The translations under genes were made by a program, and so were the position numbers. DNA of 64,000 bases from a virus, in IMG/VR virus record IMGVR_UViG_3300034012_000625, positions 1-64,000 of that record. The stretch is one strand, 5' to 3'. The notes beneath the pieces are model-generated. The model was given only the letters and a program-made list of their open reading frames with translations. It was not told the origin of the DNA and ran no database searches. Below are positions 1-64,000 of this stretch, piece by piece (position 1 is the first letter of the stretch; each line of letters opens with the position of its first letter).

Positions 1-30
1 CCAAATGCTTTGGGTAGTAGATACAGCCAT
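1..30 (-). CDS. start of an unidentified gene, cut by the window edge
   Basis: Only the first ten codons are inside the window (MAVSTTQSIW), starting at an ATG at 30-28. A GAGAGGA ribosome binding site lies 7 bases upstream, and a promoter-like sequence lies about 90 bases further up. It is read in the same direction as the head genes, so it is probably the next virion gene after the capsid protein. The product cannot be named. Confidence 0.5.
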   Translation of the reverse strand, partial: MAVSTTQSIW

Positions 31-120
31 CGAATTGTCCTCTCAAGCGAGTTCGGTATGGCAATCTGCTTGACGTCAGCCGGGACTGTTTGCCACACCC
101 GGTATTCCCGGAATAATAGG

Positions 121-149
121 CTTATACAATGAGAAGACAGGAAATGCAA
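121..149 (-). promoter_or_regulatory. sigma-70-like promoter for the leftmost gene
   Basis: On the minus strand TTGCAT (149-144) and TATAAG (126-121) are separated by 17 bases. The leader between it and the ATG at 30 holds a 6-bp hairpin (80-85 with 106-111). It restarts transcription after the terminator at 803-826 and the HNH gene. Confidence 0.45.
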
Positions 150-157
150 GGGAAAAG

Positions 158-748
158 CTATGACGCGAGCAGCTTGTTCGACTTGCGTAGATTCTCTTCC
201 CTTGTCATAACCCGCAGGTTCCAAGGAACGTGTAGGCCGCATACATTTTCTCCCCTGAGTGGAACCTCATGATCCACCACGTACGGAATTCCTGTAACGC
301 GGGATGCAATCATCGCGTCAATATATAGTTGCCGGATTTGTTTTTTCTGTTCTTGAGTAAGCCATTTCGGAGTTGCCTGCTTGTGCTTGTCTCGGCGGTG
401 CTTTGTGCTGGCCTTAACCTCATCTGGATTTTTTAACTTCCACGCTTTTCGATACTTTTGCCTTTGCTCGTTTGAGCGAGCCATAGCCTTAATCTTGACT
501 ATCTCTTTGTTATTTTCGTAATACTTTTTCTTGGCAGCTTTGCCAGATTCCGATTTGTTGTAGGACTGAAAGTACTCAGTTCTTTTTTGGTTGTTCTTTT
601 CCCACTCAATCTTTTGGCATTCAACACAAGTCCCCTTGGTTTTTCTTGGCGCTATGTGCCCGTGCTTGCACGGCTCTCCAGTGAAGTAATGCGTGGCACC
701 GGTGGCCATCGCCTCCTTGCGGGTCTTGGGTAATTGATTTGTGTCCAT
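158..748 (-). CDS. HNH endonuclease, probably homing
   Basis: A 196-residue basic protein, likely a free-standing HNH DNA endonuclease. The N-terminal half has a zinc-finger-like C-x-H ... C-x2-C cluster (residues 27-45, with CKHGH and CVEC). The C-terminal part carries the His-Asn core, VVDHEVPL near 158, then WNLRVMTREENLRKSN. The start at 748 is preceded by GGAGGAGAT. It sits after the capsid-gene terminator between virion genes, a usual position for mobile HNH genes. The central KK/Y-rich stretch is low complexity. The family is clear, but whether it moves or acts in packaging is not. Confidence 0.8.
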   Translation of the reverse strand: MDTNQLPKTRKEAMATGATHYFTGEPCKHGHIAPRKTKGTCVECQKIEWEKNNQKRTEYFQSYNKSESGKAAKKKYYENNKEIVKIKAMARSNEQRQKYRKAWKLKNPDEVKASTKHRRDKHKQATPKWLTQEQKKQIRQLYIDAMIASRVTGIPYVVDHEVPLRGENVCGLHVPWNLRVMTREENLRKSNKLLAS

Positions 749-802
749 AATCTCCTCCGTGACTTTGACACAGGAAGTGTAGCACAAATTTGTATTGGCG
801 AC

Positions 803-826
803 AAAAAACCCCGCCGAAGCGGGGTT
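803..826 (-). terminator. intrinsic terminator after the capsid gene
   Basis: An 8-bp stem (807-814 with 819-826) closes a UUCG tetraloop when read on the minus strand and is followed by a run of Ts. It lies 23 bases past the stop of the capsid gene and ends the head-gene transcript, separating it from the HNH gene. Confidence 0.9.
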
Positions 827-848
827 GTGTTGGCAGAACCTTGTGTTT

Positions 849-1757
849 TCAAGCGCCTTGGCTTGCAAACATGCCCAAGGGATCCGACCATCCAAAGGAA
901 TAACGTTCACGTGCTTTATAACGAACGTTTCCAGTGTCAAAGTCACCATCCATGGAGTTCTGCAACGGGATACGAACAAAGTGCTTCATGCCGTTTGGCA
1001 CGTCGGTGGTGAGATACCAGCCGTTCGTGTCGGTCAAGAAGTGGTTGATCGTATAGCCTTCCGGGATGGAGCCGTTGTTAACGATCGCGTTCACGTCGTT
1101 ATCATTGGTTCCCGGACGCAGTTGGGTCTCCAACAGGCGGGTCGCCACAAACTGCAATGCCGGAGGCACGATCAGCTTGCGAGGACGAGCAGCAATCAGC
1201 AGGCCACGTTCGTCAGTCCAAGCGGCGATCTGGATAACTGCGTTTTCCAACGCGGTTTCCGAGAGGTCAACTTGGGTCGACGGTGTGTTGCTGTTGGTGC
1301 CACCAGATACCAGCGGGTGTGCAGTGCTGAACAGAGCCACGCCATCACCACCCGGATACGAGTTGGAGAAGCCGTTGTTCAGTACAGCAGCAGCTTTTAC
1401 CTGCTTGGTGTACGCCATTGCACGAGCCAGCGCCTTGGTATAACGAGCCGAGAGGCTGTCATACAGGTTATCTTCGATGGCCTCTTCGGTCAGCGAGAAA
1501 CCCAGAGCGATGGTTTCGTGGTTGTATCGAGCAGTCCAAGCTTCCTGACCATTGTCGTACCGGATCGCAGAACCTTCGTTCTTGACCGGTGCGGCGCTGA
1601 AGCCAGACAGTTTGGTTTCTTCTTCGAAGGAACGCTCGGAGGTCTCTGTTTCGTAGATCTCTTTGTGTTCTTCGCCATAACGAGCGTACTCCATGCCGAA
1701 CAGGGCGTTCAGGCCAGGCAGTAGCTCTTTCAGTAGTTGTGCGCGTGAAATAGCCAT
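849..1757 (-). CDS. major capsid protein (Mu gpT-like family)
   Basis: A 302-residue protein matching the gpT-like major head subunit type. It has an N-terminal RAQLLKELLPGLNALFG helix, a middle part with HPLVSGG, the IAARPRKLIVPPALQF beta region near 190-205, and a C-terminal ERYSFGWSDPLGMFAS. The start has AAGGAG at good spacing. It follows scaffold and decoration genes and is followed by a strong terminator, as expected for the most abundant virion protein. No protease gene was seen next to it, so the precursor may not be cleaved. Confidence 0.87.
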   Translation of the reverse strand: MAISRAQLLKELLPGLNALFGMEYARYGEEHKEIYETETSERSFEEETKLSGFSAAPVKNEGSAIRYDNGQEAWTARYNHETIALGFSLTEEAIEDNLYDSLSARYTKALARAMAYTKQVKAAAVLNNGFSNSYPGGDGVALFSTAHPLVSGGTNSNTPSTQVDLSETALENAVIQIAAWTDERGLLIAARPRKLIVPPALQFVATRLLETQLRPGTNDNDVNAIVNNGSIPEGYTINHFLTDTNGWYLTTDVPNGMKHFVRIPLQNSMDGDFDTGNVRYKARERYSFGWSDPLGMFASQGA

Positions 1758-1767
1758 GTCTTACTCC

Positions 1768-2424
1768 TTAAACACCGGTCGGGTTCAGATACGCATGTCC
1801 GCCAGTTACTGTAGAAGTAACAAGGTTCGATGTGTTCGTGAACGTAGAGACGATGTATGGTGCATTAAATTTGCAAATGAACTCGCAGTAGCCGTTTGCG
1901 CTGTTTGATGTATCAGGGACGATGTCCACGATACGGATCGGCAGCGAAGCAGTTGTTGCAAACGATGCTCCAGAAATTGCAACTTGCGAATCACCAGTGG
2001 TATTCGAACCATTGTTCTGTACCAGTGCAGCGTTCAGGCCGATCTGCTCCGAGCTGTAGAAAGCCACGGTAGTACCGGACGAAACGGCAGCCACTTTGAA
2101 CAGAACGTCCGGGTCATCCACGATGTAAGCCTGGATGTCAGGAGCATTGGTACCGCCAGTGTACGACTGGAAGTTCAGCTTCTGCTGGGTGGACGGGTTT
2201 GTGTAAGTGCAGCCAACAAAGATGCCAACCGGGGTTGCAGTCGTAGTGCCTGTGTCCTTTTGGACCGTGCCATCCGATGCAATTTTTACGACATCACCGT
2301 AGTAAATGCTAGTGGCGTAACCAGCAGCAATACGGAATAGGCGAGTCGAACCGGCGTACACCTGCCCGCCGATCAAATTGATCGGCTGAAGCCCATAAGG
2401 CTTCGATACAGTAGGATATGCCAT
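1768..2424 (-). CDS. probable capsid decoration or head-stabilising protein
   Basis: A 218-residue, Thr/Ser/Gly-rich, beta-type protein (MAYPTVSKPYGLQPINLIGG at the N-terminus). A TTG four codons upstream is in frame, but the GGAG site fits the ATG at 2424. It lies directly upstream of the capsid gene, where phages of this layout encode a head decoration protein. The function is inferred from place and composition, not from a motif. Confidence 0.6.
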   Translation of the reverse strand: MAYPTVSKPYGLQPINLIGGQVYAGSTRLFRIAAGYATSIYYGDVVKIASDGTVQKDTGTTTATPVGIFVGCTYTNPSTQQKLNFQSYTGGTNAPDIQAYIVDDPDVLFKVAAVSSGTTVAFYSSEQIGLNAALVQNNGSNTTGDSQVAISGASFATTASLPIRIVDIVPDTSNSANGYCEFICKFNAPYIVSTFTNTSNLVTSTVTGGHAYLNPTGV

Positions 2425-2441
2425 TGATAACTCCAATAAGT

Positions 2442-2888
2442 TTAACCGCCACCTCGCGTCGTCGATGAACTCGACTCCTTGAATAGCGGCATACGTGGGT
2501 CGTTTTGACGCATAAGGTTGTTGTCCACTGCCCGGATTTGCTGTTCCGATTGTGCAAGGTAATGGTTGTTACGTTGCTCGGCTAGCTCCTCTGGCGTCTT
2601 GCACAACAACACGTCGCCGACTTGGACACAGTCTTTCCACCGTCCCTCGCCGTTGACTAGCAGTCCATATTGCGGTTGCTCTTCGACTTTCACCGGCTCC
2701 CAACCTTCTCGTAGTTTGATAGAGATGTTGCGAGCGTCAGCTTGTCCTCCAAGCGACACGCGAATCCAACGGTATTTGTAACCCGGCTGCTTATCTGGTT
2801 CTGGCAGAAGCTCCGGCGGCGCCCACTGCTGGGGACGCTGCGTTTGGTTACGACTCTCTGTACTGCGCGGTGTGCGATTCTCAGCCAT
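2442..2888 (-). CDS. conserved head-cluster protein of unknown function
   Basis: A 148-residue protein. An N-terminal disordered stretch (to about 45) is followed by a compact domain with YKYRWIRVSLGG and GDVLLCKTPEELAEQRN, and a C-terminus ending DPRMPLF plus a Ser/Thr/Gly tail. It overlaps the scaffold stop by 8 bases and has a GGAGGGT ribosome binding site. Similar proteins are common beside scaffold genes in environmental phages. I do not know its role. Confidence 0.75.
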   Translation of the reverse strand: MAENRTPRSTESRNQTQRPQQWAPPELLPEPDKQPGYKYRWIRVSLGGQADARNISIKLREGWEPVKVEEQPQYGLLVNGEGRWKDCVQVGDVLLCKTPEELAEQRNNHYLAQSEQQIRAVDNNLMRQNDPRMPLFKESSSSTTRGGG

Positions 2889-3828
2889 TTCTACCCTCCA
2901 ATTTTTGCATTTCCTGCACGTATTTTTCCAGCGGTACGCCAAGTTTTTTTGCCATGGCGACTGCGGACTGCTTAACCAAGATCTTCTTCGATCCAGTGCT
3001 TCTCGTTGCAGGTGCAACAACCGGAGCAGGTTTCTCGCGCTGGGGTTTTGTCTCCTGCGCAGGGGCTTCCTCCTGATCCGCAAAATGCTCTGGGAATCGA
3101 CGGCGTATGGTCTCGTCGACCTTCTTCCAGTATTCGTCCGTAGACGGATATGCCGTCCCGTACTGAGAGACCAACTTCTGATGCAAGCCCAGAGCCAAGC
3201 TGGTCATTTCCTCGTCCTTACCGAACCATTGATTGCGCTCTTGCCACGCAATTGCCCTCTGGTCAGGACGAGGTGCTGGATTGGCAACAGGTTGTACATC
3301 AGTTTCCGGCTCTTGTCTAGACGGAACGTATTCTGACACCCGCTGCAATTTGTACTGCGCGTGATTCAACTTCTCCTGCGCGTCTATCAGAGCGTCAGAA
3401 TCGCCAACGTCGTAGGCTTCTTTGTAAGCCTTCTTGGCTGCCTGCAACTCAAGCTCTGCCGCCGATTTTGCTGTAGCAACAAACGCCGTTTCACCTTGCG
3501 TCAGCCGGCTCTTGAGTGCATTGTTCTCCTCAAGAATCCGCTTGGCGTAGGCCAGGGCTTCCTGCTGCTCACGCAACGCCTGCTCTTTCTCCCGACGCTC
3601 GTCGTGGTACACCTTCTTCATCTGCTTCAGGCGCACCTTTACGGTGTCGGAGTATTCCTCAAGCTCGTCGTTATCCAGCTCTTCGACAATCTCCTTGGGC
3701 ATCGGCTCCTTGCCGCGATCCTCTGGAGGAGTATCGTCCTCTATCTCATACTCAAATTCCTCCTTGGCCTCGGCTTTTGGTTCCTGCTCATCAGGGAATT
3801 TGAAGTCATCCATGTCTTGTTGTGCCAT
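2881..3828 (-). CDS. capsid scaffolding protein
   Basis: A 315-residue, highly charged protein. The first 60 residues are acidic (EEFEYEIEDD). A long heptad-like coiled coil runs from about 60 to 165, followed by a proline-rich linker and a basic C-terminal helix (KKILVKQSAVAMAKKLG). This acidic, coiled, basic-tail layout between portal and capsid genes is typical of scaffolding proteins, whose basic end binds capsid subunits. AAGGAG precedes the start. Confidence 0.82.
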   Translation of the reverse strand: MAQQDMDDFKFPDEQEPKAEAKEEFEYEIEDDTPPEDRGKEPMPKEIVEELDNDELEEYSDTVKVRLKQMKKVYHDERREKEQALREQQEALAYAKRILEENNALKSRLTQGETAFVATAKSAAELELQAAKKAYKEAYDVGDSDALIDAQEKLNHAQYKLQRVSEYVPSRQEPETDVQPVANPAPRPDQRAIAWQERNQWFGKDEEMTSLALGLHQKLVSQYGTAYPSTDEYWKKVDETIRRRFPEHFADQEEAPAQETKPQREKPAPVVAPATRSTGSKKILVKQSAVAMAKKLGVPLEKYVQEMQKLEGRNG

Positions 3829-3842
3829 GTGTTTCTCCTTTG

Positions 3843-4244
3843 TTATGCACGACTAATGCCGCGCGGATCCTGCACTACCGCCTCGACCACATCGTCGTTG
3901 ATGAGTCGGAACTCACGACCATGAATCTTCAGCCGAGTGCCAGTGTTTGGACGGGCGAGAATAAAATCCCCTTCCTTGCACCATGGACCATTCGGGAACC
4001 GCTTCTCATCTTTGTAACAATCGGGTCCCATTTTGATGACGAAAAAGACAGTTGCCAGTACCTTTTCCTCGTACAGAGTTTGGTCTGCCTTGACTAGCCC
4101 GCTGTCAAATTTCTCTTCTGCTTCCGGCAGAGCGACCAGGATGTGGTATCCCGTAGGCTCTGGCAGTTGTCTTGCTTTCTCCTCCGCTGTTTCTGGCAGC
4201 ATTGAAGTCTCGCCATCTTGACTGGCGATTAAAATTTCACTCAT
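3843..4244 (-). CDS. phage-encoded GroES-like co-chaperonin (Cpn10 fold)
   Basis: A 133-residue protein. After a 33-residue extension it follows the Cpn10 pattern: GYHILVALPE (GroES N-terminal strand), FDSGLVKADQT at the mobile-loop position with GLV for the usual hydrophobic GroEL-contact triplet, VIKMGPDCYKD, then GDFILARPNTGTRLKIHGREFRLINDDVVEAVV (roof and C-terminal strands). It should cap the host GroEL, as T4 gp31 does for its capsid protein. It sits between portal and scaffold genes. The start at 4244 has GGAG and overlaps the stop of the upstream gene. An in-frame upstream extension to 4337 lacks support. Confidence 0.85.
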   Translation of the reverse strand: MSEILIASQDGETSMLPETAEEKARQLPEPTGYHILVALPEAEEKFDSGLVKADQTLYEEKVLATVFFVIKMGPDCYKDEKRFPNGPWCKEGDFILARPNTGTRLKIHGREFRLINDDVVEAVVQDPRGISRA

Positions 4245-4428
4245 CGGAATACTCCATTTTTTTTGCAAGGTCCAAGATAAAACCCTCTGCCAGCGATAGA
4301 CCTCGGATCTCGCCGCAAAGTTTTTGATAATCAGCATAGTCCTTGGCCGCGCTATTGGACACGGCCTCCACTATCTGATCGCGCTTGTCACGCACCTGTT
4401 TGAGCAGTACTTCAAGCGCTTTTTCCAT
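4237..4428 (-). CDS. small conserved helical protein
   Basis: A 63-residue, largely alpha-helical protein (MEKALEVLLKQVRDKRDQIVEAV...). It fits between portal and co-chaperonin with a 3-base gap upstream and an 8-base overlap downstream, so it is translated from the same message. No function is known to me. It could be a minor head-assembly factor. Confidence 0.75.
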   Translation of the reverse strand: MEKALEVLLKQVRDKRDQIVEAVSNSAAKDYADYQKLCGEIRGLSLAEGFILDLAKKMEYSDE

Positions 4429-4431
4429 GGA

Positions 4432-6900
4432 TTACTCCTTCTTCTTCGCCGGTTTTGGCGGCGGTTTTCTCATCTCAACTTGGTCTCGGGCGATCTGCGT
4501 ACCTAGCTTTATGCCTTCCAACTCCATGCGAGCGTCCAGATCTGCCTTGTCTTTTGCCGACTTGGCACCGACCTGCATACCCGCAATCTCTTTCTGCGCC
4601 GCGATGCGCTCTTCCTCGATGCGGATTTTGTCCGCCTTCTCGGATGCTTCCACCGTGAGCTTCTGCTTCTTGAGTTCCAGTTCCTGCATCTTGAGCTGGA
4701 GTTCTGCCTGCTGCATTTGGACAATCGGATCTTGCGCAGTCTGTTGCGCCTGCTGTTGTGCAGCTTCCGCTTGATCTTTTTGCAACAGCTTCGTTGCCGC
4801 TGCCGCCATCATGCGCGACACCTCGACTTCCACTTCCTCCGGCAACTCCTTGTCCATCTCTGGCAACGGAACGCCCAGCATTTCTTCAATCTGTTTACGG
4901 TACTCAAACGCCACATGCTCGTTAATGTGAGCCATAAGTGCCGCCTGCATCAGCTGCGCGCGCGGGTTCTGGCCAATAACAGCAGCCATCTTTGGATCTT
5001 GCATGGCCGACATGTGTACCGTGATGTGCGCCTGATGATCCTGATAGATGAACGCCTTGACCGGCTTGCCATTTAGGACAGCCATGTTCTCGGACACAGG
5101 ATCTTTTGGCTTCTGATCTTCTGCCGCAGGAACTAGCTTGCCGACGTTCTTGATACCTAGAACATCCAACATCTGACGGTTCAACTCCACCATGTCATAG
5201 ATCTGCGGGTTGGCCTGCGCCATCTGCATCACAGCCTGGTACTGCACCACCTTCTGTGCCATCGTGGCCGAGTTGGGGTCAGATACCGGGATGACATCGA
5301 CATCGTCATAGTCCGACTTCTTCGCGCGCGGCGTGCCTTCCACCGGTACATAGTTGTACTGGTCTGGCGTGTAGTCCCGAATGATGTCCTTCAGAAGCTT
5401 CAACTCCTGCTTCATGGCGTAGTGAATACGCGCCTGCACCGCAGACATCACCTTCAGGGTACGTTCCAGAATGGCTAACGTTGTACCAACCGGTGAGTTG
5501 GCCGACATGTCAGCGATCTTCAAGTCAGCCGCAGCAGCAAACCGGCGGCCTTCCTCGACGATCTGGTTCATCAGTCCAAGAAGTACTTGGCTCGGCTCTT
5601 TGTACGGAAGTGGGAGGATGTTGTCCCTGATCGTGCCGGCGGCAACGTCCACATCTCGGAACTCGCCGGGTGCAATTGGAGTGTCATCTCCTTTGACCCG
5701 CATTCCCTTAGTCTTGAGACCGCCAGGCAGGTTCGATAGAGTCCCAGCATCAACCAGCTGACGAATAATAGAAGTACCAGACTTAGCGAAAGCACCGATA
5801 AGATGAATAAGGCCGAAGGCATAGAAGCCAAAGCCGGGGATATATGGGTAGTGAACAAAGTGGTTCCTCTTCTGATAGGTCTCATCTTCCGGCCGCCAGT
5901 TTCTTCTGATTGACAGAACTTCCTGCGAGGTCTTTTCTATAGTGACAATGTACGGAAGACCAATCTCCGTCTTTTTACCCTTGTCATCCGTGTCCTCGTA
6001 CCCCGGCAGATCCAGATACACCTGCATTTCCATGATCTTGTACCGATCATCCGATGTCGCCCGAAAACCCATCTTCTCGGCAATCGACTTCTCGATATCG
6101 TCCAGCACATTCTCTGGCTCTGGCAGGTCAATATCTCTGTAGAACCCTGCTACCATCAGGCGGCGCAGTTCATTCTTGGTCTTTCTCATGACGTGCGTCA
6201 CACGCGGCGCAGATTCCAAGTTACTCGCCCCGTATGGCACCACCACGTCTTCCGCCGGCACGAATAGCGACACCTGACGGCCAAGACTTGGGTCGTAGTA
6301 CACCTTCTTGAACGCATTACCCGCTAGTCCCAAGCCCCACAGCATCCGTTCATGTTCAGGCCGGTACTCGGTCATGACTTCTGTGAGCTGGTAGTTCATG
6401 TCATCCCGAACACGCTCCGCCGCATCCTTCTTCTTTGGCGTTTCTTTCCCGATAATCTTGGTTTTCACCGGACCTGCGGCCGGGAACGTCTCCATGATCG
6501 TCTCAGCTTGGAACTTCACCAGTGCTTCAGACAGAAGTGGGTGATAAACACCACAGGCACCTTCCCATGGCTCTGATCTTTCCTCGATCTTCATGCCCAA
6601 CAGCTCTAGGCCGTCGACATACGTCTTCATCCAGTCCTTGCGGCTGTCGATATCGTCCTGAAAGTCACTAAGCAGGTCAGAGGCCAGGGATTGCAGCTCA
6701 TCTGTCGCCATTTCCTCGGCCAGATTCTCGGAAAACTCATCGTCTTCCTCGTCTTTTTCCATCGTGATCTCTATATCACCTAGTCCTATAGATACAGACT
6801 CGGGATCCTCGATCTCAATCTCTATCGGCTCTGCGTCCATGAGCGCTTCGTCCATCCCAACCGGCAGCTGGTACAGCGCCTTGTCCATATTTGTCGCCAT
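4432..6900 (-). CDS. portal protein (P22-like)
   Basis: An 822-residue protein forming the dodecameric DNA-entry ring. An acidic N-terminus (to about 75) is followed by the portal core, which includes the SRKDWMKTYVDGLELLGM segment near 90. A C-terminal charged coiled coil (about 700-800, Q/E/K-rich) resembles the long barrel helices of P22-type portals. Its length, the position directly after terL and the following co-chaperonin and scaffold genes all agree. Confidence 0.93.
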   Translation of the reverse strand: MATNMDKALYQLPVGMDEALMDAEPIEIEIEDPESVSIGLGDIEITMEKDEEDDEFSENLAEEMATDELQSLASDLLSDFQDDIDSRKDWMKTYVDGLELLGMKIEERSEPWEGACGVYHPLLSEALVKFQAETIMETFPAAGPVKTKIIGKETPKKKDAAERVRDDMNYQLTEVMTEYRPEHERMLWGLGLAGNAFKKVYYDPSLGRQVSLFVPAEDVVVPYGASNLESAPRVTHVMRKTKNELRRLMVAGFYRDIDLPEPENVLDDIEKSIAEKMGFRATSDDRYKIMEMQVYLDLPGYEDTDDKGKKTEIGLPYIVTIEKTSQEVLSIRRNWRPEDETYQKRNHFVHYPYIPGFGFYAFGLIHLIGAFAKSGTSIIRQLVDAGTLSNLPGGLKTKGMRVKGDDTPIAPGEFRDVDVAAGTIRDNILPLPYKEPSQVLLGLMNQIVEEGRRFAAAADLKIADMSANSPVGTTLAILERTLKVMSAVQARIHYAMKQELKLLKDIIRDYTPDQYNYVPVEGTPRAKKSDYDDVDVIPVSDPNSATMAQKVVQYQAVMQMAQANPQIYDMVELNRQMLDVLGIKNVGKLVPAAEDQKPKDPVSENMAVLNGKPVKAFIYQDHQAHITVHMSAMQDPKMAAVIGQNPRAQLMQAALMAHINEHVAFEYRKQIEEMLGVPLPEMDKELPEEVEVEVSRMMAAAATKLLQKDQAEAAQQQAQQTAQDPIVQMQQAELQLKMQELELKKQKLTVEASEKADKIRIEEERIAAQKEIAGMQVGAKSAKDKADLDARMELEGIKLGTQIARDQVEMRKPPPKPAKKKE

Positions 6901-6909
6901 CGTCTATCC

Positions 6910-8385
6910 TCAGTAGTAACTGCGCCTGCGCCGCAGGTCCAGTGGCTCATCTTCCTCGTCAGAACCCAACCGCAGGAAGCCGCCTTGTCGAAATCGTATC
7001 AACGCCTGTACGCCAGAGTCGACCAAATCGTCATGCTCTGCGTTTGGAAACCGGGCAAACTCTTCAATCACGTCTTCTGCCCACCGTTTGTCCGGCGCCC
7101 ACACTTTACCGGAAGAAAATAGGTCTGTAACGCTGTTCAGACGCACGAACTTGTCGTTGCCGCGTGTCGGTGTGAAGTCTTGAACCATCACACCCATCCG
7201 TCGCAGCTCAAATATCAGGGGAGCGCCTGCTGCTTTTGCTTCAATAATGCAAGCGTCCGGCTCCCAATCGTCGTACATCTCTTTCGCCTTCACCTTCAGC
7301 TCGGGAAACTCCACCTTTCCCTTCCACGCATCCAGCAAAATGATGTTCACATCGTTCTCATCCTCGTCTTTGTGGAAAACACCCCAGGTCGTACACGCAG
7401 AATAGTCACTCCGCTGGTTTTTTGTGTACGCCGTGTCCCAACTTTGGATGATAAATTCGCACGGAGGCGCTCTATCTGCCTCCCAAACCCGCCACCAGTC
7501 CCTTTTTACCAGCGCACCCTCTTCTCCCGTGGGCTTTTGCTGGTACTGGGCGTTCCATTTATACGGCGGAAGCTCCTCTTTTAGCGCCAGAAGCTCGTTT
7601 ACAGGCCAAAATTCAGGCCATAGGCTATTCCCCGACGGCAAAATCGCAGGGAACTCGATTACTTCCCACTCTGTCGCGTCTGATTTCAACACCCGGCCGG
7701 TCAGATCCTTGTCCGACCAGCGCGTCATCACCACAACAATCGCCCCGCCCGGCTGCAAACGCTGACGCGGGCCAGATGTGTACCATTCGTACACACTGTC
7801 AAACACCGTCGGATCGCCCTGCGCGAGTCTCGCCTCTTGTTCTGAATGCGGGTCATCTATTATTAGTAGGTCCGCGCCTTTACCAGTAACAGTGCCGCCG
7901 ACACCAATCGCAAAGTAATCCCCGCCGTGACTTGTCGCCCAACGGCCGGCCGCTTTCGAGTCCACTCTCAGTCCCACTCCGGGGAAGATCTTCGCGTAGT
8001 GATCGCTGTCCACCAGGTTCCTGACCTTCCGGCCAAATCCCACCGCCAGTTCGGCCGTGTTTGATGTCTGGATAACCTTCTTCTCCGGGTTGTTCCCCAG
8101 ATACCACGCCGGCAATAAGTAACTCGCAAACTCCGACTTCGTGTGTCGCGGCGGCATGTTGATAATCAGCCGCTTCAACTTCCCTTCCGCGATCTCCTCA
8201 AACTTCTTGGCCATGATGGCGTGGTGTCTGCCATGTATAAACCCAGGCCACATCTCTTTTACGAACGACATGAACTTGCCCTGCGCGCGCTCTCTGGCCA
8301 CCGCATCCCGGTACTGCGCCACCTGCTCTAACAACTTATCCTGTTCGGCCGGCGGCAACTTCCCTATCAGCTCACTCAAGTCCAC
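6910..8385 (-). CDS. terL: terminase large subunit
   Basis: A 491-residue packaging motor. The ATPase domain has the variant Walker A PPRHTKSEFAS (near 98), Walker B LLIIDDPHSE (near 175) and the TRWSDKDLTGR segment. The RNase-H-like nuclease has acidic motifs SWDTAYTK (near 318), IIEAKAAG and HDDLVDSGVQAL (near 460). It drives ATP-dependent DNA translocation into the prohead and cuts the concatemer. It lies 9 bases upstream of the portal gene, and its start overlaps the preceding small gene by 10 bases. Confidence 0.96.
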   Translation of the reverse strand: MDLSELIGKLPPAEQDKLLEQVAQYRDAVARERAQGKFMSFVKEMWPGFIHGRHHAIMAKKFEEIAEGKLKRLIINMPPRHTKSEFASYLLPAWYLGNNPEKKVIQTSNTAELAVGFGRKVRNLVDSDHYAKIFPGVGLRVDSKAAGRWATSHGGDYFAIGVGGTVTGKGADLLIIDDPHSEQEARLAQGDPTVFDSVYEWYTSGPRQRLQPGGAIVVVMTRWSDKDLTGRVLKSDATEWEVIEFPAILPSGNSLWPEFWPVNELLALKEELPPYKWNAQYQQKPTGEEGALVKRDWWRVWEADRAPPCEFIIQSWDTAYTKNQRSDYSACTTWGVFHKDEDENDVNIILLDAWKGKVEFPELKVKAKEMYDDWEPDACIIEAKAAGAPLIFELRRMGVMVQDFTPTRGNDKFVRLNSVTDLFSSGKVWAPDKRWAEDVIEEFARFPNAEHDDLVDSGVQALIRFRQGGFLRLGSDEEDEPLDLRRRRSYY

Positions 8386-8582
8386 GGACTATTCGCCTTT
8401 TCTCTCATTGCCACAATCGACATCTCATCCCGCCGCACAGGCCCGTTTAACCGCTTCTGTATCTTTGCCAAAGTCGGATATATCGACACCGGCCGGTAAT
8501 ACTTCCGCCCAGCCTTCTGCTCCCGGTAGACCTGATACAACAACCGGAACGCCTCTAACATCAGCTCTTCGTCGTAACTCAC
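8376..8582 (-). CDS. small hypothetical protein between terS and terL
   Basis: A 68-residue protein, mostly helical (MSYDEELMLEAFRLLYQVYREQ), with a basic centre. Its ATG overlaps the stop of the winged-helix gene (ATGA), and its 3' end overlaps the terL start by 10 bases, so it is probably translationally coupled. The function is unknown. Confidence 0.65.
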   Translation of the reverse strand: MSYDEELMLEAFRLLYQVYREQKAGRKYYRPVSIYPTLAKIQKRLNGPVRRDEMSIVAMREKANSPWT

Positions 8583-8881
8583 TCTAGTGTCCTGAAGTTG
8601 ATATACACCGGCCGCACAGATCTGCCCGCCCCCTTCACCTTCTTCACCACACCCAGCTTCACCAACCGCTTGATAATCTCATGCGTGTTCCCCATCCCAC
8701 CCTTCCCACGCAACTCACATATATCCCGGATAGACGGCCCAAACCCATACTGCTTCCACCACTCATCCACAATCAAAAACACTTCCCGCTGCGCCTGTGT
8801 CATACCAACCCCCACACACTCCTCATACGTCATCTCCCGCCGACGACGTACCATTTCTCGATTTATCTGCACATCTGGCAT
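8579..8881 (-). CDS. LexA-like winged-helix DNA-binding protein
   Basis: A 100-residue protein whose segment MTQAQREVFLIVDEWWKQYG ... PSIRDICELRG ... THEIIKRLVKLGVVKKVKG follows the LexA N-terminal winged-helix pattern. There is no LexA peptidase domain, so it would be a DNA-binding module only. It lies between terS and terL, and a perfect 14-bp palindrome sits 12 bases upstream of its ATG. Self-regulation through that site is a reasonable guess. No good ribosome binding site is visible. Confidence 0.78.
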   Translation of the reverse strand: MPDVQINREMVRRRREMTYEECVGVGMTQAQREVFLIVDEWWKQYGFGPSIRDICELRGKGGMGNTHEIIKRLVKLGVVKKVKGAGRSVRPVYINFRTLE

Positions 8882-8893
8882 ATAACTTGCTTG

Positions 8894-8907
8894 TGTAAAT
8901 ATTTACA
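8894..8907. promoter_or_regulatory. 14-bp palindrome TGTAAATATTTACA, copy 1
   Basis: A perfect palindrome between terS and the LexA-like gene. The same 14 bases recur at 16161-16174 and 19942-19955; copies 1 and 2 share 16 bases. It is probably a binding site for a dimeric phage regulator. Confidence 0.75.
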
Positions 8908-8921
8908 TAGCTGTTTGGCAA

Positions 8922-9638
8922 CTACGTATTTTCTCCAGAAATATCCCCCCCGGGGGTCTGCGTTTCTGGAGATGACGGGGGGTGTTCCGATTCTGGGGGA
9001 AATTGTTCGAGGGGATTACTATGCATATGCGCGTCGGAGTCCCATTCTGCATTTGGGGGTGTACCCGTACCCTGGGGTTCATCACCCGCCAATTCCACTA
9101 GCAGGGAATTCGCGTCAACGTCAACGGCATCGGCCGAGCCGAGCATCATGCTCTTGAGTTGATCCAGTATCTGGGAACGTATCGCACCGCTGTCCTGGAT
9201 ATGCGTAATCTCTTTGCGTTCGGTGAAGGCCGCGACTTCTGTCACTTGCCCCAGGACTTTGGCCGCTTGTATGCGTGTTGCGGGCTTTGTGTCGGGATCA
9301 ATCAGCGCGGAAGTGAGGGAAGAAATCACCAGGGAGCGCAAAGCTTCAGCGGTATGCAACGCCGCCACCTGTTTAGCCCGTTCCAGGGCATCTATTTCCA
9401 TTTGTATTCTGCTATCGGCCTTAAGCCTACTGGCATTGTTCCCGATTGTTTTCGGCGTTCCCCTGTCGCTGTATGCTTTGCGGTACGCATCAGCGCCTGT
9501 CATTCCTTCCAATACCAGCGCTTCGGTGAACCGCTTTTGCTTTGCTGTTAGGCCTGTCCGACCAAGCCGCAACGCAGAATCAATACCCTTGCTCTTTATC
9601 GTTTCCTTTACTTGTTCTCTTATGGCTTTCCTACTCAT
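8922..9638 (-). CDS. terS: terminase small subunit
   Basis: A 238-residue protein of the small-terminase (Terminase_2) type. The region TGLTAKQKRFTEALVLEGMTG (from about 28) with AYRKAYSDRG and NNASRLKADSRIQ forms the DNA-binding helix-turn-helix that recognises the packaging site. It is followed by an oligomerisation helix region and a long acidic, proline-rich tail from about 190. It is the first gene of the leftward late unit, with a promoter about 90 bases upstream. Confidence 0.9.
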   Translation of the reverse strand: MSRKAIREQVKETIKSKGIDSALRLGRTGLTAKQKRFTEALVLEGMTGADAYRKAYSDRGTPKTIGNNASRLKADSRIQMEIDALERAKQVAALHTAEALRSLVISSLTSALIDPDTKPATRIQAAKVLGQVTEVAAFTERKEITHIQDSGAIRSQILDQLKSMMLGSADAVDVDANSLLVELAGDEPQGTGTPPNAEWDSDAHMHSNPLEQFPPESEHPPSSPETQTPGGDISGENT

Positions 9639-9683
9639 GGGCTGATCTTCGCTTCGCTCAGTTACTCGCCGCCGCTTACCATG

Positions 9684-9698
9684 TTGTCACAATGACAA
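9684..9698. promoter_or_regulatory. candidate operator in the terS leader
   Basis: TTGTCA (9684-9689) and TGACAA (9693-9698) form an inverted repeat with a 3-base centre. It lies just downstream of the expected start of transcription from the leftward promoter, where a bound repressor could block late transcription. Confidence 0.35.
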
Positions 9699-9722
9699 TC
9701 ACGCTCGGCATTACATGGCCGC

Positions 9723-9751
9723 ACTATAGGGGAACAAATACAGAAAATCAA
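9723..9751 (-). promoter_or_regulatory. promoter for terS and the head genes
   Basis: TTGATT (9751-9746) and TATAGT (9728-9723) on the minus strand are 17 bases apart, a near-consensus sigma-70 promoter, about 85 bases ahead of the terS ATG. It is divergent from the promoter at 9805-9832. Confidence 0.65.
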
Positions 9752-9788
9752 TCGATACCGCTAAACCGATCAATAAATACCATTAAAT

Positions 9789-9832
9789 GATGCAATACAT
9801 ACCCTTGACAAATGTATTGCATCGACTAATAT
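9789..9832 (+). promoter_or_regulatory. strong early promoter overlapped by a 12-bp inverted-repeat operator
   Basis: TTGACA (9805-9810) and TAATAT (9827-9832) are 16 bases apart, close to consensus. The perfect arms GATGCAATACAT (9789-9800) and ATGTATTGCATC (9812-9823) flank the -35 box with centres 23 bp apart, two helical turns. This is a typical repressor arrangement for the rightward small-gene operon starting at 9878. A related half-site is at 18974-18983. Confidence 0.85.
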
Positions 9833-9877
9833 CCCTTCCATGCGCTGCACCCAGTAGCGCCTACATGGAGAGCAAAC

Positions 9878-10201
9878 ATGAAAGACTATCTCACTATCGG
9901 AACTGTACCGACCGACGAAGATTGCACCCATAACGAACCGACCGGACAGTACGCCGCCGCACAGCGCCGCGAAGCGCAATTATTCGCCGACCAGATTCGC
10001 CGCCACTATCCCGAGCCGGATAACGGATATTTGGTTGTGAAATCTTTCCCGCACGACTTCGGCAGTTACTACGAAGTGTGCGCTGTATTTGATGACGAGG
10101 ATGAAGCCGCTTGCACTTGGGCATACACCGTTGAAGCCGACCCTCTCGGCGCATTGCGCCAATGGGATAAAGAAGCACTCGCCACCGCTTCATTTTTCTG
10201 A
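9878..10201 (+). CDS. first gene of the small early operon, unknown function
   Basis: A 107-residue acidic protein with a compact alpha/beta look (GYLVVKSFPHDFGSYYEVCAVFDDEDEAA...). GGAG precedes the ATG. It is immediately behind the strong promoter and followed by a hairpin at 10210-10225, so it may be made in excess over the downstream genes. Early small acidic phage proteins often inhibit host functions, but nothing here proves that. Confidence 0.8.
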   Translation: MKDYLTIGTVPTDEDCTHNEPTGQYAAAQRREAQLFADQIRRHYPEPDNGYLVVKSFPHDFGSYYEVCAVFDDEDEAACTWAYTVEADPLGALRQWDKEALATASFF

Positions 10202-10209
10202 CCCGACCC

Positions 10210-10231
10210 GCCCGCTTCGGCGGGCTTTCTT
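10210..10231 (+). terminator. weak intrinsic terminator or attenuator
   Basis: GCCCGC (10210-10215) and GCGGGC (10220-10225) close a TTCG loop, followed by TTTCTT. It lies 8 bases after the stop of the first early gene and inside the operon, so it probably lets part of the transcription through. Confidence 0.6.
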
Positions 10232-10243
10232 GGAGCCTAGACC

Positions 10244-10327
10244 ATGCAGACACTCGCCGAACTCATAGCCGGAGCAATTGGCTTTTTGATAATGTGGGCT
10301 TTTCTTTTTGTTCTGTTTTTATTCTGA
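10244..10327 (+). CDS. 27-residue membrane peptide
   Basis: MQTLAELIAGAIGFLIMWAF followed by LFVLFLF: a single hydrophobic helix covering most of the peptide. GGAG lies 10 bases ahead of the ATG, and the next gene starts 12 bases after the stop. It is too short for standard gene calling. It may modulate a host membrane protein or the cell envelope early in infection. Confidence 0.6.
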   Translation: MQTLAELIAGAIGFLIMWAFLFVLFLF

Positions 10328-10339
10328 GGATTACTGACC

Positions 10340-10624
10340 ATGCCAACGATTAACGACCACTATGAATTGACACTTGCCGGACATTGGTTGCCCGCCCTGA
10401 TTAACGGCGATGAAACCGGACTATCCGACCAGGAATCCGCAGACCTAGCCGCTTTCATGCAGACCTACAACGCGCTCGACAATCTGATTATTGAGATTGT
10501 CGACGATGAATCTAGCTTCGCCGTTGACGAGGTTTCCGACCTACACGCCGACTGCTACACAGTCCGCTTTCATTTCACTAACCACGCGCTCACCCCGCAG
10601 CAACACGCCCTTGACCTAAATTAA
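10340..10624 (+). CDS. small conserved early protein
   Basis: A 94-residue acidic protein with the opening pattern YELTLAGHWLPALINGDETGLSDQE and a C-terminal half with DLHADCYTVRFHF. The GHWLPALINGD...L segment is familiar from small phage and plasmid proteins (DUF6926-like); the role is unknown. It is the third gene of the early operon. Confidence 0.75.
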   Translation: MPTINDHYELTLAGHWLPALINGDETGLSDQESADLAAFMQTYNALDNLIIEIVDDESSFAVDEVSDLHADCYTVRFHFTNHALTPQQHALDLN

Positions 10625-10635
10625 TGGAGCCGACC

Positions 10636-10851
10636 ATGTACACAAACCAAAAACAAATTCGCGCCGCCTTTTTCGAAGCTTTCCCAGACTTGCCCCGCCG
10701 CCGATATCGTTATTCCTGGCGCAGCAACGACAAAACCGCCGAGCTTGTCTATCCGATAGACACTCGCTGCGCCTTCGTTGATTTTTTGGATAGCTTGCAT
10801 CGAGCCGGTTTGATATCCGATGCACTCGCACAACGCGCGACTTTGGGGTGA
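10636..10851 (+). CDS. small early protein, unknown
   Basis: A 71-residue protein (MYTNQKQIRAAFFEAFPDLPRR). An in-frame ATG at 10624 overlaps the previous stop, but GGAG at 10626-10629 fits the ATG at 10636. The C-terminal part reads CAFVDFLDSLHRAGLISDALAQRATLG. Similar small proteins accompany DUF7227-type genes in phages and plasmids. No function is known. Confidence 0.7.
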   Translation: MYTNQKQIRAAFFEAFPDLPRRRYRYSWRSNDKTAELVYPIDTRCAFVDFLDSLHRAGLISDALAQRATLG

Positions 10852-10854
10852 AAC

Positions 10855-11535
10855 ATGAAAATTCATTTCATCCAAAAATCTGCAAACCGGAAAACCGGCG
10901 CAATACCAGTAACCTACAGCGAGCGCGGCACCTGCCCGCCATCATGCCCGCACTACGAGTCGGACTGCTACGGCGAGGATTTTTATACTCGCCTGGCCTG
11001 GGACAAAGTACCGACCAGGGGTGCATCATTGGCCGACACTTGCGACCGCATAGCCGCCCTGCCAGATGGGGAACTATGGCGCTTCAATATCGCCGGTGAC
11101 CTACCAGGAAAGGGTGAAACCGTAGACCCTGCCGCCCTGGGTGAAATAGTCCGAGCCAATATCGGGAAACGAGGATTCACTTTCACGCATAAAAAATCCG
11201 ACGATGCAATCAGCTGGATTCGACACGCAAACGCCTGGGGCTTTACTGTCAACCTATCGGCCGACGATGCCGGTGAAGCGGACAAGCTTGCCGCGACCGG
11301 CCTGCCGGTGGTCTGTATCGTGCCGATGGACACGCCCGAGCGCACCACCACGCCGGAAGGCCGAGCCATCGTTGTATGCCCCGCGCAGACCCGCGATGAT
11401 AAGACTTGCAAGACTTGCGGATTGTGCGCGGCCGGCAACCGCAAAGTAATTGTCGGATTCCGAGCGCATGGTACACGCGCCAAGCAAACCGACCAACGCG
11501 CCCGCCGAGTTATCCCGATTCAAGCCGCCAACTAA
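10855..11535 (+). CDS. cysteine-rich DUF7227-type protein
   Basis: A 226-residue protein of a family widespread in phages and mobile elements. It begins MKIHFIQKSANRKTGAIPVT, has an early cysteine cluster (GTCPPSCPHYESDCY, about 26-40), a middle ALPDGELWRFNIAGDLPG and GFTFTHKKSD, and a second cluster (ARTR-like DDKTCKTCGLCAAGNRKVIVGF, about 185-205). The paired cysteine clusters suggest a metal or iron-sulfur site. The biochemical role is not known to me. Confidence 0.8.
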   Translation: MKIHFIQKSANRKTGAIPVTYSERGTCPPSCPHYESDCYGEDFYTRLAWDKVPTRGASLADTCDRIAALPDGELWRFNIAGDLPGKGETVDPAALGEIVRANIGKRGFTFTHKKSDDAISWIRHANAWGFTVNLSADDAGEADKLAATGLPVVCIVPMDTPERTTTPEGRAIVVCPAQTRDDKTCKTCGLCAAGNRKVIVGFRAHGTRAKQTDQRARRVIPIQAAN

Positions 11536-11550
11536 CAGGAGATCAGACCC

Positions 11551-11748
11551 ATGAAAATTACTATTCGCGCCGACAAAAATTATGGGGTTGAAGTTTTCTA
11601 CCCTGCCGACCCTGCCGCCGAGATATTTGCCCGCATAGCAGGAACCAAAAGCCTAACCCGCAACACGTTGCGAGATATAGCCGCCCTGGGATACCAGATC
11701 GAGATCGAGCAAACAACCCCGCGCACATTCAGCGCACTAGCCGCCTAA
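11551..11748 (+). CDS. small early protein, unknown
   Basis: A 65-residue protein (MKITIRADKNYGVEVFYPAD...). A beta-alpha-beta pattern is likely. Its ribosome binding site comes from the repeated junction AACAGGAGATCAGAC. The function is unknown. Confidence 0.7.
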   Translation: MKITIRADKNYGVEVFYPADPAAEIFARIAGTKSLTRNTLRDIAALGYQIEIEQTTPRTFSALAA

Positions 11749-11762
11749 CAGGAGATCAGACG

Positions 11763-11936
11763 ATGAACTTATACAAATTTCAATGCACCATTTGGGTACG
11801 AGGAACCAGCCCCGCAGACGCAGAGAAACACCTGCACGATGAGGTTGACTATCACTTCGGCCAAGACAATAACCTGATCGCGCTGGAATCCGGCGAGCCG
11901 GAACTAGTCGATCAGACGCTAACCGAGCGCACCTAA
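11763..11936 (+). CDS. 57-residue early protein, unknown
   Basis: MNLYKFQCTIWVRGTSPADA followed by an acidic middle (EKHLHDEVDYHFGQDNN). It uses the repeated junction as its ribosome binding site and ends in the next copy of it. The opening pattern (aromatic strand, then TSPADAE helix) resembles small phage proteins with a ferredoxin-like half. No function is known. Confidence 0.65.
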   Translation: MNLYKFQCTIWVRGTSPADAEKHLHDEVDYHFGQDNNLIALESGEPELVDQTLTERT

Positions 11937-11950
11937 CAGGAGATCAGACG

Positions 11951-12148
11951 ATGAGAACACTCGCCCAAATCGAAGCGCTTGCCGCTGGCATGGCAGAGTC
12001 GCACTTCTACGCAGACCCCGACGACAAAATCGCGTGGGAACCGTTCGAACACTACCCCGAGGGATGGGTAGAGGAGCAGACGGATAACATGGCCGAAATG
12101 CTGGTGCGCTGTATGTTGTGGGCGCAGCAGGATACACTCGCACCATGA
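11951..12148 (+). CDS. 65-residue early protein, unknown
   Basis: An acidic, helical protein (MRTLAQIEALAAGMAESHFY...). It is preceded by the third junction repeat. Its stop overlaps the ATG of the following gene (ATGA at 12145-12148), so the two are coupled. Confidence 0.7.
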   Translation: MRTLAQIEALAAGMAESHFYADPDDKIAWEPFEHYPEGWVEEQTDNMAEMLVRCMLWAQQDTLAP

Positions 12149-12345
12149 CAAATCAAATGATGTTCACCCTGTACCTGATCGAGTCCGACGATGGCTCGGT
12201 CAGGGTTGTGACCGACTACACCGGACAGGGTGATCGCTGCCTTGCGTTGGGGGTGGAGATCATGCAGTCACTTGCCATGATCCAACCCCATACCGGCGGC
12301 GCACTATCGTTCGTAATGCCTAGCACTACCGATGTTGAGCATTGA
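12145..12345 (+). CDS. last gene of the early operon, unknown
   Basis: A 66-residue protein (MTNQMMFTLYLIESDDGSVR). It overlaps the previous gene by four bases and, at its 3' end, overlaps the convergent TOPRIM gene by 42 bases. No terminator is visible between the two operons, so collision or antisense effects are possible there. Confidence 0.65.
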   Translation: MTNQMMFTLYLIESDDGSVRVVTDYTGQGDRCLALGVEIMQSLAMIQPHTGGALSFVMPSTTDVEH

Positions 12346-13158
12346 CTGGGTCAGGCTTTGCGTCAACCCGAACAGGCCAACACGCCGATGGTAGTCGTTG
12401 GCATCCTCGCCCGCAAGATCAGACATCCAAGTAGGCCAGCCGATACTTGCAGCGGCTTGCTGCCCTGTACCGCTTTCGTCGTTGTCCACAATGACCAACC
12501 CCTGCGGCAGCGACTCAGCAACGCGCATCATGTTGCCAGCAGAAAAGCAAATGTGCAGGGTATACCGCTGCTTCATCTGACGCATGGCCGCGCGAACGGA
12601 TAACCCTGTGGCATATCCTTCACACACAATGTTGATGCCCTTGTTGTCGAACGTAAAGGTGGCTCCCGCTGTACGCTGGCCGTACAAGAACCGCTTGGTT
12701 CCATCAGGCCATATCTGTTGCAGTCCGACGAGTGACTTGCCAGCGCGCATCGGGATCAGAAGGACAGGCTTATTCTCAATGTCCAGCACGATGCCCTGCT
12801 CGTCGGGGAAACCCTTACTTTCAAGGTAAGGGTGAGTCCGGTTGCCGCTAGCGTTCAGCATACCGACAGCCTTGCCTACCGCTGCACTCGCAAGCTTCGC
12901 ACGTTCGCGCTCGGCCTTCGCTTGGTCGACAATGATCGCCCGCATATCCAAGTTCAGACGGTTGATTTGGTCAGGCTTCCACAAACTGACAACGGTGTTG
13001 GTCGCATGGTTCTGCACGAATCCATGATCGCCCATGAACTTGACTGCGCCATTGCGCTTGCGCGGGTGATCCTCTGTCGGATACCGCTGCCACATACCTA
13101 TGGGCGGCAGCTCGTCAATGATGATGCCATGTGATCTGGCGAATTGAATGAAGTCCAT
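12304..13158 (-). CDS. TOPRIM-domain protein, primase-like
   Basis: A 284-residue protein. The N-terminal part (HGIIIDELPPIGMWQRYPTEDHPRKRNGAVKFMGD) looks like the short substrate region of plasmid-type primases. The C-terminal TOPRIM domain has INIVCEGYATGLSVRAA (acidic Glu of motif 1, near 182) and LVIVDNDESGTGQQAA (DxD-type motif, near 222). It probably makes RNA primers with the helicase encoded 2 bases upstream. No zinc finger is visible. It is the last gene of the leftward replication operon. Confidence 0.85.
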   Translation of the reverse strand: MDFIQFARSHGIIIDELPPIGMWQRYPTEDHPRKRNGAVKFMGDHGFVQNHATNTVVSLWKPDQINRLNLDMRAIIVDQAKAERERAKLASAAVGKAVGMLNASGNRTHPYLESKGFPDEQGIVLDIENKPVLLIPMRAGKSLVGLQQIWPDGTKRFLYGQRTAGATFTFDNKGINIVCEGYATGLSVRAAMRQMKQRYTLHICFSAGNMMRVAESLPQGLVIVDNDESGTGQQAAASIGWPTWMSDLAGEDANDYHRRVGLFGLTQSLTQSMLNIGSARHYER

Positions 13159-13160
13159 GA

Positions 13161-14642
13161 TTATCTCCCCACGCTTTTCAAGAACTGCTTCAGTTTCTTA
13201 TCAATGTACCGCTTGGTATCTGCCTCCAACATCTGCGGCGAATCATCGTTCAGACCGCGAGGCCAGACGCCAAACTTTTCCCTGTATGTGTGACTAGCCC
13301 TGCCCTTACTCCAACCCTGATAACGCATGAGCCAGACCATCTGATTCCAGAATGCCTGCTTGCTCTCGCGCGGCACGTTGCCAGACAACTCAATCATCTG
13401 GCCGTCGACTTCTGTCACCAGGTTCCGACGTTCACGCACATGGCCGCAGTTGAAACAGGTATCGCCACCGCCCCACAGAATCTGGCAGACAGGACACTTA
13501 CTCTCCTTCTTCTGGCGCTCAGTCAGTTCCTTCTTGGCCTTCTCTTTACCATCTTGCAGTTCGTGAACACCATCCTCAAACAGTTGATCCCAATCCTCAC
13601 GGAAACGCAGGTAGTTGCCGGAGTGATCCAGCCATATGGCAAAAGGCTTGGCCGCAGGATCGAGCTGGTTTGCGCGCATCACCCTGCCCATCTGCTGCAC
13701 ATGAGAACTAAACGACTTGGAGAATGGCCGAGCAGACACGCCGATCATAACGTGTTCGTTGTCGAATCCTTTGGTCAAGATATCGCAGGCAATCAGACCG
13801 ATGATCTTCGAGTCAGGCTTGGCAAAGTCCTCAATGACTTGCCGCTTCCATTCTTCGTCATCCTTGTAGCTCAGACTGACAAAGTTGTAGCCGAGTGCTT
13901 GGAACTTGGCGGCCAAGTCTGCGCCGTGTGCAACACCAGAAGCAAAGACAATCGTCTTGCGTGGCTCACCAAATATCTCGCGTGTTTTCTTTGCCCACTC
14001 CTGCACAACATCGCCTGTAATCTTCAGGCCACGCTCTGTCGCATCAGCCTGTGACCATTCACCAGCAACCTTCTTCGCGCCGGTCATGTCCACTTCCTTT
14101 GCAATGAACACACGCAAGGGTACGAGCGATCCCTTCTCCACCAGCTGCCGAGTGGTGATAGGACTAACGACGTTCGAGTATGTGCTTGCCAAGCCCTTCG
14201 TGAATGGGCTGGCCGACAACCCGACAACCTTCACGTTCGGATTGTTCTTGATGAACTCGATGGTTTGCTTGCGCTGCGCGTGGCATTCATCTACCACCAG
14301 CAAGTCAAGGCCAGGAAAGCTGCCACGTTTCTCTAGCGTTTGTGCCGAGCAAACTTGGATAGGCTCATACGGTTTGTACCGCCAATGCCCTGCTTGCAGT
14401 ACGCCGTGATCGACTTTGTACTTGTCGAGCCGCTTGCTGGTCTGATCGCACAGCACGATACGATCCAAGATCATAGCGGCCTTGCTACCTTTCTTACGAG
14501 CTGCTTCCAACATGGCGATAGCAATCTCCGTCTTGCCACCGCCTGTCCCCAAGTACAACAACTGCGTTCTGTGTCCCCTTGCAAATCCTTCTCTGAGTTT
14601 CTCTATTGCTTGTTCTTGATAGTCCCTGAGTTGTAGCGACAT
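13161..14642 (-). CDS. SF2 DEAD/DEAH-type helicase with C-terminal zinc ribbon
   Basis: A 493-residue helicase. Motif I GTGGGKTEIA (near 34), motif II VVDECHAQR (near 118), motif III LSASPF (near 147), and motif VI QQMGRVMRA (near 315) are present. A C-x2-C ... C-x2-C ribbon (CPVC, CFNC, near 390-410) follows. It should unwind or remodel DNA for replication, likely as the phage replicative helicase, because no DnaB-type helicase is present. The ATG at 14642 has AGGAGG; a longer reading to 14660 does not. Confidence 0.92.
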   Translation of the reverse strand: MSLQLRDYQEQAIEKLREGFARGHRTQLLYLGTGGGKTEIAIAMLEAARKKGSKAAMILDRIVLCDQTSKRLDKYKVDHGVLQAGHWRYKPYEPIQVCSAQTLEKRGSFPGLDLLVVDECHAQRKQTIEFIKNNPNVKVVGLSASPFTKGLASTYSNVVSPITTRQLVEKGSLVPLRVFIAKEVDMTGAKKVAGEWSQADATERGLKITGDVVQEWAKKTREIFGEPRKTIVFASGVAHGADLAAKFQALGYNFVSLSYKDDEEWKRQVIEDFAKPDSKIIGLIACDILTKGFDNEHVMIGVSARPFSKSFSSHVQQMGRVMRANQLDPAAKPFAIWLDHSGNYLRFREDWDQLFEDGVHELQDGKEKAKKELTERQKKESKCPVCQILWGGGDTCFNCGHVRERRNLVTEVDGQMIELSGNVPRESKQAFWNQMVWLMRYQGWSKGRASHTYREKFGVWPRGLNDDSPQMLEADTKRYIDKKLKQFLKSVGR

Positions 14643-14659
14643 GATTCCTCCTGCCAGCA

Positions 14660-15829
14660 CTAGCCCGCTGGTGTGGGCATCTGTAATTTTATACGTTCAC
14701 CGATCCATTTCATCACAGGTACAGCCATTGAATTTCCTAATGCTTTGTACCGTGGACCATCGGGAGAATCTATCGCCTTGCGCCAAGGGATGTTTGTGTA
14801 TCCGTCTGGGAATCCTTGCAGCCGCTCGCACTCAATCGGCGTTAAGCGACGTACGGCCATGTTGGATTGCATGACACTACCTTCAAAGCCCCCGCCAGCG
14901 GTACGCGCTTTTAGTGTGCCAAAGGCATCAACCATTGCGTTTTGCTCTTCATCTAAACCAATCGGCTGCGCTACGCCATGCACATCTAGTCGATTCAACG
15001 TAAACGACACTTCTTCATTCCAACCGCTGCCTTGACTATTCTGCGACGCATGCCCAGCACCTTGCAGAGCATATGCTGGTTGCGCCACAGCTAATACGGC
15101 GCCTTCCTCAACATCACGCGCACCCAATGCATTAAACATTCGTGCGGTGATTGTGCCAATGAGATGACCATTAGCAACTGATTGATGTGTTAACTTTCCC
15201 CCTCCACATTCTGTGTCGAGACTGCCAGCAACGCTTGGTACAAAGTCGGCGGCAAACTTTTGCCCCGCTTTTCGGCTCGGCGCAGGATTCCCGCGCAAGC
15301 TTTCTGGCTCAAATAAAACCGCTGCGGCACGTCGCCAGTCTCCAAGGTATCCGACAACGAACACACGGCGGCGGCGCTGTGCCACTCCGAAGTACTGAGC
15401 GTCAAGCACTCGGTAGGCGAACCCATACCCGAGTTCTGCCAACGCCCCGAGGAAGGAACCAAAGTCCCGTCCACCGTTTGAACTGAGGACACCCGGCACG
15501 TTTTCCCATACGCACCACTCGGGTCTAAACCTATCAAGAACTCCGACATAGGTAAGTGCAAGGTTACCTCTTGGGTCTTCGAGTCCACGCCGGAGTCCGG
15601 CAACGGAAAAAGATTGGCAAGGGGTTCCGCCGACCAGAAGGTCAATTGGCTCAAGGTTCCACTCCTTATACTTGGTCATGTCCCCGTAGTTGCGGACATC
15701 AGGATAGTGATGTGCAAGCACGGCAGATGGGAAAGCTTCGATCTCGGAGAACCCGACAGGCTGCCAACCCAATGGGTGCCACGCTACCGTCGCTGCTTCA
15801 ATGCCGGAACAGACAGACAGGTATTTCAT
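14660..15829 (-). CDS. DNA (cytosine-5) methyltransferase
   Basis: A 389-residue Dcm-type enzyme. Motif I is LSVCSGIEAATVAW, motif IV has the catalytic PCQSFSVAG (Cys near 71), motif VI ENVPG, motif VIII QRRRRVFVVG, and motifs IX-X RRLTPIECERLQGFP and ALGNSMAVPV. The variable region between VIII and IX (about 165-335), which sets the target sequence, is long. No cognate endonuclease is nearby, so it probably protects phage DNA from host restriction. It overlaps the ParB-like gene by four bases. Confidence 0.95.
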   Translation of the reverse strand: MKYLSVCSGIEAATVAWHPLGWQPVGFSEIEAFPSAVLAHHYPDVRNYGDMTKYKEWNLEPIDLLVGGTPCQSFSVAGLRRGLEDPRGNLALTYVGVLDRFRPEWCVWENVPGVLSSNGGRDFGSFLGALAELGYGFAYRVLDAQYFGVAQRRRRVFVVGYLGDWRRAAAVLFEPESLRGNPAPSRKAGQKFAADFVPSVAGSLDTECGGGKLTHQSVANGHLIGTITARMFNALGARDVEEGAVLAVAQPAYALQGAGHASQNSQGSGWNEEVSFTLNRLDVHGVAQPIGLDEEQNAMVDAFGTLKARTAGGGFEGSVMQSNMAVRRLTPIECERLQGFPDGYTNIPWRKAIDSPDGPRYKALGNSMAVPVMKWIGERIKLQMPTPAG

Positions 15830-16644
15830 CCGTCTAACTTTTTAAGTTTTTTGAGTAGCGATGTGACTTGCTTTTTTAATTCACCATTCTCGCGCTGGTA
15901 CATATCGCGACTGATGGTCATCTCTTTTAATTCTATCTCGGCCGCACGAAGTTGTGCGCGCAAATCCCTGATGATCGACTCTGCTTTTTCCTTCTGTATG
16001 TCATCAATGCTTGCCGCTTGAACAACAGTCAACTGATCTTGCAGGTCTTCGTTTTCTTTACGCAACATCTGGATCGACGCTTGCATATGCTCACGCTGGA
16101 TTTCATCCTCGTTGAATTCTGCAACGCCATCAGACTTAAACTGGCCTGCTTCTTGCTTAGTGTAAATATTTACATTTTCATCGGGCTTCTTCGTCTTTGA
16201 TTGTTTCGGTTGCTTCGATTCTTTCAACTCCTTGCGAATGTTGAACACCAGCATATGGCTCACGCCAATGTGGTTGCCGATGATCCGATCCGACTGCTCC
16301 TGCCACTCTGGATCAGACACGACACGGATCACCATCTTGCGCTTGTCTGCGCTGCTTGGCCGCAGTCCATGCCCCTTGTTGGCTCCCATGCCATACCACT
16401 CTGCGTCGCGCGCAGTACCGTCATAGACATCGGCCTCGATGGTCAGCTTCTTCAGCCGCTTGGTGGCGAAGTACCGATGAAAGCCATCGGCCAGCCAATA
16501 GTTCTGCCCTTCTGCGAACACGGTGATCGGCGGGAATGTATCGCCGTTCTCCATGTCCTGGGCAAACTGGGCGACGATCTCCTTCTTCATCTCCCGCGAC
16601 TGTGTGTGGCCGTCTATTCTTATTTTGTTTACATCAATAATCAT
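15826..16644 (-). CDS. ParB N-terminal-domain protein with coiled coil
   Basis: A 272-residue protein. Residues 1-90 fit the ParB/sulfiredoxin fold (MIIDVNKIRIDGHTQSRE ... PPITVFAEGQNYWLADGFHRYFAT). A helix-turn-helix follows (DRIIGNHIGVSHMLVFNIRKEL, about 120-141), then a linker and a long coiled coil from about 185 to the end. ParB-type domains bind or cut DNA and some are CTPases; this one may be a phage DNA-binding regulator. Copy 2 of the 14-bp palindrome lies within its coding sequence. ATGA overlaps link it to both neighbours. Confidence 0.85.
   Translation of the reverse strand: MIIDVNKIRIDGHTQSREMKKEIVAQFAQDMENGDTFPPITVFAEGQNYWLADGFHRYFATKRLKKLTIEADVYDGTARDAEWYGMGANKGHGLRPSSADKRKMVIRVVSDPEWQEQSDRIIGNHIGVSHMLVFNIRKELKESKQPKQSKTKKPDENVNIYTKQEAGQFKSDGVAEFNEDEIQREHMQASIQMLRKENEDLQDQLTVVQAASIDDIQKEKAESIIRDLRAQLRAAEIELKEMTISRDMYQRENGELKKQVTSLLKKLKKLDG
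16161..16174. promoter_or_regulatory. 14-bp palindrome TGTAAATATTTACA, copy 2
   Basis: This copy lies inside the ParB-like gene, where it encodes Val-Asn-Ile-Tyr in the linker after the helix-turn-helix. Chromosomal parS sites can likewise lie inside parB genes, which makes a ParB-site reading possible. Confidence 0.6.
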
Positions 16645-16766
16645 TCGTCTAATCCCCAGAAGATTGCTAACACGGACAACAGGCCAATCATGATTAACAT
16701 GCCCATGCCCACCAGAAGTCCCGAAAGAAACGGGATATGCAGCATCAAGTCGTACCAAGATTTCAT
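16641..16766 (-). CDS. 41-residue membrane protein
   Basis: MKSWYDLMLHIPFLSGLLVG then a second hydrophobic stretch (MGMLIMIGLLSVLAIFWG) and LDE. Its ATG overlaps the upstream stop and its stop overlaps the ParB-like start (both ATGA), so it is tightly coupled in the operon. One or two membrane passes are likely. The function is unknown. Confidence 0.7.
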   Translation of the reverse strand: MKSWYDLMLHIPFLSGLLVGMGMLIMIGLLSVLAIFWGLDE

Positions 16767-17881
16767 ATCAGCAGATACCTCCCAACTGGATTCGACAACG
16801 AATAGTTATCGTCATCGCTCCTGCTCCACTGCGCGGCGTTAGCCAGGTTTGCAGACGGGCAAGAGAAGTTGTGCTTGGCTTCCACCATGGCCAAGTAGTT
16901 TTGAAGGATCGGAATGCAAGACTGCTTGCGCTGCGGCAAATGGTGGTAACCGCCGGGCAACTGGTTGCTGCGATCCAAGACATCCGGGTCGCGGGCTGTA
17001 ATCATCTGCCCGATCATCGGATCATCAGACAATATCACACGCCGCCGGCAGTGCCGTTTCATCCAAGTCAGCTCCTTCAAAATGATGTGCGCTGGTGGCA
17101 GGACAGTCTCGGTCTGAAGCTTATCCCCGCCCCGCAGGAACATCGTGCCAACGTCATCCTCGACAGAGCCTGTACCAGCGTAGCTGCCGATGGCGTAGTA
17201 GATCTCGTTGTACCAACCGCACTTGCGACGCGCCAGCTCCTGTGCCTGTGCCAGATCAGCGTCGAAGAACCGCTTACGCATGGAATCAAACCGCAGGATA
17301 GGCAGGCCACCGTTACAGAATTCAAATACGTCCTCGAAGATCTGCTCGAACGGCTCGTCGTACGCCCACCAGTTGCCGGACAGATCAACCTTCAGGCCGT
17401 AGCCATCTTGCTCTGCCGCCATCGAAGCCGCGACGATGTTCTCGACAACCGAGAAGAAGCCTGCGCTCGGTGGCTGGTAGCTGATGTAGCCGTGCATAGC
17501 ACCAGCACCTGGAGCAACCACGTCATCGGCCTGCCCTTGCAGGGTGTACCAATCATCTTCCTCGATGTGCCAATGCCGATTGGTCTGCTCGTATCCCAAA
17601 CAGCCGGCGATCTCCTGCGCGTACCAGAAGTGACGTGGTAGTTCGGCCGGGATCATCTCGCGGATCTCATCCCAACCCAACACCCCCCAGTGGTGCAGAC
17701 GCGCCGCTATGGCTGCGACACGCAGGTTGCCGGGGTACTTGTAGGCCATCTCGAATAAAAGCGGCACAGCGGCTTCTGGTGCGGTTCTGAGGCCTTGCGA
17801 CATCAGGCCGACTAACTTCACGGTGTCGGCGTGGAGATCCGGCGTTTCATCCGGCAGCCGGTAGCGGTTGAACTGGATCAT
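16763..17881 (-). CDS. fucosyltransferase-like protein (GT23/NodZ-FUT8 superfamily features)
   Basis: A 372-residue protein. From about 130 it reads like the two-lobed fucosyltransferase fold: GFFSVVENIVAASMAAEQDG (near 145), DLSGNWWAYDEPFEQIFED (near 168), then FLRGGDKLQTET (near 245), which aligns with the H-x-R-R-x-D-K donor-binding motif of FUT8/NodZ enzymes but has Gly for the second Arg. Further on are RRVILSDDPMIGQ and a C-terminal HNFSCPSANLANAAQ where FUT8 has its FSS-C motif. The N-terminal 120 residues are helical and unfamiliar. It lies in the replication operon, away from the other sugar genes. Assignment is by motif only. Confidence 0.5.
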   Translation of the reverse strand: MIQFNRYRLPDETPDLHADTVKLVGLMSQGLRTAPEAAVPLLFEMAYKYPGNLRVAAIAARLHHWGVLGWDEIREMIPAELPRHFWYAQEIAGCLGYEQTNRHWHIEEDDWYTLQGQADDVVAPGAGAMHGYISYQPPSAGFFSVVENIVAASMAAEQDGYGLKVDLSGNWWAYDEPFEQIFEDVFEFCNGGLPILRFDSMRKRFFDADLAQAQELARRKCGWYNEIYYAIGSYAGTGSVEDDVGTMFLRGGDKLQTETVLPPAHIILKELTWMKRHCRRRVILSDDPMIGQMITARDPDVLDRSNQLPGGYHHLPQRKQSCIPILQNYLAMVEAKHNFSCPSANLANAAQWSRSDDDNYSLSNPVGRYLLI

Positions 17882-18294
17882 TTAATCCTCCTTTGTTTTG
17901 GTCTGCCTTTGGTGACACCCCACTGATTGTTGCGGTTTTGATGTTCAATATTTGATGCCAAAAAGAAAGTCCCACGGCGCTCGGCCATAACTTTCCTTTT
18001 TAAATTATTTTTCCAGTTTCTATCGCCGGTCTGCTGTGAGTCTAGATTTACCATCCAGTCCAGCGTCTTGATATCGTGGCTGCGATCGGTGTCCCACAGC
18101 CTGTCTGCCAGTGGTTTTAGACACAGGCCAACAAAAGATTGAACTCGCATCTTGTTGGTCGGTGGTTGGCGTTTCAGGGTTTTGTCTGGAACCTCAATCC
18201 CCAACCCTTTTAACCACCACCACAACTGCCCAACAGTGACATCGGCGCGGAACGCCTTGATCAACATGGCATCGTAGAGTCTTTGCTTATCCAT
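17878..18294 (-). CDS. hypothetical protein
   Basis: A 138-residue basic protein (MDKQRLYDAMLIKAFRADVT ... C-terminus KGRPKQRRIK). A TTG at 18297 is in frame, but the ATG at 18294 is preferred. It overlaps both neighbours by a few bases. The basic tail suggests nucleic-acid contact. No family was recognised. Confidence 0.7.
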   Translation of the reverse strand: MDKQRLYDAMLIKAFRADVTVGQLWWWLKGLGIEVPDKTLKRQPPTNKMRVQSFVGLCLKPLADRLWDTDRSHDIKTLDWMVNLDSQQTGDRNWKNNLKRKVMAERRGTFFLASNIEHQNRNNQWGVTKGRPKQRRIK

Positions 18295-18706
18295 CAAGAT
18301 CGCCCAGATCTAACTCGTTGATCTCAGGATGCCGGTAGATTTCAATGACCTGCTTCTCTCTGTTTATTGTCGACGTATAACTTCCCTTGCCCCACAGTTT
18401 GGATGCGTAGGCACCCGCGTTGGAGCGCACCACCTCGGAATCATGCGGCGGATACGGTATCTCTACTACCTCGTTGGGCTGCACCGGGGCCAGGTACTTG
18501 AGTACATATTCCCGCATGAAGCCGTACTGAATATCGCCAGACTCGTAGTACCGTGGCTTCTTGTCCTTGGGCTTTTCCTTTACCACCTCAAGCTTACCCC
18601 ACTCGTTCTCGCCGCAGATCACCTTGAACTGGATGTGACCCTTGCTCTCCAACTGCTTCAAGCCGATCAAGGCCGACTTCAGTATCTTTTGAAAGACTGC
18701 TTCCAT
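18287..18706 (-). CDS. hypothetical protein
   Basis: A 139-residue protein with strong AGGAGGGGAG ribosome binding site. Content is mixed alpha/beta (HIQFKVICGENEWGKLEVV; VLKYLAPVQPNEVVEIPYPP). No domain was recognised. It is in the middle of the replication operon. Confidence 0.75.
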   Translation of the reverse strand: MEAVFQKILKSALIGLKQLESKGHIQFKVICGENEWGKLEVVKEKPKDKKPRYYESGDIQYGFMREYVLKYLAPVQPNEVVEIPYPPHDSEVVRSNAGAYASKLWGKGSYTSTINREKQVIEIYRHPEINELDLGDLDG

Positions 18707-18715
18707 ACTCCCCTC

Positions 18716-18910
18716 CTAGTTTGCAAGTATCCTGCGGGCGACCTCCTCGCTCGCATACTCAATATCGCGGCAGCCATGGCAGATCATCGCCGCCCGCTCC
18801 CGCTCCCGTTCCTTCGCCAACACAATCAACGCCCGTAGCCTGTTGTACGTACCAATATCCACGTCCAGCAATCCGCAGCGCTCCAACATCTCACGTACTT
18901 CAATGTTCAT
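18716..18910 (-). CDS. small protein, first gene behind an operator-controlled promoter
   Basis: A 64-residue protein (MNIEVREMLERCGLLDVDIG ... ERERAAMICHGCRDIEYAS). GGAGGGG precedes the ATG; an in-frame extension to 18967 would run through the promoter. The C-terminal ERE-x-A-x2-C helix resembles small proteins at 23250, 23752 and 25115. The function is unknown. Confidence 0.65.
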   Translation of the reverse strand: MNIEVREMLERCGLLDVDIGTYNRLRALIVLAKERERERAAMICHGCRDIEYASEEVARRILAN

Positions 18911-18938
18911 AACCCCCTCCCTCAACGAATACAGCTCA

Positions 18939-18983
18939 AGGATAATGCAGCACATGGTTCCTGTCAACGCCCGTGTATTGCAT
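18939..18983 (-). promoter_or_regulatory. promoter of the leftward replication operon with early-operator half-sites
   Basis: TTGACA (18967-18962) and TATCCT (18944-18939) are 17 bases apart. Upstream, on the minus strand, ATGCAATACA (18983-18974) repeats the left half-site of the operator at 9789-9823, again just ahead of TTGACA. A poorer second half-site (ATGTGCTGCAT, 18955-18945) overlaps the -10 region. The same regulator probably controls both early promoters. Confidence 0.7.
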
Positions 18984-18989
18984 GATCGC

Positions 18990-19276
18990 GTTTAGTTTCC
19001 CCATGGGTGATAGCCCCCCTCCTGCGCAGCACTGGTGGGGTTATCCTCCCTGCCCAACTACTGATCTTGTCAGCAGCCTAGCAATCCCGAAGGCAGCGAT
19101 TATCTCGATGGAAGGTATGTCTCACCACTGGACCTTCCCTCTTGTGCCATCCCTCACTGACAGGTGGCGCGGCTCGCAGGCGGGTGAAACCTCGGCCAGT
19201 GTATTCTCGACGGCAGCCCATGCAGGCTCACTACTATCGCGGTCGGTGCGCCCGGCTACCTGCCGGGACAGGTAAC
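18990..19276. other. gene-free stretch with several hairpins
   Basis: No convincing gene is seen on either strand. Stable stems are 19009-19017 with 19037-19045 (9 bp, one G-U), 19110-19116 with 19132-19138 (7 bp), and 19251-19256 with 19262-19267 (6 bp, 5-base loop). It could hold a structured RNA or a replication-related site. No U-tract follows any of the stems. Confidence 0.35.
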
Positions 19277-19543
19277 TTACTTCGTTGGCTCGTCAACAAT
19301 CTTCCCGCGCTCAATACCCACGCGGTGCTTGATTTCAACGGCGTAATACGTGTAATCCACCTGGCCAGAAGCAGCCCGCTCTGCTGCCATACTGCGGCAA
19401 CCCTCTATGGCCGACTCAAGTGAATCGTGAAGATATTTGAAATGGGCGCGTAAGCCAGATGGAGACCGCAAAAATATTGCGTACTGTGGAGATACTGCTT
19501 CGTGCAATTGCTGCACGGTTTGTCTTCTCGTCGGCTCTTCCAC
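19277..19543 (-). CDS. hypothetical protein with GTG start behind a structured leader
   Basis: An 88-residue protein (V/MEEPTRRQTVQQLHEAVSPQ ... VEIKHRVGIERGKIVDEPTK). No ATG is available near the front. The GTG at 19543 has AGGAATGGAA ahead of it. The leader upstream carries interleaved inverted repeats and a U-tract (19575-19675), so expression is probably regulated at the RNA level. No family was recognised. Confidence 0.6.
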   Translation of the reverse strand: MEEPTRRQTVQQLHEAVSPQYAIFLRSPSGLRAHFKYLHDSLESAIEGCRSMAAERAASGQVDYTYYAVEIKHRVGIERGKIVDEPTK

Positions 19544-19574
19544 GTTTCCATTCCTGTATGGTTGCGGAGGCCGT

Positions 19575-19692
19575 AAAAAAACCCTTAAGAACTGGCTCTC
19601 CGTGTATCAGGCACGTTCCCATTTTGGGATAAGAACCAAACCTTAAGGGTTCGATAGCTGTCGCCGCCTGATACAGTGACAAGCACAGTGTA
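19575..19692 (-). promoter_or_regulatory. structured leader with interleaved inverted repeats and U-tract
   Basis: In minus-strand order: TGTATCAGGC (19675-19666), AACCCTTAAG (19651-19642), a small hairpin (19629-19617), GCCTGATACA (19612-19603), CTTAAGGGTT (19589-19580) and then seven Ts. The two 10-bp perfect pairs interleave, giving either a pseudoknot or two competing folds. One fold ends in a stem followed by Us, like a terminator. Upstream, AGTGTA at 19687-19692 is the -10 (TACACT) of a promoter whose TTGCAT lies at 19715-19710, 17 bases apart. Confidence 0.55.
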
Positions 19693-19795
19693 TGGCAGAT
19701 TCAGATGTGATGCAAGTGGTGCTGAAAACCAGCCGCTCTCTCGTGGCTGTGGTGCTGTCAACCGCTCGGCCGGCTTCCAGCTGCCGGCATTATAC

Positions 19796-19830
19796 AAAAA
19801 AAGACCCCGGTAAGGGGAGTAACCGGGGTC
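19796..19830 (-). terminator. strong intrinsic terminator
   Basis: A 9-bp stem (19803-19811 with 19822-19830) followed on the minus strand by seven Ts (19802-19796). It ends a leftward transcript that contains no gene; see the candidate small RNA. Confidence 0.88.
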
Positions 19831-19921
19831 AAGGCAGCTGTCGCTGCTGTCGCCAACAGGGAGACACTCCAGGAGCGAAGGGGAGATCTACGTGAAGGAG
19901 TAGAAGCCCACCGGAATGTCT
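19796..19921 (-). ncRNA. candidate small RNA, about 125 nt, rich in CUCC motifs
   Basis: A promoter (19956-19928) and a strong terminator (19830-19796) face each other with about 90 bases of non-coding sequence between. The RNA would contain five CUCC motifs, mostly in runs such as ACUCCUU, UCUCCCC and UCUCCCU, which can pair with Shine-Dalgarno sequences. Such C-rich motifs are used by several bacterial small RNAs to block translation. The target and the 5' end are guesses. Confidence 0.5.
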
Positions 19922-19927
19922 GAGCAG

Positions 19928-19956
19928 ACAATAGCACACAGTGTAAATATTTACAA
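19928..19956 (-). promoter_or_regulatory. promoter of the candidate small RNA, covered by palindrome copy 3
   Basis: TTGTAA (19956-19951) and TATTGT (19933-19928) are 17 bases apart on the minus strand. The 14-bp palindrome TGTAAATATTTACA (19942-19955) covers the -35 box and the front of the spacer, so a protein bound there should repress this promoter. Confidence 0.55.
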
Positions 19957-19998
19957 AAGTCATTTTTGCAACACATGATTCCGGTATCAAATTGCCTG

Positions 19999-20041
19999 TT
20001 GACATACGCTAGATGTAGTTGTACTATCATCCTACATCTAG
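19999..20041 (+). promoter_or_regulatory. promoter and operator of the recombination/sugar operon
   Basis: TTGACA (19999-20004) and TACTAT (20022-20027) are 17 bases apart. The perfect 10-bp arms CTAGATGTAG (20009-20018) and CTACATCTAG (20032-20041) flank the -10 box, with centres 23 bp apart as in the operator at 9789-9823 but a different sequence. AGGGGAGG (ribosome binding site) follows directly. Confidence 0.82.
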
Positions 20042-20051
20042 GGGAGGCAAG

Positions 20052-20927
20052 ATGAAACTTACCAACAAACACGGTCTGCCACAGACCTTTATCAATGTCA
20101 TTCAGCGGCCTACTTATAGCAGAGGTAGCTCAGAGATCAGCGTCACTGAGATCCTGTCGCCACCGCAGCTAGTACAACTACGCCGCCGTCATGCAGATGA
20201 TATCGAAGTCGACGCGGCAGATCAGGTCTGGAGTCTGTTCGGCTCCGCAGTCCACAACATATTGCAGCACGGCCAAGACGAGAACCACGTTGTCGAGGAG
20301 CGCCTGTTCACCACGTTTGATAGCTGGAGTATCTCTGGTGCTATCGACTTGCAGACCTTTCAGTCTGACGGCTCTGTTGTCATCTCTGACTACAAGGTGA
20401 CATCTGCCTGGGCAGTCCAGCAGCAGAAGACCGAGTGGGTGGATCAGCTGAACCTGTACGCATGGCTAGTCGAGCGCGTGAAAGCGCATCCGGTTACTGG
20501 CCTACAGATCATCGGCATCGTTCGGGATTGGAGCCGCAGAGAAGCTGCCCTGAAGGACACCTACCCGCAAGCGCCTATCGTTACGCTGGATATCCCGCTG
20601 TGGGATTCAGAGACACGCGAGCAGTTTGTGCGTGACCGACTGCGCCTGCACAACGAGGCTAACTTCGCGGCCGTCTCTGGCCAGATGCCAACCTGCACGT
20701 CAGAGGAAATGTGGGAGAAGCCAACCACGTTTGCCATCATGAAGGCCGGTGGTGTTCGTGCGAAGAAGGTCTGTGCCACGCAGGAAGAAGCAGACGCATT
20801 GATTAAGACTAAGTTCCCCGGCCATGAGGTCGAGGTTAGAGAGGGCGGCAGGACACGCTGTGAGTCTTTCTGTCAGGTCGCACCATTTTGTGAGCAGTAC
20901 AAACTTTACCAACAGGAGAAGTCATGA
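20052..20927 (+). CDS. PD-(D/E)XK nuclease, RecB/Cas4-like
   Basis: A 291-residue nuclease. The RecB-type motifs are GSAVHNILQHG (near 72, His motif), SGAIDLQTF (near 100, Asp) and VVISDYKVTSAW (near 115, the D-x-K core), followed by QLNLYAWLVERVK (motif QxxxY). C-terminal cysteines in CESFCQVAPFC (near 275) may bind an iron-sulfur cluster as in AddB/Cas4-type enzymes. It probably resects double-stranded ends for the ERF annealing protein two genes on. The ATG at 20052 has GGGGAGG; an extension to 20019 would enter the promoter. Confidence 0.88.
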   Translation: MKLTNKHGLPQTFINVIQRPTYSRGSSEISVTEILSPPQLVQLRRRHADDIEVDAADQVWSLFGSAVHNILQHGQDENHVVEERLFTTFDSWSISGAIDLQTFQSDGSVVISDYKVTSAWAVQQQKTEWVDQLNLYAWLVERVKAHPVTGLQIIGIVRDWSRREAALKDTYPQAPIVTLDIPLWDSETREQFVRDRLRLHNEANFAAVSGQMPTCTSEEMWEKPTTFAIMKAGGVRAKKVCATQEEADALIKTKFPGHEVEVREGGRTRCESFCQVAPFCEQYKLYQQEKS

Positions 20928-21073
20928 AATATCTCGTCGCTATCTGGGCTATCGCTTCCGCATCCATGGCCTACGCCAGCTGCACATCACACAATTTCTG
21001 TGACACCCGTGGCAACTGCACGTTCTGCACTACTTGCTGCTATGGCGGTGTGTGCAACACCACCTGCAACTAG
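20924..21073 (+). CDS. 49-residue exported cysteine-rich peptide
   Basis: A signal peptide (MKYLVAIWAIASASMAYA, cleavage likely after AYA near 18) is followed by about 31 residues with eight cysteines (CTSHNFCDTRGNCTFCTTCC then YGGVCNTTCN). It overlaps the nuclease stop (ATGA) and lies 8 bases before the ERF gene, so it is co-translated with recombination genes. A disulfide-rich periplasmic peptide is likely. I know no matching family. Confidence 0.7.
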   Translation: MKYLVAIWAIASASMAYASCTSHNFCDTRGNCTFCTTCCYGGVCNTTCN

Positions 21074-21081
21074 GAGAACAA

Positions 21082-21783
21082 ATGAAAAACATCGCCACAG
21101 CACTGGTGAAAGCGCAGCGGGAGTTTGGCCCTGCGCTGAAGACCAGTACCAATCCACACTTTCGCAGCAAGTATGCTTCTCTTGATGCTTGTATCGAGGC
21201 CGTCCTCGATGCGTTGAACAACAACGGCATCTACCTGATGCAGCTGACAGACGAGCATGACGGCGGCGTGAAGGTCAGCACCATCTTCCTGCATGAATCA
21301 GGAGAACAACTGTCCGGTGGTAGCCTGTTCATGCCGGCCACCAAGCACGATGCACAGGGCTTTGGTTCCGCGCTTTCGTACGCTCGTCGCTATAGTCTGA
21401 TGGCCGCCTGCGGTATCGCGCCAGAAGACGATGACGGCAACCAGGCAACAAAGACAGCGCCTGTAGTGGCACCAAAGCCAGTAGCCAAGCCTGCAACTCC
21501 ACCTGCACCACCTGCTCCACCGAAGAAGATGGAAGGTCACGATCGTGAGTGGCAGCTCAAAGTATCTGCGGAGCCGGATACGGAGTGGGAAAACTGGCTG
21601 ACTGTTGTCGTTGAAGCGACTGTCACGGCACTTGATTCAGCTTCCAACCTAGATGACATCATGAACATCTGGCGCACGAATGCCAACATCTACAAGCAGA
21701 TTGAGATGCAAGATACCGTCGCCTACAGAGAGCTGGTCGACACATTCGGAACCTACAAGGGAGCATTCAAAGATGACAAATAA
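21082..21783 (+). CDS. erf: ERF-family single-strand annealing protein
   Basis: A 233-residue recombinase. The ERF core spans residues 1-120: LVKAQREFGPALKTSTNPHFRSKYASLDACIEAV, then the hallmark GFGSALSYARRYSLMAACGIAPEDDDGN. A proline/alanine-rich linker (about 130-150) and a C-terminal helical domain follow. It anneals complementary single strands during phage recombination and repair, with the nuclease and SSB-like gene next to it. AGGAG precedes the ATG. Confidence 0.94.
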   Translation: MKNIATALVKAQREFGPALKTSTNPHFRSKYASLDACIEAVLDALNNNGIYLMQLTDEHDGGVKVSTIFLHESGEQLSGGSLFMPATKHDAQGFGSALSYARRYSLMAACGIAPEDDDGNQATKTAPVVAPKPVAKPATPPAPPAPPKKMEGHDREWQLKVSAEPDTEWENWLTVVVEATVTALDSASNLDDIMNIWRTNANIYKQIEMQDTVAYRELVDTFGTYKGAFKDDK

Positions 21784-22054
21784 GTACCCAAACTCTGGCC
21801 GCTTGAATTACAGCAAGCGCAAGATCCATCCGAAGTCACCTGATCTCTACGGCGACATCACCCTGGAGCGTAGCTACCTGCGTACGCTCTTGCAGGAAAC
21901 GGAAGGTGATGACATCACGATCAAGTTGGACGCATGGCAGAACGATGGTCAGTACGGCACGTTCTTTCAGCTAAAGGTGAACACATGGAAGAAGACCGAG
22001 ACACTGGAGGCACCCAAGCCACCAGTAGTAGATGATTCAGACGTCCCGTTCTGA
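21773..22054 (+). CDS. single-stranded DNA-binding-like protein with acidic tail
   Basis: A 93-residue protein. GDDITIKLDAWQNDGQYGTFFQLKVNTWK matches the strands of small phage OB-like DNA-binding proteins, and the last residues VVDDSDVPF copy the acidic tip (DDxxPF) that SSB proteins use to recruit partners. It overlaps the ERF gene by 11 bases. It probably coats single strands for the annealing protein. Confidence 0.75.
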   Translation: MTNKYPNSGRLNYSKRKIHPKSPDLYGDITLERSYLRTLLQETEGDDITIKLDAWQNDGQYGTFFQLKVNTWKKTETLEAPKPPVVDDSDVPF

Positions 22055-22061
22055 GGTGGCC

Positions 22062-22265
22062 ATGAACCATCTTATTGACCACCTGATCAACTTTGCCAAC
22101 CTGCGCAGCGATGCAGCCCTTGCGAAGATCATAGGCGTACACCCGCCTACGATCTCCAAGCTGCGGCATGGCCATGTAACGTTAACGCCGTCTGTCATCT
22201 TGAAGATCCACGAAGCTTTTGATATCCCGATCAAAGAGATCAAGCGGATAGCGAATGGCAGCTAA
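22062..22265 (+). CDS. Cro/C1-type helix-turn-helix regulator
   Basis: A 67-residue protein with SDAALAKIIGVHPPTISKLRHGHVTLTPSVILKIHEAFDIPIKEIKRI, a full five-helix Cro/C1 fold. GAGGTGG lies just before the ATG. It could bind one of the inverted-repeat operators at 9789 or 20009. Its 3' end overlaps the next gene by 11 bases. Confidence 0.87.
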   Translation: MNHLIDHLINFANLRSDAALAKIIGVHPPTISKLRHGHVTLTPSVILKIHEAFDIPIKEIKRIANGS

Positions 22266-22572
22266 GTCTCCGACGCAGCGCAGCCTCGAGTATCTGCGGG
22301 AGCAGGGCTATCACTGTGAGGTGGTAGAGAAGTGGAACCCGTGGAAGCGTGTGCGTCAGGATCTGTGGGGCTGGTGCGACATCCTGGCTATCCGCAGAGA
22401 TGAAGTGCTGGCCGTACAGGTAACGAGCAGCGGGGTGTCATCAAGGATCAAGAAGATCCAGGAGTCCGACACTATCGCGCACGTCAGGGAGGCAGGCATC
22501 AGAGTGGAAGTGCATGGTTGGACTAAACGGGCTAACGGCAAGTACGCATTACGAATAGAGGACATCAGTTGA
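22255..22572 (+). CDS. PD-(D/E)XK endonuclease-like protein
   Basis: A 105-residue protein. VRQDLWGWCDILAIRRDEVLAVQVTSSG (about 33-60) gives the D ... (D/E)-x-Q/K core seen in Hjc- or VRR-type nucleases, with Gln in place of the catalytic Lys. It may cut branched recombination intermediates. It overlaps the regulator upstream and the TTG start downstream. Confidence 0.65.
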   Translation: MAAKSPTQRSLEYLREQGYHCEVVEKWNPWKRVRQDLWGWCDILAIRRDEVLAVQVTSSGVSSRIKKIQESDTIAHVREAGIRVEVHGWTKRANGKYALRIEDIS

Positions 22573-22994
22573 AAGATCATCCACAGTTCGAATCAGTCAA
22601 GGTAGGGATCAAGCAGGACAACAGCGGCTACATCCTGACACTGCGCATTCACCCCGACGATCTGGATGAACGGATCATGCGGGACTTCGTAGGCGCCAGA
22701 TACATGACGGTGATGGTCAGGCTGAACGAAGAAGAGAAGCCTATGAACCGGGAGCAAGAGCTGGCCAAGGACATGGTGCGTGTATCTGGAATGCTGTGCC
22801 GAGATCCCAAGTTCTGGGAGTTCCTCTCGGAGTCCGGGCAGATCATTGAGAAATCAGACAAGGAAGCGACAGAATGGTTAAAGACATACCTGAAGGTGGA
22901 AAGCCGCGCCGACATTGGAAAAAGCCAGCAGGCGACGGAAAAGATGCTGGGAATAAAGCAGGAGTTCGCCGCGTGGAGAAGTCGAAGCGACTGA
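22569..22994 (+). CDS. conserved phage protein, TTG start
   Basis: A 141-residue protein beginning with TTG overlapping the previous stop; GAGG lies 7 bases before. SGYILTLRIHPDDLDERIMRDFVGARYMTVMVRL is a known-looking block in phage recombination clusters, followed by a helical C-terminal half. The role is unknown. Confidence 0.75.
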   Translation: MKDHPQFESVKVGIKQDNSGYILTLRIHPDDLDERIMRDFVGARYMTVMVRLNEEEKPMNREQELAKDMVRVSGMLCRDPKFWEFLSESGQIIEKSDKEATEWLKTYLKVESRADIGKSQQATEKMLGIKQEFAAWRSRSD

Positions 22995-23257
22995 TCCCGT
23001 ACTCGGTTTATCTGGATCCTGAGATACATGACGCGCTGAAAGAGAAGGCTCGCAACCGGCAGGCCAGCAAGATCGTGCGGGATGCAATCACCATGATCCT
23101 GGAAGGCGGCGATCAATTCTCTAGCGGCTACAAGCAAGCGCTGCGTGACGTGTCCAGCTTGATCCACAAGGATGATCTCGCCGGCTCAGTATCTGTGAAC
23201 GACAGACGGATCTCTGACCACTTGATAGATCAGATAGAGAGCATGGCCAATGACTAG
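22973..23257 (+). CDS. ribbon-helix-helix (Arc/CopG-like) regulator, GTG start
   Basis: A 94-residue protein. IPYSVYLDPEIHDALKEKARNRQASKIVRDAITMIL is a ribbon-helix-helix unit (strand, then two helices). The start is GTG at 22973 with AGGAG 8 bases upstream; the longer reading from 22874 lies inside the previous gene. Dimers of such proteins bind inverted repeats, so it is a candidate for the operators in this window. Confidence 0.78.
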   Translation: MEKSKRLIPYSVYLDPEIHDALKEKARNRQASKIVRDAITMILEGGDQFSSGYKQALRDVSSLIHKDDLAGSVSVNDRRISDHLIDQIESMAND

Positions 23258-23477
23258 AGATGACATTATCCGCATGGCGCGAGAGGCTGGAATATCTAAG
23301 CCGTGGGATCAGGAGCCTGTGAAATGGGAAACGCTTGAACGCTTTGCCGAGTTGGTAGCAGCAGCGGAGCGCGAGGCGTGTGCTGCGTTGTGCGACAAGA
23401 TAGCTGACGATGATGGGTTTGAAGGTGGGTATGCAGACTATTGCGCCGTTTCTATCCGCGCAAGGAGAGAACAATGA
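23250..23477 (+). CDS. small ERExxCA-motif protein
   Basis: A 75-residue protein: MTRDDIIRMAREAGISKPWD, then a helix FAELVAAAEREACAALCDKI and a C-terminal CAVSIRARRE. Related proteins lie at 23752-24105 and 25115-25315. Such proteins are common in phages and unexplained; the cysteines could bind metal. Confidence 0.75.
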   Translation: MTRDDIIRMAREAGISKPWDQEPVKWETLERFAELVAAAEREACAALCDKIADDDGFEGGYADYCAVSIRARREQ

Positions 23478-23569
23478 GTAACTATCCGTTAGGCATGGTG
23501 TTGTTTGTAATTGGTTTAGCTTGCTGGTGTTTCTTTATGGGTTATTTGTATGGGAGGAACAGTGGCTAA
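23474..23569 (+). CDS. 31-residue membrane peptide
   Basis: MSNYPLGMVLFVIGLACWCF followed by FMGYLYGRNSG: one transmembrane helix. The ATG overlaps the previous stop and its 3' end contains the ribosome binding site of the next gene. The function is unknown. Confidence 0.6.
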   Translation: MSNYPLGMVLFVIGLACWCFFMGYLYGRNSG

Positions 23570-23759
23570 GTTACCTTACACAATCACGATCTGCCCAGAC
23601 GAGCCAAACCCTAAGCAGTTCACCGCGATGACGCCACAGTTGATCAACGCTATGCGATTTGGTTACGACATGACGATTGATCAGCGGCAGCAAATGTACC
23701 CCTCAGCACCGCAGGGTATAACGCAGATCAATAATCACAAGGAGAAGAACAGTGGATGA
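23562..23759 (+). CDS. hypothetical protein, GTG start
   Basis: A 65-residue protein (V/MAKLPYTITICPDEPNPKQF ... DMTIDQRQQMYPSAPQGITQ). GGGAGG lies directly upstream of GTG at 23562; an ATG at 23550 is in frame but would use a worse site. No family was recognised. Confidence 0.6.
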   Translation: MAKLPYTITICPDEPNPKQFTAMTPQLINAMRFGYDMTIDQRQQMYPSAPQGITQINNHKEKNSG

Positions 23760-24105
23760 GGATAAAGCAGAAGTAATGCCAAATATAGATTACATATATT
23801 CGGCTGTGATAGCGGACAGTGAGGCACTGGAAGAGGCGAAGATGACGTTGGAGATCATTAAGAAAACTGATCCGGGCGTTTACGATGAGATGATTAACGA
23901 CACGCTTTCTTTGATTCGCAAAGCGTTGAGCAGTTCTATCCTTAGTGTTGTCGATAGGATGGTTAAAGTAGAGGTAGAAGCGGAGCGCGAGGCGTGTGCG
24001 AAGGTGGCTGAAGAGATGGGCAACATAGACGGAAACATGAACAAGACATGGCGCAACGGATGCTTTGACGTTGCGTTCGCTATCCGCGAGAGAGGCGCGT
24101 CATGA
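23752..24105 (+). CDS. ERExxCA-motif protein, longer form
   Basis: A 117-residue protein starting at GTG with AAGGAG upstream. The first 80 residues are acidic helices, and the end, VEAEREACAKVAEEMGN ... CFDVAFAIRERGAS, repeats the motif of the 23250 gene. It directly precedes and overlaps the first glycosyltransferase. Confidence 0.7.
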   Translation: MDEDKAEVMPNIDYIYSAVIADSEALEEAKMTLEIIKKTDPGVYDEMINDTLSLIRKALSSSILSVVDRMVKVEVEAEREACAKVAEEMGNIDGNMNKTWRNGCFDVAFAIRERGAS

Positions 24106-24866
24106 TTGACGGCAAGCCAACCATCATGATCGGCACCCCTGCGTACGGCGGTGCGATGTTCATGGAGTACGTCGACAGTCTCGTGCGGAACATCAGCTTC
24201 CTAGAAAGCAAAGGGATCAAGACGCGCTGGCAGTTCATGAACAAAGAAGCGCTGATTACCCGTGCGCGCAATGAGATAGCCAGATACTTCTTGGATGAAA
24301 CGCGGGATGACTATCTGATGTTCATCGACGCTGACATCTGGTTCCCGACCGACGGTATCTATCGGCTGCTCCAGCATGAGAAGGATGTGGTGTGCGGGAT
24401 CTATCCCAAGAAGTTCATGTTCTGGGATCGTATCCGGCAGGCTGCTCTGCGCGGCGAAAAGGATATCGAGAAGTTCGGCTGCTCGTATGTGCTGAATGCG
24501 GTGGATGATCAGGGTGATCCTGACGCAGTACCGCTCGGACCCGACGGCCTGGTAGAAGTACTGCACGGCGGCACAGGATTCATGATGATCCACAGGAACG
24601 TACTGAAAGCCATGCGCTTCAAAGTACCCACCTACCGCACGTCATTGATACAGGATAACGGACAGTTTCTCGCCCCACTCACCCGAGAGTTCTTCGGCAC
24701 CAGCATCACAGAGCTAGGATTGCTGTTGTCAGAGGACTATCACTTCTGCGAGTTGTGGAAGAAGGAGGGCGGTAAAATTTATGCAGACCCCACGATTGAG
24801 TTACGCCACGTAGGCCAGCACGTCTACGCAGGGGATCTTATGCGCGCGGGGCGCAACAACACATAG
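24102..24866 (+). CDS. GT-A-type glycosyltransferase, copy 1
   Basis: A 254-residue protein. It has IMIGTPAYGGAMF at the nucleotide-binding start, DDYLMFIDADIWFP (near 66, the D-x-D metal motif), VVCGIYPKKF (near 98), HGGTGFMMIHRNV (near 150) and LSEDYHFCELWKK (near 212). It is a paralogue of 29265-30029 with all these motifs in the same order. It probably transfers a sugar from a nucleotide donor. No signal peptide is seen, so it is cytoplasmic or peripheral to the inner membrane. Confidence 0.8.
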   Translation: MIDGKPTIMIGTPAYGGAMFMEYVDSLVRNISFLESKGIKTRWQFMNKEALITRARNEIARYFLDETRDDYLMFIDADIWFPTDGIYRLLQHEKDVVCGIYPKKFMFWDRIRQAALRGEKDIEKFGCSYVLNAVDDQGDPDAVPLGPDGLVEVLHGGTGFMMIHRNVLKAMRFKVPTYRTSLIQDNGQFLAPLTREFFGTSITELGLLLSEDYHFCELWKKEGGKIYADPTIELRHVGQHVYAGDLMRAGRNNT

Positions 24867-24875
24867 GAGGAAGCA

Positions 24876-25118
24876 ATGCTAAGAGATGGACAATTCGTCA
24901 AAGAGCCGCCACCAAAGATTGGCAGCCACTACGTGCCGCAGTTCTACCAGACAGTGCAGGACACCAACCGGATCATCGAGCAGGAAAGCCGGTGGCAGGC
25001 GTTCTACCGCAAGAACATTTCCAGCTTTGATGTTGGCGCAATCATGATTCTGATCTACGTAGCGCTGGCGGTTGTGATCACGACTCTGCGTGAGTTGTTT
25101 CACTTCATCTTTGGATGA
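24876..25118 (+). CDS. small membrane protein
   Basis: An 80-residue protein: a soluble N-terminus (about 50 residues, FYQTVQDTNRIIEQESRWQ) and one C-terminal transmembrane helix (VGAIMILIYVALAVVITTL). AGGAGGAAG precedes the ATG. The function is unknown. Confidence 0.7.
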   Translation: MLRDGQFVKEPPPKIGSHYVPQFYQTVQDTNRIIEQESRWQAFYRKNISSFDVGAIMILIYVALAVVITTLRELFHFIFG

Positions 25119-25315
25119 CCCGCAAGTTATTTGAGATGGCAAATCTGGCGGCAGAAGATGAGCAGTTGATCTATGCCCCAGATTCTGCGGCCATGTCTTG
25201 GATGCGCAAGTTCTCCAAGATGGTAGTGGCAACAGAACGTGAGCGCTGCGCTCGACTGTGTGAAGAGGCCGGACACAAAGACATAGCAGCAACTATACGC
25301 AAGGGGGAGGAGTGA
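25115..25315 (+). CDS. small ERExxCA-motif protein
   Basis: A 66-residue protein: MTRKLFEMANLAAEDEQLIY, then MVVATERERCARLCEEAGHK and AATIRKGEE. It is the third clear member of this set in the operon and overlaps the gene before it by four bases. Confidence 0.7.
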   Translation: MTRKLFEMANLAAEDEQLIYAPDSAAMSWMRKFSKMVVATERERCARLCEEAGHKDIAATIRKGEE

Positions 25316-25343
25316 ACAACTATCCGCGAGAGGGGGGTGCGCC

Positions 25344-25508
25344 ATGAGCAACTTTATTGCTGGCGTTCTTTGGTGTCTGTTTGCGCCAATAAGTTGGTTA
25401 TGCAGGTTGTGTAAACACCCATTCAGGACGCAGTGGGAAGAGAGAAGCGTAGGTTTGTATGACCATTGCGAGGTGTGCGGAACCTTAGTTAAACAGGAGA
25501 ACACATGA
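25344..25508 (+). CDS. 54-residue cysteine-containing protein
   Basis: MSNFIAGVLWCLFAPISWLC begins with a hydrophobic helix, followed by RLCKH and a final DHCEVCG, giving two C-x2-C/H pairs that could bind zinc. GAGGGGGG is the ribosome binding site. It overlaps the next gene by four bases. Confidence 0.6.
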   Translation: MSNFIAGVLWCLFAPISWLCRLCKHPFRTQWEERSVGLYDHCEVCGTLVKQENT

Positions 25509-25705
25509 CCAAAGAAGAAGCATGGCTTATGTGGATGAAAGAATCCAATCGCTACGTCGAATACGATTGGGACACGATCAAGAAGTCCTCGCACTGGCAA
25601 GCGTTCTCCCGTGGTTGGGATGCGGCAGCAATCAATGTTAACGGCTGGGACGGTGCCTACAAGATGGGCATGGAAGCAGGCAAAGAAATGGAGAAGAACA
25701 CTTGA
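25505..25705 (+). CDS. hypothetical protein
   Basis: A 66-residue protein (MTKEEAWLMWMKESNRYVEY ... SHWQAFSRGWDAAAIN). A short helical protein of a type common in phage accessory regions. It overlaps the TTG start of the fucosyltransferase gene. Confidence 0.65.
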   Translation: MTKEEAWLMWMKESNRYVEYDWDTIKKSSHWQAFSRGWDAAAINVNGWDGAYKMGMEAGKEMEKNT

Positions 25706-26646
25706 AAGTCGCCGTACACAATCACTACGAGTTCATCACCCGCGACGGCTACCTGTTCAAGAACGAGAACAGCGATGTCGGCCACAACCTGCTACGCCCG
25801 TGGGTAGAGTTGTACAAGTTGTGCCAAGCCAACGGCATAGAACTCTACACGCTTGACCAGGTTGATCCGGCAGAGCTGGACTTCGTGATCTACATGGATC
25901 GCCCACAGGTAGAGCCTGAGATCGGCAACGCCAAGAAGGCGCTGATCTTGTACGAACCAGACCTGATCCTGCCGCAGAACTGGGATACCGCGTATCACGA
26001 TCAGTTCGCAAAAGTACTGACGTGGGATGACCGGCTGGTCGGGCGTGGCAACTACGTCAAGCACAACTTCACCGTGGACTGGAGCAGCAGGCTGAACACC
26101 GAGATCCACAGATCGGAGTTCGAACGCCGCAAGTTACTGACGCTGATGCAGACGGCCAAGAACAGCCAGCAACTACACAGCCTGTACCCCAAGCGGATAG
26201 AAGCCATCTTCTGGTTCCAGCAGAACGCCATGTTCGAGTTTGATCTTTACGGCAGAGGCTGGGATATCAAGACCTTCTTCTGCGCCAAGGGTACGACGAA
26301 CAACAAGCTGGCTACGCTGCACAACTACCGCTTTGCCCTGACGTTTGAGAACTGCGACAACGCGGTCGGCTATATCAGCGAGAAGATCCTGGACGCCTTC
26401 ATGGCCGGCATCGTCCCTGTGTACTGGGGCGCACCCAACATCCATGACCACATCCCGCGCGAGTGCTTCATTGACATGACGGACTTCGGCAGCTGGGAGG
26501 AGTTGTACGGCTTCCTGCGTGGCGTGGACTACCACCGCTACTGTGAGTATCTGGAGAACATCGACGCGTTCATCCGGTCAGACAAGAAGTTCAGCAACGA
26601 GCATGAGATCAAACAACTGTACCGACTGATCGAGGAGAACAAATGA
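25702..26646 (+). CDS. GT10-type alpha-1,3/4-fucosyltransferase-like enzyme
   Basis: A 314-residue protein. The donor-binding half has [35 protein letters not shown] (about 213-247), the CAZy GT10 signature (FENS ... Y-x-T-E-K-L ... A-x2-A-G-x-V-P-V-x-x-G), then [22 protein letters not shown]. The N-terminal half binds the acceptor. It starts with TTG overlapping the previous stop. It is followed directly by the two genes that make GDP-L-fucose, its expected donor, so substrate and enzyme are produced from one message. Confidence 0.87.
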
Positions 26647-27632
26647 AGGCACTGATCACAGGCGTGACCGGACAAGACGGTTCATACCTAGCAGAGCTGT
26701 TGTTGGAAAAGGGATACGAGGTACACGGCATCAAGCGCCGTTGCTCCAACCTGAACACCGAACGGGTGGATCATCTCTTTGGCAATCCCAACTTCCACCT
26801 GCACTACGGTGACATGACCGACGGCAGCAACCTTGCTCACTTGGTCAAGAAGATCAAGCCCACAGAGATATACAACCTTGCAGCCCAGAGCCATGTGGCT
26901 GTCAGCTTCGAGCAGCCTGAGTACACCGCCAACGCTGATGCCGTGGGTACTCTGCGTTTACTGGAAGCGGCACTCTGGGAGGAGGCCAAGTTCTACCAAG
27001 CATCTACCAGCGAGATGTTTGGCGCTAGTCCTGCGCCACAGGATGAGCAAACGCCGTTCTATCCGCGCAGTCCGTACGGTGCAGCCAAGCTGTACGCCCA
27101 CTGGATCACGGTCAACTACCGCGAGGCCTACGGTATGTACGCCTGCTCGGGCATCCTGTTCAACCACGAATCCCCACGCCGTGGCGAAACATTCGTCACC
27201 CGCAAGATCGTGCAGGGTCTAGTCAGGATCAAACGCGGCCAGCAAGACAGGTTGTTGCTGGGTAACTTGGACGCTCGCAGAGACTGGGGTCACGCCAAGG
27301 ATTACGTCCGCGCCATGTGGCTGATGCTTCAGCAGGACGAGCCAGAGGACTTTGTGATTGCCACCGGCTACACATGGACGGTCAGACACTTTGTGAAAGC
27401 GGTCGCTGCCAGACTATGCATGAACCTAGTCTGGAGCGGCAAGGGCGCAAATGAAACCGCAAGCTGGCAGGGCAAGGCGGTAGTGGCTATTGATGCCAAA
27501 TACCTGCGGCCGGCAGAAGTGGACACCCTGTGCGGAGATGCCACCAAGGCGAAAGAGAAACTAGGCTGGGTGCCTGAGTACACATTTGACCAACTGGTAG
27601 ACGAGATGGTGGAGGCTGAACTTGAAAGGTAA
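26643..27632 (+). CDS. gmd: GDP-mannose 4,6-dehydratase
   Basis: A 329-residue short-chain dehydrogenase-type enzyme that turns GDP-mannose into GDP-4-keto-6-deoxymannose. The NADP-binding start is [20 protein letters not shown], and the active-site Y-x3-K is in [12 protein letters not shown] (near 141). Family blocks [35 protein letters not shown] and [15 protein letters not shown] are intact. Its stop lies 11 bases inside the next gene, GDP-fucose synthase. Confidence 0.97.
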
Positions 27633-28542
27633 AAAGATCATGGTGCTGGGTCACAAGGGTATGGTGGGTAGCGCCATATCCAGGTTGCTCAAGCACAAGA
27701 AGTATGAAGTGCTGACGGTGGATGCTGACCTACGCAACCCGCCGGAAAACCTGTATGCAGACAAGCCAGACTACGTGTTCATCTGTGCAGCCAAGGTCGG
27801 CGGCATCATGGCCAACAGCACGTACCCTGTGGACTTCCTGTACGACAACACGGCCATAGCATTCAACGCTATTCACCAAGCACATGAGGCTGGCATCCAG
27901 AACCTGATGTTCTTGGGATCAAGCTGCATCTATCCCAAACACGCGCCGCAGCCAATCAAGGAAGAGCATCTGCTGACAGGCCCGCTTGAGCCTACGAATG
28001 AAGCCTATGCCATCGCCAAGATCGCAGGCATCAAGCTGTGCGAGGCGTACCGCAAGCAGTACAAGCGCAACTACGTGGCCGTCATGCCAACCAATCTCTA
28101 CGGCATCGGTGATAAGTACGACTTGCAGAACAGCCATGTCTTGCCGGCGCTGATCTACAAAGCGTATCAGGCCAAGCAGAACAACGAACGCACGATGACT
28201 GTCTGGGGTACAGGCAAGGTCATGCGCGAGTTCATGTTTGCCGATGACCTGGCAGATGCCTGCGTGTTCCTGATGGAGAAGGGCTACGACGGCGGGCTGA
28301 TCAATATCGGCACAGGCAAGGACGTGACTATCCGCGAGGTAGCAGACTTGATTTGCCGTACCGTTCAGTTCAAGGGCGAGCTGACGTTCGACAACTCCAA
28401 GCCTGACGGCACACCACGCAAACTGCTCGATGTATCCAAGTTGCACAAGCTAGGTTGGAAGGCCAAGACTTCTTTGGCAGATGGCATCAATGAAACGTAC
28501 AAAGACTTTCTGCGTAGACATATCATGAGGGCTAGCCTATGA
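27622..28542 (+). CDS. fcl: GDP-L-fucose synthase
   Basis: A 306-residue epimerase/reductase converting GDP-4-keto-6-deoxymannose to GDP-L-fucose with NADPH. The Rossmann motif [10 protein letters not shown] (near 10), [27 protein letters not shown] and the catalytic Y-x3-K in [17 protein letters not shown] (near 135) are intact. The start is TTG at 27622 with GGAGG 7 bases upstream. It completes the fucose donor pathway with gmd. Confidence 0.96.
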
Positions 28543-29255
28543 GTCTGTCTGTCGCAGTAGTCACCAGCACCCAAGGCAGAGACACCCTGACACGGTGTAT
28601 CGAAAGCGTCCACAACCAAACCTATAAAGCTACCCATTATGTATTTGCACATGGCAAAGAGTATTCCAACAAAGTCCAGTCTCTGGTATCGCCTGACACG
28701 GTCGCCGTTTACCTACCTTGCGCTAATGGTGGCGGTGGTCTTGCTATGGCTCCTGTATTTGCTGCTAGCCCCTATCTCGTCAACGAAGACGTTATCTTCT
28801 ACCTCGACGATGACAACTTCTACGATCCAGACCATATCGAATCCCTCGTCACGCTGATAGAACAGCATGACTTGGGCTGGGCGTACAGCCTGCGCAAGAT
28901 CGTAGACAACAGCGGCAACTATCTGTTCGATGACAACTGCGAGTCGCTAGGCTGCCAGCCTAATGCCAGCGGTCATTACCTCGTGGACAACTCTTGCTAC
29001 GCGGTCAGGGCAGATGTTGCCCGCAAGCACAGCCATGCTTGGTATGTCCCGGTAGTGTCAGACAGATCGTTCCAAGCTTCATTAATGCAGGCCAAGGTTC
29101 GCTGCGGCACCAGCGGCAAGCACAGCGTCAGTTACAGACTATCCCATGACGGGTCAGGAGGCATGAGCAAGGAGGCATTCATCGACAACAACAACTTTAT
29201 GCGTAGCAAGTTCACAGACTTCCCGTGGACGAAGCGGCAGATCTTTAACTACTAG
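28539..29255 (+). CDS. GT2-like glycosyltransferase
   Basis: A 238-residue protein: SVAVVTSTQGRDTLTRCIESVHNQTY is a GT-A/GT2 start, and VIFYLDDDNFYDPDHIESLV (near 88) holds the D-x-D metal site. It is short for GT2 and lacks a membrane anchor. It overlaps fcl by four bases. Confidence 0.82.
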   Translation: MSLSVAVVTSTQGRDTLTRCIESVHNQTYKATHYVFAHGKEYSNKVQSLVSPDTVAVYLPCANGGGGLAMAPVFAASPYLVNEDVIFYLDDDNFYDPDHIESLVTLIEQHDLGWAYSLRKIVDNSGNYLFDDNCESLGCQPNASGHYLVDNSCYAVRADVARKHSHAWYVPVVSDRSFQASLMQAKVRCGTSGKHSVSYRLSHDGSGGMSKEAFIDNNNFMRSKFTDFPWTKRQIFNY

Positions 29256-29264
29256 GAGAACTAG

Positions 29265-30029
29265 ATGGCAAAACTCTATATTGCAACACCGATGTACGGC
29301 GGTCAGTGCTTCGGCTATTTCGCCCAGTCTGTCATGACCTTGCAGAACAACCTGCGAGACAACCGCGTGGACATGGCCTGTAGCTTCCTGTTCAACGAGT
29401 CCCTGATCCAGCGCGCGCGTAACGCACTGGTCCACGGGTTCCTGAAGACAGACTTCACCCACATGATGTTCATCGACGCAGACATCCACTTCAATCCTGC
29501 CGATGTCCTGCCTATGTTGCTAGCCGACAAGCCGGTGATCTGCGGTATCTATCCCAAGAAAGAGATCAACTGGAATCAAGTCCACGCAGCAGCAGTAGCC
29601 GGCGTTCCTCCGCAAGACCTGCGCAAGTACAGCGGCTCCTTCGTGGTCAACCTGATCGACTACCAGAACGAGCAGCGCGTAGAACTGGATAAGCCGGTAG
29701 AGATCTGGAACGGTGGTACTGGCTTCATGATGATCAAGCGTGAGGTGTTCGAGCAGCTAAAAGATCATGTGCCGTCGTACATCAATGACACCAATGATCT
29801 GGGTGGCAACATTGGCAACGAGCGTATCCATGAGTTCTTTGCCACCAGCATCGAGCCATTGGGTGAGCGTCTGCTGTCTGAGGATTACCACTTCTGCAAG
29901 ATCTGGCGTGACAAGTGCGGCGGCTCCGTCTGGGCAGCACCATGGGCGCAGCTCTCACATATCGGTACCCACAAGTTCGACGGCATCCTGACAGAGAAGC
30001 CACAACCCCCTCAATCTCAAGAGGTGTAA
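29265..30029 (+). CDS. GT-A-type glycosyltransferase, copy 2
   Basis: A 254-residue paralogue of 24102-24866: LYIATPMYGGQCF, HMMFIDADIHFNP (D-x-D), VICGIYPKKE, WNGGTGFMMIKREV and LSEDYHFCKIWRD are in the same order and spacing. It ends in a proline/glutamine tail. AGGAG precedes the ATG. The next gene starts at the base after its stop codon. Confidence 0.82.
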   Translation: MAKLYIATPMYGGQCFGYFAQSVMTLQNNLRDNRVDMACSFLFNESLIQRARNALVHGFLKTDFTHMMFIDADIHFNPADVLPMLLADKPVICGIYPKKEINWNQVHAAAVAGVPPQDLRKYSGSFVVNLIDYQNEQRVELDKPVEIWNGGTGFMMIKREVFEQLKDHVPSYINDTNDLGGNIGNERIHEFFATSIEPLGERLLSEDYHFCKIWRDKCGGSVWAAPWAQLSHIGTHKFDGILTEKPQPPQSQEV

Positions 30030-31262
30030 ATGTTCATACCAGGCCAGACTTACATTCCTGCCTCCGGCCAAGTGGTCGGGGACAGGGAGAAGGAGCTGAT
30101 GCACGAAGCTGTTGACCGTGGTTGGTTGACAGCCGGTGCGTTCAATCGGCAACTGGAAGAAGGGCTGACCAAGTTCTTGGGGTGCAAGGCCGTACGCACC
30201 ACAAGTTCTGGCAGTTCTGCCAACCTGATCGCCTTCTCTGCGTTGACTAGCCCCTCTCTGGGCAAGCGGGCAATCCAGAAGGGCGACGAGGTCATCAGCG
30301 TTGCCTGCGGGTTTCCTACGACGATCGCGCCTATCGTGCAGTTCGGCGCTATCCCTGTGTTCTTGGATGTGAACAGCACCCTGAACATAGATACCAGGAT
30401 GCTGGAGCAGGCCATCACGGCAAAGACCAAAGCCATCATGATTGCCCACACGCTGGGCAACCCGTTCAACATCGACGTAATCATGGACGTGGCAGACAGG
30501 TACAACCTGTGGGTCATCGAGGATACCTGTGACGCACTGGGCGCCCGCTGGCGTAATCAGTACGTCGGCACGTTTGGTGATCTGGCCACGCTGTCGTTCT
30601 TCCCTGCGCACCACATCACTACTGGCGAAGGCGGTGCTGTCATTATCAACAACACCAAACTCGGCCGGCTGGTGGAGTCCTTCCGTGATTGGGGCAGGGA
30701 CTGCTGGTGCGAGCCTGGACAGAACAACACCTGCAAGCGGCGGTTCGATCAGAAGTTTGGCGAACTACCCTACGGCTATGACCACAAGTACGTGTACACC
30801 CATCTGGGCTACAACCTGCGGATCACAGAGATGCAGGCCGCCTGTGGTGTTGCACAGCTGGAGAAGCTGCACCAGTTCATCTCTGCCCGGAAGTCTAACT
30901 ACGGCTTCTTGAAAGAACGGTTAGGTGGATACGAAGAGTTCTGGTTGCCGGCGGTCTACACAGACGCACAGCCTAGCTGGTTCGGCTTTCCCATCACGCT
31001 ATCTCCCACGGCCAAGTTCACACGGGATGCACTGACAAAGTATCTTGAGAGCAAGCAGATTGGGTGCAGGTTGCTGTTCGCAGGCAACGCTACCAAGCAG
31101 CCTTTCATGAAGGGTCAGAAGTATGCCGTCAAAGGAATACTGGAGAACACCGACTACGTCATGAACTGCACCTTCTGGCTAGGTGTACAACCGGCACTGA
31201 CGGAGGAGATGTTGACCTACGTCTGTGACCAGATAGATGCGTTTATGCAGGAGAACACATGA
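30030..31262 (+). CDS. rfbH: E1/RfbH-type nucleotide-sugar 3-dehydrase (iron-sulfur, PMP-dependent)
   Basis: A 410-residue member of the DegT/DnrJ/EryC1/StrS fold. In CDP-6-deoxy-4-hexulose 3-dehydrase (E1) the aminotransferase Lys is a His, and a 2Fe-2S cluster is held by C-X57-C-X1-C-X7-C. Here EDTCDALG (about 169) is followed exactly 57 residues later by CWC and 7 residues later by Cys (in NNTCKRR), and SFFPAHHITTGEGGA has His where Lys would be. It removes the 3-OH of a 4-keto-6-deoxyhexose with the help of a reductase. The 3' end overlaps the TPP enzyme by four bases. E1 itself works on a CDP-sugar; the donor here is unproven. Confidence 0.94.
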   Translation: MFIPGQTYIPASGQVVGDREKELMHEAVDRGWLTAGAFNRQLEEGLTKFLGCKAVRTTSSGSSANLIAFSALTSPSLGKRAIQKGDEVISVACGFPTTIAPIVQFGAIPVFLDVNSTLNIDTRMLEQAITAKTKAIMIAHTLGNPFNIDVIMDVADRYNLWVIEDTCDALGARWRNQYVGTFGDLATLSFFPAHHITTGEGGAVIINNTKLGRLVESFRDWGRDCWCEPGQNNTCKRRFDQKFGELPYGYDHKYVYTHLGYNLRITEMQAACGVAQLEKLHQFISARKSNYGFLKERLGGYEEFWLPAVYTDAQPSWFGFPITLSPTAKFTRDALTKYLESKQIGCRLLFAGNATKQPFMKGQKYAVKGILENTDYVMNCTFWLGVQPALTEEMLTYVCDQIDAFMQENT

Positions 31263-33040
31263 AGGTATCTGACTACATTTGCTCAAGGATCAAAGAGCTA
31301 ACTGGTACAGATACTGTCTTCCTACTGTCCGGCGGTGGCATGATGCACCTGCTGGACAGCGTCGGGAAGACCGATGGCCTGCGCTACATGCACTTGCATC
31401 ATGAGCAGTCCTGCGGGTTTGCAGCCTATGCCTATGGCAGAGCTGTGAACTCGACAGGTGTTCTGTTTGTAACCAGCGGCCCCGGCGGCACCAATGCCAT
31501 CACGGCTGTCGCCTCTGCATTTACAGACAGCGTACCCATGCTGATCATCTCCGGCAACATCACACAGACGTTCTCTGCCCATGGCCTGAACCTGCGCATA
31601 CGAGGCTTCCAAGAGCTAGACATCATCGAAGTAGTCAAGCCGATTACCAAGTATGCCAAGTTCATCAGCTCGGCTGCCGATGTGAAGTTGGAGTTGGAGA
31701 AGGCTGTGTCCATGGCAAAGGACGGCCGCCCTGGACCTGTGTGGCTGGACATTCCGCTGGACGTGCAGTGTGCCGACATCACGCCGGACACACTCGCAGG
31801 TTACAAAGGATTCAGTTCTAACGCAGCACCGACGAAGGATCTGATCAAGGACATCCGGCAACGCCTGCAATCAGCCAAGCGTCCGCTGATCCTGTTCGGC
31901 AACGGTGTGTTCACCAGCGGTGGCAAGGATGCAGCCAAGCAGTTGGCATCAGCCTTTACCGTGCCTGTGCAGACAACATGGGGTGCGGTTGATCTGATCC
32001 CTGACAGTCATCCTAATTACTTCGGGCGGTCGAACTCTTTCGGTCCACGCTACCCCAACATCATCATCCAGAACGCCGACTACATCCTGTCTATCGGGGC
32101 GCGTCTGGGTGTCCAGCACACCAGCCACAACATCGAGACGTTTGCCAGAGGTGCATTCGTTGACATGATTGACCTTGATCCGGCAGAGGCTAGCAAGCCG
32201 GGGCTGAATGTCGGCAGGCACTCACGGGTCTGCGCCAAGAAGCTGATAGACGCACTACTGGATGAGCAGCCTGTCTCTGCATCACAAGAGTGGCTAGGCT
32301 ACTGCCGCAAGGTCAAGGAGAAGTTCCCTGCCGGTGCAACGTTCAAGGACGTGCGGGATGAGCAGTACGTCAATCCGTACTACTTCTACCAAGAGCTAGG
32401 CAGGCAACTACCAGAGGATGCTGTTCTCACGCCGACAGGATCAGGACAGGCTTTTATCATCGGCCATCAAGTGCTGGAGATAAAAAAGAACACTCGGATG
32501 TTTGGTGCCAAGAACTTGGCCATGATGGGATCCTGCCTGCCGTCTGCTATCGGCGCGCACATGGCTACCAACAAGCGGGTCATCTGCGTGACAGGCGACG
32601 GCGGCATCCAGCTCAACCTGCAAGAACTAGCCATCATCAAGCACAATGATCTGCCTATCAAGATCTTCGTGTTCAACAACGCTGGCTATCACGCCATAAG
32701 GATTACGCAGGAGAAGTACTTCGACAGCCGGTACGTAGGATCTACCGAAGACACCGGCGTATACATCCCGTCGTTCTCCAACGTTGCTCAATGCTACGGC
32801 CTGAAGTACAGGAAGCTGCACAACAATATTCAGGTGGCAACGCTGATCGACAGCGTACTGAGCAACGATGATCCTGAGATCATAGAAGTCATCATGGATC
32901 CGCATAAGCCAACCACGCCAACAATCGGATCGTTCATGCGGGAAGATGGCACGATGTCATCCAGACCGCTGGAAGATATGGCGCCGCTGCTAGACAGAGA
33001 AGAACTACGCAGTCTGATGTACATAGACTTGATGGAATAG
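31259..33040 (+). CDS. TPP-dependent acetolactate-synthase-like enzyme, YerE-like by context
   Basis: A 593-residue enzyme of the acetohydroxyacid synthase fold. The N-terminal domain has LLSGGGMMHLLDS and the catalytic Glu in HHEQSCGFAAYAYGRA (near 46). The middle domain spans about 190-330. The C-terminal TPP domain has GDGGIQLNLQELA ... VFNNAGYHAI, the GDG-X24-NN thiamine motif (near 446). Placed between an E1-type 3-dehydrase and a reductase, it matches YerE, which adds a two-carbon unit from pyruvate to a 3,6-dideoxy-4-keto sugar in yersiniose synthesis. Other decarboxylases or carboligases of this fold cannot be excluded. Confidence 0.85.
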   Translation: MKVSDYICSRIKELTGTDTVFLLSGGGMMHLLDSVGKTDGLRYMHLHHEQSCGFAAYAYGRAVNSTGVLFVTSGPGGTNAITAVASAFTDSVPMLIISGNITQTFSAHGLNLRIRGFQELDIIEVVKPITKYAKFISSAADVKLELEKAVSMAKDGRPGPVWLDIPLDVQCADITPDTLAGYKGFSSNAAPTKDLIKDIRQRLQSAKRPLILFGNGVFTSGGKDAAKQLASAFTVPVQTTWGAVDLIPDSHPNYFGRSNSFGPRYPNIIIQNADYILSIGARLGVQHTSHNIETFARGAFVDMIDLDPAEASKPGLNVGRHSRVCAKKLIDALLDEQPVSASQEWLGYCRKVKEKFPAGATFKDVRDEQYVNPYYFYQELGRQLPEDAVLTPTGSGQAFIIGHQVLEIKKNTRMFGAKNLAMMGSCLPSAIGAHMATNKRVICVTGDGGIQLNLQELAIIKHNDLPIKIFVFNNAGYHAIRITQEKYFDSRYVGSTEDTGVYIPSFSNVAQCYGLKYRKLHNNIQVATLIDSVLSNDDPEIIEVIMDPHKPTTPTIGSFMREDGTMSSRPLEDMAPLLDREELRSLMYIDLME

Positions 33041-33048
33041 GGGAGAAC

Positions 33049-33951
33049 ATGAAGATTGCAATACTCGGGGCTACCAGCGAGATAGCCAAGGATCTGATTC
33101 TGTCTTTTGAAGGAGCAGACCTACACCTGTTTGCCCGCAACAAGCTGGCGCTGGATCACTGGATGGTGGAAAACAACAAGAGATATCCCACCAGATTCTT
33201 GTCTGACTTCTCGCGGCATCATGAGTTTGACGCCATCATCAACTTCATCGGTGCCGGTAGCCCAGAGCGTATCCAGCAGATGGGTAGCAACATCTCCTAC
33301 GTCACAGGGTTCTATGACCTGATGGTGTTGGACTATCTGGAGCAGCACAAGAACTGCCAGTACATCTTCATCTCCAGCGGCGCGGTGTTCGGGGATAACT
33401 TTGAGACGCCAGCCAACGCACAGAAGATGTCATCCTTTCCTATCAACGACATCCAGCCGCACCACTACTACGGCATTGCAAAGGCGCAGGCAGAGTATCG
33501 TCATCGGCTGTCTGACAGAAACATCATCGACCTACGTGTGTTCAGCTACTACAGCAGCACCATGAATCCTGATCACCAGTTCATGGTCAGCCAGATGGTG
33601 CAGGCGGTCATGCGAGATGAAACATTCAGAGCAGACATGAACCGTCTATCCCGCGACTACATCGGACCCAAGGACTTCTATCAGATGATCCAAGTCTTGC
33701 TGAGAAACAACACGGTCAATCAGGCGGTGGACTGCTACAGCAGAGCGCCCGTGACAAAAGAGAAACTGCTGGATGGGATGTGGAAGCGGTATGGCATGAA
33801 GTATGTGGTGAGCGCCGGATCTCCGTACCATCCTACGGCAGTCAAGCCGTGCTACTACTCCACCAATACGGCAGCGTACGCGCTGGGTTATCGGCCAACG
33901 ATAACATCCCTTGAGTCCATCTTTGAAGAAGCTGACAAGTTGCTAAAGTGA
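33049..33951 (+). CDS. short-chain dehydrogenase/epimerase, possibly YerF-like reductase
   Basis: A 300-residue extended short-chain dehydrogenase. KIAILGATSEIAKDLIL is the Rossmann start; IFISSGAVFG (near 107) and HYYGIAKAQAEYRHRL (Y-x3-K, near 143) form the active site. It begins 8 bases after the TPP gene. In yersiniose synthesis the last step is reduction of the acetyl branch by an enzyme of this class, so this would complete the trio. A sugar 4-epimerase/reductase role is also possible. Confidence 0.85.
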   Translation: MKIAILGATSEIAKDLILSFEGADLHLFARNKLALDHWMVENNKRYPTRFLSDFSRHHEFDAIINFIGAGSPERIQQMGSNISYVTGFYDLMVLDYLEQHKNCQYIFISSGAVFGDNFETPANAQKMSSFPINDIQPHHYYGIAKAQAEYRHRLSDRNIIDLRVFSYYSSTMNPDHQFMVSQMVQAVMRDETFRADMNRLSRDYIGPKDFYQMIQVLLRNNTVNQAVDCYSRAPVTKEKLLDGMWKRYGMKYVVSAGSPYHPTAVKPCYYSTNTAAYALGYRPTITSLESIFEEADKLLK

Positions 33952-34100
33952 ATCTAACACAGACTCGCTGGTGCGCTACCTGCGCCAGCTTCCGCCGCTG
34001 TCCGGGCGGTTACTTTAAGATTAAACACGGCAGAAGACAGTGGCTGTGCCACGACTGCTACCAGAAGACAAGGCCGAAGAATGTGGTGTCCGACGTGTGA
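33948..34100 (+). CDS. 50-residue zinc-ribbon protein, GTG start
   Basis: It reads V/MNLTQTRWCATCASFRRCPG followed by KHGRRQWLCHDCYQK: two C-x2-C pairs 20-odd residues apart form a zinc ribbon. GTG overlaps the previous stop. Its end overlaps the next gene by 20 bases. It is probably nucleic-acid binding. Confidence 0.6.
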   Translation: MNLTQTRWCATCASFRRCPGGYFKIKHGRRQWLCHDCYQKTRPKNVVSDV

Positions 34101-34278
34101 TAAGCCAACGCAGGTGATAGACAGCCGCAAGTATCAGGACATATCCCGCACGTTTGACTTCGTTGAACGCCGCCGGATATGCCGTGACTGCGGGCATACG
34201 TTTTCGTCTATCGAGATTGCCAAGGATCTGTGGGAGAAACACTACCGCCCACCAAGGAGAAAGAGTGAAGACGCTTAA
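34081..34278 (+). CDS. NrdR-like zinc-ribbon protein
   Basis: A 65-residue protein whose WCPTCDKPTQVIDSRKY ... ERRRICRDCGHTFSSIEI copies the N-terminal zinc ribbon of the ribonucleotide reductase regulator NrdR (CPxC ... VIDSR ... RRRxCxxCGxRFTTxE). The ATP-cone domain is missing. It may bind DNA, but not as a normal NrdR. Confidence 0.72.
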   Translation: MWCPTCDKPTQVIDSRKYQDISRTFDFVERRRICRDCGHTFSSIEIAKDLWEKHYRPPRRKSEDA

Positions 34279-34549
34279 GGAGTATATGAACGAAGTAGCA
34301 GAGGTAGGCTGCGTCCTTTGCCATCATCTTGGCTACGGTCACACGCCTGCTCACCTGCATCATCCACGCGACGCGGCTGGAGGAGCGCAGCGAGCGTCAG
34401 ATTGGCTCGTGATCCCCCTGTGTCCAGAACACCACCAGGGAGCGTCAGGCTATCATGGGCTGGGAAGCAGAGGGTTCTATACACGGTACAAGCTCACAGA
34501 GTGGGACTTGATGGCCATGACTATTGAGAGGTTGCATAAGTCTTCTTGA
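34265..34549 (+). CDS. Ref-like HNH nuclease
   Basis: A 94-residue protein with GTG start and AAGGAG upstream. CVLCHHLGYGHTPAHLHHP and VIPLCPEHHQGASGYHGLGSR match the zinc/HNH core of phage P1 Ref and related recombination nucleases. It is the last gene of the rightward operon; its end overlaps the convergent giant virion gene by 29 bases, and no terminator is visible. Confidence 0.82.
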   Translation: MKTLKEYMNEVAEVGCVLCHHLGYGHTPAHLHHPRDAAGGAQRASDWLVIPLCPEHHQGASGYHGLGSRGFYTRYKLTEWDLMAMTIERLHKSS

Positions 34550-37500
34550 CCTCTATCCGCGCTTCTTCCATCTGCTTTGCCAGCTCGCCGATCAGTACCT
34601 TTATCCGATCAGTCTCTTCTTTCTTCTGAGCGCCGGTCATGTTCTCGTCGTTGCGGATAGCTATGATTACCTGACGCATCTTGGCCATGTCTTTGGAAGC
34701 GTTGTCGTAGAACTTGGCCATCGCAATCTTGTCGCCCTTCTCCTTCAAGATCTCCTGCACCTTGTCCGCCTGACCTAGCTGCGCGAAGTGCCGCATGTCA
34801 GCGTATGCCTGGCTGATCTCTTTGTTGTTCTCGTAGAACGCCGTGACGTACTTGGACTGCGTGGCAGGCAACGTCTTGATGAAGCCCATAGACATGGTCT
34901 CTGTCCAGTTGGCATCTGGGTAGGCAGACTTGGAGAACGGCATCACAGCATAGTGCGACGTTGCAGAGATGGTACCGCCTAGCCAGCCAAGATATCCCTT
35001 GATCGCGTAGTCTGTTTGTACCGGAGATACTTCCATCGACTCTGGCAGGAATACGTTTGCCACTTGCGATAGACCGATGGCCAGCGGGCTGGTTCTCTCC
35101 GCTATGCGCTCTGCTTTCGACAGACGCTCCATGCCCGCAGTCTCGATCGGCGCGCCAGTGAAGCTGTCCTTGTTGGCGTACAGATCTACCAATGGCTTAA
35201 AGACCTGCGGCATTGGGTTGATCGCAAAAGTGTCCGTCAGCATACGGCTGATTGACTGCCCGAATACTTTACCCTCTGCGCCCTGATCAATAATCTGCTC
35301 AAGCACACGCTCGGCCAGCGTACCCATCGCGCCAATCTCAAATGGCTTGGGTATACGGACGGCGGCATCCATACCAGGAAGCCTGAACCACCAGAAGTTA
35401 TCGCGGTCCCACTGCTCCCGCTTCTTGAACTCTTCGTCATCTTTGAATGCCATGTACAGCATCAGGGATGCCAGCACGACAGCGCCCATCACGACGCTGA
35501 ACTGCTCTGCCCGCTGCTTGTCTGTGGCTTCAATCGGCTTGCCTGTGGCCGTGTTGTAAATTACCCGGCTAGTTGGAATGATGCCATCCCTGCCCAACTT
35601 GTACAGACCCTGCACACGCGCATTCAAGAATGGAACTACCTGCGTCAGCAAGCGGAAGGCAGGCCATGAGCCTTGCATGGAGAAGTCCAGCATGTCTCTG
35701 GCGTAGAACGATGCTTCCAAGTGTGTGTAGTTCTTTTTCGTCTCTGGATTAACCGTCTCTCTAAGCTGCTTGTACAGCGCCATACGGTTAGCAGATTCCG
35801 ACTTGTTGCCCAGTTCCTGATATGCCCGCCACGCCTTGCCGATACCAGCTTGAATCTTCTTCTCGTTATCTAGGATGTTCTCACCCTTGATGCCGCTGTC
35901 CAGCAGGCGCTTGATTAACTTGGCCTGATCGCCCTCATATGCGGAGCCGAAGTTGAAGATCGCTCCACCTGCAAGCGCAGAGATGTGCGCAGGATTATTG
36001 CGGTCAGATGCTGCCCAGCCTTCAATGACGTTGGCAAACGGGTTCTTCTTCAGATCCGTCACAGCGATAGCCGAGATCGAATCACGGAACAAGTTACGAA
36101 TCTTGAACGCCGGGGACAGCGTGACACCAAACTGGAGCAGATTCTTGAAGTCGCGAGCAACATCAACAAACTTGGACTTCGGCCCCATGTAGCCGATCGA
36201 CATGATGGATTCCAGCAGCATAGGATCCACGATGTCAAAGTACGCAGGCTTGCCGTCAATCATGGTCTTGATCATGCCCTTGCCGCTGGTGGTGTACTCT
36301 GGCTTTAGCTTGCCGTCGCCAATCAACTCACCTGACTTGCTGCTGTAGACCTTGCCATCACGCCATTCCAGACCGACCTTCAGGTTGGGGAATGCACCAC
36401 CCAGATCCATAGTTGCCCGCACGGTAGCGTTGGCGGCCTCGTTCTTCATGGACGCAGACAGGATGTGACTCCAGTTGCGCAGGGTGTTCTCCATCAAGTC
36501 GCCGAACGGTTTCTCACCACCCTTCAACGCCTTCGAGAAGTACTGGTTCACCAGCCCTGACTTGGTGGCCGCAGCCTGCACGTCACCACCTTCATCCATC
36601 ACCTTGTAGAACGGGATGTAGTTAATGTCGTTGGCATATATGTCATAGGCTTCTCTATTGATTAGCCCTTGCTTGAGCGCGATGTTCAGCACAGAGCGGT
36701 TCAGCCTGTTCATATCCTTCTGAACTTGCTGGTATACCTCGAGCCGTGACTTACCATCAATCTTGCCAGCAGACAGTTGATCCCGTTTTGCCACAACATC
36801 GGGATTAATCGACGTGCCCTTGATGGATGAGCGCAGATTTGTGATCTCTTTTTTAATCTGCTCTATCTGATCATTGATCTTATTGGCTTCTCTGGCTGTG
36901 CCAGCTGCTTTGCGCTCGGCAGTCAGTCGTTGGATCTCAAGCTTTAAGCTATCAATCTGGCTTTCAGCCCGGCGCGACTTTTCATAGATAGCGTTTTCTC
37001 TGTTGAGCGCCACCCATATCTGGTACCGATCCACCTCCATGCCGACCGGCTCCAACGCTTTCAGTAGACCCTTCGTGTCCTTGGCAATATCCAATGCGCC
37101 GTCAGTTAGTTTGACCTCACCATTAAACAGGATGCCCTCTAGCGCGCCGTCGATAGTCTTCGACATGCGGGCTTTCATGTAGGCTTCTTCGCTGATATCT
37201 TTGATTGAGCGGTACTGGTCAGCCACACCTTGCGCCAGCTTCATGAAAAAGCCGTCACGCATCCCATCTATCTTGTCGATGATGGTTTTGTTTTGCGGGG
37301 CAAATATTGGCTCAAGCGCGTTGTACAGATCATCCGGCACACCATCAAACTGACTCTTCTTCAGGGTGCGTTTCTGCAACGCCTTCTGTGCAGCGGCCTT
37401 GGCTTTCTGTGCGGGGGTAGGAGGTTCTTCTTTCTCCGCTAACTCAAACTTCCGGCCAGCAGCACGGTACATCGTGTCGATGTCTTGAATGGGTGTAGAC

Positions 37501-40500
37501 AGAACTTCTTCCGACAGAGCTACCAGTCGCTCAAGCGCACTTTGCTGGCTCTTGTTGATGCCAAGCAGCTTGCGGATAGCTTCGACGAACACCTTAAATC
37601 CGTTCGAGCGCTTGTACTCAATACCAGCCAGGTACTTTTGTATTTCAATTTCAACCATGCCATACGCAACAAGCTCATCAATGTTGGCAAGCATTTGTCT
37701 TGTGTTTAATTTCTCTGGCACTGGCCTGCCCGCAGCCCGATCCTCCCTCACTTTTTTCATGATGAACTTGCGAAGGATTTCTAGGTCGGCTACCGGCCCA
37801 CCTCTTACATTGCGAGTCTGTCTTGTAATAAAGAGCTGCCCCATGGTCGCCAGATGAAGCATCTCGTGCAGCAGCGTCCTGTAGTTTGTGCCGACTACCT
37901 TTTCTGGCTGACCAGGGACATTAGGACCGTTGACTCTTACGTCGTACTTTGGACTCTGGCCTGGACCAACAGGAAGCGGCGTTACCGTGCCGTAAGTATT
38001 CTTGCGGCGGAATCTGCCTTTGATGACCCCGAAACTCATTTGAATTCCGCGATCATTCATAAGCTTGACGCGATTGCGCACAGCCTCTGCCACGGTTTTG
38101 GCAAAGTTATTGGGTGCGTTCTTCACCAACCAGTTGGATAGCTGTACTACATCCATGCCGTCAACCTCTTGAGCTATCTGCTCCAAAGGCTTTTCGATCG
38201 TGTACGTTTGCTGATCCGGTGGGGTCGGCGGTTCTTGTGGCGGCTTGGGTGTCGTTGGTTTCTTGGGCGGTCTAGGCTCTGTGCGTAAGACACCAAATAC
38301 GTTTTCCAGCGGTGTAGCTACAGCTACATTGCCAAACATGTCTGGCTCTGCCGTTGCCTGCTGTGCTGCTTTATTGGCTTCTGCCGCAAGCTCAATCAGA
38401 GAATCGCCGATTCTGCGTGGCGCGTTCTTGTTGGCGGCAAACATGCTGACTACCTCTCGAGTCAGCGGGTCCATGTCTATGTCACCTTGATCTATGTACT
38501 CACCTAGATCTTTGCCCTGCCGGCGCGCATTGACCGCCAACTCAGCAGCCTTGGTTACATAGTTACGAACATCGTAGTCACCGGCGTTCTGAAGATTGGA
38601 CATCGCAGGAGCTGCTATGGACATGCCGCGCAGTATCTGTAGCGCCTCTGGATCAGTGGTTTCTGCATACAGGTCTATCAGCGCATCATTCTCATAAGCG
38701 CGGGCGAACAGCGCGTTTGCCAGACGAGTTTGTGCGAGCGGTGTAGGTTGCCCCTGACGGTTCATAAGTTGCGCTTGCTCTTCTTTAGGCATCGCAGCAA
38801 CAAACTGACGCAAAGAAGAAATCGTAGGGCTACCATCTGTAAGGAAATCAATTCCTTGCAGATCAAACCTGCCCATGTCGATCTTCGCCTGCTCCGTCGG
38901 TGACATGCCCAGCTGCCCACCGACATTACTCTTGTCGGCAATGTCAGGCGTCAATGATGACTTGGGCATGATCCGAACAAGGACGGGCTGCTCCATAGCA
39001 TCGATTACGCTTGATTCGATGCCATGCGCTTGATCCTCTAACATACTACGCACGTAGTCGGTGTATGGCCCGCTGCGATACAGCTCTTGCAGCCCAGCTA
39101 TACGCCCGTTACCAGCAACCGGTCTAATACCTTCAAATGCTGGATCAGCGTACTGCTGGACGGTCGTGCCATCAGCGCGATTGCTTGGCGTGATTTCACG
39201 CGCATCTAGCACTGCGTATTGCACAGGAATCTTGGTGCCGTCAGACGCAGACACAACATCAACGCGACCCAATTGATTTTCATCAATCTGTACATCACTA
39301 ATAACCACAGGCGCACCCGCACCAAAATCTCTGGACACAGACAGGCGGTTGTAGTCCGGCTGCCGAGCGATGCTCATCATCTGCTGGATAGATGCTGGCT
39401 TGGTGCGATCACGGTTTTGGATGGCCGCAAACGACAAGCCAAAGTCCTCTGGCTTACCCTCCCAGTAGTTCTCCATCGCCTTGGTTACATCTTCCGGTGG
39501 CTCTGGCATAGGTTTCGCAGGAGGTGGCTCCGCCGGCGGGGCGACCGCTTCCACAGGCGGCACAGCAGGCGCAGGCTCTACCCGTGCAGCAGGTTGTACT
39601 GCTGGTTCTGCCGTTGGTTCTTCTGTCGGCTTGACCTCTGGTGGTGGTGCTTCTGCCCTGCGTGTCAGTCCAGCAGCAGTGCCAAGACCAAGGCCGCCTA
39701 CAGCAGCCATACCCATAGTCTCGCCCACGCCTTCTGTCAGGCTGCGAGTAGGATCGACTTTCTGCGCTTGATAGTTCTGCGCTACCTTGCCGCCACCTTC
39801 TTCGATCATCTCGCTGATAGTCTCGCCTACACCGCCCTTGGCAGCAGCAGCACCTCTAGCAGCAAGACCGCCTTTGATTGGCACCTTCGCCATGGCGCGT
39901 TCGATAGCACGGCCACCGGGCAACAGCTGTGCTGCCAGTGAGATTACCGCAGCGCTTGCGCCCGACGCACGAGCGTAGCCCAGCGCGCGGCCAGCAGCTT
40001 CAGTCTCGGACACACCTTTATCCACCATCTCTTTGTACAGCTGGACATACGTATCTGCACCAATGTCAGCACCTTGCTGTGTGGCGCCCGTGCCTACAGC
40101 GCCAGCCACAGCAGTCCTAGCGCCAGCACCGGCTAGGCTCAAACCACGCGCAACCGCCAGACCCGGTAGCAGGTTTGGTGCTTGCTCTGCGATGAAGTTA
40201 GATAGCAGCGCAGGATCCTTGATAGTCTCCATGAAGGCGGTAACGCCCTTGGATATCTCACCTTCTTTTCCTGCTTCTTTGATCTTGGCTGCGCGCTCTG
40301 CCTCACGGCGCTTCAGCTCTTCTGACTTCATAGCCTCGCCAGTCTCGCGCATCTCGCGGCCGATTCTGGTCAGACCTGTGTCAGAGAAGTCGCCGGTAGC
40401 CAGACCGTATAACTGGCCTGGCAACTGTGTCAGTGCGCCAGCACCGGAGACTACGCCAGCGCCAATATCCTTGGCAGCCTCACCAAAGGTGCGTTCTTTT

Positions 40501-40634
40501 GGTGCGGCGGGTGATTCCACCGGCTGCGCTGCCATATTAGAGCGCAACGCGTCAGCAAGTGCTTGAGCAGCCTGCTTGTCGCCCGCTCTGTGTGCGTTGA
40601 GAAAAGCGCGTTCAAGCTCTTGTGCTGTAGCCAT
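34521..40634 (-). CDS. giant polyvalent internal virion protein
   Basis: A 2037-residue protein. An N-terminal Ala/Gly-rich and proline-rich part (to about 380) is followed by a DdrB-like ParB domain (about 385-800, with IPVQYAVLDAREITPSNR and VAGNGRIAGLQELY). Next come a zincin-type metallopeptidase motif HEMLH in NYRTLLHEMLHLATMGQ (near 920), long helical and coiled regions (about 1150-1350), and a C-terminal LPD38-like region (NLFRDSISAIAV, then PFLNARVQGLYKLGRDGI). Such multidomain proteins are packed in the virion and ejected with the DNA. It is the last gene of the late unit. Confidence 0.85.
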   Translation of the reverse strand: MATAQELERAFLNAHRAGDKQAAQALADALRSNMAAQPVESPAAPKERTFGEAAKDIGAGVVSGAGALTQLPGQLYGLATGDFSDTGLTRIGREMRETGEAMKSEELKRREAERAAKIKEAGKEGEISKGVTAFMETIKDPALLSNFIAEQAPNLLPGLAVARGLSLAGAGARTAVAGAVGTGATQQGADIGADTYVQLYKEMVDKGVSETEAAGRALGYARASGASAAVISLAAQLLPGGRAIERAMAKVPIKGGLAARGAAAAKGGVGETISEMIEEGGGKVAQNYQAQKVDPTRSLTEGVGETMGMAAVGGLGLGTAAGLTRRAEAPPPEVKPTEEPTAEPAVQPAARVEPAPAVPPVEAVAPPAEPPPAKPMPEPPEDVTKAMENYWEGKPEDFGLSFAAIQNRDRTKPASIQQMMSIARQPDYNRLSVSRDFGAGAPVVISDVQIDENQLGRVDVVSASDGTKIPVQYAVLDAREITPSNRADGTTVQQYADPAFEGIRPVAGNGRIAGLQELYRSGPYTDYVRSMLEDQAHGIESSVIDAMEQPVLVRIMPKSSLTPDIADKSNVGGQLGMSPTEQAKIDMGRFDLQGIDFLTDGSPTISSLRQFVAAMPKEEQAQLMNRQGQPTPLAQTRLANALFARAYENDALIDLYAETTDPEALQILRGMSIAAPAMSNLQNAGDYDVRNYVTKAAELAVNARRQGKDLGEYIDQGDIDMDPLTREVVSMFAANKNAPRRIGDSLIELAAEANKAAQQATAEPDMFGNVAVATPLENVFGVLRTEPRPPKKPTTPKPPQEPPTPPDQQTYTIEKPLEQIAQEVDGMDVVQLSNWLVKNAPNNFAKTVAEAVRNRVKLMNDRGIQMSFGVIKGRFRRKNTYGTVTPLPVGPGQSPKYDVRVNGPNVPGQPEKVVGTNYRTLLHEMLHLATMGQLFITRQTRNVRGGPVADLEILRKFIMKKVREDRAAGRPVPEKLNTRQMLANIDELVAYGMVEIEIQKYLAGIEYKRSNGFKVFVEAIRKLLGINKSQQSALERLVALSEEVLSTPIQDIDTMYRAAGRKFELAEKEEPPTPAQKAKAAAQKALQKRTLKKSQFDGVPDDLYNALEPIFAPQNKTIIDKIDGMRDGFFMKLAQGVADQYRSIKDISEEAYMKARMSKTIDGALEGILFNGEVKLTDGALDIAKDTKGLLKALEPVGMEVDRYQIWVALNRENAIYEKSRRAESQIDSLKLEIQRLTAERKAAGTAREANKINDQIEQIKKEITNLRSSIKGTSINPDVVAKRDQLSAGKIDGKSRLEVYQQVQKDMNRLNRSVLNIALKQGLINREAYDIYANDINYIPFYKVMDEGGDVQAAATKSGLVNQYFSKALKGGEKPFGDLMENTLRNWSHILSASMKNEAANATVRATMDLGGAFPNLKVGLEWRDGKVYSSKSGELIGDGKLKPEYTTSGKGMIKTMIDGKPAYFDIVDPMLLESIMSIGYMGPKSKFVDVARDFKNLLQFGVTLSPAFKIRNLFRDSISAIAVTDLKKNPFANVIEGWAASDRNNPAHISALAGGAIFNFGSAYEGDQAKLIKRLLDSGIKGENILDNEKKIQAGIGKAWRAYQELGNKSESANRMALYKQLRETVNPETKKNYTHLEASFYARDMLDFSMQGSWPAFRLLTQVVPFLNARVQGLYKLGRDGIIPTSRVIYNTATGKPIEATDKQRAEQFSVVMGAVVLASLMLYMAFKDDEEFKKREQWDRDNFWWFRLPGMDAAVRIPKPFEIGAMGTLAERVLEQIIDQGAEGKVFGQSISRMLTDTFAINPMPQVFKPLVDLYANKDSFTGAPIETAGMERLSKAERIAERTSPLAIGLSQVANVFLPESMEVSPVQTDYAIKGYLGWLGGTISATSHYAVMPFSKSAYPDANWTETMSMGFIKTLPATQSKYVTAFYENNKEISQAYADMRHFAQLGQADKVQEILKEKGDKIAMAKFYDNASKDMAKMRQVIIAIRNDENMTGAQKKEETDRIKVLIGELAKQMEEARIEVKKTYATSQ

Positions 40635-42047
40635 TTATTTTCCGCCGTACTGTTGCAGGGCTTTCTGTGCTTCTGGACTTAATTGATATGCCGAGGCGCC
40701 GGTTGTTGATGGCCGACCAATCTGCCCTTGCAGTCTGCGAGTTTCTTCTTCCACGGCTGCTTTATATGCATTTGGATCACGCAAACTCATGGCAAAGTTC
40801 ATATCAACTTGCGCTCGCTTGGATATGTTGTCAGCCGCCTTGTCCGCCAAAGTTGCTGCATTGACGCTAGGGCCGCCTTTAACGACGCCAACAGCCTCGG
40901 CAAGCGTGGCATTTGGATTGGTCTTGCGCATGTCTGCCAAGACTCGTTCTGCCAGTTGACTGGTCTCGCCCATTCCGGCTCTTGCAAACGCACCGCTCTG
41001 CTGCAACTTTTCAACATCAAGCCTAGTCTGGGATTCAAGCTGGGCAATCGCCATGCGATACGCCTTTTCTTCGTTGACCTTCCACACATCCATGTTTAAT
41101 TTTGTAAGATCGCCAACAGTTTTGTTGTACTGATCAACAGACTTGATTTCTATATCACGCAGTTCTTTGAGCTTGGCGTCGTAACGATCTTGTGCCTTAG
41201 AAGATTGATCACGCTTGAGTTGGTTCTCTGCCAACGTTAGTTGACGCTCGGCCTTTCTGATATCGTTTTCTGTCTCTCTGATATCTTTCAGGGCTGCGCC
41301 ATACTGCATGACGCCCTGTCTGCCGACTGTAGACAGAACCTCAAACTCTTCGCCCTGTCGAGCGCCAAGCAAACCAAAGCCCGCCATGATTAGGGCGTTA
41401 CCAAACGCCTGATCTTTGCGCCCTTTCAATTCCTCGCGTCGCGTTTTTTCTTCCTCGCGCATCTGCCTGAACATAGCCGCGTCATCCAGCCCAGCTTGTT
41501 TTTGCGCCTCACGCAATAAATCAAACTCACCCTTGAGAGAAGGCTCTGGACGGGTTGGGTAATCTCGCAATCTCACGCCGCCCATGCCAGCTTCTTTCGG
41601 GAAAGCCAAGCCTTGCAAATCACTTTGTGCTGGTCGTGCTGGTGGTTCTTCTTGCGGCATAGCCTCTGGCAGAGAAGCCAGACCTCGGCGTAGCGTATCG
41701 CTTGCAGATACCAGCTCTCCGTCTGCATAGCCCGGCACATCTCCGCCTTCAGCAAATGCTACAAGACCACCGCCCGCCATTTCTTCTGGCAAGCCCGAAG
41801 GTAGCGCCGTCATACCTGCCGATGCCTGCTGCGGCATGGCTTGTTGTGGCGCAGGTTGACCCAGCACTTCATCTGCCACGGTCTGCTGCGGCATCTGCAT
41901 GTTCTGCTTCTGGATGCGGTCGATCATCATCCCGGCCATCACAGCCTTGGTCGGATCTATCAGACCCCTCTGCGCCATCTGCTGCAACTGTGTCTTGCTG
42001 TACTTAGTTGCCAGCGACTGTATCTCTTGAATGCCGGGGATAGCCAT
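40635..42047 (-). CDS. internal virion/ejection protein
   Basis: A 470-residue protein. It has an N-terminal helical part, a disordered Gln/Pro/Ala region with GGGLVAFAEGGDVPGYADGE (near 95), then a long charged coiled coil (about 185-340). The GGG-x-FA-x-GG type motif recurs in neighbouring virion proteins. It directly precedes the polyvalent protein (TAA then ATG). It probably forms part of the inner core. Confidence 0.72.
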   Translation of the reverse strand: MAIPGIQEIQSLATKYSKTQLQQMAQRGLIDPTKAVMAGMMIDRIQKQNMQMPQQTVADEVLGQPAPQQAMPQQASAGMTALPSGLPEEMAGGGLVAFAEGGDVPGYADGELVSASDTLRRGLASLPEAMPQEEPPARPAQSDLQGLAFPKEAGMGGVRLRDYPTRPEPSLKGEFDLLREAQKQAGLDDAAMFRQMREEEKTRREELKGRKDQAFGNALIMAGFGLLGARQGEEFEVLSTVGRQGVMQYGAALKDIRETENDIRKAERQLTLAENQLKRDQSSKAQDRYDAKLKELRDIEIKSVDQYNKTVGDLTKLNMDVWKVNEEKAYRMAIAQLESQTRLDVEKLQQSGAFARAGMGETSQLAERVLADMRKTNPNATLAEAVGVVKGGPSVNAATLADKAADNISKRAQVDMNFAMSLRDPNAYKAAVEEETRRLQGQIGRPSTTGASAYQLSPEAQKALQQYGGK

Positions 42048-42048
42048 C

Positions 42049-43089
42049 TTACGACTCCGTCATGTTGTGCAGACCCAAGCCCATCAGGCCGCCTTTAGCG
42101 CCAAAGATCGGCAAGCCTTGATTTGCTCTGCTGCCTGCATAAATACCTGCCAAACCAGTTAGCTGCGCCCCTAGCGACGGCGGTGCTTTGTAAAGGCTTT
42201 CCGTTGATTGCATCGGCATACCACGCGCCATCTCCATGATGAACTGCGCCTGCTGATAGGGGAACTGCTTCTGCCGTAGGAAGTCTTGGTAATCCTGTTC
42301 GTACTTCTTCTGCTGCAACGCCTGACGCTCTGCGCCCGCTGCTGCCTGCAAGCCGACAATATCCTTGGCCTGACCGAACTGTAGTTGACCTAACTGGCCT
42401 AGCTGTTGCGCACCCTGCAACGCCGACTGCAAGCCAAGCTGTGACGCCTGTAGACGACGTGCTTGCTCAGACTGGAACTGCTGTGCTGCCTGTTCGTACG
42501 CTGCCTGACCGCCTCTAGCCTGGATGTCACCCATCTGCTGCGCCAGATTACGCTGGGCTTCTGCTTCCATGATGGCCTGACGCGAGCCGCCAAACGCACC
42601 CGCGCGAGAGGCTTGGAAGCCACGCTGCGTACGTGCGATGTCTGCCTGACGCTGTGCTTCACGCTTGCCTATGTCCACCACGTTCTGCATGTACGGCGAC
42701 ATGTAGGACTGTGCCATGCCGGGATCTGTAAAGGATCCACCAGCCAAGAGAGATGGGTTGTAGATGCCCGCTAGGCCAGCTTGTCCTGCGCCGCCAGCCA
42801 TCTGGGCAGCCGGGTTCACATACGGAGATACCGCTAGGTTGGCCGTTGCCTGCTGTGCTTGCAGCTGCATAGGGTCAAAGCCCGCTATACGCTGGTACTG
42901 ATATGGCTGGTACTGCTGCTGTGCTAGGCCGGCAGATTCTGCCAATACTTGGTTGACCAACGGCTGGACTTCCGGCGCGTAGGACAGCGCCGTCTGCGTC
43001 ATAGCACTGGGAGCGCCTCCGCCATCACCACCGCCCATGCTGAACGTAAACCAAGAAGGGTTGAACAACCATTTCAAAAAGTTAAACAT
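42049..43089 (-). CDS. internal virion/DNA-transfer-like protein
   Basis: A 346-residue Gln/Ala-rich protein (about 120-260 almost all helical, with repeated QAxxQ). The N-terminus MFNFLKWLFNPSWFTF is hydrophobic and aromatic and could insert in a membrane. The C-terminus has GAKGGLMGLGL. Composition and place fit the small ejection proteins of podoviruses. Confidence 0.72.
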   Translation of the reverse strand: MFNFLKWLFNPSWFTFSMGGGDGGGAPSAMTQTALSYAPEVQPLVNQVLAESAGLAQQQYQPYQYQRIAGFDPMQLQAQQATANLAVSPYVNPAAQMAGGAGQAGLAGIYNPSLLAGGSFTDPGMAQSYMSPYMQNVVDIGKREAQRQADIARTQRGFQASRAGAFGGSRQAIMEAEAQRNLAQQMGDIQARGGQAAYEQAAQQFQSEQARRLQASQLGLQSALQGAQQLGQLGQLQFGQAKDIVGLQAAAGAERQALQQKKYEQDYQDFLRQKQFPYQQAQFIMEMARGMPMQSTESLYKAPPSLGAQLTGLAGIYAGSRANQGLPIFGAKGGLMGLGLHNMTES

Positions 43090-43528
43090 TTAGATGCTCC
43101 TTGCGGTAATTGTCGTACCGCTCAACCATGATCTGTTTCCACACTTCAGGCATGTAGTTTGCTGCTTGTTCGGGGCCAACACAAATATGCACGGCGTAGG
43201 TAATGATGTTGCCAACCGCATACCGCAAGCCGTGCGCTATTTCAATGCCATGCTCGTCCTTCGTTCTTTCGTAGTGATTGGCCGTCTGATACGCCGACAC
43301 TACCGCGATCCACATGGGCAAGATCGCATACTGTATTGCTTGGTAAAACTTGTTCATCGGCAGGTAGACCAGACAGATCATGAACGCGTTGTTGATCTTC
43401 TGTTCGGACACATCCTTGTCCTTGTCTACCAAATCATCCCAAGTGTGCGCCAAGTCAATAAACATCCGATACATGGCGAGCGCATCTTCGTTGCCACCAA
43501 ACCACTCTAGCTTGCCTTCTAGGTTCAT
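43082..43528 (-). CDS. conserved helical phage protein
   Basis: A 148-residue, all-helical protein (MYRMFIDLAHTWDDLVDKDKDVSEQKINNAFMICLVYLP). Helices near 50-85 are hydrophobic. Proteins like it occur between virion genes of environmental podoviruses. The role is unknown. Its ends overlap both neighbours by a few bases. Confidence 0.72.
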   Translation of the reverse strand: MNLEGKLEWFGGNEDALAMYRMFIDLAHTWDDLVDKDKDVSEQKINNAFMICLVYLPMNKFYQAIQYAILPMWIAVVSAYQTANHYERTKDEHGIEIAHGLRYAVGNIITYAVHICVGPEQAANYMPEVWKQIMVERYDNYRKEHLNV

Positions 43529-46500
43529 GCGGGCAGGTACTTCTCTGCCTTGCTGTTAACCGCTACCTTCTGCTTGCCCACCGACTTCTTGCGGGCGCGC
43601 TGGATTCTGTCCATCATCGCGTACAGCTTGCGGGCGCCAGCATCTGTGGAACCGTTGCCAAGCTCTGACACGATACGTGCAGGGATTACAAACTCGCCAT
43701 CAGCAAGACGAGCAGGCTGACGCTCGCCAATGACAGCAGGGATAGAATCAGAAACTCCATCTCCCGGTCCTTTCAATAGTCTGCCGCCGTCAGAATAACC
43801 GCCCAGATTGGCTATGCCACCACCAGCCATGCGCACAGTTTCACCCGATTCTTTTGCACCTTGAAAAAACTTGGCCATTTCTGCGGAATCAATATTGTTA
43901 TCGCGACCAAACTCATTGATCCAGTAATTAAATCCTGCCATGTCTGGCGTGCGGCCTAGATTCTGCTCGTACAATTTGTATAACTGCTCGCGGGCAAGAT
44001 TATTTGCTTTGCCTGTAGTTGGATCTGTACCGTACAAGAACGGTGCTTTTGCCTGCAATGCAGCAGCCTCTGTCTGTGTCATGCGGCTGCCCATCTGGTT
44101 TGGATCAAACCCACGATAGCCAGCGTTGGCCATGTCCACTTCTTTTTTCAAGCCAGCAACCAGCCGGTCTTTGATTGGATCTAACCCGCCTGCCTTGCCT
44201 ATCTCGCTCATGTAGTACTCAAGGCCGGGAATATCTGGATCACGCCCACCCGCCTCGCGGTACAACGCTGTCAGCGCTTTCTTGTCCGCAAGTTCAGTTG
44301 CTGAGTTATTCATGAACAACTCTGCTTCTTTCGAATCAATGATGTTGTCCGCGCCGATAGTCTTCATGTAGTAGTCAAACCCTGGCGCATCTGGGATACG
44401 TCCAAGCTTGGTCAGATACAGCTCTGTCAAGTCAGCTCGCGCCTTCTCGTTCGGGCCAGTCTGATACTGTCTTATGAGTGCGTTCTCTTCGGGCTTGTTC
44501 TCGAAGTAGTTGTACTGGTACGCGCCCGGTGCTGTAGATATTTCACGCTGCCCCGGAGCTGTAGGCGTAGTCGGGGTGGTCGGCGTAGTCGGAGTGGTCG
44601 GTGTAGTTGGTGTAGTCGGAGTTGTTGGCGTTGTGCCACCCGCAATACCGCCAGAAGGCGCTGTGGCCGACATCTTCGGCATCGGCAAACCTGGAACAAC
44701 AGGGCCGGAATAGCCGTACTGTGCAGGGTTATACGCAACGCCGCCTTCAATCATTGCTCTGCCAGATTCGTCATACACCATCTTTGGCACCAGAGGCTTG
44801 GCCAAGTTGGTGAAGAACTCTGGCGAGTATTCCAGCGTCTTTTCTAGTGCCGACGGCGCCATAGGGCTGGTGCGCGAGTAGTACTCCAGCCCCGGCAAGT
44901 CTACCTGTCGGCCAAGCACACGCTCGTAGATATCTGCTACCTGACTTGGCGATGCTGCCGATGTCTGCCCGCCGGATGTAGGCGCTTTACTGCCAAGACG
45001 GAAACTTGTATTTGCAAACGGCGACTCTACGGCTGTCGCTTTTTCTTCGCTAGTACCGGTTTTTCCATAACCAAAAGCATCTGGAATGCCGCCGCCGTAA
45101 TACAGCGCACCTTGTGGAATGTTGACTGTGCCGGAAGTTGACTGTGCAGCTGGAGCAGCAGCTTGTTGTGTGACAGTAGTTGCCCCACCGCCTGTATTTG
45201 CTGTGCTGCCTCCGCCGGTTGCCGCTTTACTTGCAGCAAAAGATTTTGCTTCTGGCGAATTCATAATCTCTGCCAACATTTGTTGATTGGTCATTGCTCT
45301 ACCATCAACTGTCGACTGCGAATAAAAAGCCAACCCTTGCGGATCTGGCGCACGCCCTAGATATTGTTGAAATGCTGCTTCAATAGCGCCACCCTCGGCC
45401 AGCTGCTGTTCTCCTGTGTACGGATCTACACGCGCCTCGCCCGCAGGACGAATGACGTTCTCAGAGATAGGGCGCTGTGCTGGTGTTGCGTACTTCTGCG
45501 ACATCTGGTTTGCCATCGGGTACATGGTGTTTGCACCGACTGCATTCATCCGTGACATCTGCTCTACCGTGCCGCCATCTGCCAATGACATCAGGCCGCC
45601 GCCCGCTGCGTACACTTCTCCTGTCGGCGTGAACCGTGCGTTCGGGAAGTAGTTGCGCTCAGATGTACCAGCCACACCCATAGGCTGCGGATCGTACTCG
45701 TATCTCAGAATATCAAGAGGCTCGCCGGGCTTTTGCTGTGGGAACTTGCGCGGTGATTGTGATGCGCCATACAAACTTGTTGCTAGTGCCGCAGACTCGT
45801 ATGGATTGTCTTTGACAAACTGCATGAGCTTTTTGGGATCGGTAGCAATATCCTTCAGGCCACGTCCCATGGCAGACAGCTGACCGGTAAAGGTATTTGG
45901 TGCTGCCGCTGTTTTTGCTAGGCCTTGCAGACCAGCCATGCCGCCGGCAGCAGGGTCGGTGGCGGCTCGCAACACAGCATCTCTGGTAGTTGTTGCAGCC
46001 GCTGTAATTGGTGCAGCACCAACGCTTCCCGCCATGCCTTGCAACGCTGGCTCAGTCGCTGCGCGCAAAGCTGCTGGTGCGCCAGTTGCTGCTTGAGCAA
46101 GTATGGACTGACCCGATGCTGGAATAAATGCATTACCTGCCAAACCTTGTAGTGCAGGTTCCGTTGCCGCACGTAACGCTGCGGGAATTGCTGATCCGGC
46201 AGCTGACCCTCCAGCGCCCGCTGCTGCGGCACCCGCCGCCGCTCCACCTGCTAGCGCACCACCCAATCCAGCACCACCATACGCACCAAGACCTGCCATC
46301 AAACCTTTGCTCAGACTGCCGGTAGCTAACGTACCAACAGCCGCCGTGGTGAGCGCTGCTTGCATAGCTGTCATGCCCGCAGCCTTCAACCCGATACCCG
46401 CGATTGTTGGCAGGATGGCTGCAAGGAAGAATGCTTCTGGCAATCCCGTTTCTGGGTTGATTGTCAGGCTGCCGCCGTGCGCCATGGCCAGCGATTGCAA

Positions 46501-46593
46501 GCCTTTGACCTCATCCGGGGACATGTGAACAAGGACAGAATCGCCGCGTCTACCAGCGCCCTGAAGATGTTGGGCTAAATTATGGAGGCTCAT
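43525..46593 (-). CDS. large virion protein with five DUF4214-like repeats
   Basis: A 1022-residue protein. The N-terminal 300 residues are Ala/Gly-rich and hydrophobic. Five DUF4214-like units follow at about 405, 555, 725, 775 and 870, each with a YxxxLGRxPDxxGxxYY core. Between units 2 and 3 is a (Thr-Thr-Pro)n linker (44560-44630). The end, IGERQPARLADGEFVIPARIV, is a block found in other phage virion proteins. DUF4214 units occur in secreted and surface proteins; here they probably mediate contact inside the virion or with the cell surface. Confidence 0.78.
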   Translation of the reverse strand: MSLHNLAQHLQGAGRRGDSVLVHMSPDEVKGLQSLAMAHGGSLTINPETGLPEAFFLAAILPTIAGIGLKAAGMTAMQAALTTAAVGTLATGSLSKGLMAGLGAYGGAGLGGALAGGAAAGAAAAGAGGSAAGSAIPAALRAATEPALQGLAGNAFIPASGQSILAQAATGAPAALRAATEPALQGMAGSVGAAPITAAATTTRDAVLRAATDPAAGGMAGLQGLAKTAAAPNTFTGQLSAMGRGLKDIATDPKKLMQFVKDNPYESAALATSLYGASQSPRKFPQQKPGEPLDILRYEYDPQPMGVAGTSERNYFPNARFTPTGEVYAAGGGLMSLADGGTVEQMSRMNAVGANTMYPMANQMSQKYATPAQRPISENVIRPAGEARVDPYTGEQQLAEGGAIEAAFQQYLGRAPDPQGLAFYSQSTVDGRAMTNQQMLAEIMNSPEAKSFAASKAATGGGSTANTGGGATTVTQQAAAPAAQSTSGTVNIPQGALYYGGGIPDAFGYGKTGTSEEKATAVESPFANTSFRLGSKAPTSGGQTSAASPSQVADIYERVLGRQVDLPGLEYYSRTSPMAPSALEKTLEYSPEFFTNLAKPLVPKMVYDESGRAMIEGGVAYNPAQYGYSGPVVPGLPMPKMSATAPSGGIAGGTTPTTPTTPTTPTTPTTPTTPTTPTAPGQREISTAPGAYQYNYFENKPEENALIRQYQTGPNEKARADLTELYLTKLGRIPDAPGFDYYMKTIGADNIIDSKEAELFMNNSATELADKKALTALYREAGGRDPDIPGLEYYMSEIGKAGGLDPIKDRLVAGLKKEVDMANAGYRGFDPNQMGSRMTQTEAAALQAKAPFLYGTDPTTGKANNLAREQLYKLYEQNLGRTPDMAGFNYWINEFGRDNNIDSAEMAKFFQGAKESGETVRMAGGGIANLGGYSDGGRLLKGPGDGVSDSIPAVIGERQPARLADGEFVIPARIVSELGNGSTDAGARKLYAMMDRIQRARKKSVGKQKVAVNSKAEKYLPA

Positions 46594-46629
46594 AGCACAT
46601 CCTTACAAAATTTTGTCAATCGTATCACT

Positions 46630-47526
46630 TTAGAGGGCAGACACAAAGGAAGCGGTCATGATTACAGACGGAATTGCAGGCCTGTCTGGGCTTGTAGAGG
46701 CAGGCAGCGTCTGTAGCGAAATGCTTGAATCATTCGTGTACCACATGATTTCAAGATAATCGTTTGGGTCAAGGTCAGTGTAATAATTCAACGCCGCGAT
46801 CAAATGCCCATCTATCCCACCGTGACTGTTTGGCACAGACCACTTGCTGTTACTTTTTGGAACATCTACACCGTTCTTCCTGAACCAAATTTCAATGTCA
46901 TGAATCTGCACTGATGTGTTAACAACTTGTACACTAAATTGAATGTTGTAAAGGCCGGCGTAATCCACGCCAATGCGCGACGCCAACGTTCCAGTAATTG
47001 CTACATTAGAAACATTCAAAGAATCGTTGACAACATACGTGCCGACGTTTCCGGTGCCTGTGCCAAACGCCACAACTCGAGTGTTGTTGCCTAAGCCCGT
47101 GCCATTCAACTTCATCCCGGCATAAATTTGCCCGCTGCTCATGGTAGTCACATTCATGGATGTGCCATTACCACCAGAGCCGTTGCTAATCGTTGCTGTG
47201 AAAGATGCGTTGGCAGAACTTACGTAAACGCCATTACTGTAGTCCGTCGTGTCGTACGTCAGGTAATACGTGGTGCTGGTATTCCCATCAAACTGATCTT
47301 GGCCATCCTGAAAAGCACCATACGGTAGTATCAGGTTACTTGTCGTATTGGAACTATTGGCATTCAGTTGCCCGATAAAGTTATCAAGCTGAGAAAAGTA
47401 GAGGCGCAACACATTGTTCAACTGATCAATGTATTGGCGGCTGTACTCTGTCGGCGCAAGCGGTAACGCAGGCGCCTTCGTCCTTGATAGGGTAACAACC
47501 TCTGTTGTGACAATTTGTGTGGTCAT
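46630..47526 (-). CDS. virion/tail protein with beta-rich C-terminus
   Basis: A 298-residue protein. The N-terminal 75 residues include a helix (YIDQLNNVLRLYFSQLDNFI) typical of trimer stems, and the rest is Thr/Asn/Gly-rich beta structure with DIEIWFRKNGVDVPKSNSKW. It overlaps the gp10-like gene (ATGA). It may be a fibre or needle component. Confidence 0.68.
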   Translation of the reverse strand: MTTQIVTTEVVTLSRTKAPALPLAPTEYSRQYIDQLNNVLRLYFSQLDNFIGQLNANSSNTTSNLILPYGAFQDGQDQFDGNTSTTYYLTYDTTDYSNGVYVSSANASFTATISNGSGGNGTSMNVTTMSSGQIYAGMKLNGTGLGNNTRVVAFGTGTGNVGTYVVNDSLNVSNVAITGTLASRIGVDYAGLYNIQFSVQVVNTSVQIHDIEIWFRKNGVDVPKSNSKWSVPNSHGGIDGHLIAALNYYTDLDPNDYLEIMWYTNDSSISLQTLPASTSPDRPAIPSVIMTASFVSAL

Positions 47527-49658
47527 CTTCTGCCGTCAGCGCGTACGTCAACTCTCGGCACACCTAGCTGCCACTGACAGCCAAGCTGGTTGGACTCAAT
47601 CTTGAACGCCATCTGCCGGCCACGTAGGCGGGTGTACACAATCCCTGTGAACTCCTGCACCGTGTAGTTCCTGACGTTGGCGTAGCTCTGTGCCGAATCC
47701 ACTCCTGCGTTGGCAGATGTGCCGTAAGGTGAGCCAGGGTTCTGCCTAGGGCGTAGCGTGAACGTTACCTGCGGGGTATCTGGAGTAGGCGTACTTGATC
47801 CATCGAACGTGATGTCAGGGATCATGCGCCACACAAACCCGAAGTTATGCCCGTCGCCAATATCAAAGTCGGAAGACTGGATGTACGCGTTGATCGGCAG
47901 CTGTGTGCCGTTGACCTCGACATTATCGTTACCGTTCTCGTGGTACACAATCGTGTGGCTGTACGTCGCACCCATAGGGTATGACCGCAGCGGGCTGTCC
48001 AGCCATGCTGTTCGGCCAAGTGTGCCGTAGTACCAAACTTGATCCAGATAGTTGTAGATCACGTACTTGTCGATAACCTCACTGCCTGCCGAGCAGTAGA
48101 ACCACCAGATCTCGCTGTAGCCTTCATTCGTGCCGGCGAAGAACTGATCCTTCTGATCAAGATTGATATCGCCAAAGACGTACTGACGCAGTGCGCAGGG
48201 TAGCGTCTCCACGCGACCGGTATAGGCGTAGAACTTGTCCACACCCATCCAGTACGTGATGTTGTTGGCCGTAGCCACAGCATTCGGACCCGCAATCGAG
48301 ATGTTGTCAGACAGGATGTTGAAGCCCCAGACGAACGGTGGCCCCAGATACTGCATAGAGAACACCGCTGCATCTGTGAATACCAGAATCTCTTGACGAG
48401 TCTGCTGGGCGCTGATGATCTCTGACCCGGAAGACAGCCTAAAGCTGCCAGCCTGATTGGTAACAGATGGAGTCCAGACCGCATAGTTCTCTTGGTCTGA
48501 CCAGCGGATCAACATCGGATCCTGCTCGGTCGAGCCGTAGTCGTTGCAACCAAACGCAAGTACAAACCGCGAGGAGTCCGATACCATCACCATGTTGGCA
48601 ACGATCGGGCAGCTGCTATCTGTCTGGTACACGCCACTACTGGTGCTAGATAGGATGGTTGCTGGTGTGGTGAACAATAGACTGCCGCCTGCTGTGTACT
48701 CTGGCACCCACATATACAGCGCACCGCCGCGTGGGTTGATGATCAGGTAGTCGCCGTAGTTAGACTCTGACCATAGACGCAGACGCTGCGTAATGCCAAA
48801 CGATGCCGACTGCCCCCAGCCTGTAAACGATCCTGCGTTGTAAACAATCGCGCCGTTGGAGTGTGTAGTAGCTATCGTGCCGTTCGCGCCGCGTGTGGCG
48901 CCTGTAAACGTCGTGGCCGTGTTGCCTGTGTATACAGCCAATTCCTGATCTATCAGTACCGTGCCTGTGGCGTTGGAGAAGCCTGTGGTCGAGGCTACCG
49001 TGATCGTGGTGTTAGACGCACTGAGTGCAGCCGTCAGAGATGTCTGTGTTGTTCCACTTGCAAAGCCGCCCCACAGGCCAGCACCCCAGCCAGTAACGAA
49101 GCCATAGATCTCTAGGCCGGTGTTCAGCTGATACTTGGCAGTAACTGTACCGCCGCCCGTCGCGCTGGATGTAGCTACAGAAGAAGCAGTAATCGTGTAA
49201 GAGTTACTGTTAATGTACGTGATCCGGTACTCGTTGTTCAGATCTAGGCCGCCTACTGTCGAGCCGCCTGAAAAGATCACATAGTCGCCGTTAGTCGCGC
49301 CATGCCCAGGATCCGTCACCGTGACAATAGCCGAACCAAGCGTGGTCGTGAACGGATTGGTGAGCGTCGCAGTCCTGCGAATAGGCGTGACGTCGTTGTA
49401 CTGACCACCGCTCTCGATGTAGTACTTGACGTTGGTGCCGACTGCCAGCAGGTTGTAGCCTTGCAGCGTTACCCAGTTCCACAGGCTACGCGCAGTGCCG
49501 TCATACGTGTTGCCAGAGATCGGCTGCCAGCCACCTAGCTTCTGCGGATAGCCAGACCGGAAGCGAATCTTGTCGCAGTCAAACCAACCACCTTCGTTGG
49601 CAAGCGTAGTTCCTTCCCTGTTCAAACCTGGACGGAGTTGCAATTTTTGGAGAGGCAC
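47523..49658 (-). CDS. gp10-like tail hub/DNA-stabilisation protein, GTG start
   Basis: A 711-residue protein that begins V/MPLQKLQLRPGLNREGTTLA and GGWFDCDKIRFRSGYPQKLGGW, the opening typical of phage stabilisation (P22 gp10-like) proteins. Beta-propeller-like repeats follow, with a Ser/Thr insertion at about 95-280. GTG has AGGAG at good distance. Its 5' end is 26 bases from the divergent GIY-YIG gene. Confidence 0.78.
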   Translation of the reverse strand: MPLQKLQLRPGLNREGTTLANEGGWFDCDKIRFRSGYPQKLGGWQPISGNTYDGTARSLWNWVTLQGYNLLAVGTNVKYYIESGGQYNDVTPIRRTATLTNPFTTTLGSAIVTVTDPGHGATNGDYVIFSGGSTVGGLDLNNEYRITYINSNSYTITASSVATSSATGGGTVTAKYQLNTGLEIYGFVTGWGAGLWGGFASGTTQTSLTAALSASNTTITVASTTGFSNATGTVLIDQELAVYTGNTATTFTGATRGANGTIATTHSNGAIVYNAGSFTGWGQSASFGITQRLRLWSESNYGDYLIINPRGGALYMWVPEYTAGGSLLFTTPATILSSTSSGVYQTDSSCPIVANMVMVSDSSRFVLAFGCNDYGSTEQDPMLIRWSDQENYAVWTPSVTNQAGSFRLSSGSEIISAQQTRQEILVFTDAAVFSMQYLGPPFVWGFNILSDNISIAGPNAVATANNITYWMGVDKFYAYTGRVETLPCALRQYVFGDINLDQKDQFFAGTNEGYSEIWWFYCSAGSEVIDKYVIYNYLDQVWYYGTLGRTAWLDSPLRSYPMGATYSHTIVYHENGNDNVEVNGTQLPINAYIQSSDFDIGDGHNFGFVWRMIPDITFDGSSTPTPDTPQVTFTLRPRQNPGSPYGTSANAGVDSAQSYANVRNYTVQEFTGIVYTRLRGRQMAFKIESNQLGCQWQLGVPRVDVRADGRR

Positions 49659-49684
49659 CTTATACTCCTATGAAGGAGGATACT

Positions 49685-50524
49685 ATGAAAGCATACGTAT
49701 ACATTTGGTTCAAACCCGACTGGTCTCCATTTTATGTGGGCATCGGCAAGACGCGAAATCGCTGGAATCCGCTGTATGCCAAGACCAAAGACAGAAACGA
49801 AGCCTGCCTGCAAGTTATCGCAAAGTATGGTGCTGAAAACATAAAAGTACAACGCATGTTCTTTGATACTTGGGAAGATGCGTGTGCTACAGAACGTTCC
49901 CTCATAGCCTGTTTTGGTAGGCTTGACCAAGGAGGCGTTCTTAGAAATTTTACCGATGGCGGAGAAGGTAACGTTAACCCTCCTGCTGCCGAACGAGAAG
50001 CCAAGCGCTTGCGGCTGTTAGATCCAAACAACCCAAACAGAAAGCAACATTTACATCTGAATTCAAATCCAGATATACGCGCCAAACGTATCTCTACTCT
50101 CCGCTCGCCCGAGGTGCAAACCAAGATATCTGCCGCCTTAAATGAGCCAGACAAAAAAGCTGCCAGACTAGCCAAGCTGCGGGCAACCATTGCCTCACCT
50201 GAATACCAAGCCAAACTGGCCTTGCGCCGCAAACCAAAGCCACCTAAACGGTCGCCAGAAGAACTCAGGGAATATCGCAGGAATCTACTGGCCGAGCGCA
50301 ACAAGGATCCTGAATACACAGCCAAACGTGTAGCGGCACTGAAGCAATCATCACAAGCAATTAGTGATGGCGTCAGGCAATCCGCTGATACACGCGCTGC
50401 AACCATGAAAACTCCAGAGGTTCAAGCAAAATTACGTAAACCAAAAACTACAGAACAAAAACAAAAAATATCAAAATCGCAAAAGGCTCGATGGCAAGCT
50501 CGTAAGTCCACGTTACCCACCTGA
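49685..50524 (+). CDS. GIY-YIG homing endonuclease
   Basis: A 279-residue protein. VYIWFKPDWSPFYVGIGKTRNRW (GIY-YIG core), an Arg/Glu region with TERSLIACFGR and FTDGGEG, and then a tail of basic repeats (PEVQTKISAALNEPDKKAA, PEYQAKLALRRK, PEVQAKLRKPKT) typical of modular DNA-binding ends. It is the only plus-strand gene in the late region and has its own AAGGAGG site. It is probably a selfish insertion. Its end overlaps the endolysin gene by 12 bases. Confidence 0.9.
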   Translation: MKAYVYIWFKPDWSPFYVGIGKTRNRWNPLYAKTKDRNEACLQVIAKYGAENIKVQRMFFDTWEDACATERSLIACFGRLDQGGVLRNFTDGGEGNVNPPAAEREAKRLRLLDPNNPNRKQHLHLNSNPDIRAKRISTLRSPEVQTKISAALNEPDKKAARLAKLRATIASPEYQAKLALRRKPKPPKRSPEELREYRRNLLAERNKDPEYTAKRVAALKQSSQAISDGVRQSADTRAATMKTPEVQAKLRKPKTTEQKQKISKSQKARWQARKSTLPT

Positions 50525-50974
50525 CTTGTACGGGCGTGTACCCTTCTTGTCGATGATAAGCGCCATCTTTCTCGGCTTGGCTTCTGGCGTGTTCGGGATG
50601 CTGACGTGCGTCCACCCACCGCCGCGCACCGGGTCAGAAAACTCACGGATCACCTGATCAAATGGCAACGTAGAAGCAATGATACGCTTTACTACCTGAT
50701 CTGGGACCATCCCCGACACACGAATATCTGCCGCTGTACCGTGACAATGCTGACTTGTCTTCGACCCCTTGATCGCCTTGTTGACCTCTGGGCTGCGGTA
50801 GGCCGAGTTGATGCTGATTGGCTTGCCTAGCATCGCTCGCAACGACTCCAAGAACGCTGCTAACCTTTTCAAGTTTATTAGATGATCATTCTGCGGAGTA
50901 TTGTCTAAACCATGCCTCGCCGCATAGTCGCTGACGGTCATTTCCTCCAGCGTGAAATGGGGCGATAGCTTCAT
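50513..50974 (-). CDS. endolysin, M15A-type peptidase
   Basis: A 153-residue peptidase that cleaves peptidoglycan peptides. Residues 1-30 form the FTLEEMTVSDYAARHGLDN opening. Zinc ligands lie in SQHCHGTAADIRV (His ... Asp, near 80) and WTHVSI (His near 122), with INSAYRSPEVNKAI before them. No signal peptide is seen, so it needs the holin encoded directly upstream. Confidence 0.92.
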   Translation of the reverse strand: MKLSPHFTLEEMTVSDYAARHGLDNTPQNDHLINLKRLAAFLESLRAMLGKPISINSAYRSPEVNKAIKGSKTSQHCHGTAADIRVSGMVPDQVVKRIIASTLPFDQVIREFSDPVRGGGWTHVSIPNTPEAKPRKMALIIDKKGTRPYKSGG

Positions 50975-51465
50975 TTCTTCATCAACTCCTTGGTCTTCTC
51001 CTTGCTGCTCTGGCTAGAGCCAAAGAAGAAGTTCAAGATGGTAGCCACCACCGTACCAAGGATGAAACCAAGAACCACGTCCACAAACCTGATGTTCTTC
51101 TCTGGAATATCCGCGATAGTAATCAGGACTATGTATCCTGTAGCAAACACAGACCAGTACGTCGCAAACATGTACACAAACCGGCGTACCATAGGATCAG
51201 CATTCTCCATAGCCTTTTCCTGCATCTCCCGCGCGTCCTGCGTGTTCTTCAAATCCAGTTCTGCCATGAACTCTGCATGTTTCATGGCCGCCATTTGGAT
51301 CTCTGCCAGTTTGGTGTCATCCAGCACACCGTTCTCGTTAGGCTCCAGCTTGATGCCGAGCTTTTCCTCGACATGACCCAAGCCCTGCTCAAGCACAGAG
51401 TCGGCCACCTTCTGTAGCCCTGCGCCTGCGAGCTGCGTCAAGATCGGTGCAAGTAATGGCAGCAT
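50971..51465 (-). CDS. holin (GTA/3TM-type)
   Basis: A 164-residue protein with an amphipathic N-terminal helix, a charged middle (IQMAAMKHAEFMAELDLKNTQDAREMQEKA), and two clear membrane helices near 105-150 (MFATYWSVFATGYIVLITIA; VVLGFILGTVVATILNFFFG). It overlaps the endolysin gene by four bases. It makes the membrane lesion that releases the endolysin. Confidence 0.85.
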   Translation of the reverse strand: MLPLLAPILTQLAGAGLQKVADSVLEQGLGHVEEKLGIKLEPNENGVLDDTKLAEIQMAAMKHAEFMAELDLKNTQDAREMQEKAMENADPMVRRFVYMFATYWSVFATGYIVLITIADIPEKNIRFVDVVLGFILGTVVATILNFFFGSSQSSKEKTKELMKK

Positions 51466-51468
51466 GGC

Positions 51469-51834
51469 TTACGCGGCTTCCTGTGCTACCCACGAAGTTG
51501 TTGCTTCATCCCAGCTGTACATCTGGCCGTCAGTAGGCATATCTACCGGCGCCTTCCACTGGCAGGTAGCCTCGTCCAATACCCAGCTTGCATACGTCTT
51601 GGGCGGAATAAACGCATCACGCTGCTCGTCATAGGTGAAGCCGATACCAGCGTAGTTCTTGCGCTTGTTGCCGTTGTAGCTGGTCTGCTTCCACGTACCG
51701 CCAAACAGCTTCTCGCAGAACGCTGCGCCAATGTATTCCTTCTCCACGCCGTTAGCGTCCGCTGTGTCGCGGTTGTCAACGACGATCACTTGTTCGACCA
51801 CGTTGCCGGGGCCAAGTTTCGCAAAGTGCGCCAT
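51469..51834 (-). CDS. conserved virion-cluster protein
   Basis: A 121-residue protein (MAHFAKLGPGNVVEQVIVVD ... QTSYNGNKRKNYAGIGFTYD ... WKAPVDMPTDGQMYSWDEATTSWV). This block is common in aquatic phages, often near fibre genes, with unknown function. AGGAG precedes the ATG at 51834, which overlaps the stop of the oxygenase gene. Confidence 0.78.
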   Translation of the reverse strand: MAHFAKLGPGNVVEQVIVVDNRDTADANGVEKEYIGAAFCEKLFGGTWKQTSYNGNKRKNYAGIGFTYDEQRDAFIPPKTYASWVLDEATCQWKAPVDMPTDGQMYSWDEATTSWVAQEAA

Positions 51835-52442
51835 CAATCTTCTCCTAGTTGCAGTCCAGTCAAACTCTCATCGACACCGATGTGTCCTTTGAGAAAAGTG
51901 TTAAACGCGATGCTCACGCGGGTTTCATTCCCGACCTTCGTCTCGACCATGTGTTCCAGATGCGACGGGAACAAAATCAGATCCCCCGCGCCTACCTCGA
52001 ACCACCAGCTCTCCGAGTTCCAGTGATTCCATGTGGCCGGTTGTACTTTGATCCGCTCGTAGCCGCTCTTGTAGAAATAGATCTTGTCCACTTCTCTGTC
52101 AGCCTGCGGGTAGAACACGCCAGAGATGAAGCTATTCGGATGCGCGTGCTTGTGGTGGTACTGACCTGGATCTGTGTAGTTCGCCCACGACTGCGTGACA
52201 TACAGCGCCACATCACCCTTGGGGTCATGTACCGTCTTGAAGTATTCCACCATCGCGTCTTCGATAAACTCACGGATGTCCGTCAGTTCTTTGTTGCGCA
52301 GAATCTTGCGATCATTGCTAGTCGTATTGCCTACGTTAGCGTGCTTGTCTTGGCCGAGGATGAACTCAAGTTCTGTCTTTGTCAGGTCGCGCCCAAGTCG
52401 AGCAAATCCAACAGGTAGCGGGAATAGGTTGTGGACGTTCAT
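51834..52442 (-). CDS. 2-oxoglutarate/Fe(II) oxygenase-like protein
   Basis: A 202-residue protein. QYHHKHAHPNSFISGVFYPQ (near 105), AGDLILFPSHLEHMVETKVGNETRVSIAFN (near 155-185) match phage 2OG-Fe(II) oxygenases, with His of HPNS and His of LEHMV as metal ligands and Arg for 2-oxoglutarate. It may hydroxylate a virion or host protein. The in-frame extension to 52580 lacks a ribosome binding site, while the ATG at 52442 overlaps the previous stop. Confidence 0.85.
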   Translation of the reverse strand: MNVHNLFPLPVGFARLGRDLTKTELEFILGQDKHANVGNTTSNDRKILRNKELTDIREFIEDAMVEYFKTVHDPKGDVALYVTQSWANYTDPGQYHHKHAHPNSFISGVFYPQADREVDKIYFYKSGYERIKVQPATWNHWNSESWWFEVGAGDLILFPSHLEHMVETKVGNETRVSIAFNTFLKGHIGVDESLTGLQLGED

Positions 52443-52696
52443 CCGTTCACCGCCTGTTCGTAGACACGCTGTTGTCCAGTAATCTGTTCCAACTGCTCTT
52501 CTGTGAAGATCGTGTTGATGCTGTCCTCGAACGCGCGGATTTTCTCCATGGTCTCGTGGACTTCTTCTATGGTTGGGCAAGGACGTGGGTCATCCCACAA
52601 GCTGAAGAAATTGTTCGTGATCTCCCAGCGCGCACCCGGACGTAGCAGGTGCATTGCTGTGTCGATGCCAACCATCATGTAAATTTTGTTGTCCAT
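52439..52696 (-). CDS. small conserved late protein
   Basis: An 85-residue protein (MDNKIYMMVGIDTAMHLLRP ... HETMEKIRAFEDSINTIF). The end is helical. It sits between the first fibre gene and the oxygenase. It may be a fibre-assembly factor, but nothing proves this. Confidence 0.65.
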   Translation of the reverse strand: MDNKIYMMVGIDTAMHLLRPGARWEITNNFFSLWDDPRPCPTIEEVHETMEKIRAFEDSINTIFTEEQLEQITGQQRVYEQAVNG

Positions 52697-52702
52697 AGGC
52701 TT

Positions 52703-54400
52703 TTATGAGTTTAGTTTGATAATTACGATACCGGAGCCGCCGTTATTTGCTGTAGTAATGCCACCTCCGCCGCCTCCACCTCCACTATTTGCAGTCCCTG
52801 CGCTTCCTAACGCGCCAGATGGACTGTATTTACCACCATTGCCACCTCCGCCTACGCCGCCAGCACCTGCGGTGTCTGCATCTCGAAACGTACTCCCGCC
52901 ACCTCCACCAGCATACGTAATAGAAGAGCCAGAAATAGTAGATGAAGAGCCTGCGCCGCCATTACCTGCTGTAGTTCCAGACGCACTGACGCCAACCGCA
53001 GAAGCACCACCTCCTCCACCACCAGAAAAAGTTGGACTACTATTTACATCATCTCCACCATTATTACCTTGGGATGGTGAAGTGGATGGTGTATTTCCTG
53101 TTCCTATATTTCCAGCAATACCCGCTCCGCCACCAGACCCCCCATTTTTGCCGTTTGCATTTACATTCCCACCACCACCACCGCCACCAGCAGACGTAAT
53201 TGTTGAAAATACAGAATTGCTTCCAGAGTCTCCATCATTTGCACCACCATCCAAAACTTTTCCTACACCTCCACCGCCAACCGTAATTGTATAAGTCGTA
53301 CCGGCGGTAACAGATAGTGATGTACCTGTTCTAAAACCTCCAGCTCCTCCTCCTCCATATCTACCACCCCCACCACCACCAGCGACTACCAAGTAATCAA
53401 CGCTAGTCACACCTGTAGGGCAAGTCCACTGACCGGAGCCTTTGAAGGACAGTACTCGGCTAACGGGCGCGCGATACTGGATGATAACGATGCCAGAGCC
53501 GCCTGCATACCGGCTACCGCCACCGCCTCCTGTATTAGTAGAACCAGCACTGCCGCCTTGAACTGGACTGGTAGTACTTGTAGCCCATGTTCCACCGTTA
53601 CCACCGCCGCCTGTGCCGCCAGTTCCTTCAACAGCTACTAATTCCCAGCCACCTCCTCCACCACCACCAGCATAGGTTACGGAAGAACCAGAAATAGATG
53701 ATGCTGTGCCATTGCCACCGTTACCAGCGGTCCCCGGGCTGGAGGTAGACGCATTAGCACCAACAGCAGATGCGCCACCACCACCGCCACCGACATAAAT
53801 GGCAGCTGCATTATCATTTGTACCGCTTCCTCCGTTGTTTCCTTGGGATGGTGCAGTTGACGGAGTATTTCCAGAACCACCCGTGCTGGTAGAAAAAGGT
53901 GAAATAGTCCCATAACCACCACCACCACCCGACCCTCCGTTTTTACCTGGATTTGAACTATTGGCTTGACCACCACCTCCACCACCAGTAGAAGTTATAG
54001 TGCTAAATACAGAATTACTCCCGTCATTACCAAGAACATCGTATGTGGTTCCATTGCTAGTAGCTCCTGCGCCTACGGTAATCGTGTAAGTTGTTCCGGC
54101 AGTAACGGATAATCCTGTGCCTGTTCTGAACCCGCCAGCGCCGCCGCCGCCAAAACTACCACCCCCACCACCACCTGCCACCACGAGATAGCTCACCTCT
54201 GACACGCCGTCAGGGCATGTCCACGAGCCGGAAGCTGTGAATGTTTCTGTGATAAGAATTGGCGATGCAGGAGGCTGTGGCCACGTACCGTTTTTGATTG
54301 CCTGCAACGCTTGGTTCAAAGACCAAATGCCCGACGCCGAAGTGGCTGTCGGGATGACAGGATTCTTTGTGATGAAGTTTCCGGGATAGTTACCGCTCAT
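52703..54400 (-). CDS. glycine-rich fibre/adhesin protein, copy A
   Basis: A 565-residue protein with two repeated domains. Each begins with a TFTASGSWTCP...GV-x2-V-x-YLVVAGGGGGG block (about 50 and 325) and continues in long glycine runs broken by GTTYTITVG and GNGGxG units. Such Gly-rich sheets form the tips of some phage adhesins. It is a paralogue of the next gene, equal in length. It probably binds the host surface. Confidence 0.78.
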   Translation of the reverse strand: MSGNYPGNFITKNPVIPTATSASGIWSLNQALQAIKNGTWPQPPASPILITETFTASGSWTCPDGVSEVSYLVVAGGGGGGSFGGGGAGGFRTGTGLSVTAGTTYTITVGAGATSNGTTYDVLGNDGSNSVFSTITSTGGGGGGQANSSNPGKNGGSGGGGGYGTISPFSTSTGGSGNTPSTAPSQGNNGGSGTNDNAAAIYVGGGGGGASAVGANASTSSPGTAGNGGNGTASSISGSSVTYAGGGGGGGWELVAVEGTGGTGGGGNGGTWATSTTSPVQGGSAGSTNTGGGGGSRYAGGSGIVIIQYRAPVSRVLSFKGSGQWTCPTGVTSVDYLVVAGGGGGGRYGGGGAGGFRTGTSLSVTAGTTYTITVGGGGVGKVLDGGANDGDSGSNSVFSTITSAGGGGGGGNVNANGKNGGSGGGAGIAGNIGTGNTPSTSPSQGNNGGDDVNSSPTFSGGGGGGASAVGVSASGTTAGNGGAGSSSTISGSSITYAGGGGGSTFRDADTAGAGGVGGGGNGGKYSPSGALGSAGTANSGGGGGGGGITTANNGGSGIVIIKLNS

Positions 54401-54412
54401 GCTTCACCTTGT

Positions 54413-56110
54413 TTAGTTAACCTTGATAATGACAATACCGCTGCCGCCGTTTTGACCAGGAGCAGACACGCTTGGAGTAATGTCGCCACCACCCCCGCCG
54501 CCTCCTCCTGTGTTGGCTACACCGGCAGAACCAACCACCGCTCCCGGACCAGCATTTGCTCCAATACCACCATTGCCCCCGCCTCCTGTGCCGCCAATGC
54601 CTGAAAATGGCCCATAAGCGCCACCACCACCGCCGCCAGCATACGTTACGGAAGAACCGGAAATTGCTGATGCTGTGCCATTGCCACCATTCCCTCTTTG
54701 ATTTCCACCATTGGTGCCATCAGCACTCGCACCACCACCACCGCCACCGCAAAATGGTGTGCTGTAAGTTCCGCCATTCCCGCCATTATTGCCTTGAGAT
54801 GGAGAAGTTGAAGGGGTATTTCCTGCGCCTCCACTTGTAGGAGCGTTTACGGTTCCAGAACCTCCGCCAGAACCACCTGCAACACCATTTGCATTACCCG
54901 CCGTATCGAATGAACCACTACCACCACCGCCGTTGGAAGTGATTGTAGAGAAAACAGAATTACCCCCACTTCCACCTTTTGATGGGGATTGACTACCTTG
55001 CCCGGCACCTCCTGCTCCTACAGTAATTGTATAAGTAGTTCCTGCCGTAACACTTAGCCCGGTACCCGTTCTAAATCCGCCTGCACCGCCGCCGCCAGCT
55101 TGATATGCCCCCGCTCCACCACCACCACCAGCTACCACCAGATAGTCCACGGTCGTTGCACCCTCTGGCGCAGTCCACGAGCCGGAAGCAGTAAAGGTAA
55201 TCAGTCGCTGTATTGGTGATACATATCTGATGATGACTATGCCAGAGCCGCCGGAGCCGCCTGCATACGATACGATTGGAGCGCCAGCAGACCCTGTGCC
55301 ACCACCGCCACCACCGGTGTTTGCCGTTCCATTAGAACCTGTTGATTGAGCGCCACCGTTACCGCCGCCACCAGAACCTCCTACTCCAGCATTTGTTGAT
55401 GCTGGTGCGGTATAACCACCACCTCCTCCACCACCAGCGTAAGTTACTGAACTACCTGACATGGTAGACGCAGTTCCGTTGCCGCCATTGCCGCCTTTGG
55501 TTCCAGAGCCATCATTGCCTACTGCGCCAGAACCACCTCCACCTCCACCTCCATACTGGGGACCTGGTGCGCTTCCGGCGCCCCCGTTATTGCCCTGAGA
55601 TGGATTGGTAAAAGGAGTGTTCCCATTCCCGCCCGGCGCACCATATGAAGAACCACCACCAGAACCACCTGCCAAACCTTGTATGGTTGAACTAGATGCT
55701 CCATAAGCACCACCGCCACCGCCATTAGCGGTGATTGTAGAAAAAATGCTATTACCGCCGTTAGATCCTACGTTAGTACCGGGACCAGCGGCGCCCCCAC
55801 TACCGCCTGCACCAACAGTTATCGTATAAGCAGTGCCTGCTGTTACAGGCAACCCACTGCCAGTTCTAAATCCACCAGCACCTCCGCCACCGGAAGAATA
55901 AGCGCCCGGAACTGTACCGCCTCCGCCGCCACCACCAGCCACAATCAAATAGTCCACCTGCGTGACACCAGCAGGACATGTCCACGTACTCGTTGCCGTG
56001 AATATTTCAGTAACTGTGAACGACTTGGGAACCGTTCCCAGCGTCCAGATACCAGACTGGCCGGGCGCAGTGGCGCTTATAAGTTGACCGGGATAGCCGT
56101 GAATAGGCAT
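54413..56110 (-). CDS. glycine-rich fibre/adhesin protein, copy B
   Basis: Also 565 residues, with the same two-domain plan (about 35 and 306). Differences from copy A concentrate in the loops between glycine runs. The copies lie 12 bases apart and face the same way, so a tandem duplication followed by divergence is likely. Confidence 0.78.
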   Translation of the reverse strand: MPIHGYPGQLISATAPGQSGIWTLGTVPKSFTVTEIFTATSTWTCPAGVTQVDYLIVAGGGGGGGTVPGAYSSGGGGAGGFRTGSGLPVTAGTAYTITVGAGGSGGAAGPGTNVGSNGGNSIFSTITANGGGGGAYGASSSTIQGLAGGSGGGSSYGAPGGNGNTPFTNPSQGNNGGAGSAPGPQYGGGGGGGSGAVGNDGSGTKGGNGGNGTASTMSGSSVTYAGGGGGGGYTAPASTNAGVGGSGGGGNGGAQSTGSNGTANTGGGGGGTGSAGAPIVSYAGGSGGSGIVIIRYVSPIQRLITFTASGSWTAPEGATTVDYLVVAGGGGGAGAYQAGGGGAGGFRTGTGLSVTAGTTYTITVGAGGAGQGSQSPSKGGSGGNSVFSTITSNGGGGSGSFDTAGNANGVAGGSGGGSGTVNAPTSGGAGNTPSTSPSQGNNGGNGGTYSTPFCGGGGGGASADGTNGGNQRGNGGNGTASAISGSSVTYAGGGGGGAYGPFSGIGGTGGGGNGGIGANAGPGAVVGSAGVANTGGGGGGGGDITPSVSAPGQNGGSGIVIIKVN

Positions 56111-56119
56111 GTCGTACCT

Positions 56120-56521
56120 TTACGAGCTGATTTGTTCGTAGCTAACTGAGAAGGCGATAGCGCTGTTCGTGCCGCTCGACACGACAATCGCCTTATCTTC
56201 CAGCAGATATGTAGCCGTGGTCTTGTCCATCACAATCAGCGACGCGAACGCCGGAACCGAGATGTTAGATGCAATCGGGAACGCGTTGCTAGAGCTGACT
56301 ACCACAGCGTTACCAGCCACAACGTTGCCGCTAGTGAAGATCATCACCGTGCAGTTTGCCGCCGTGTTAGTCTGGTTTGCCGCCACAATCTGATCTAACT
56401 TGAACACGTTGCCCGAGTTGGTGGTGTTTGTGACCAGCACAAAGTTTGCCGTGTTCGCAGGAGTCAGATATGTCGTCTGACCGTAGATTTGTGTCACATT
56501 GACAATGTTCGGATTTGGCAC
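56120..56521 (-). CDS. small fibre-cluster structural protein, GTG start
   Basis: A 133-residue beta-rich protein (V/MPNPNIVNVTQIYGQTTYLT ... FSVSYEQISS) with AGGAG before GTG. Sequences like this occur among aquatic-phage structural genes. It may be a capsid or fibre component. Confidence 0.68.
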   Translation of the reverse strand: MPNPNIVNVTQIYGQTTYLTPANTANFVLVTNTTNSGNVFKLDQIVAANQTNTAANCTVMIFTSGNVVAGNAVVVSSSNAFPIASNISVPAFASLIVMDKTTATYLLEDKAIVVSSGTNSAIAFSVSYEQISS

Positions 56522-56533
56522 AGCTATTCTCCT

Positions 56534-57049
56534 TTATGAGTGGTTAGCGTAAGCACCGTGATATTTTTCACGCGCTTCTATCGCAACAAGTTCTGCAAGT
56601 TCAAGATCATCAAAGTAGCCAATGTTCTTACGCTTTTTGTTTATATCAACGTAAACAAACCACTTTTCAGCCCTTTTGTTCCAAGATACTCCTTTGGCTT
56701 TGGAGGTGCTGTTTGCAAATAATTTTCTGTTGCTTGCATTCTGAGCGGCAGTCGCTGGCCGCAAGTTTTCAATGCGGTTGTCCAATGTGTCTCGATTGAT
56801 GTGATCAAGCTGATCAGGCACATGTCCATGATGCCATAGGAATATCAACTTATGAATGCACCAATGTTGACCATTAATCTTGGTTGTGACATATCTGGCA
56901 TCTCTTGATCCAAGATTCTTCGCGGCATAATTGCCAACCTTTGATCCCGCCTTGTTGGATCGTCCGGCGCCGGAAACCTTGCGTATCAAGTACCCATCAC
57001 TGTGGTACTCGAAAAGATCCCGCGCCATCTCTTGAGTCAATGTTGTCAT
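56534..57049 (-). CDS. HNH homing endonuclease with AP2-like domain
   Basis: A 171-residue protein. NGQHWCIHKLIFLWHHGHVPDQLDHINRDTLDNRIENLRP (about 60-98) is the HNH_3 core, and GVSWNKRAEKWFVYVDINKKRKNIGYFDDLELA (about 120-153) is an AP2-type DNA-binding domain. It is inserted between fibre-region genes with a TAA-A-ATG junction and no clear ribosome binding site. Confidence 0.93.
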   Translation of the reverse strand: MTTLTQEMARDLFEYHSDGYLIRKVSGAGRSNKAGSKVGNYAAKNLGSRDARYVTTKINGQHWCIHKLIFLWHHGHVPDQLDHINRDTLDNRIENLRPATAAQNASNRKLFANSTSKAKGVSWNKRAEKWFVYVDINKKRKNIGYFDDLELAELVAIEAREKYHGAYANHS

Positions 57050-57050
57050 T

Positions 57051-57719
57051 TTAGAATCCGAAGATCATCGCCATCGCGATGCTTTTACCTGTAGTAATGC
57101 CAGACGCTGCCGGAGCCTGACTAACCCAAGTTGTGCCGTTACTTGTCAGCACGTTGTTGGCTGTGCCGGGTGCAACAAGGTTCACCGCCGTAGTGCCGTT
57201 ACCAAGAACCACGTTGTTTGCTGTCAGCGTTGCCCTGCCTGTGCCGCCGCTCGCTACCGCCAACGGGTTTGTGATCGTCACGTTCGACGCAGCAAACTCG
57301 GTGATGTAGTTCGTTGTCTCTGCCACATTCACGCTGTCGTTGAATATGCCCATAGAGCGGCCAGCAGGAATCGTGACCGCCGTACCCGTCGGCGAAGCGT
57401 TCGAGCCATTCGAGATCACAACCGAGTTCGACAGGTTGTTGACGATGATGTACTGCTTCTCTATCGCCGGGATAAATAGCGTCTGCTGGTTGGTAATCGT
57501 GCCAACCAGATTCAGCTCTAGGTTACGCGCGGCCTGTGTTGCATTCGTGTCTGTCAGCGCGATGGCCACGTTGGAACTGGCGAACGTGACGTTGGCCGAT
57601 CCTGTGATTGCCTCTTCTAGCGCTGTACCGAGGTTGACGTTGGTTGTCGCACCCCACGTACCCGCCTGATCGCCCGTGCCGATCAACTCGATCTTTAGCT
57701 GGGAATATGTACTAGCCAT
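57051..57719 (-). CDS. virion/fibre structural protein
   Basis: A 222-residue protein starting MASTYSQLKIELIGTGDQAG TWGATTN, an opening widely shared by phage structural proteins. The rest is beta-rich with PLAVASGGTGRATLTANNVVLG, a fibre-type repeat. AGGAAAG precedes the ATG. Confidence 0.75.
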   Translation of the reverse strand: MASTYSQLKIELIGTGDQAGTWGATTNVNLGTALEEAITGSANVTFASSNVAIALTDTNATQAARNLELNLVGTITNQQTLFIPAIEKQYIIVNNLSNSVVISNGSNASPTGTAVTIPAGRSMGIFNDSVNVAETTNYITEFAASNVTITNPLAVASGGTGRATLTANNVVLGNGTTAVNLVAPGTANNVLTSNGTTWVSQAPAASGITTGKSIAMAMIFGF

Positions 57720-57728
57720 GATCTTTCC

Positions 57729-58691
57729 TTAAACTGTATTGATGACCGTCCAGGTTGCCGCGTTGCCCGTGACTATTGGTGTCCATGTGCCACCGCCGCC
57801 GGTATTAATTGCCGACCACGTAACATTACCGCCTGTTTCAATAGGCTCCCACAAGAATCTGCGGCGGGCAACATCTTGTGCCACAACCGTTTCCAGAATC
57901 CTTGCGATGAAGCTTGCACTCGCACTATCACTATCTGACGTTGCCACAGTATCAGACACGCTTGCAGCAAAGTTAGCCTGCGCAGATACCGTGATAGAAG
58001 CAGCAGCATCCTCGCTGATAGCGAAGGCGATGCTGTTGAACACTTCCAGTATATCTGTCGCATTTGCACTCTCCGCAACCGCACCTGAAATACCAAACCT
58101 GCCTACTATCTGATCCTGCGCCGCTACCGTCTCCGCCGCCACACTTGTGAACGACACCTGCGACGCTACCGTCTCGTTGCCTGCTACCGACTCACTGACA
58201 GTACCAAACCTGTTTTTCCTCGGTATTACTGCATCACTTCCTGCTGCACTCTCAGATACCTGAGAGTTCATGTTTGCCAGACTGCTGACTACATCTGCCG
58301 TCTGTACTGTTTCCGTTACCCTCGCGCCGACCGATGCCAGCGAGCTGACCGTGTCGTTGCCCGTTGCAGTCTCGGAGATCGCGCCTGTAACCGACTTGTT
58401 GCTAGCAACAGTATCGGCAGCAGCAGCAGACTCGGCAACAGCGCCGGTGACATTAAGGTTGGCAAAGTAGAAATCAGTAACAACAGCAGACTCGGCAATG
58501 TTTGCAACGATCTTGGGCTGTATCTCTGCACTGACTGTATCAGCGCCCTTGACCAACCCACCATCACCAAGACCCCAGCCATCTGACCCCCAAGCACCGT
58601 TACCCCAACCGCCGTTCGATATCAGCCGGTCATATACTGAACAGCCCCAGCCAGCCTGCCCCCATGTGCCGCTACCAAAGCCGCCATCCAC
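57729..58691 (-). CDS. repeat-rich virion protein
   Basis: A 320-residue protein. The N-terminus has GW/GxW repeats (WGQAGWGC, GGWGNGAWGSDGWG). Residues 50-265 are about ten imperfect repeats near 20 residues long with an (E/S)-(S/T)-x-A-x2-D-x-V-x-S core (VAESAAAADTVASN, ISETATGNDTVSSL and so on). The C-terminus has W-rich strands (WEPIETGGNVTWSAI). A fibrous or stalk-like part of the virion is likely. Confidence 0.7.
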   Translation of the reverse strand: MDGGFGSGTWGQAGWGCSVYDRLISNGGWGNGAWGSDGWGLGDGGLVKGADTVSAEIQPKIVANIAESAVVTDFYFANLNVTGAVAESAAAADTVASNKSVTGAISETATGNDTVSSLASVGARVTETVQTADVVSSLANMNSQVSESAAGSDAVIPRKNRFGTVSESVAGNETVASQVSFTSVAAETVAAQDQIVGRFGISGAVAESANATDILEVFNSIAFAISEDAAASITVSAQANFAASVSDTVATSDSDSASASFIARILETVVAQDVARRRFLWEPIETGGNVTWSAINTGGGGTWTPIVTGNAATWTVINTV

Positions 58692-58694
58692 ACA

Positions 58695-58868
58695 TTACCC
58701 CGCGGCCTCAAGCTCACTATCCATAAACCAACGGCTGTGCGCCTGACCATCCTCAGTTGTCCATTCCATCAGGCACCAGATATTGCCATCATCGTCCATG
58801 CGCATCTTGATGATTGGACCCTGTGGGATCACCGCTTTCAGCTTGACTACGTCGCCCTTCTTAAACAT
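58695..58868 (-). CDS. YodC/DUF2158-like small protein
   Basis: A 57-residue protein: MFKKGDVVKLKAVIPQGPII then MDDDGNIWCLMEWTTED. The GDVVKLK ... GP ... IWC-x-W pattern matches DUF2158. It sits between virion genes with a GGGGG ribosome binding site. The function is unknown. Confidence 0.7.
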   Translation of the reverse strand: MFKKGDVVKLKAVIPQGPIIKMRMDDDGNIWCLMEWTTEDGQAHSRWFMDSELEAAG

Positions 58869-58880
58869 GACTACCCCCTA

Positions 58881-59456
58881 TCAAGTTGCATCTAGGTTGA
58901 ACGAGTACGTCACGTTCAGAACATCACCGCTCACAACAGTACGGTCGCCCGGCGCTTGGAAGTCGGCCGCCGAGAACAACAAGCCAGATGTACCAGAAGT
59001 TACATTACACAAGAACGCGCCAGAGATCGTGGCATTCGCTGTCATTGTGAACGTAGCCAAAGAGGCCGAGTTGTTGATGTTCGACGGATCTGCCAGCGTG
59101 GCGTTACCAAACGTCACCTGCGGACGGGTGCCGCTGTAGCTGGAGTTCTCATCCCAGCCTGCATGGGTGTCTAACGTGTCTCCACCAGAGAACGTGGTCG
59201 ATGCCGATGTGTTGTTGATCAAGCCGATGTACCAAGCAGCCGTGTAGGTGGCGCCCTTGAAGTACTTGGTGTTCATGTCCTGCAAGCCGGTGTTGACCAC
59301 CAGGTTTGACCCCATGTCTACCCACTTCTGCTTGCCGTCTTTGTCGTAGCAAGTCACGGTGAACACACCGCCGCCCGACGCGCCTTCAGCAAAACCTGTC
59401 TTGCGCTCTACACCGCCGCTGACAGTCTCGCTGGATTTTGATTTTTCAATCGTCAT
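58881..59456 (-). CDS. virion structural protein
   Basis: A 191-residue protein. After a Ser/Lys-rich start, FTVTCYDKDGKQKWVDMGSNLVVNTGLQDMNTKYF and AWYIGLINNT mark it as a phage structural protein type found beside adaptor genes. The end is beta-rich. It may form part of the tail or fibre base. Confidence 0.75.
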   Translation of the reverse strand: MTIEKSKSSETVSGGVERKTGFAEGASGGGVFTVTCYDKDGKQKWVDMGSNLVVNTGLQDMNTKYFKGATYTAAWYIGLINNTSASTTFSGGDTLDTHAGWDENSSYSGTRPQVTFGNATLADPSNINNSASLATFTMTANATISGAFLCNVTSGTSGLLFSAADFQAPGDRTVVSGDVLNVTYSFNLDAT

Positions 59457-59465
59457 GATGACTCC

Positions 59466-59891
59466 TCAGTTGATACGTATTAACGCACTGGACGGCGTAT
59501 TCGGTGGCAGCGTCACAGTAAATGTGCCATTCGCAGCCTGCGTCTTGTCGCTTCCAAAGTCCAATGTAGCTACCGACGCATTCGCCCGCGTGAAGTTGTA
59601 AATCAATGCACCTCTCGCAATGAACTGGGCGTTCGTCCAAACCACATTGGAAAAACTTACATACACAATACCGTTGCTTGTAGACTCAATCGAGACGTTT
59701 GACAAGCCCTCGCCGCCAGCCGTGTAACCCGGCCCCGTTACTTCATTCGTACTTGAGTACTCTGTGGTGCTGTCGCCCAGCTGCACGTAGCCGTCATACA
59801 GCGCCATCTTCAAAGAGTCTGACGCGATGTTCTGCCGGCCATTCAGGATGTCCACCTTGAACGATGTAGTCAAACCCTGATAAATCGTCAT
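59466..59891 (-). CDS. virion structural protein
   Basis: A 141-residue, beta-rich protein (MTIYQGLTTSFKVDILNGRQ; IKMALYDGYVQLGDSTTEY region). Similar proteins lie next to the previous type in aquatic phages. It overlaps the adaptor gene by four bases. Confidence 0.75.
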   Translation of the reverse strand: MTIYQGLTTSFKVDILNGRQNIASDSLKMALYDGYVQLGDSTTEYSSTNEVTGPGYTAGGEGLSNVSIESTSNGIVYVSFSNVVWTNAQFIARGALIYNFTRANASVATLDFGSDKTQAANGTFTVTLPPNTPSSALIRIN

Positions 59892-60571
59892 GTGATTTTC
59901 ACCCTAACCTGACCACTGCGGTACGCATCCTGACGCTCCATACCATCACCCAGACGTTTCAGCTCGCCCATAGCCTCGTTGTACTTGGCCTCGACGTTGG
60001 CAATCAAATCCTGCTCACCCTTCATGAACAAGTACGCCTCGCGCAGAGAGCCATACAGCAGAGCCGGATCGTAGTTGTCACCCAGCCACGTACGGCCATC
60101 TGGCGCTGTCGTGATCGACTCTGGGTAGTAGTAATAGTGCAGCTCCAGCGTGTAGGCGTCATCCGGCGTAGGGCCAAAGATGAAACTTAGTTCGTCCGTC
60201 GTGGTGTTGCTCGTTACCTGTGGGCCGAAGATCGCGTAGTACTGCGGCAAGCCTGTGTCTGCCGGCGTGGGATACGCAGCACGGATGTAGTTCACATCCT
60301 TGTTCAGCAGGTAGTGGTACTCCTCGTTTGCCGTGCCGTAGTTCTCGATCACAGCCATGGAGTACACCGCCAAGAAGTCTGTCGGCGTGGTTAGATACTT
60401 GTTACCGGTCAGCAGCGTACCTGTCGAGTTGCGGCGAATAGGCGGCAGCTGCACCGCATTATAAATGCGGGTCTCCGTCTGACGGACAAACAGCGGGATG
60501 TTATCTACGAACGTCTGTTCGTAGTTCTCCGTGTAGTCCTGTATCGCCGTGACTAACTCGGTGTACGTCAT
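59888..60571 (-). CDS. head-tail adaptor-like protein (SU10 adaptor type)
   Basis: A 227-residue protein: TELVTAIQDYTENYEQTFVDNIPLFVRQTETRIYNAVQLP is the helical start typical of podovirus adaptors, TPTDFLAVYSMAVIENYG and the final helices with LYGSLREAYLFMKGEQDLI complete the pattern. It would bind below the portal. Confidence 0.8.
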   Translation of the reverse strand: MTYTELVTAIQDYTENYEQTFVDNIPLFVRQTETRIYNAVQLPPIRRNSTGTLLTGNKYLTTPTDFLAVYSMAVIENYGTANEEYHYLLNKDVNYIRAAYPTPADTGLPQYYAIFGPQVTSNTTTDELSFIFGPTPDDAYTLELHYYYYPESITTAPDGRTWLGDNYDPALLYGSLREAYLFMKGEQDLIANVEAKYNEAMGELKRLGDGMERQDAYRSGQVRVKIT

Positions 60572-60843
60572 GCCATCGGACCTCTGGCCATCACGCCCTT
60601 GGTAGCCGCACCAGTGCCACGGATCTTGATGCCGGTAGTCTTAGTGTCCTCACGGCCAGGATCGCCCGCAGAGACACGCTGCACAGCCGTTCTTGGCCCC
60701 AGCTTGTCCACCGCGATATTGTTCGGGTCAGCCATCTTCTTCAACTTGGCAGACACAGCCTTGCCAGTCATCGTGTGTGGCGGCGCATAAACAGAAGCTG
60801 GACCCACTTCCTTGCCACCTTTTTTCATCGAGTACTTGGCCAT
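60568..60843 (-). CDS. small basic virion-cluster protein
   Basis: A 91-residue Lys/Gly-rich protein (MAKYSMKKGGKEVGPASVYA ... MARGPMA). It is one of a row of short basic proteins in this segment and may be packed with the DNA. The function is unknown. Confidence 0.68.
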   Translation of the reverse strand: MAKYSMKKGGKEVGPASVYAPPHTMTGKAVSAKLKKMADPNNIAVDKLGPRTAVQRVSAGDPGREDTKTTGIKIRGTGAATKGVMARGPMA

Positions 60844-60850
60844 CTCAACC

Positions 60851-61000
60851 TCACTTGGTTTTCTGGTTATGAATACGCGCCTCGTTACGCCCGTATTTTT
60901 TCAGATCAGACGTGGTCACGCCACCCTTTTTCATGCCTTTGTGCATACGCTTCTCGTGCGCTTTCACCTCGGCCTTGGCTACCTTCTTCATATTGTCCAT
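60851..61000 (-). CDS. 49-residue basic protein
   Basis: MDNMKKVAKAEVKAHEKRMH then KGMKKGGVTTSDLKKYGRN. Strongly basic, with TAGGAG upstream. It belongs to the same row of Lys-rich proteins and is likely DNA-associated. Confidence 0.7.
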   Translation of the reverse strand: MDNMKKVAKAEVKAHEKRMHKGMKKGGVTTSDLKKYGRNEARIHNQKTK

Positions 61001-61009
61001 CTCTCACTC

Positions 61010-61432
61010 CTAGTTGATAGTCACATTTGCGACCGTAGTCTGTGCTGCCAAATTGTTGGGCGTTAATCCATCATCATTTGCCCTAGCCCCGCCTATCGGC
61101 GACCAACCCCACTGAATAATCCGACTACCACCGCCCGGAAAGCCATCCTGCGACTCGCTTGTGCCAGAGTTGTATGCCGTCTGCAACCCAGTCATCCCTG
61201 ACTGCCAGTACGACAGATCTGGCCTTGGCTCGCGCACAGCCTGCGGATCATTCACGGGATACATCCCAAGACTGAGCTGCGGCTGGTCAGGCTCCCAACA
61301 CGTCGGACACACCTTGATCTTGACGTTCTTCGTCTTGATCGTCAGCGTCTTCAATATTTTCAGCGGAAACCGGAAAGCACACCGATCACACTCCGCAATA
61401 CTATTCTTGCCACTTGCGTACTTACTTGGCAT
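61010..61432 (-). CDS. virion-cluster protein with zinc ribbon
   Basis: A 140-residue protein. An N-terminal ribbon (AECDRCAFRFPL ... VKVCPTCWEPDQP, four Cys) is followed by a Gly/Ser-rich tail with RIIQWGWSPIGG. Aquatic phages often carry such a protein next to the adaptor. The function is unknown. Confidence 0.75.
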   Translation of the reverse strand: MPSKYASGKNSIAECDRCAFRFPLKILKTLTIKTKNVKIKVCPTCWEPDQPQLSLGMYPVNDPQAVREPRPDLSYWQSGMTGLQTAYNSGTSESQDGFPGGGSRIIQWGWSPIGGARANDDGLTPNNLAAQTTVANVTIN

Positions 61433-61435
61433 ACA

Positions 61436-62176
61436 TCACCTGTAAGTAATCATGCGCGGCACCAAACGATCTGGAGCCTTCTCCCGATCTTCGCCTGCCG
61501 CCATTTCCCACGCCTCGTCATACTGGGCCTTCAAAAACTGTATCCGCTCCATGCCGCCCGGTAGCTTCATCGCCAGTCGATATGCCAGCCCGCAGATCAA
61601 GCACTCCTGAAAGCGGAATGGGATGTCTTCTACATTCACACCGTTGCCTACATCTACCATCCTACGCAGCCGCCAGTACACGAAGTAGTAGTACGGTGTC
61701 TGTGCCGTACCTTGATCTGGGCTTGGCCACACGTTGATCTGTGGATACTGCGGCGTAGCTCCCGGCGTGTCCGTTGTCTGCCCGCTGCGGCGGTTTATCC
61801 AGACTTGGATCGGGCGCCCTTGCGTGAGCTTGTTCGGGATTGTGGCGTAGGTGGAAACAGAGATTCGGTTGATGTTGATGTCGGACTGAGTCCCGATCTG
61901 CCCAGGATTGGTTCGAATAACATGTTCCAGAAGATCCACGGTGTCATTAGGTAAATCATAGGTAATCTGCCCCTGTACGAGCGGGATCGTTCCCGATTCG
62001 ATAGTCCACAAATTGATGCCGCGATTAGCCCACTCCGTCAGCAGCAAGTTCAGGCTACGCCGCGCTGTGCGGAAATCGTAGCCTGTGCGCATCTCCAACC
62101 CACAGCGTTCGAACGCTTCCTCGAAGATCTCATTGACCGTCGGGTTAAAGTTGGTAGTGGAAGTGGTGTAGGCCAT
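61436..62176 (-). CDS. head-tail adaptor (P22 gp4-like)
   Basis: A 246-residue protein. FNPTVNEIFEEAFERCGLEMRTGYDFRTARRSLNLLLTEWANRGINLW is the gp4-type helical start; a beta insertion (GTIPLVQGQITYDLPND) and C-terminal helices (ECLICGLAYRLAMKLPGGMERIQFLKAQYDEAWEMA) follow. It should bridge portal and tail hub. AGGAAG precedes the ATG. Confidence 0.85.
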   Translation of the reverse strand: MAYTTSTTNFNPTVNEIFEEAFERCGLEMRTGYDFRTARRSLNLLLTEWANRGINLWTIESGTIPLVQGQITYDLPNDTVDLLEHVIRTNPGQIGTQSDININRISVSTYATIPNKLTQGRPIQVWINRRSGQTTDTPGATPQYPQINVWPSPDQGTAQTPYYYFVYWRLRRMVDVGNGVNVEDIPFRFQECLICGLAYRLAMKLPGGMERIQFLKAQYDEAWEMAAGEDREKAPDRLVPRMITYR

Positions 62177-62430
62177 TACTTCCTCGCCATACGCATATTG
62201 TCAATTAAGTTAGGGTACGGTCTACCAGCAGCCTTCGCCGCAGCCTTGGCAGCAGACTTCTTCGCAGGACTCAGCTTCTTAGGCTTGCCAAGCTTCTCAG
62301 GACGTGGCTTGTCCCAGACCTCACCGCCCTTCTTGTACTGCTTGAAGTCGGTGTTGTCACGGCGACGTTTAGTCCTGGCCTTGGGCATCTTGCCGGGAGC
62401 AATATCTCCCATCCCGCGTGAAGGCATCAT
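62176..62430 (-). CDS. small basic protein
   Basis: An 84-residue Lys/Arg/Ala-rich protein (KARTKRRRDNTDFKQYKKGG; KLSPAKKSAAKAAAKAAGRP). Histone-like composition suggests DNA binding in the capsid. It shares a base with the adaptor gene start. Confidence 0.7.
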   Translation of the reverse strand: MMPSRGMGDIAPGKMPKARTKRRRDNTDFKQYKKGGEVWDKPRPEKLGKPKKLSPAKKSAAKAAAKAAGRPYPNLIDNMRMARK

Positions 62431-62442
62431 GTCCGTCTCCTA

Positions 62443-63033
62443 TTAGCAGTAGCCGCCCTTGCGCATCTTGGTCATGCCACCCTTGGCCATCTTGACCTGC
62501 TCTGCTTTGGTCTTGCCTTTCTTGGCAATACCATCAGCCGACTTGTGACCAGCAGCCAGACCACCAGCAGCCATCTTCTTGACCTTGCCGCCGTGCTTCA
62601 TGCCAGCCTCTGCCATCTCATGCTTGACCATAGACTTAGGAGCGCCCTTCTTCTTCATGAACGCAACCTCTTCTTTGACCTTCTTCATCGACTCTTTCAT
62701 CTCGCCTCCTTTGGCTTTCTTGGAAAGGCCAGCTTCGGATAGACCGATGGCGATGGCCTGCTTGGGATTCGTTACCTTCTGCCCCGACGAACTCTTCAGC
62801 TTGCCGGACTTGAACTCAGACATCACCTTGCCTACCTTCGCCTGGCCACCTTTGGCAAAGCGCTGGGTCATCTGATCGTTTGGACCAGACATGGCTTGTG
62901 GCTGCATGTTGAACGTCTGATTCATGCCGCCGCTCTGACCACCGGCCATAGGCTGATTACCGTAGAACGGATATGTAGGCTGCTGGGGTTGTCCCGTCAC
63001 GCCGCCGTCCGCAAACTTTCTGCGCTTTCTCAT
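62443..63033 (-). CDS. basic protein with DUF6496-like segment
   Basis: A 196-residue protein. The N-terminus is Gln/Gly/Met-rich; VGKVMSEFKSGKLKSSSGQKVTNPKQAIAIGLSEAG (about 67-102) matches DUF6496; and the end is Lys/Gly-rich with ADGIAKKGKTK, a version of the motif shared with the next two genes. Confidence 0.75.
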   Translation of the reverse strand: MRKRRKFADGGVTGQPQQPTYPFYGNQPMAGGQSGGMNQTFNMQPQAMSGPNDQMTQRFAKGGQAKVGKVMSEFKSGKLKSSSGQKVTNPKQAIAIGLSEAGLSKKAKGGEMKESMKKVKEEVAFMKKKGAPKSMVKHEMAEAGMKHGGKVKKMAAGGLAAGHKSADGIAKKGKTKAEQVKMAKGGMTKMRKGGYC

Positions 63034-63293
63034 ACCATTTTCCCTTTGGTTTTGCCGCGAACAGCGCAGCCATCAGCACGGGCAGATGCAGACGATACCG
63101 AACCGCCTTTGGCCTTCTTCACTGGCGCAGGCGGTGTTTCTCCCGTCACAGTCTTTGTGGCCTCGGCGTAGCCTTTTTCGGTTAACGCATCCATCTTTTT
63201 GTACAGCACATCAAGTTCAGGAACTGACTCGCCCTTCTCGCGGCGAGCCTCAAGCTCACGGATGCGCGTCTGCATTTTTGCCATGTCAGACAT
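63030..63293 (-). CDS. small protein with shared RADGxAxRGKTKG C-terminus
   Basis: An 87-residue protein: a coiled-coil start (MAKMQTRIRELEARREKGES) and the end GGSVSSASARADGCAVRGKT then KGKMV. The ATG at 63293 fits GGGAGA better than GTG at 63299. It is linked to both neighbours by overlaps. Confidence 0.72.
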   Translation of the reverse strand: MSDMAKMQTRIRELEARREKGESVPELDVLYKKMDALTEKGYAEATKTVTGETPPAPVKKAKGGSVSSASARADGCAVRGKTKGKMV

Positions 63294-63943
63294 CAGCACA
63301 TTCTCCCTTTGGTCTTGCCACGCTGGGCGATACCGTCCGCGCGCGAGGATGCAGAACTAACCTTGCCGCCAGACTTCATGCCCATCTTTGACCGAGCATA
63401 CGGAGTGGATTCTGCGTAACGCTTGGAGGCGTGCTCAGAAGAGAAGGTGCCAGCAAGAGCCTTAAGACGCTCGCTTTTGCCGTACGGAGAATCTTCTTTC
63501 TTCAAGCCTTCTAGGCGACGCTTGTTCAAGCTATCAGAATCAATATTGCCAAACATTCCAGAAAGCTCTTTTTTCTTGGCCTTTGGCTTTGCCTTCGGCT
63601 TTGCCTTGACCTCTTCCTTGACGGTCTCGGTCACGCTGTCTTCTTTAGGGCTGCTGCGAATGTAGTCTGTAATCTTGCGTGACTCAGACACACCTTCGTC
63701 TGCATCACCGATATCTGGCATCTTGAACGAGCTGCGCGGCATGTAGTCGCTAGTCATGCTCGACTCTGTGCGTGGTCTACGTCCGCTATAGTCGCTGCTC
63801 TCTGTCATAGAGGCAGATGCCTGCTCGTCATACTCTCTGTCTGGGGAGCCGGTGCGAACAACTTCACCAGAGCCTGACCGTACAGGGTTGCCGAAACGAT
63901 CACGCAGGACGCCGCCAGTTTGATAACGCTTTGCCTTCTTCAT
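63293..63943 (-). CDS. disordered basic protein with shared C-terminal motif
   Basis: A 216-residue, mostly disordered protein (Ser/Arg/Asp-rich, with KAKPKAKPKAKKKELSGMFG near 115-135). The end GGKVSSASSRADGIAQRGKT then KGRMC nearly repeats the end of the next gene. AGGAGAG precedes the ATG. It is probably a virion protein. Confidence 0.7.
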   Translation of the reverse strand: MKKAKRYQTGGVLRDRFGNPVRSGSGEVVRTGSPDREYDEQASASMTESSDYSGRRPRTESSMTSDYMPRSSFKMPDIGDADEGVSESRKITDYIRSSPKEDSVTETVKEEVKAKPKAKPKAKKKELSGMFGNIDSDSLNKRRLEGLKKEDSPYGKSERLKALAGTFSSEHASKRYAESTPYARSKMGMKSGGKVSSASSRADGIAQRGKTKGRMC

Positions 63944-64000
63944 AACACTCTCCTTTGTGACTCAATCAGCTGGTCTATCTTGGTCTCCAGCCGGTTGAAT
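63940..64000 (-). CDS. 3' end of a gene cut by the window edge
   Basis: The last 19 codons read FNRLETKIDQLIESQRRVL then stop, a coiled-coil helix. The stop overlaps the ATG of the next gene (ATGA). The product cannot be named. Confidence 0.6.
   Translation of the reverse strand, partial: FNRLETKIDQLIESQRRVL

Follow-up and report, generated by a model that had tools for sequence, protein, structure and literature searches.

A phage module of an E1-type 3-dehydratase, a YerE-like carboligase and a reductase probably builds a branched 3,6-dideoxyhexose, with the carboligase swapped among relatives

RfbF and RfbG make CDP-4-keto-6-deoxyglucose, and reductive 3-deoxygenation requires electrons from E3 or a substitute. 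An E3 encoded alongside is usual for E1/RfbH and not strictly defining. In yersiniose/YerE-type pathways (YpYerE, JanthE, ErwE), an E1 is followed by a carboligase and then a reductase, and YerE acts on what E1 makes, CDP-3,6-dideoxy-4-keto-glucose, to which it transfers an acetyl group taken from pyruvate (PMC12247030). According to the same 2025 review, three ThDP superfamilies are able to add to ketones (decarboxylase, transketolase and alpha-keto acid dehydrogenase 2), all tied to branched-sugar pathways. C4-branched deoxysugars are known from some bacterial LPS and antibiotics, carboligases are sought as biocatalysts, and the review names viruses among the unexplored sources (PMC12247030). 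An rfbH in a virus is not new, as the gene is listed among viral auxiliary metabolic genes in two papers (PMC10653327, PMC11295528), neither of which was found to mention a carboligase-reductase module or its swapping. What we did not find in the literature searched is the module of E1, carboligase and reductase, or any exchange within it of one carboligase superfamily for another; a search on phage, branched-chain sugar and thiamine diphosphate returned no paper. The module lies in the window, the 64,000-nucleotide stretch analyzed here, which comes from a 65,258-base virus record:

30030..31262, + strand: E1/RfbH-type PMP- and [2Fe-2S]-dependent NDP-4-keto-6-deoxyhexose 3-dehydratase (410 aa; NF011936, 3bcx/3bb8 and motif count)
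30528-30530, + strand: codon of C167 of the phage E1
30609-30611, + strand: codon of H194 of the phage E1
30702-30704, + strand: codon of C225 of the phage E1
30708-30710, + strand: codon of C227 of the phage E1
30732-30734, + strand: codon of C235 of the phage E1
31259..33040, + strand: YerE-like ThDP-dependent carboligase (593 aa; TPP_enzyme N, M and C domains; best PDB match 8rph)
33049..33951, + strand: extended-SDR nucleotide-sugar oxidoreductase (300 aa; Pfam Epimerase, weak)

An earlier note on this DNA had claimed that the first of these proteins carries the exact cysteine spacing of E1 and a histidine in place of the aminotransferase lysine, 27 residues past the first cysteine. A scripted residue count bears out both points, giving C167-X57-C225-X1-C227-X7-C235, exact and in register with 3bcx, and placing His194 at C167+27, opposite H220 of Yersinia E1. 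In the H220K mutant structure 3bb8, it is the lysine that faces H194 in the alignment. Cysteines 167, 225, 227 and 235 are the predicted ligands and His194 the predicted catalytic residue; none of the six remaining cysteines fits the ligand pattern. The protein reaches 626.6 bits against the RfbH equivalog NF011936 (cut-off 423), which places it within that family. It also aligns end to end by phmmer with Yersinia pseudotuberculosis E1 (CDP-6-deoxy-L-threo-D-glycero-4-hexulose-3-dehydrase, 3bcx; 515 bits, ~51% identity over the full length) with all four cysteines and the histidine in register, its N-terminus being ~25 residues shorter. ColD (GDP-4-keto-6-deoxy-D-mannose-3-dehydratase) falls 330 bits behind, at 185. 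Judged on the sequence, the Cys/His pattern is one of homology to E1 and not of chance.

Structure prediction points the same way. The AlphaFold model (mean pLDDT 94.1) superposes on the 3bb8/3bcx crystals with a TM of 0.94 and 1.4 Å, and clearly more poorly on ColD (TM 0.87, 3.2 Å). The earlier note had proposed this overlay as its check, and the modeled fold matches E1, with no cysteine-separating fold at the fold level; model confidence is lowest in the ligand loop (residues 221-240), at pLDDT 74 and 80 by block. Taken together, the close fold match and the alignment register suggest that the four cysteines would cluster as in E1. Family, fold and ligand set support an E1/RfbH-type 3-dehydratase as the product, with the activity predicted. 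With His194 in place of the catalytic lysine, the protein does not appear to belong among the DegT sugar aminotransferases. Nor is it a ColD, which shares the fold and the Lys-to-His change but lacks the cluster ligands, whereas the phage protein has all four cysteines and lies far nearer to E1. The pattern had also been claimed to set the enzyme apart, and this holds for aminotransferases and ColD by family, fold and ligands but not for SpnQ (dTDP-4-keto-2,6-dideoxyglucose 3-dehydratase), which, compared by description alone, likewise has four cysteines and a [2Fe-2S] cluster (PMC8987622); the gene context of the relatives favors CDP.

E1 relatives are encoded at 63 viral loci. The four cysteines and the histidine are invariant across 35 aligned, diverse viral homologues, down to ~41% identity, and all five residues are kept in 57 of the 63 viral matches (window not counted). 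The exceptions are two proteins with alanine at the first cysteine, two cut by contig ends, one broken frame and one outgroup, an aminotransferase-like protein with lysine (L064). Both alanine variants (L026:9001-10182 and L045:9001-10191) keep the histidine and the other three ligand cysteines, and loss or alteration of the cluster is possible there. At the locus with the broken frame (L043), E1, the carboligase and other genes are split into short frames, reflecting assembly errors or decay. Compared with one relative (L016), E1 has a dN/dS of ~0.10 and the carboligase one of ~0.12, indicating purifying selection on both.

The carboligase start codon overlaps the E1 stop (ATGA). The protein carries a ThDP motif (GDG446-448) and an activating glutamate within HHEQ47-50. 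Its best solved structure is 8rph at 374 bits, the YerE-like enzyme JanthE (PMC12188165), followed by an acetolactate synthase at 253 bits; against acetolactate synthase models it scores 329 bits, under the cut-off of 538. These matches place it nearest to YerE-like enzymes and not to acetolactate synthase, with carboligation as the predicted reaction. The SDR retains conserved catalytic residues (SS109-110, Y141-x3-K145), and its model (pLDDT 88) reaches its highest query TM, 0.85, with 8v4g/8v4h, an NADP-dependent CDP-sugar reductase. This is a fold match only, at 15% identity; no close characterised relative and no PHROG family were found for the SDR. From the modeled fold, we propose that it acts as the branch ketoreductase, in a YerF-like role. 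The three genes match YerE-type pathways in order and domain set, with JanthE the nearest structure. In a yersiniose-type route to a branched 3,6-dideoxyhexose they make up the lower half, and the phage has only that half, since RfbF, RfbG and E3 were not found in the genome record. Sister phages have a split carboligase or, in its place, a transketolase.

It is probable, in our judgment, that the phage E1, the YerE-like carboligase and the SDR together build a branched 3,6-dideoxyhexose from a host nucleotide sugar, with the branch swapped among relatives. With PMP, its [2Fe-2S] cluster and electrons received via a host reductase, E1 would remove the C3 hydroxyl from a 4-keto-6-deoxyhexose that the host makes in nucleotide-linked form, most likely as CDP-4-keto-6-deoxyglucose. 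The resulting NDP-4-keto-3,6-dideoxyhexose would be the acceptor for the carboligase, which would add an acyl group to the C4 ketone, probably an acetyl derived from pyruvate. The SDR would then reduce the branch ketone, and a phage glycosyltransferase would move the branched sugar onto a glycan. In relatives, the sugar would be the same, but a split decarboxylase-type enzyme or a split transketolase would add another group to it. We infer the substrate, reaction order, donor, host supply and destination in this scheme.

The genes for the upstream steps are consistently missing from the window's clade, with RfbF and RfbG at 0 of 24 viral loci. By contrast, RfbF accompanies E1 at 71 of 80 bacterial loci and RfbG at 72 of 80. 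When whole records were searched, just two other viral ones had RfbF/RfbG matches above the cut-off. One viral record (L022:1991-10209) combines E1 and a fused carboligase with both RfbF and RfbG, constituting a nearly complete phage-borne pathway. Searches for the E3-type FAD domain (PF00970) in 51 viral records and for a Fer2 protein (PF00111) in 22 gave none, some of these records perhaps being fragments. Because the CDP-glucose genes and E3 are absent from the records, substrate and electrons presumably come from the host. Bacterial loci, collected by a genome-collection scan with the E1 alignment (a scan with the carboligase alone gave zero matches), share the order RfbF-RfbG-E1-(YerE-type or split transketolase)-SDR, as in Rugosibacter (L080), Burkholderiales (L081) and two further loci (L093, L111). 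They thus keep the same E1, carboligase and SDR order as the phage but carry both upstream CDP-glucose genes. This arrangement is common in Burkholderiales and other Proteobacteria, and such bacteria are a plausible source and host range of the phage module.

The sugar island upstream of E1 raises another route to the substrate:

25702..26646, + strand: glycosyltransferase family 10, fucosyltransferase-like (PF00852, 62 bits)
26643..27632, + strand: GDP-mannose 4,6-dehydratase, Gmd (TIGR01472, 532 bits, cut-off 415)
27622..28542, + strand: GDP-L-fucose synthase-like, Fcl (NF047922, 448 bits, under the cut-off of 500)
28539..29255, + strand: glycosyltransferase family 2 (PF00535, 35 bits)
29265..30029, + strand: glycosyltransferase-like (weak Anp1; phrog_1574, 150 bits; weak phrog_34859 glycosyltransferase)

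The last of these reading frames ends one base ahead of the E1 start. It is related to a second glycosyltransferase-like protein of the island (24102-24866), and both belong to phrog_1574, a family of unknown function. Given the phage Gmd, a GDP-linked substrate is conceivable, if unlikely: E1 would take GDP-4-keto-6-deoxymannose in a ColD-like manner and yield a GDP-linked branched or colitose-like sugar, with no CDP sugar involved. Gmd and the Fcl-like reductase do belong to the same run of genes, 2-3 kb upstream of E1, and the CDP-glucose genes are missing from the phage. We rank this reading low because Gmd and Fcl are not conserved with the module; both are missing from most close E1-carboligase-SDR relatives, and only 3 of the clade's 24 loci have a Gmd match of more than 300 bits. 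The prevalence of RfbF/RfbG beside bacterial E1 relatives (71-72 of 80 loci) and the far closer match to E1 than to ColD also argue for a CDP substrate. As few relatives have Gmd/Fcl, the two genes are probably a separate GDP-fucose branch, which the family 10 glycosyltransferase and Fcl would explain.

A ThDP carboligase was present within the fetched stretch at 48 of 62 viral E1 loci (outgroup excluded); six of the 14 loci lacking one are short or end close to E1. In the window's clade, the proportion rises to 23 of 24, directly adjacent at 22, although these loci stem from related phages and so are not independent counts. As a background figure, the window's carboligase has matches in 52 of 50,697 annotated phage records, many of which look like pieces of host DNA. 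Three kinds of carboligase occur in the clade: fused decarboxylase-type, split decarboxylase-type and split transketolase. By Pfam, the decarboxylase-type partners of viral E1, fused or split, carry PF02776/PF00205/PF02775, the split transketolases carry PF00456 and PF02779 (L004, L006, L013, L015), and one dehydrogenase-E1-type partner carries PF00676 and PF02779 (L025), so that all three ketone-adding ThDP superfamilies are present beside viral E1. Catalytic motifs were found in the carboligase forms examined, with SDG in the phage transketolase halves versus the usual GDG. The enzyme takes a third arrangement in another viral group (L046, L051, L053, L056-L058, L063), where the carboligase is split ahead of the middle domain (~172 + 370 aa) and precedes E1.

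The exchange can be seen at nucleotide resolution. Two relatives (L005 and L015) share 96.9% of their DNA letters as far as the E1 stop, after which L005 has a fused decarboxylase-type gene and L015 a transketolase pair with zero DNA similarity to it; similarity returns at the SDR start, with 86.7% identity in the SDR. A second pair (L004 and L016) shows the same pattern, at 93.8% to the E1 end and 91.4% in the SDR. The well-supported branches of the E1 tree require the transketolase state to have changed at least four times. Such neighbor-preserving exchange is what we would expect if selection favored putting a different branch on an unchanged sugar. We would give even chances to a broader reading, in which this lineage of uncultured phages converts a host sugar nucleotide to C4-branched 3,6-dideoxyhexoses and has the carboligase replaced time and again by one of an unrelated ThDP superfamily (decarboxylase-type versus transketolase), placing different branches on the same sugar as a modular glycan switch in the phage-host or phage-phage contest over surface recognition.

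These swaps also bear on whether the ThDP enzyme belongs to the sugar pathway. It could instead be a metabolic gene of the acetolactate synthase type, placed beside a genuine E1 by a loose host-derived island, and its sub-threshold match to such models agrees with this. We consider that quite improbable, as JanthE leads the solved structures by 120 bits, the start codon overlaps the E1 stop, these genes stand together with RfbF-RfbG in bacterial clusters, and the partner may be a transketolase, which is not an acetolactate maker. That the E1 protein would act as a PLP aminotransferase and yield an amino sugar, as SpnQ does when its reductase is absent (PMC8987622), is very improbable even with no E3/Fer2 protein found in the phage, given that E1 and ColD did not aminate under the same conditions (PMC8987622), histidine replaces the catalytic lysine, and a C4 amine would remove the ketone required by the adjacent carboligase.

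On the E1 tree, the window's protein falls within a viral-only group, and the nearest bacterial E1s, mostly proteobacterial, share at most 61% identity. Acquisition by viruses was probably not single, because viral E1s form several groups, with many long branches and an unsure deep order. The best tblastn matches in full annotated cultured phages, at ~35%, were in the cyanophages S-H68 and RN05-S, whose proteins keep the histidine and C-X-C but have a longer spacing ahead of the last cysteine. No carboligase of the kinds searched lies beside these genes, and on spacing and neighborhood we rejected them as close relatives and assign them to a different branch. Such divergent E1-like proteins, with PAHH, C-X-C and the longer last spacing, are carried by cyanophage S-H68 itself (L073:5914-7209), a marine virus (L075) and a 642-kb uncultured phage (L076), and none of the carboligase kinds searched adjoins them. 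A 56% match named 'Salmonella phage S.Kent 1-2-1' was set aside as a 2.6-kb fragment that is probably host DNA. Terminase relatives include phage DSL-LC04 and Pelagibacter phage HTVC027P; at ~57% they are too distant to name a host.

Candidate destinations for the branched sugar are modification of the infected cell's LPS and glycosylation of the virion; the latter is established for other phages, according to Freeman et al. 2023 as cited in PMC12363180. Lysogenic conversion is not favored because no tyrosine integrase was found in the window's record or its clade; one occurs in another relative's record (L020). Phages that swap carboligases behind a near-identical E1 would give natural matched pairs for the effect of the branch on phage recognition, and the module would supply split, small carboligases. 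What phage sugar-nucleotide islands make thereby becomes testable for one defined product.

A promoter and terminator scan of 18500-34600 gave the same counts as shuffles and nothing usable. The sugar island is followed directly by a single 2037-aa reading frame on the other strand (34521-40634, -) that is kept in relatives. Close to the tail genes is a 2OG-Fe(II) oxygenase family protein (51834-52580, -; phrog_81). Two neighboring 565-aa glycine-rich proteins (52703-56110, -), with internal duplication (SGSWTCP...GGGGGG repeats), are likely tail or fibre proteins.
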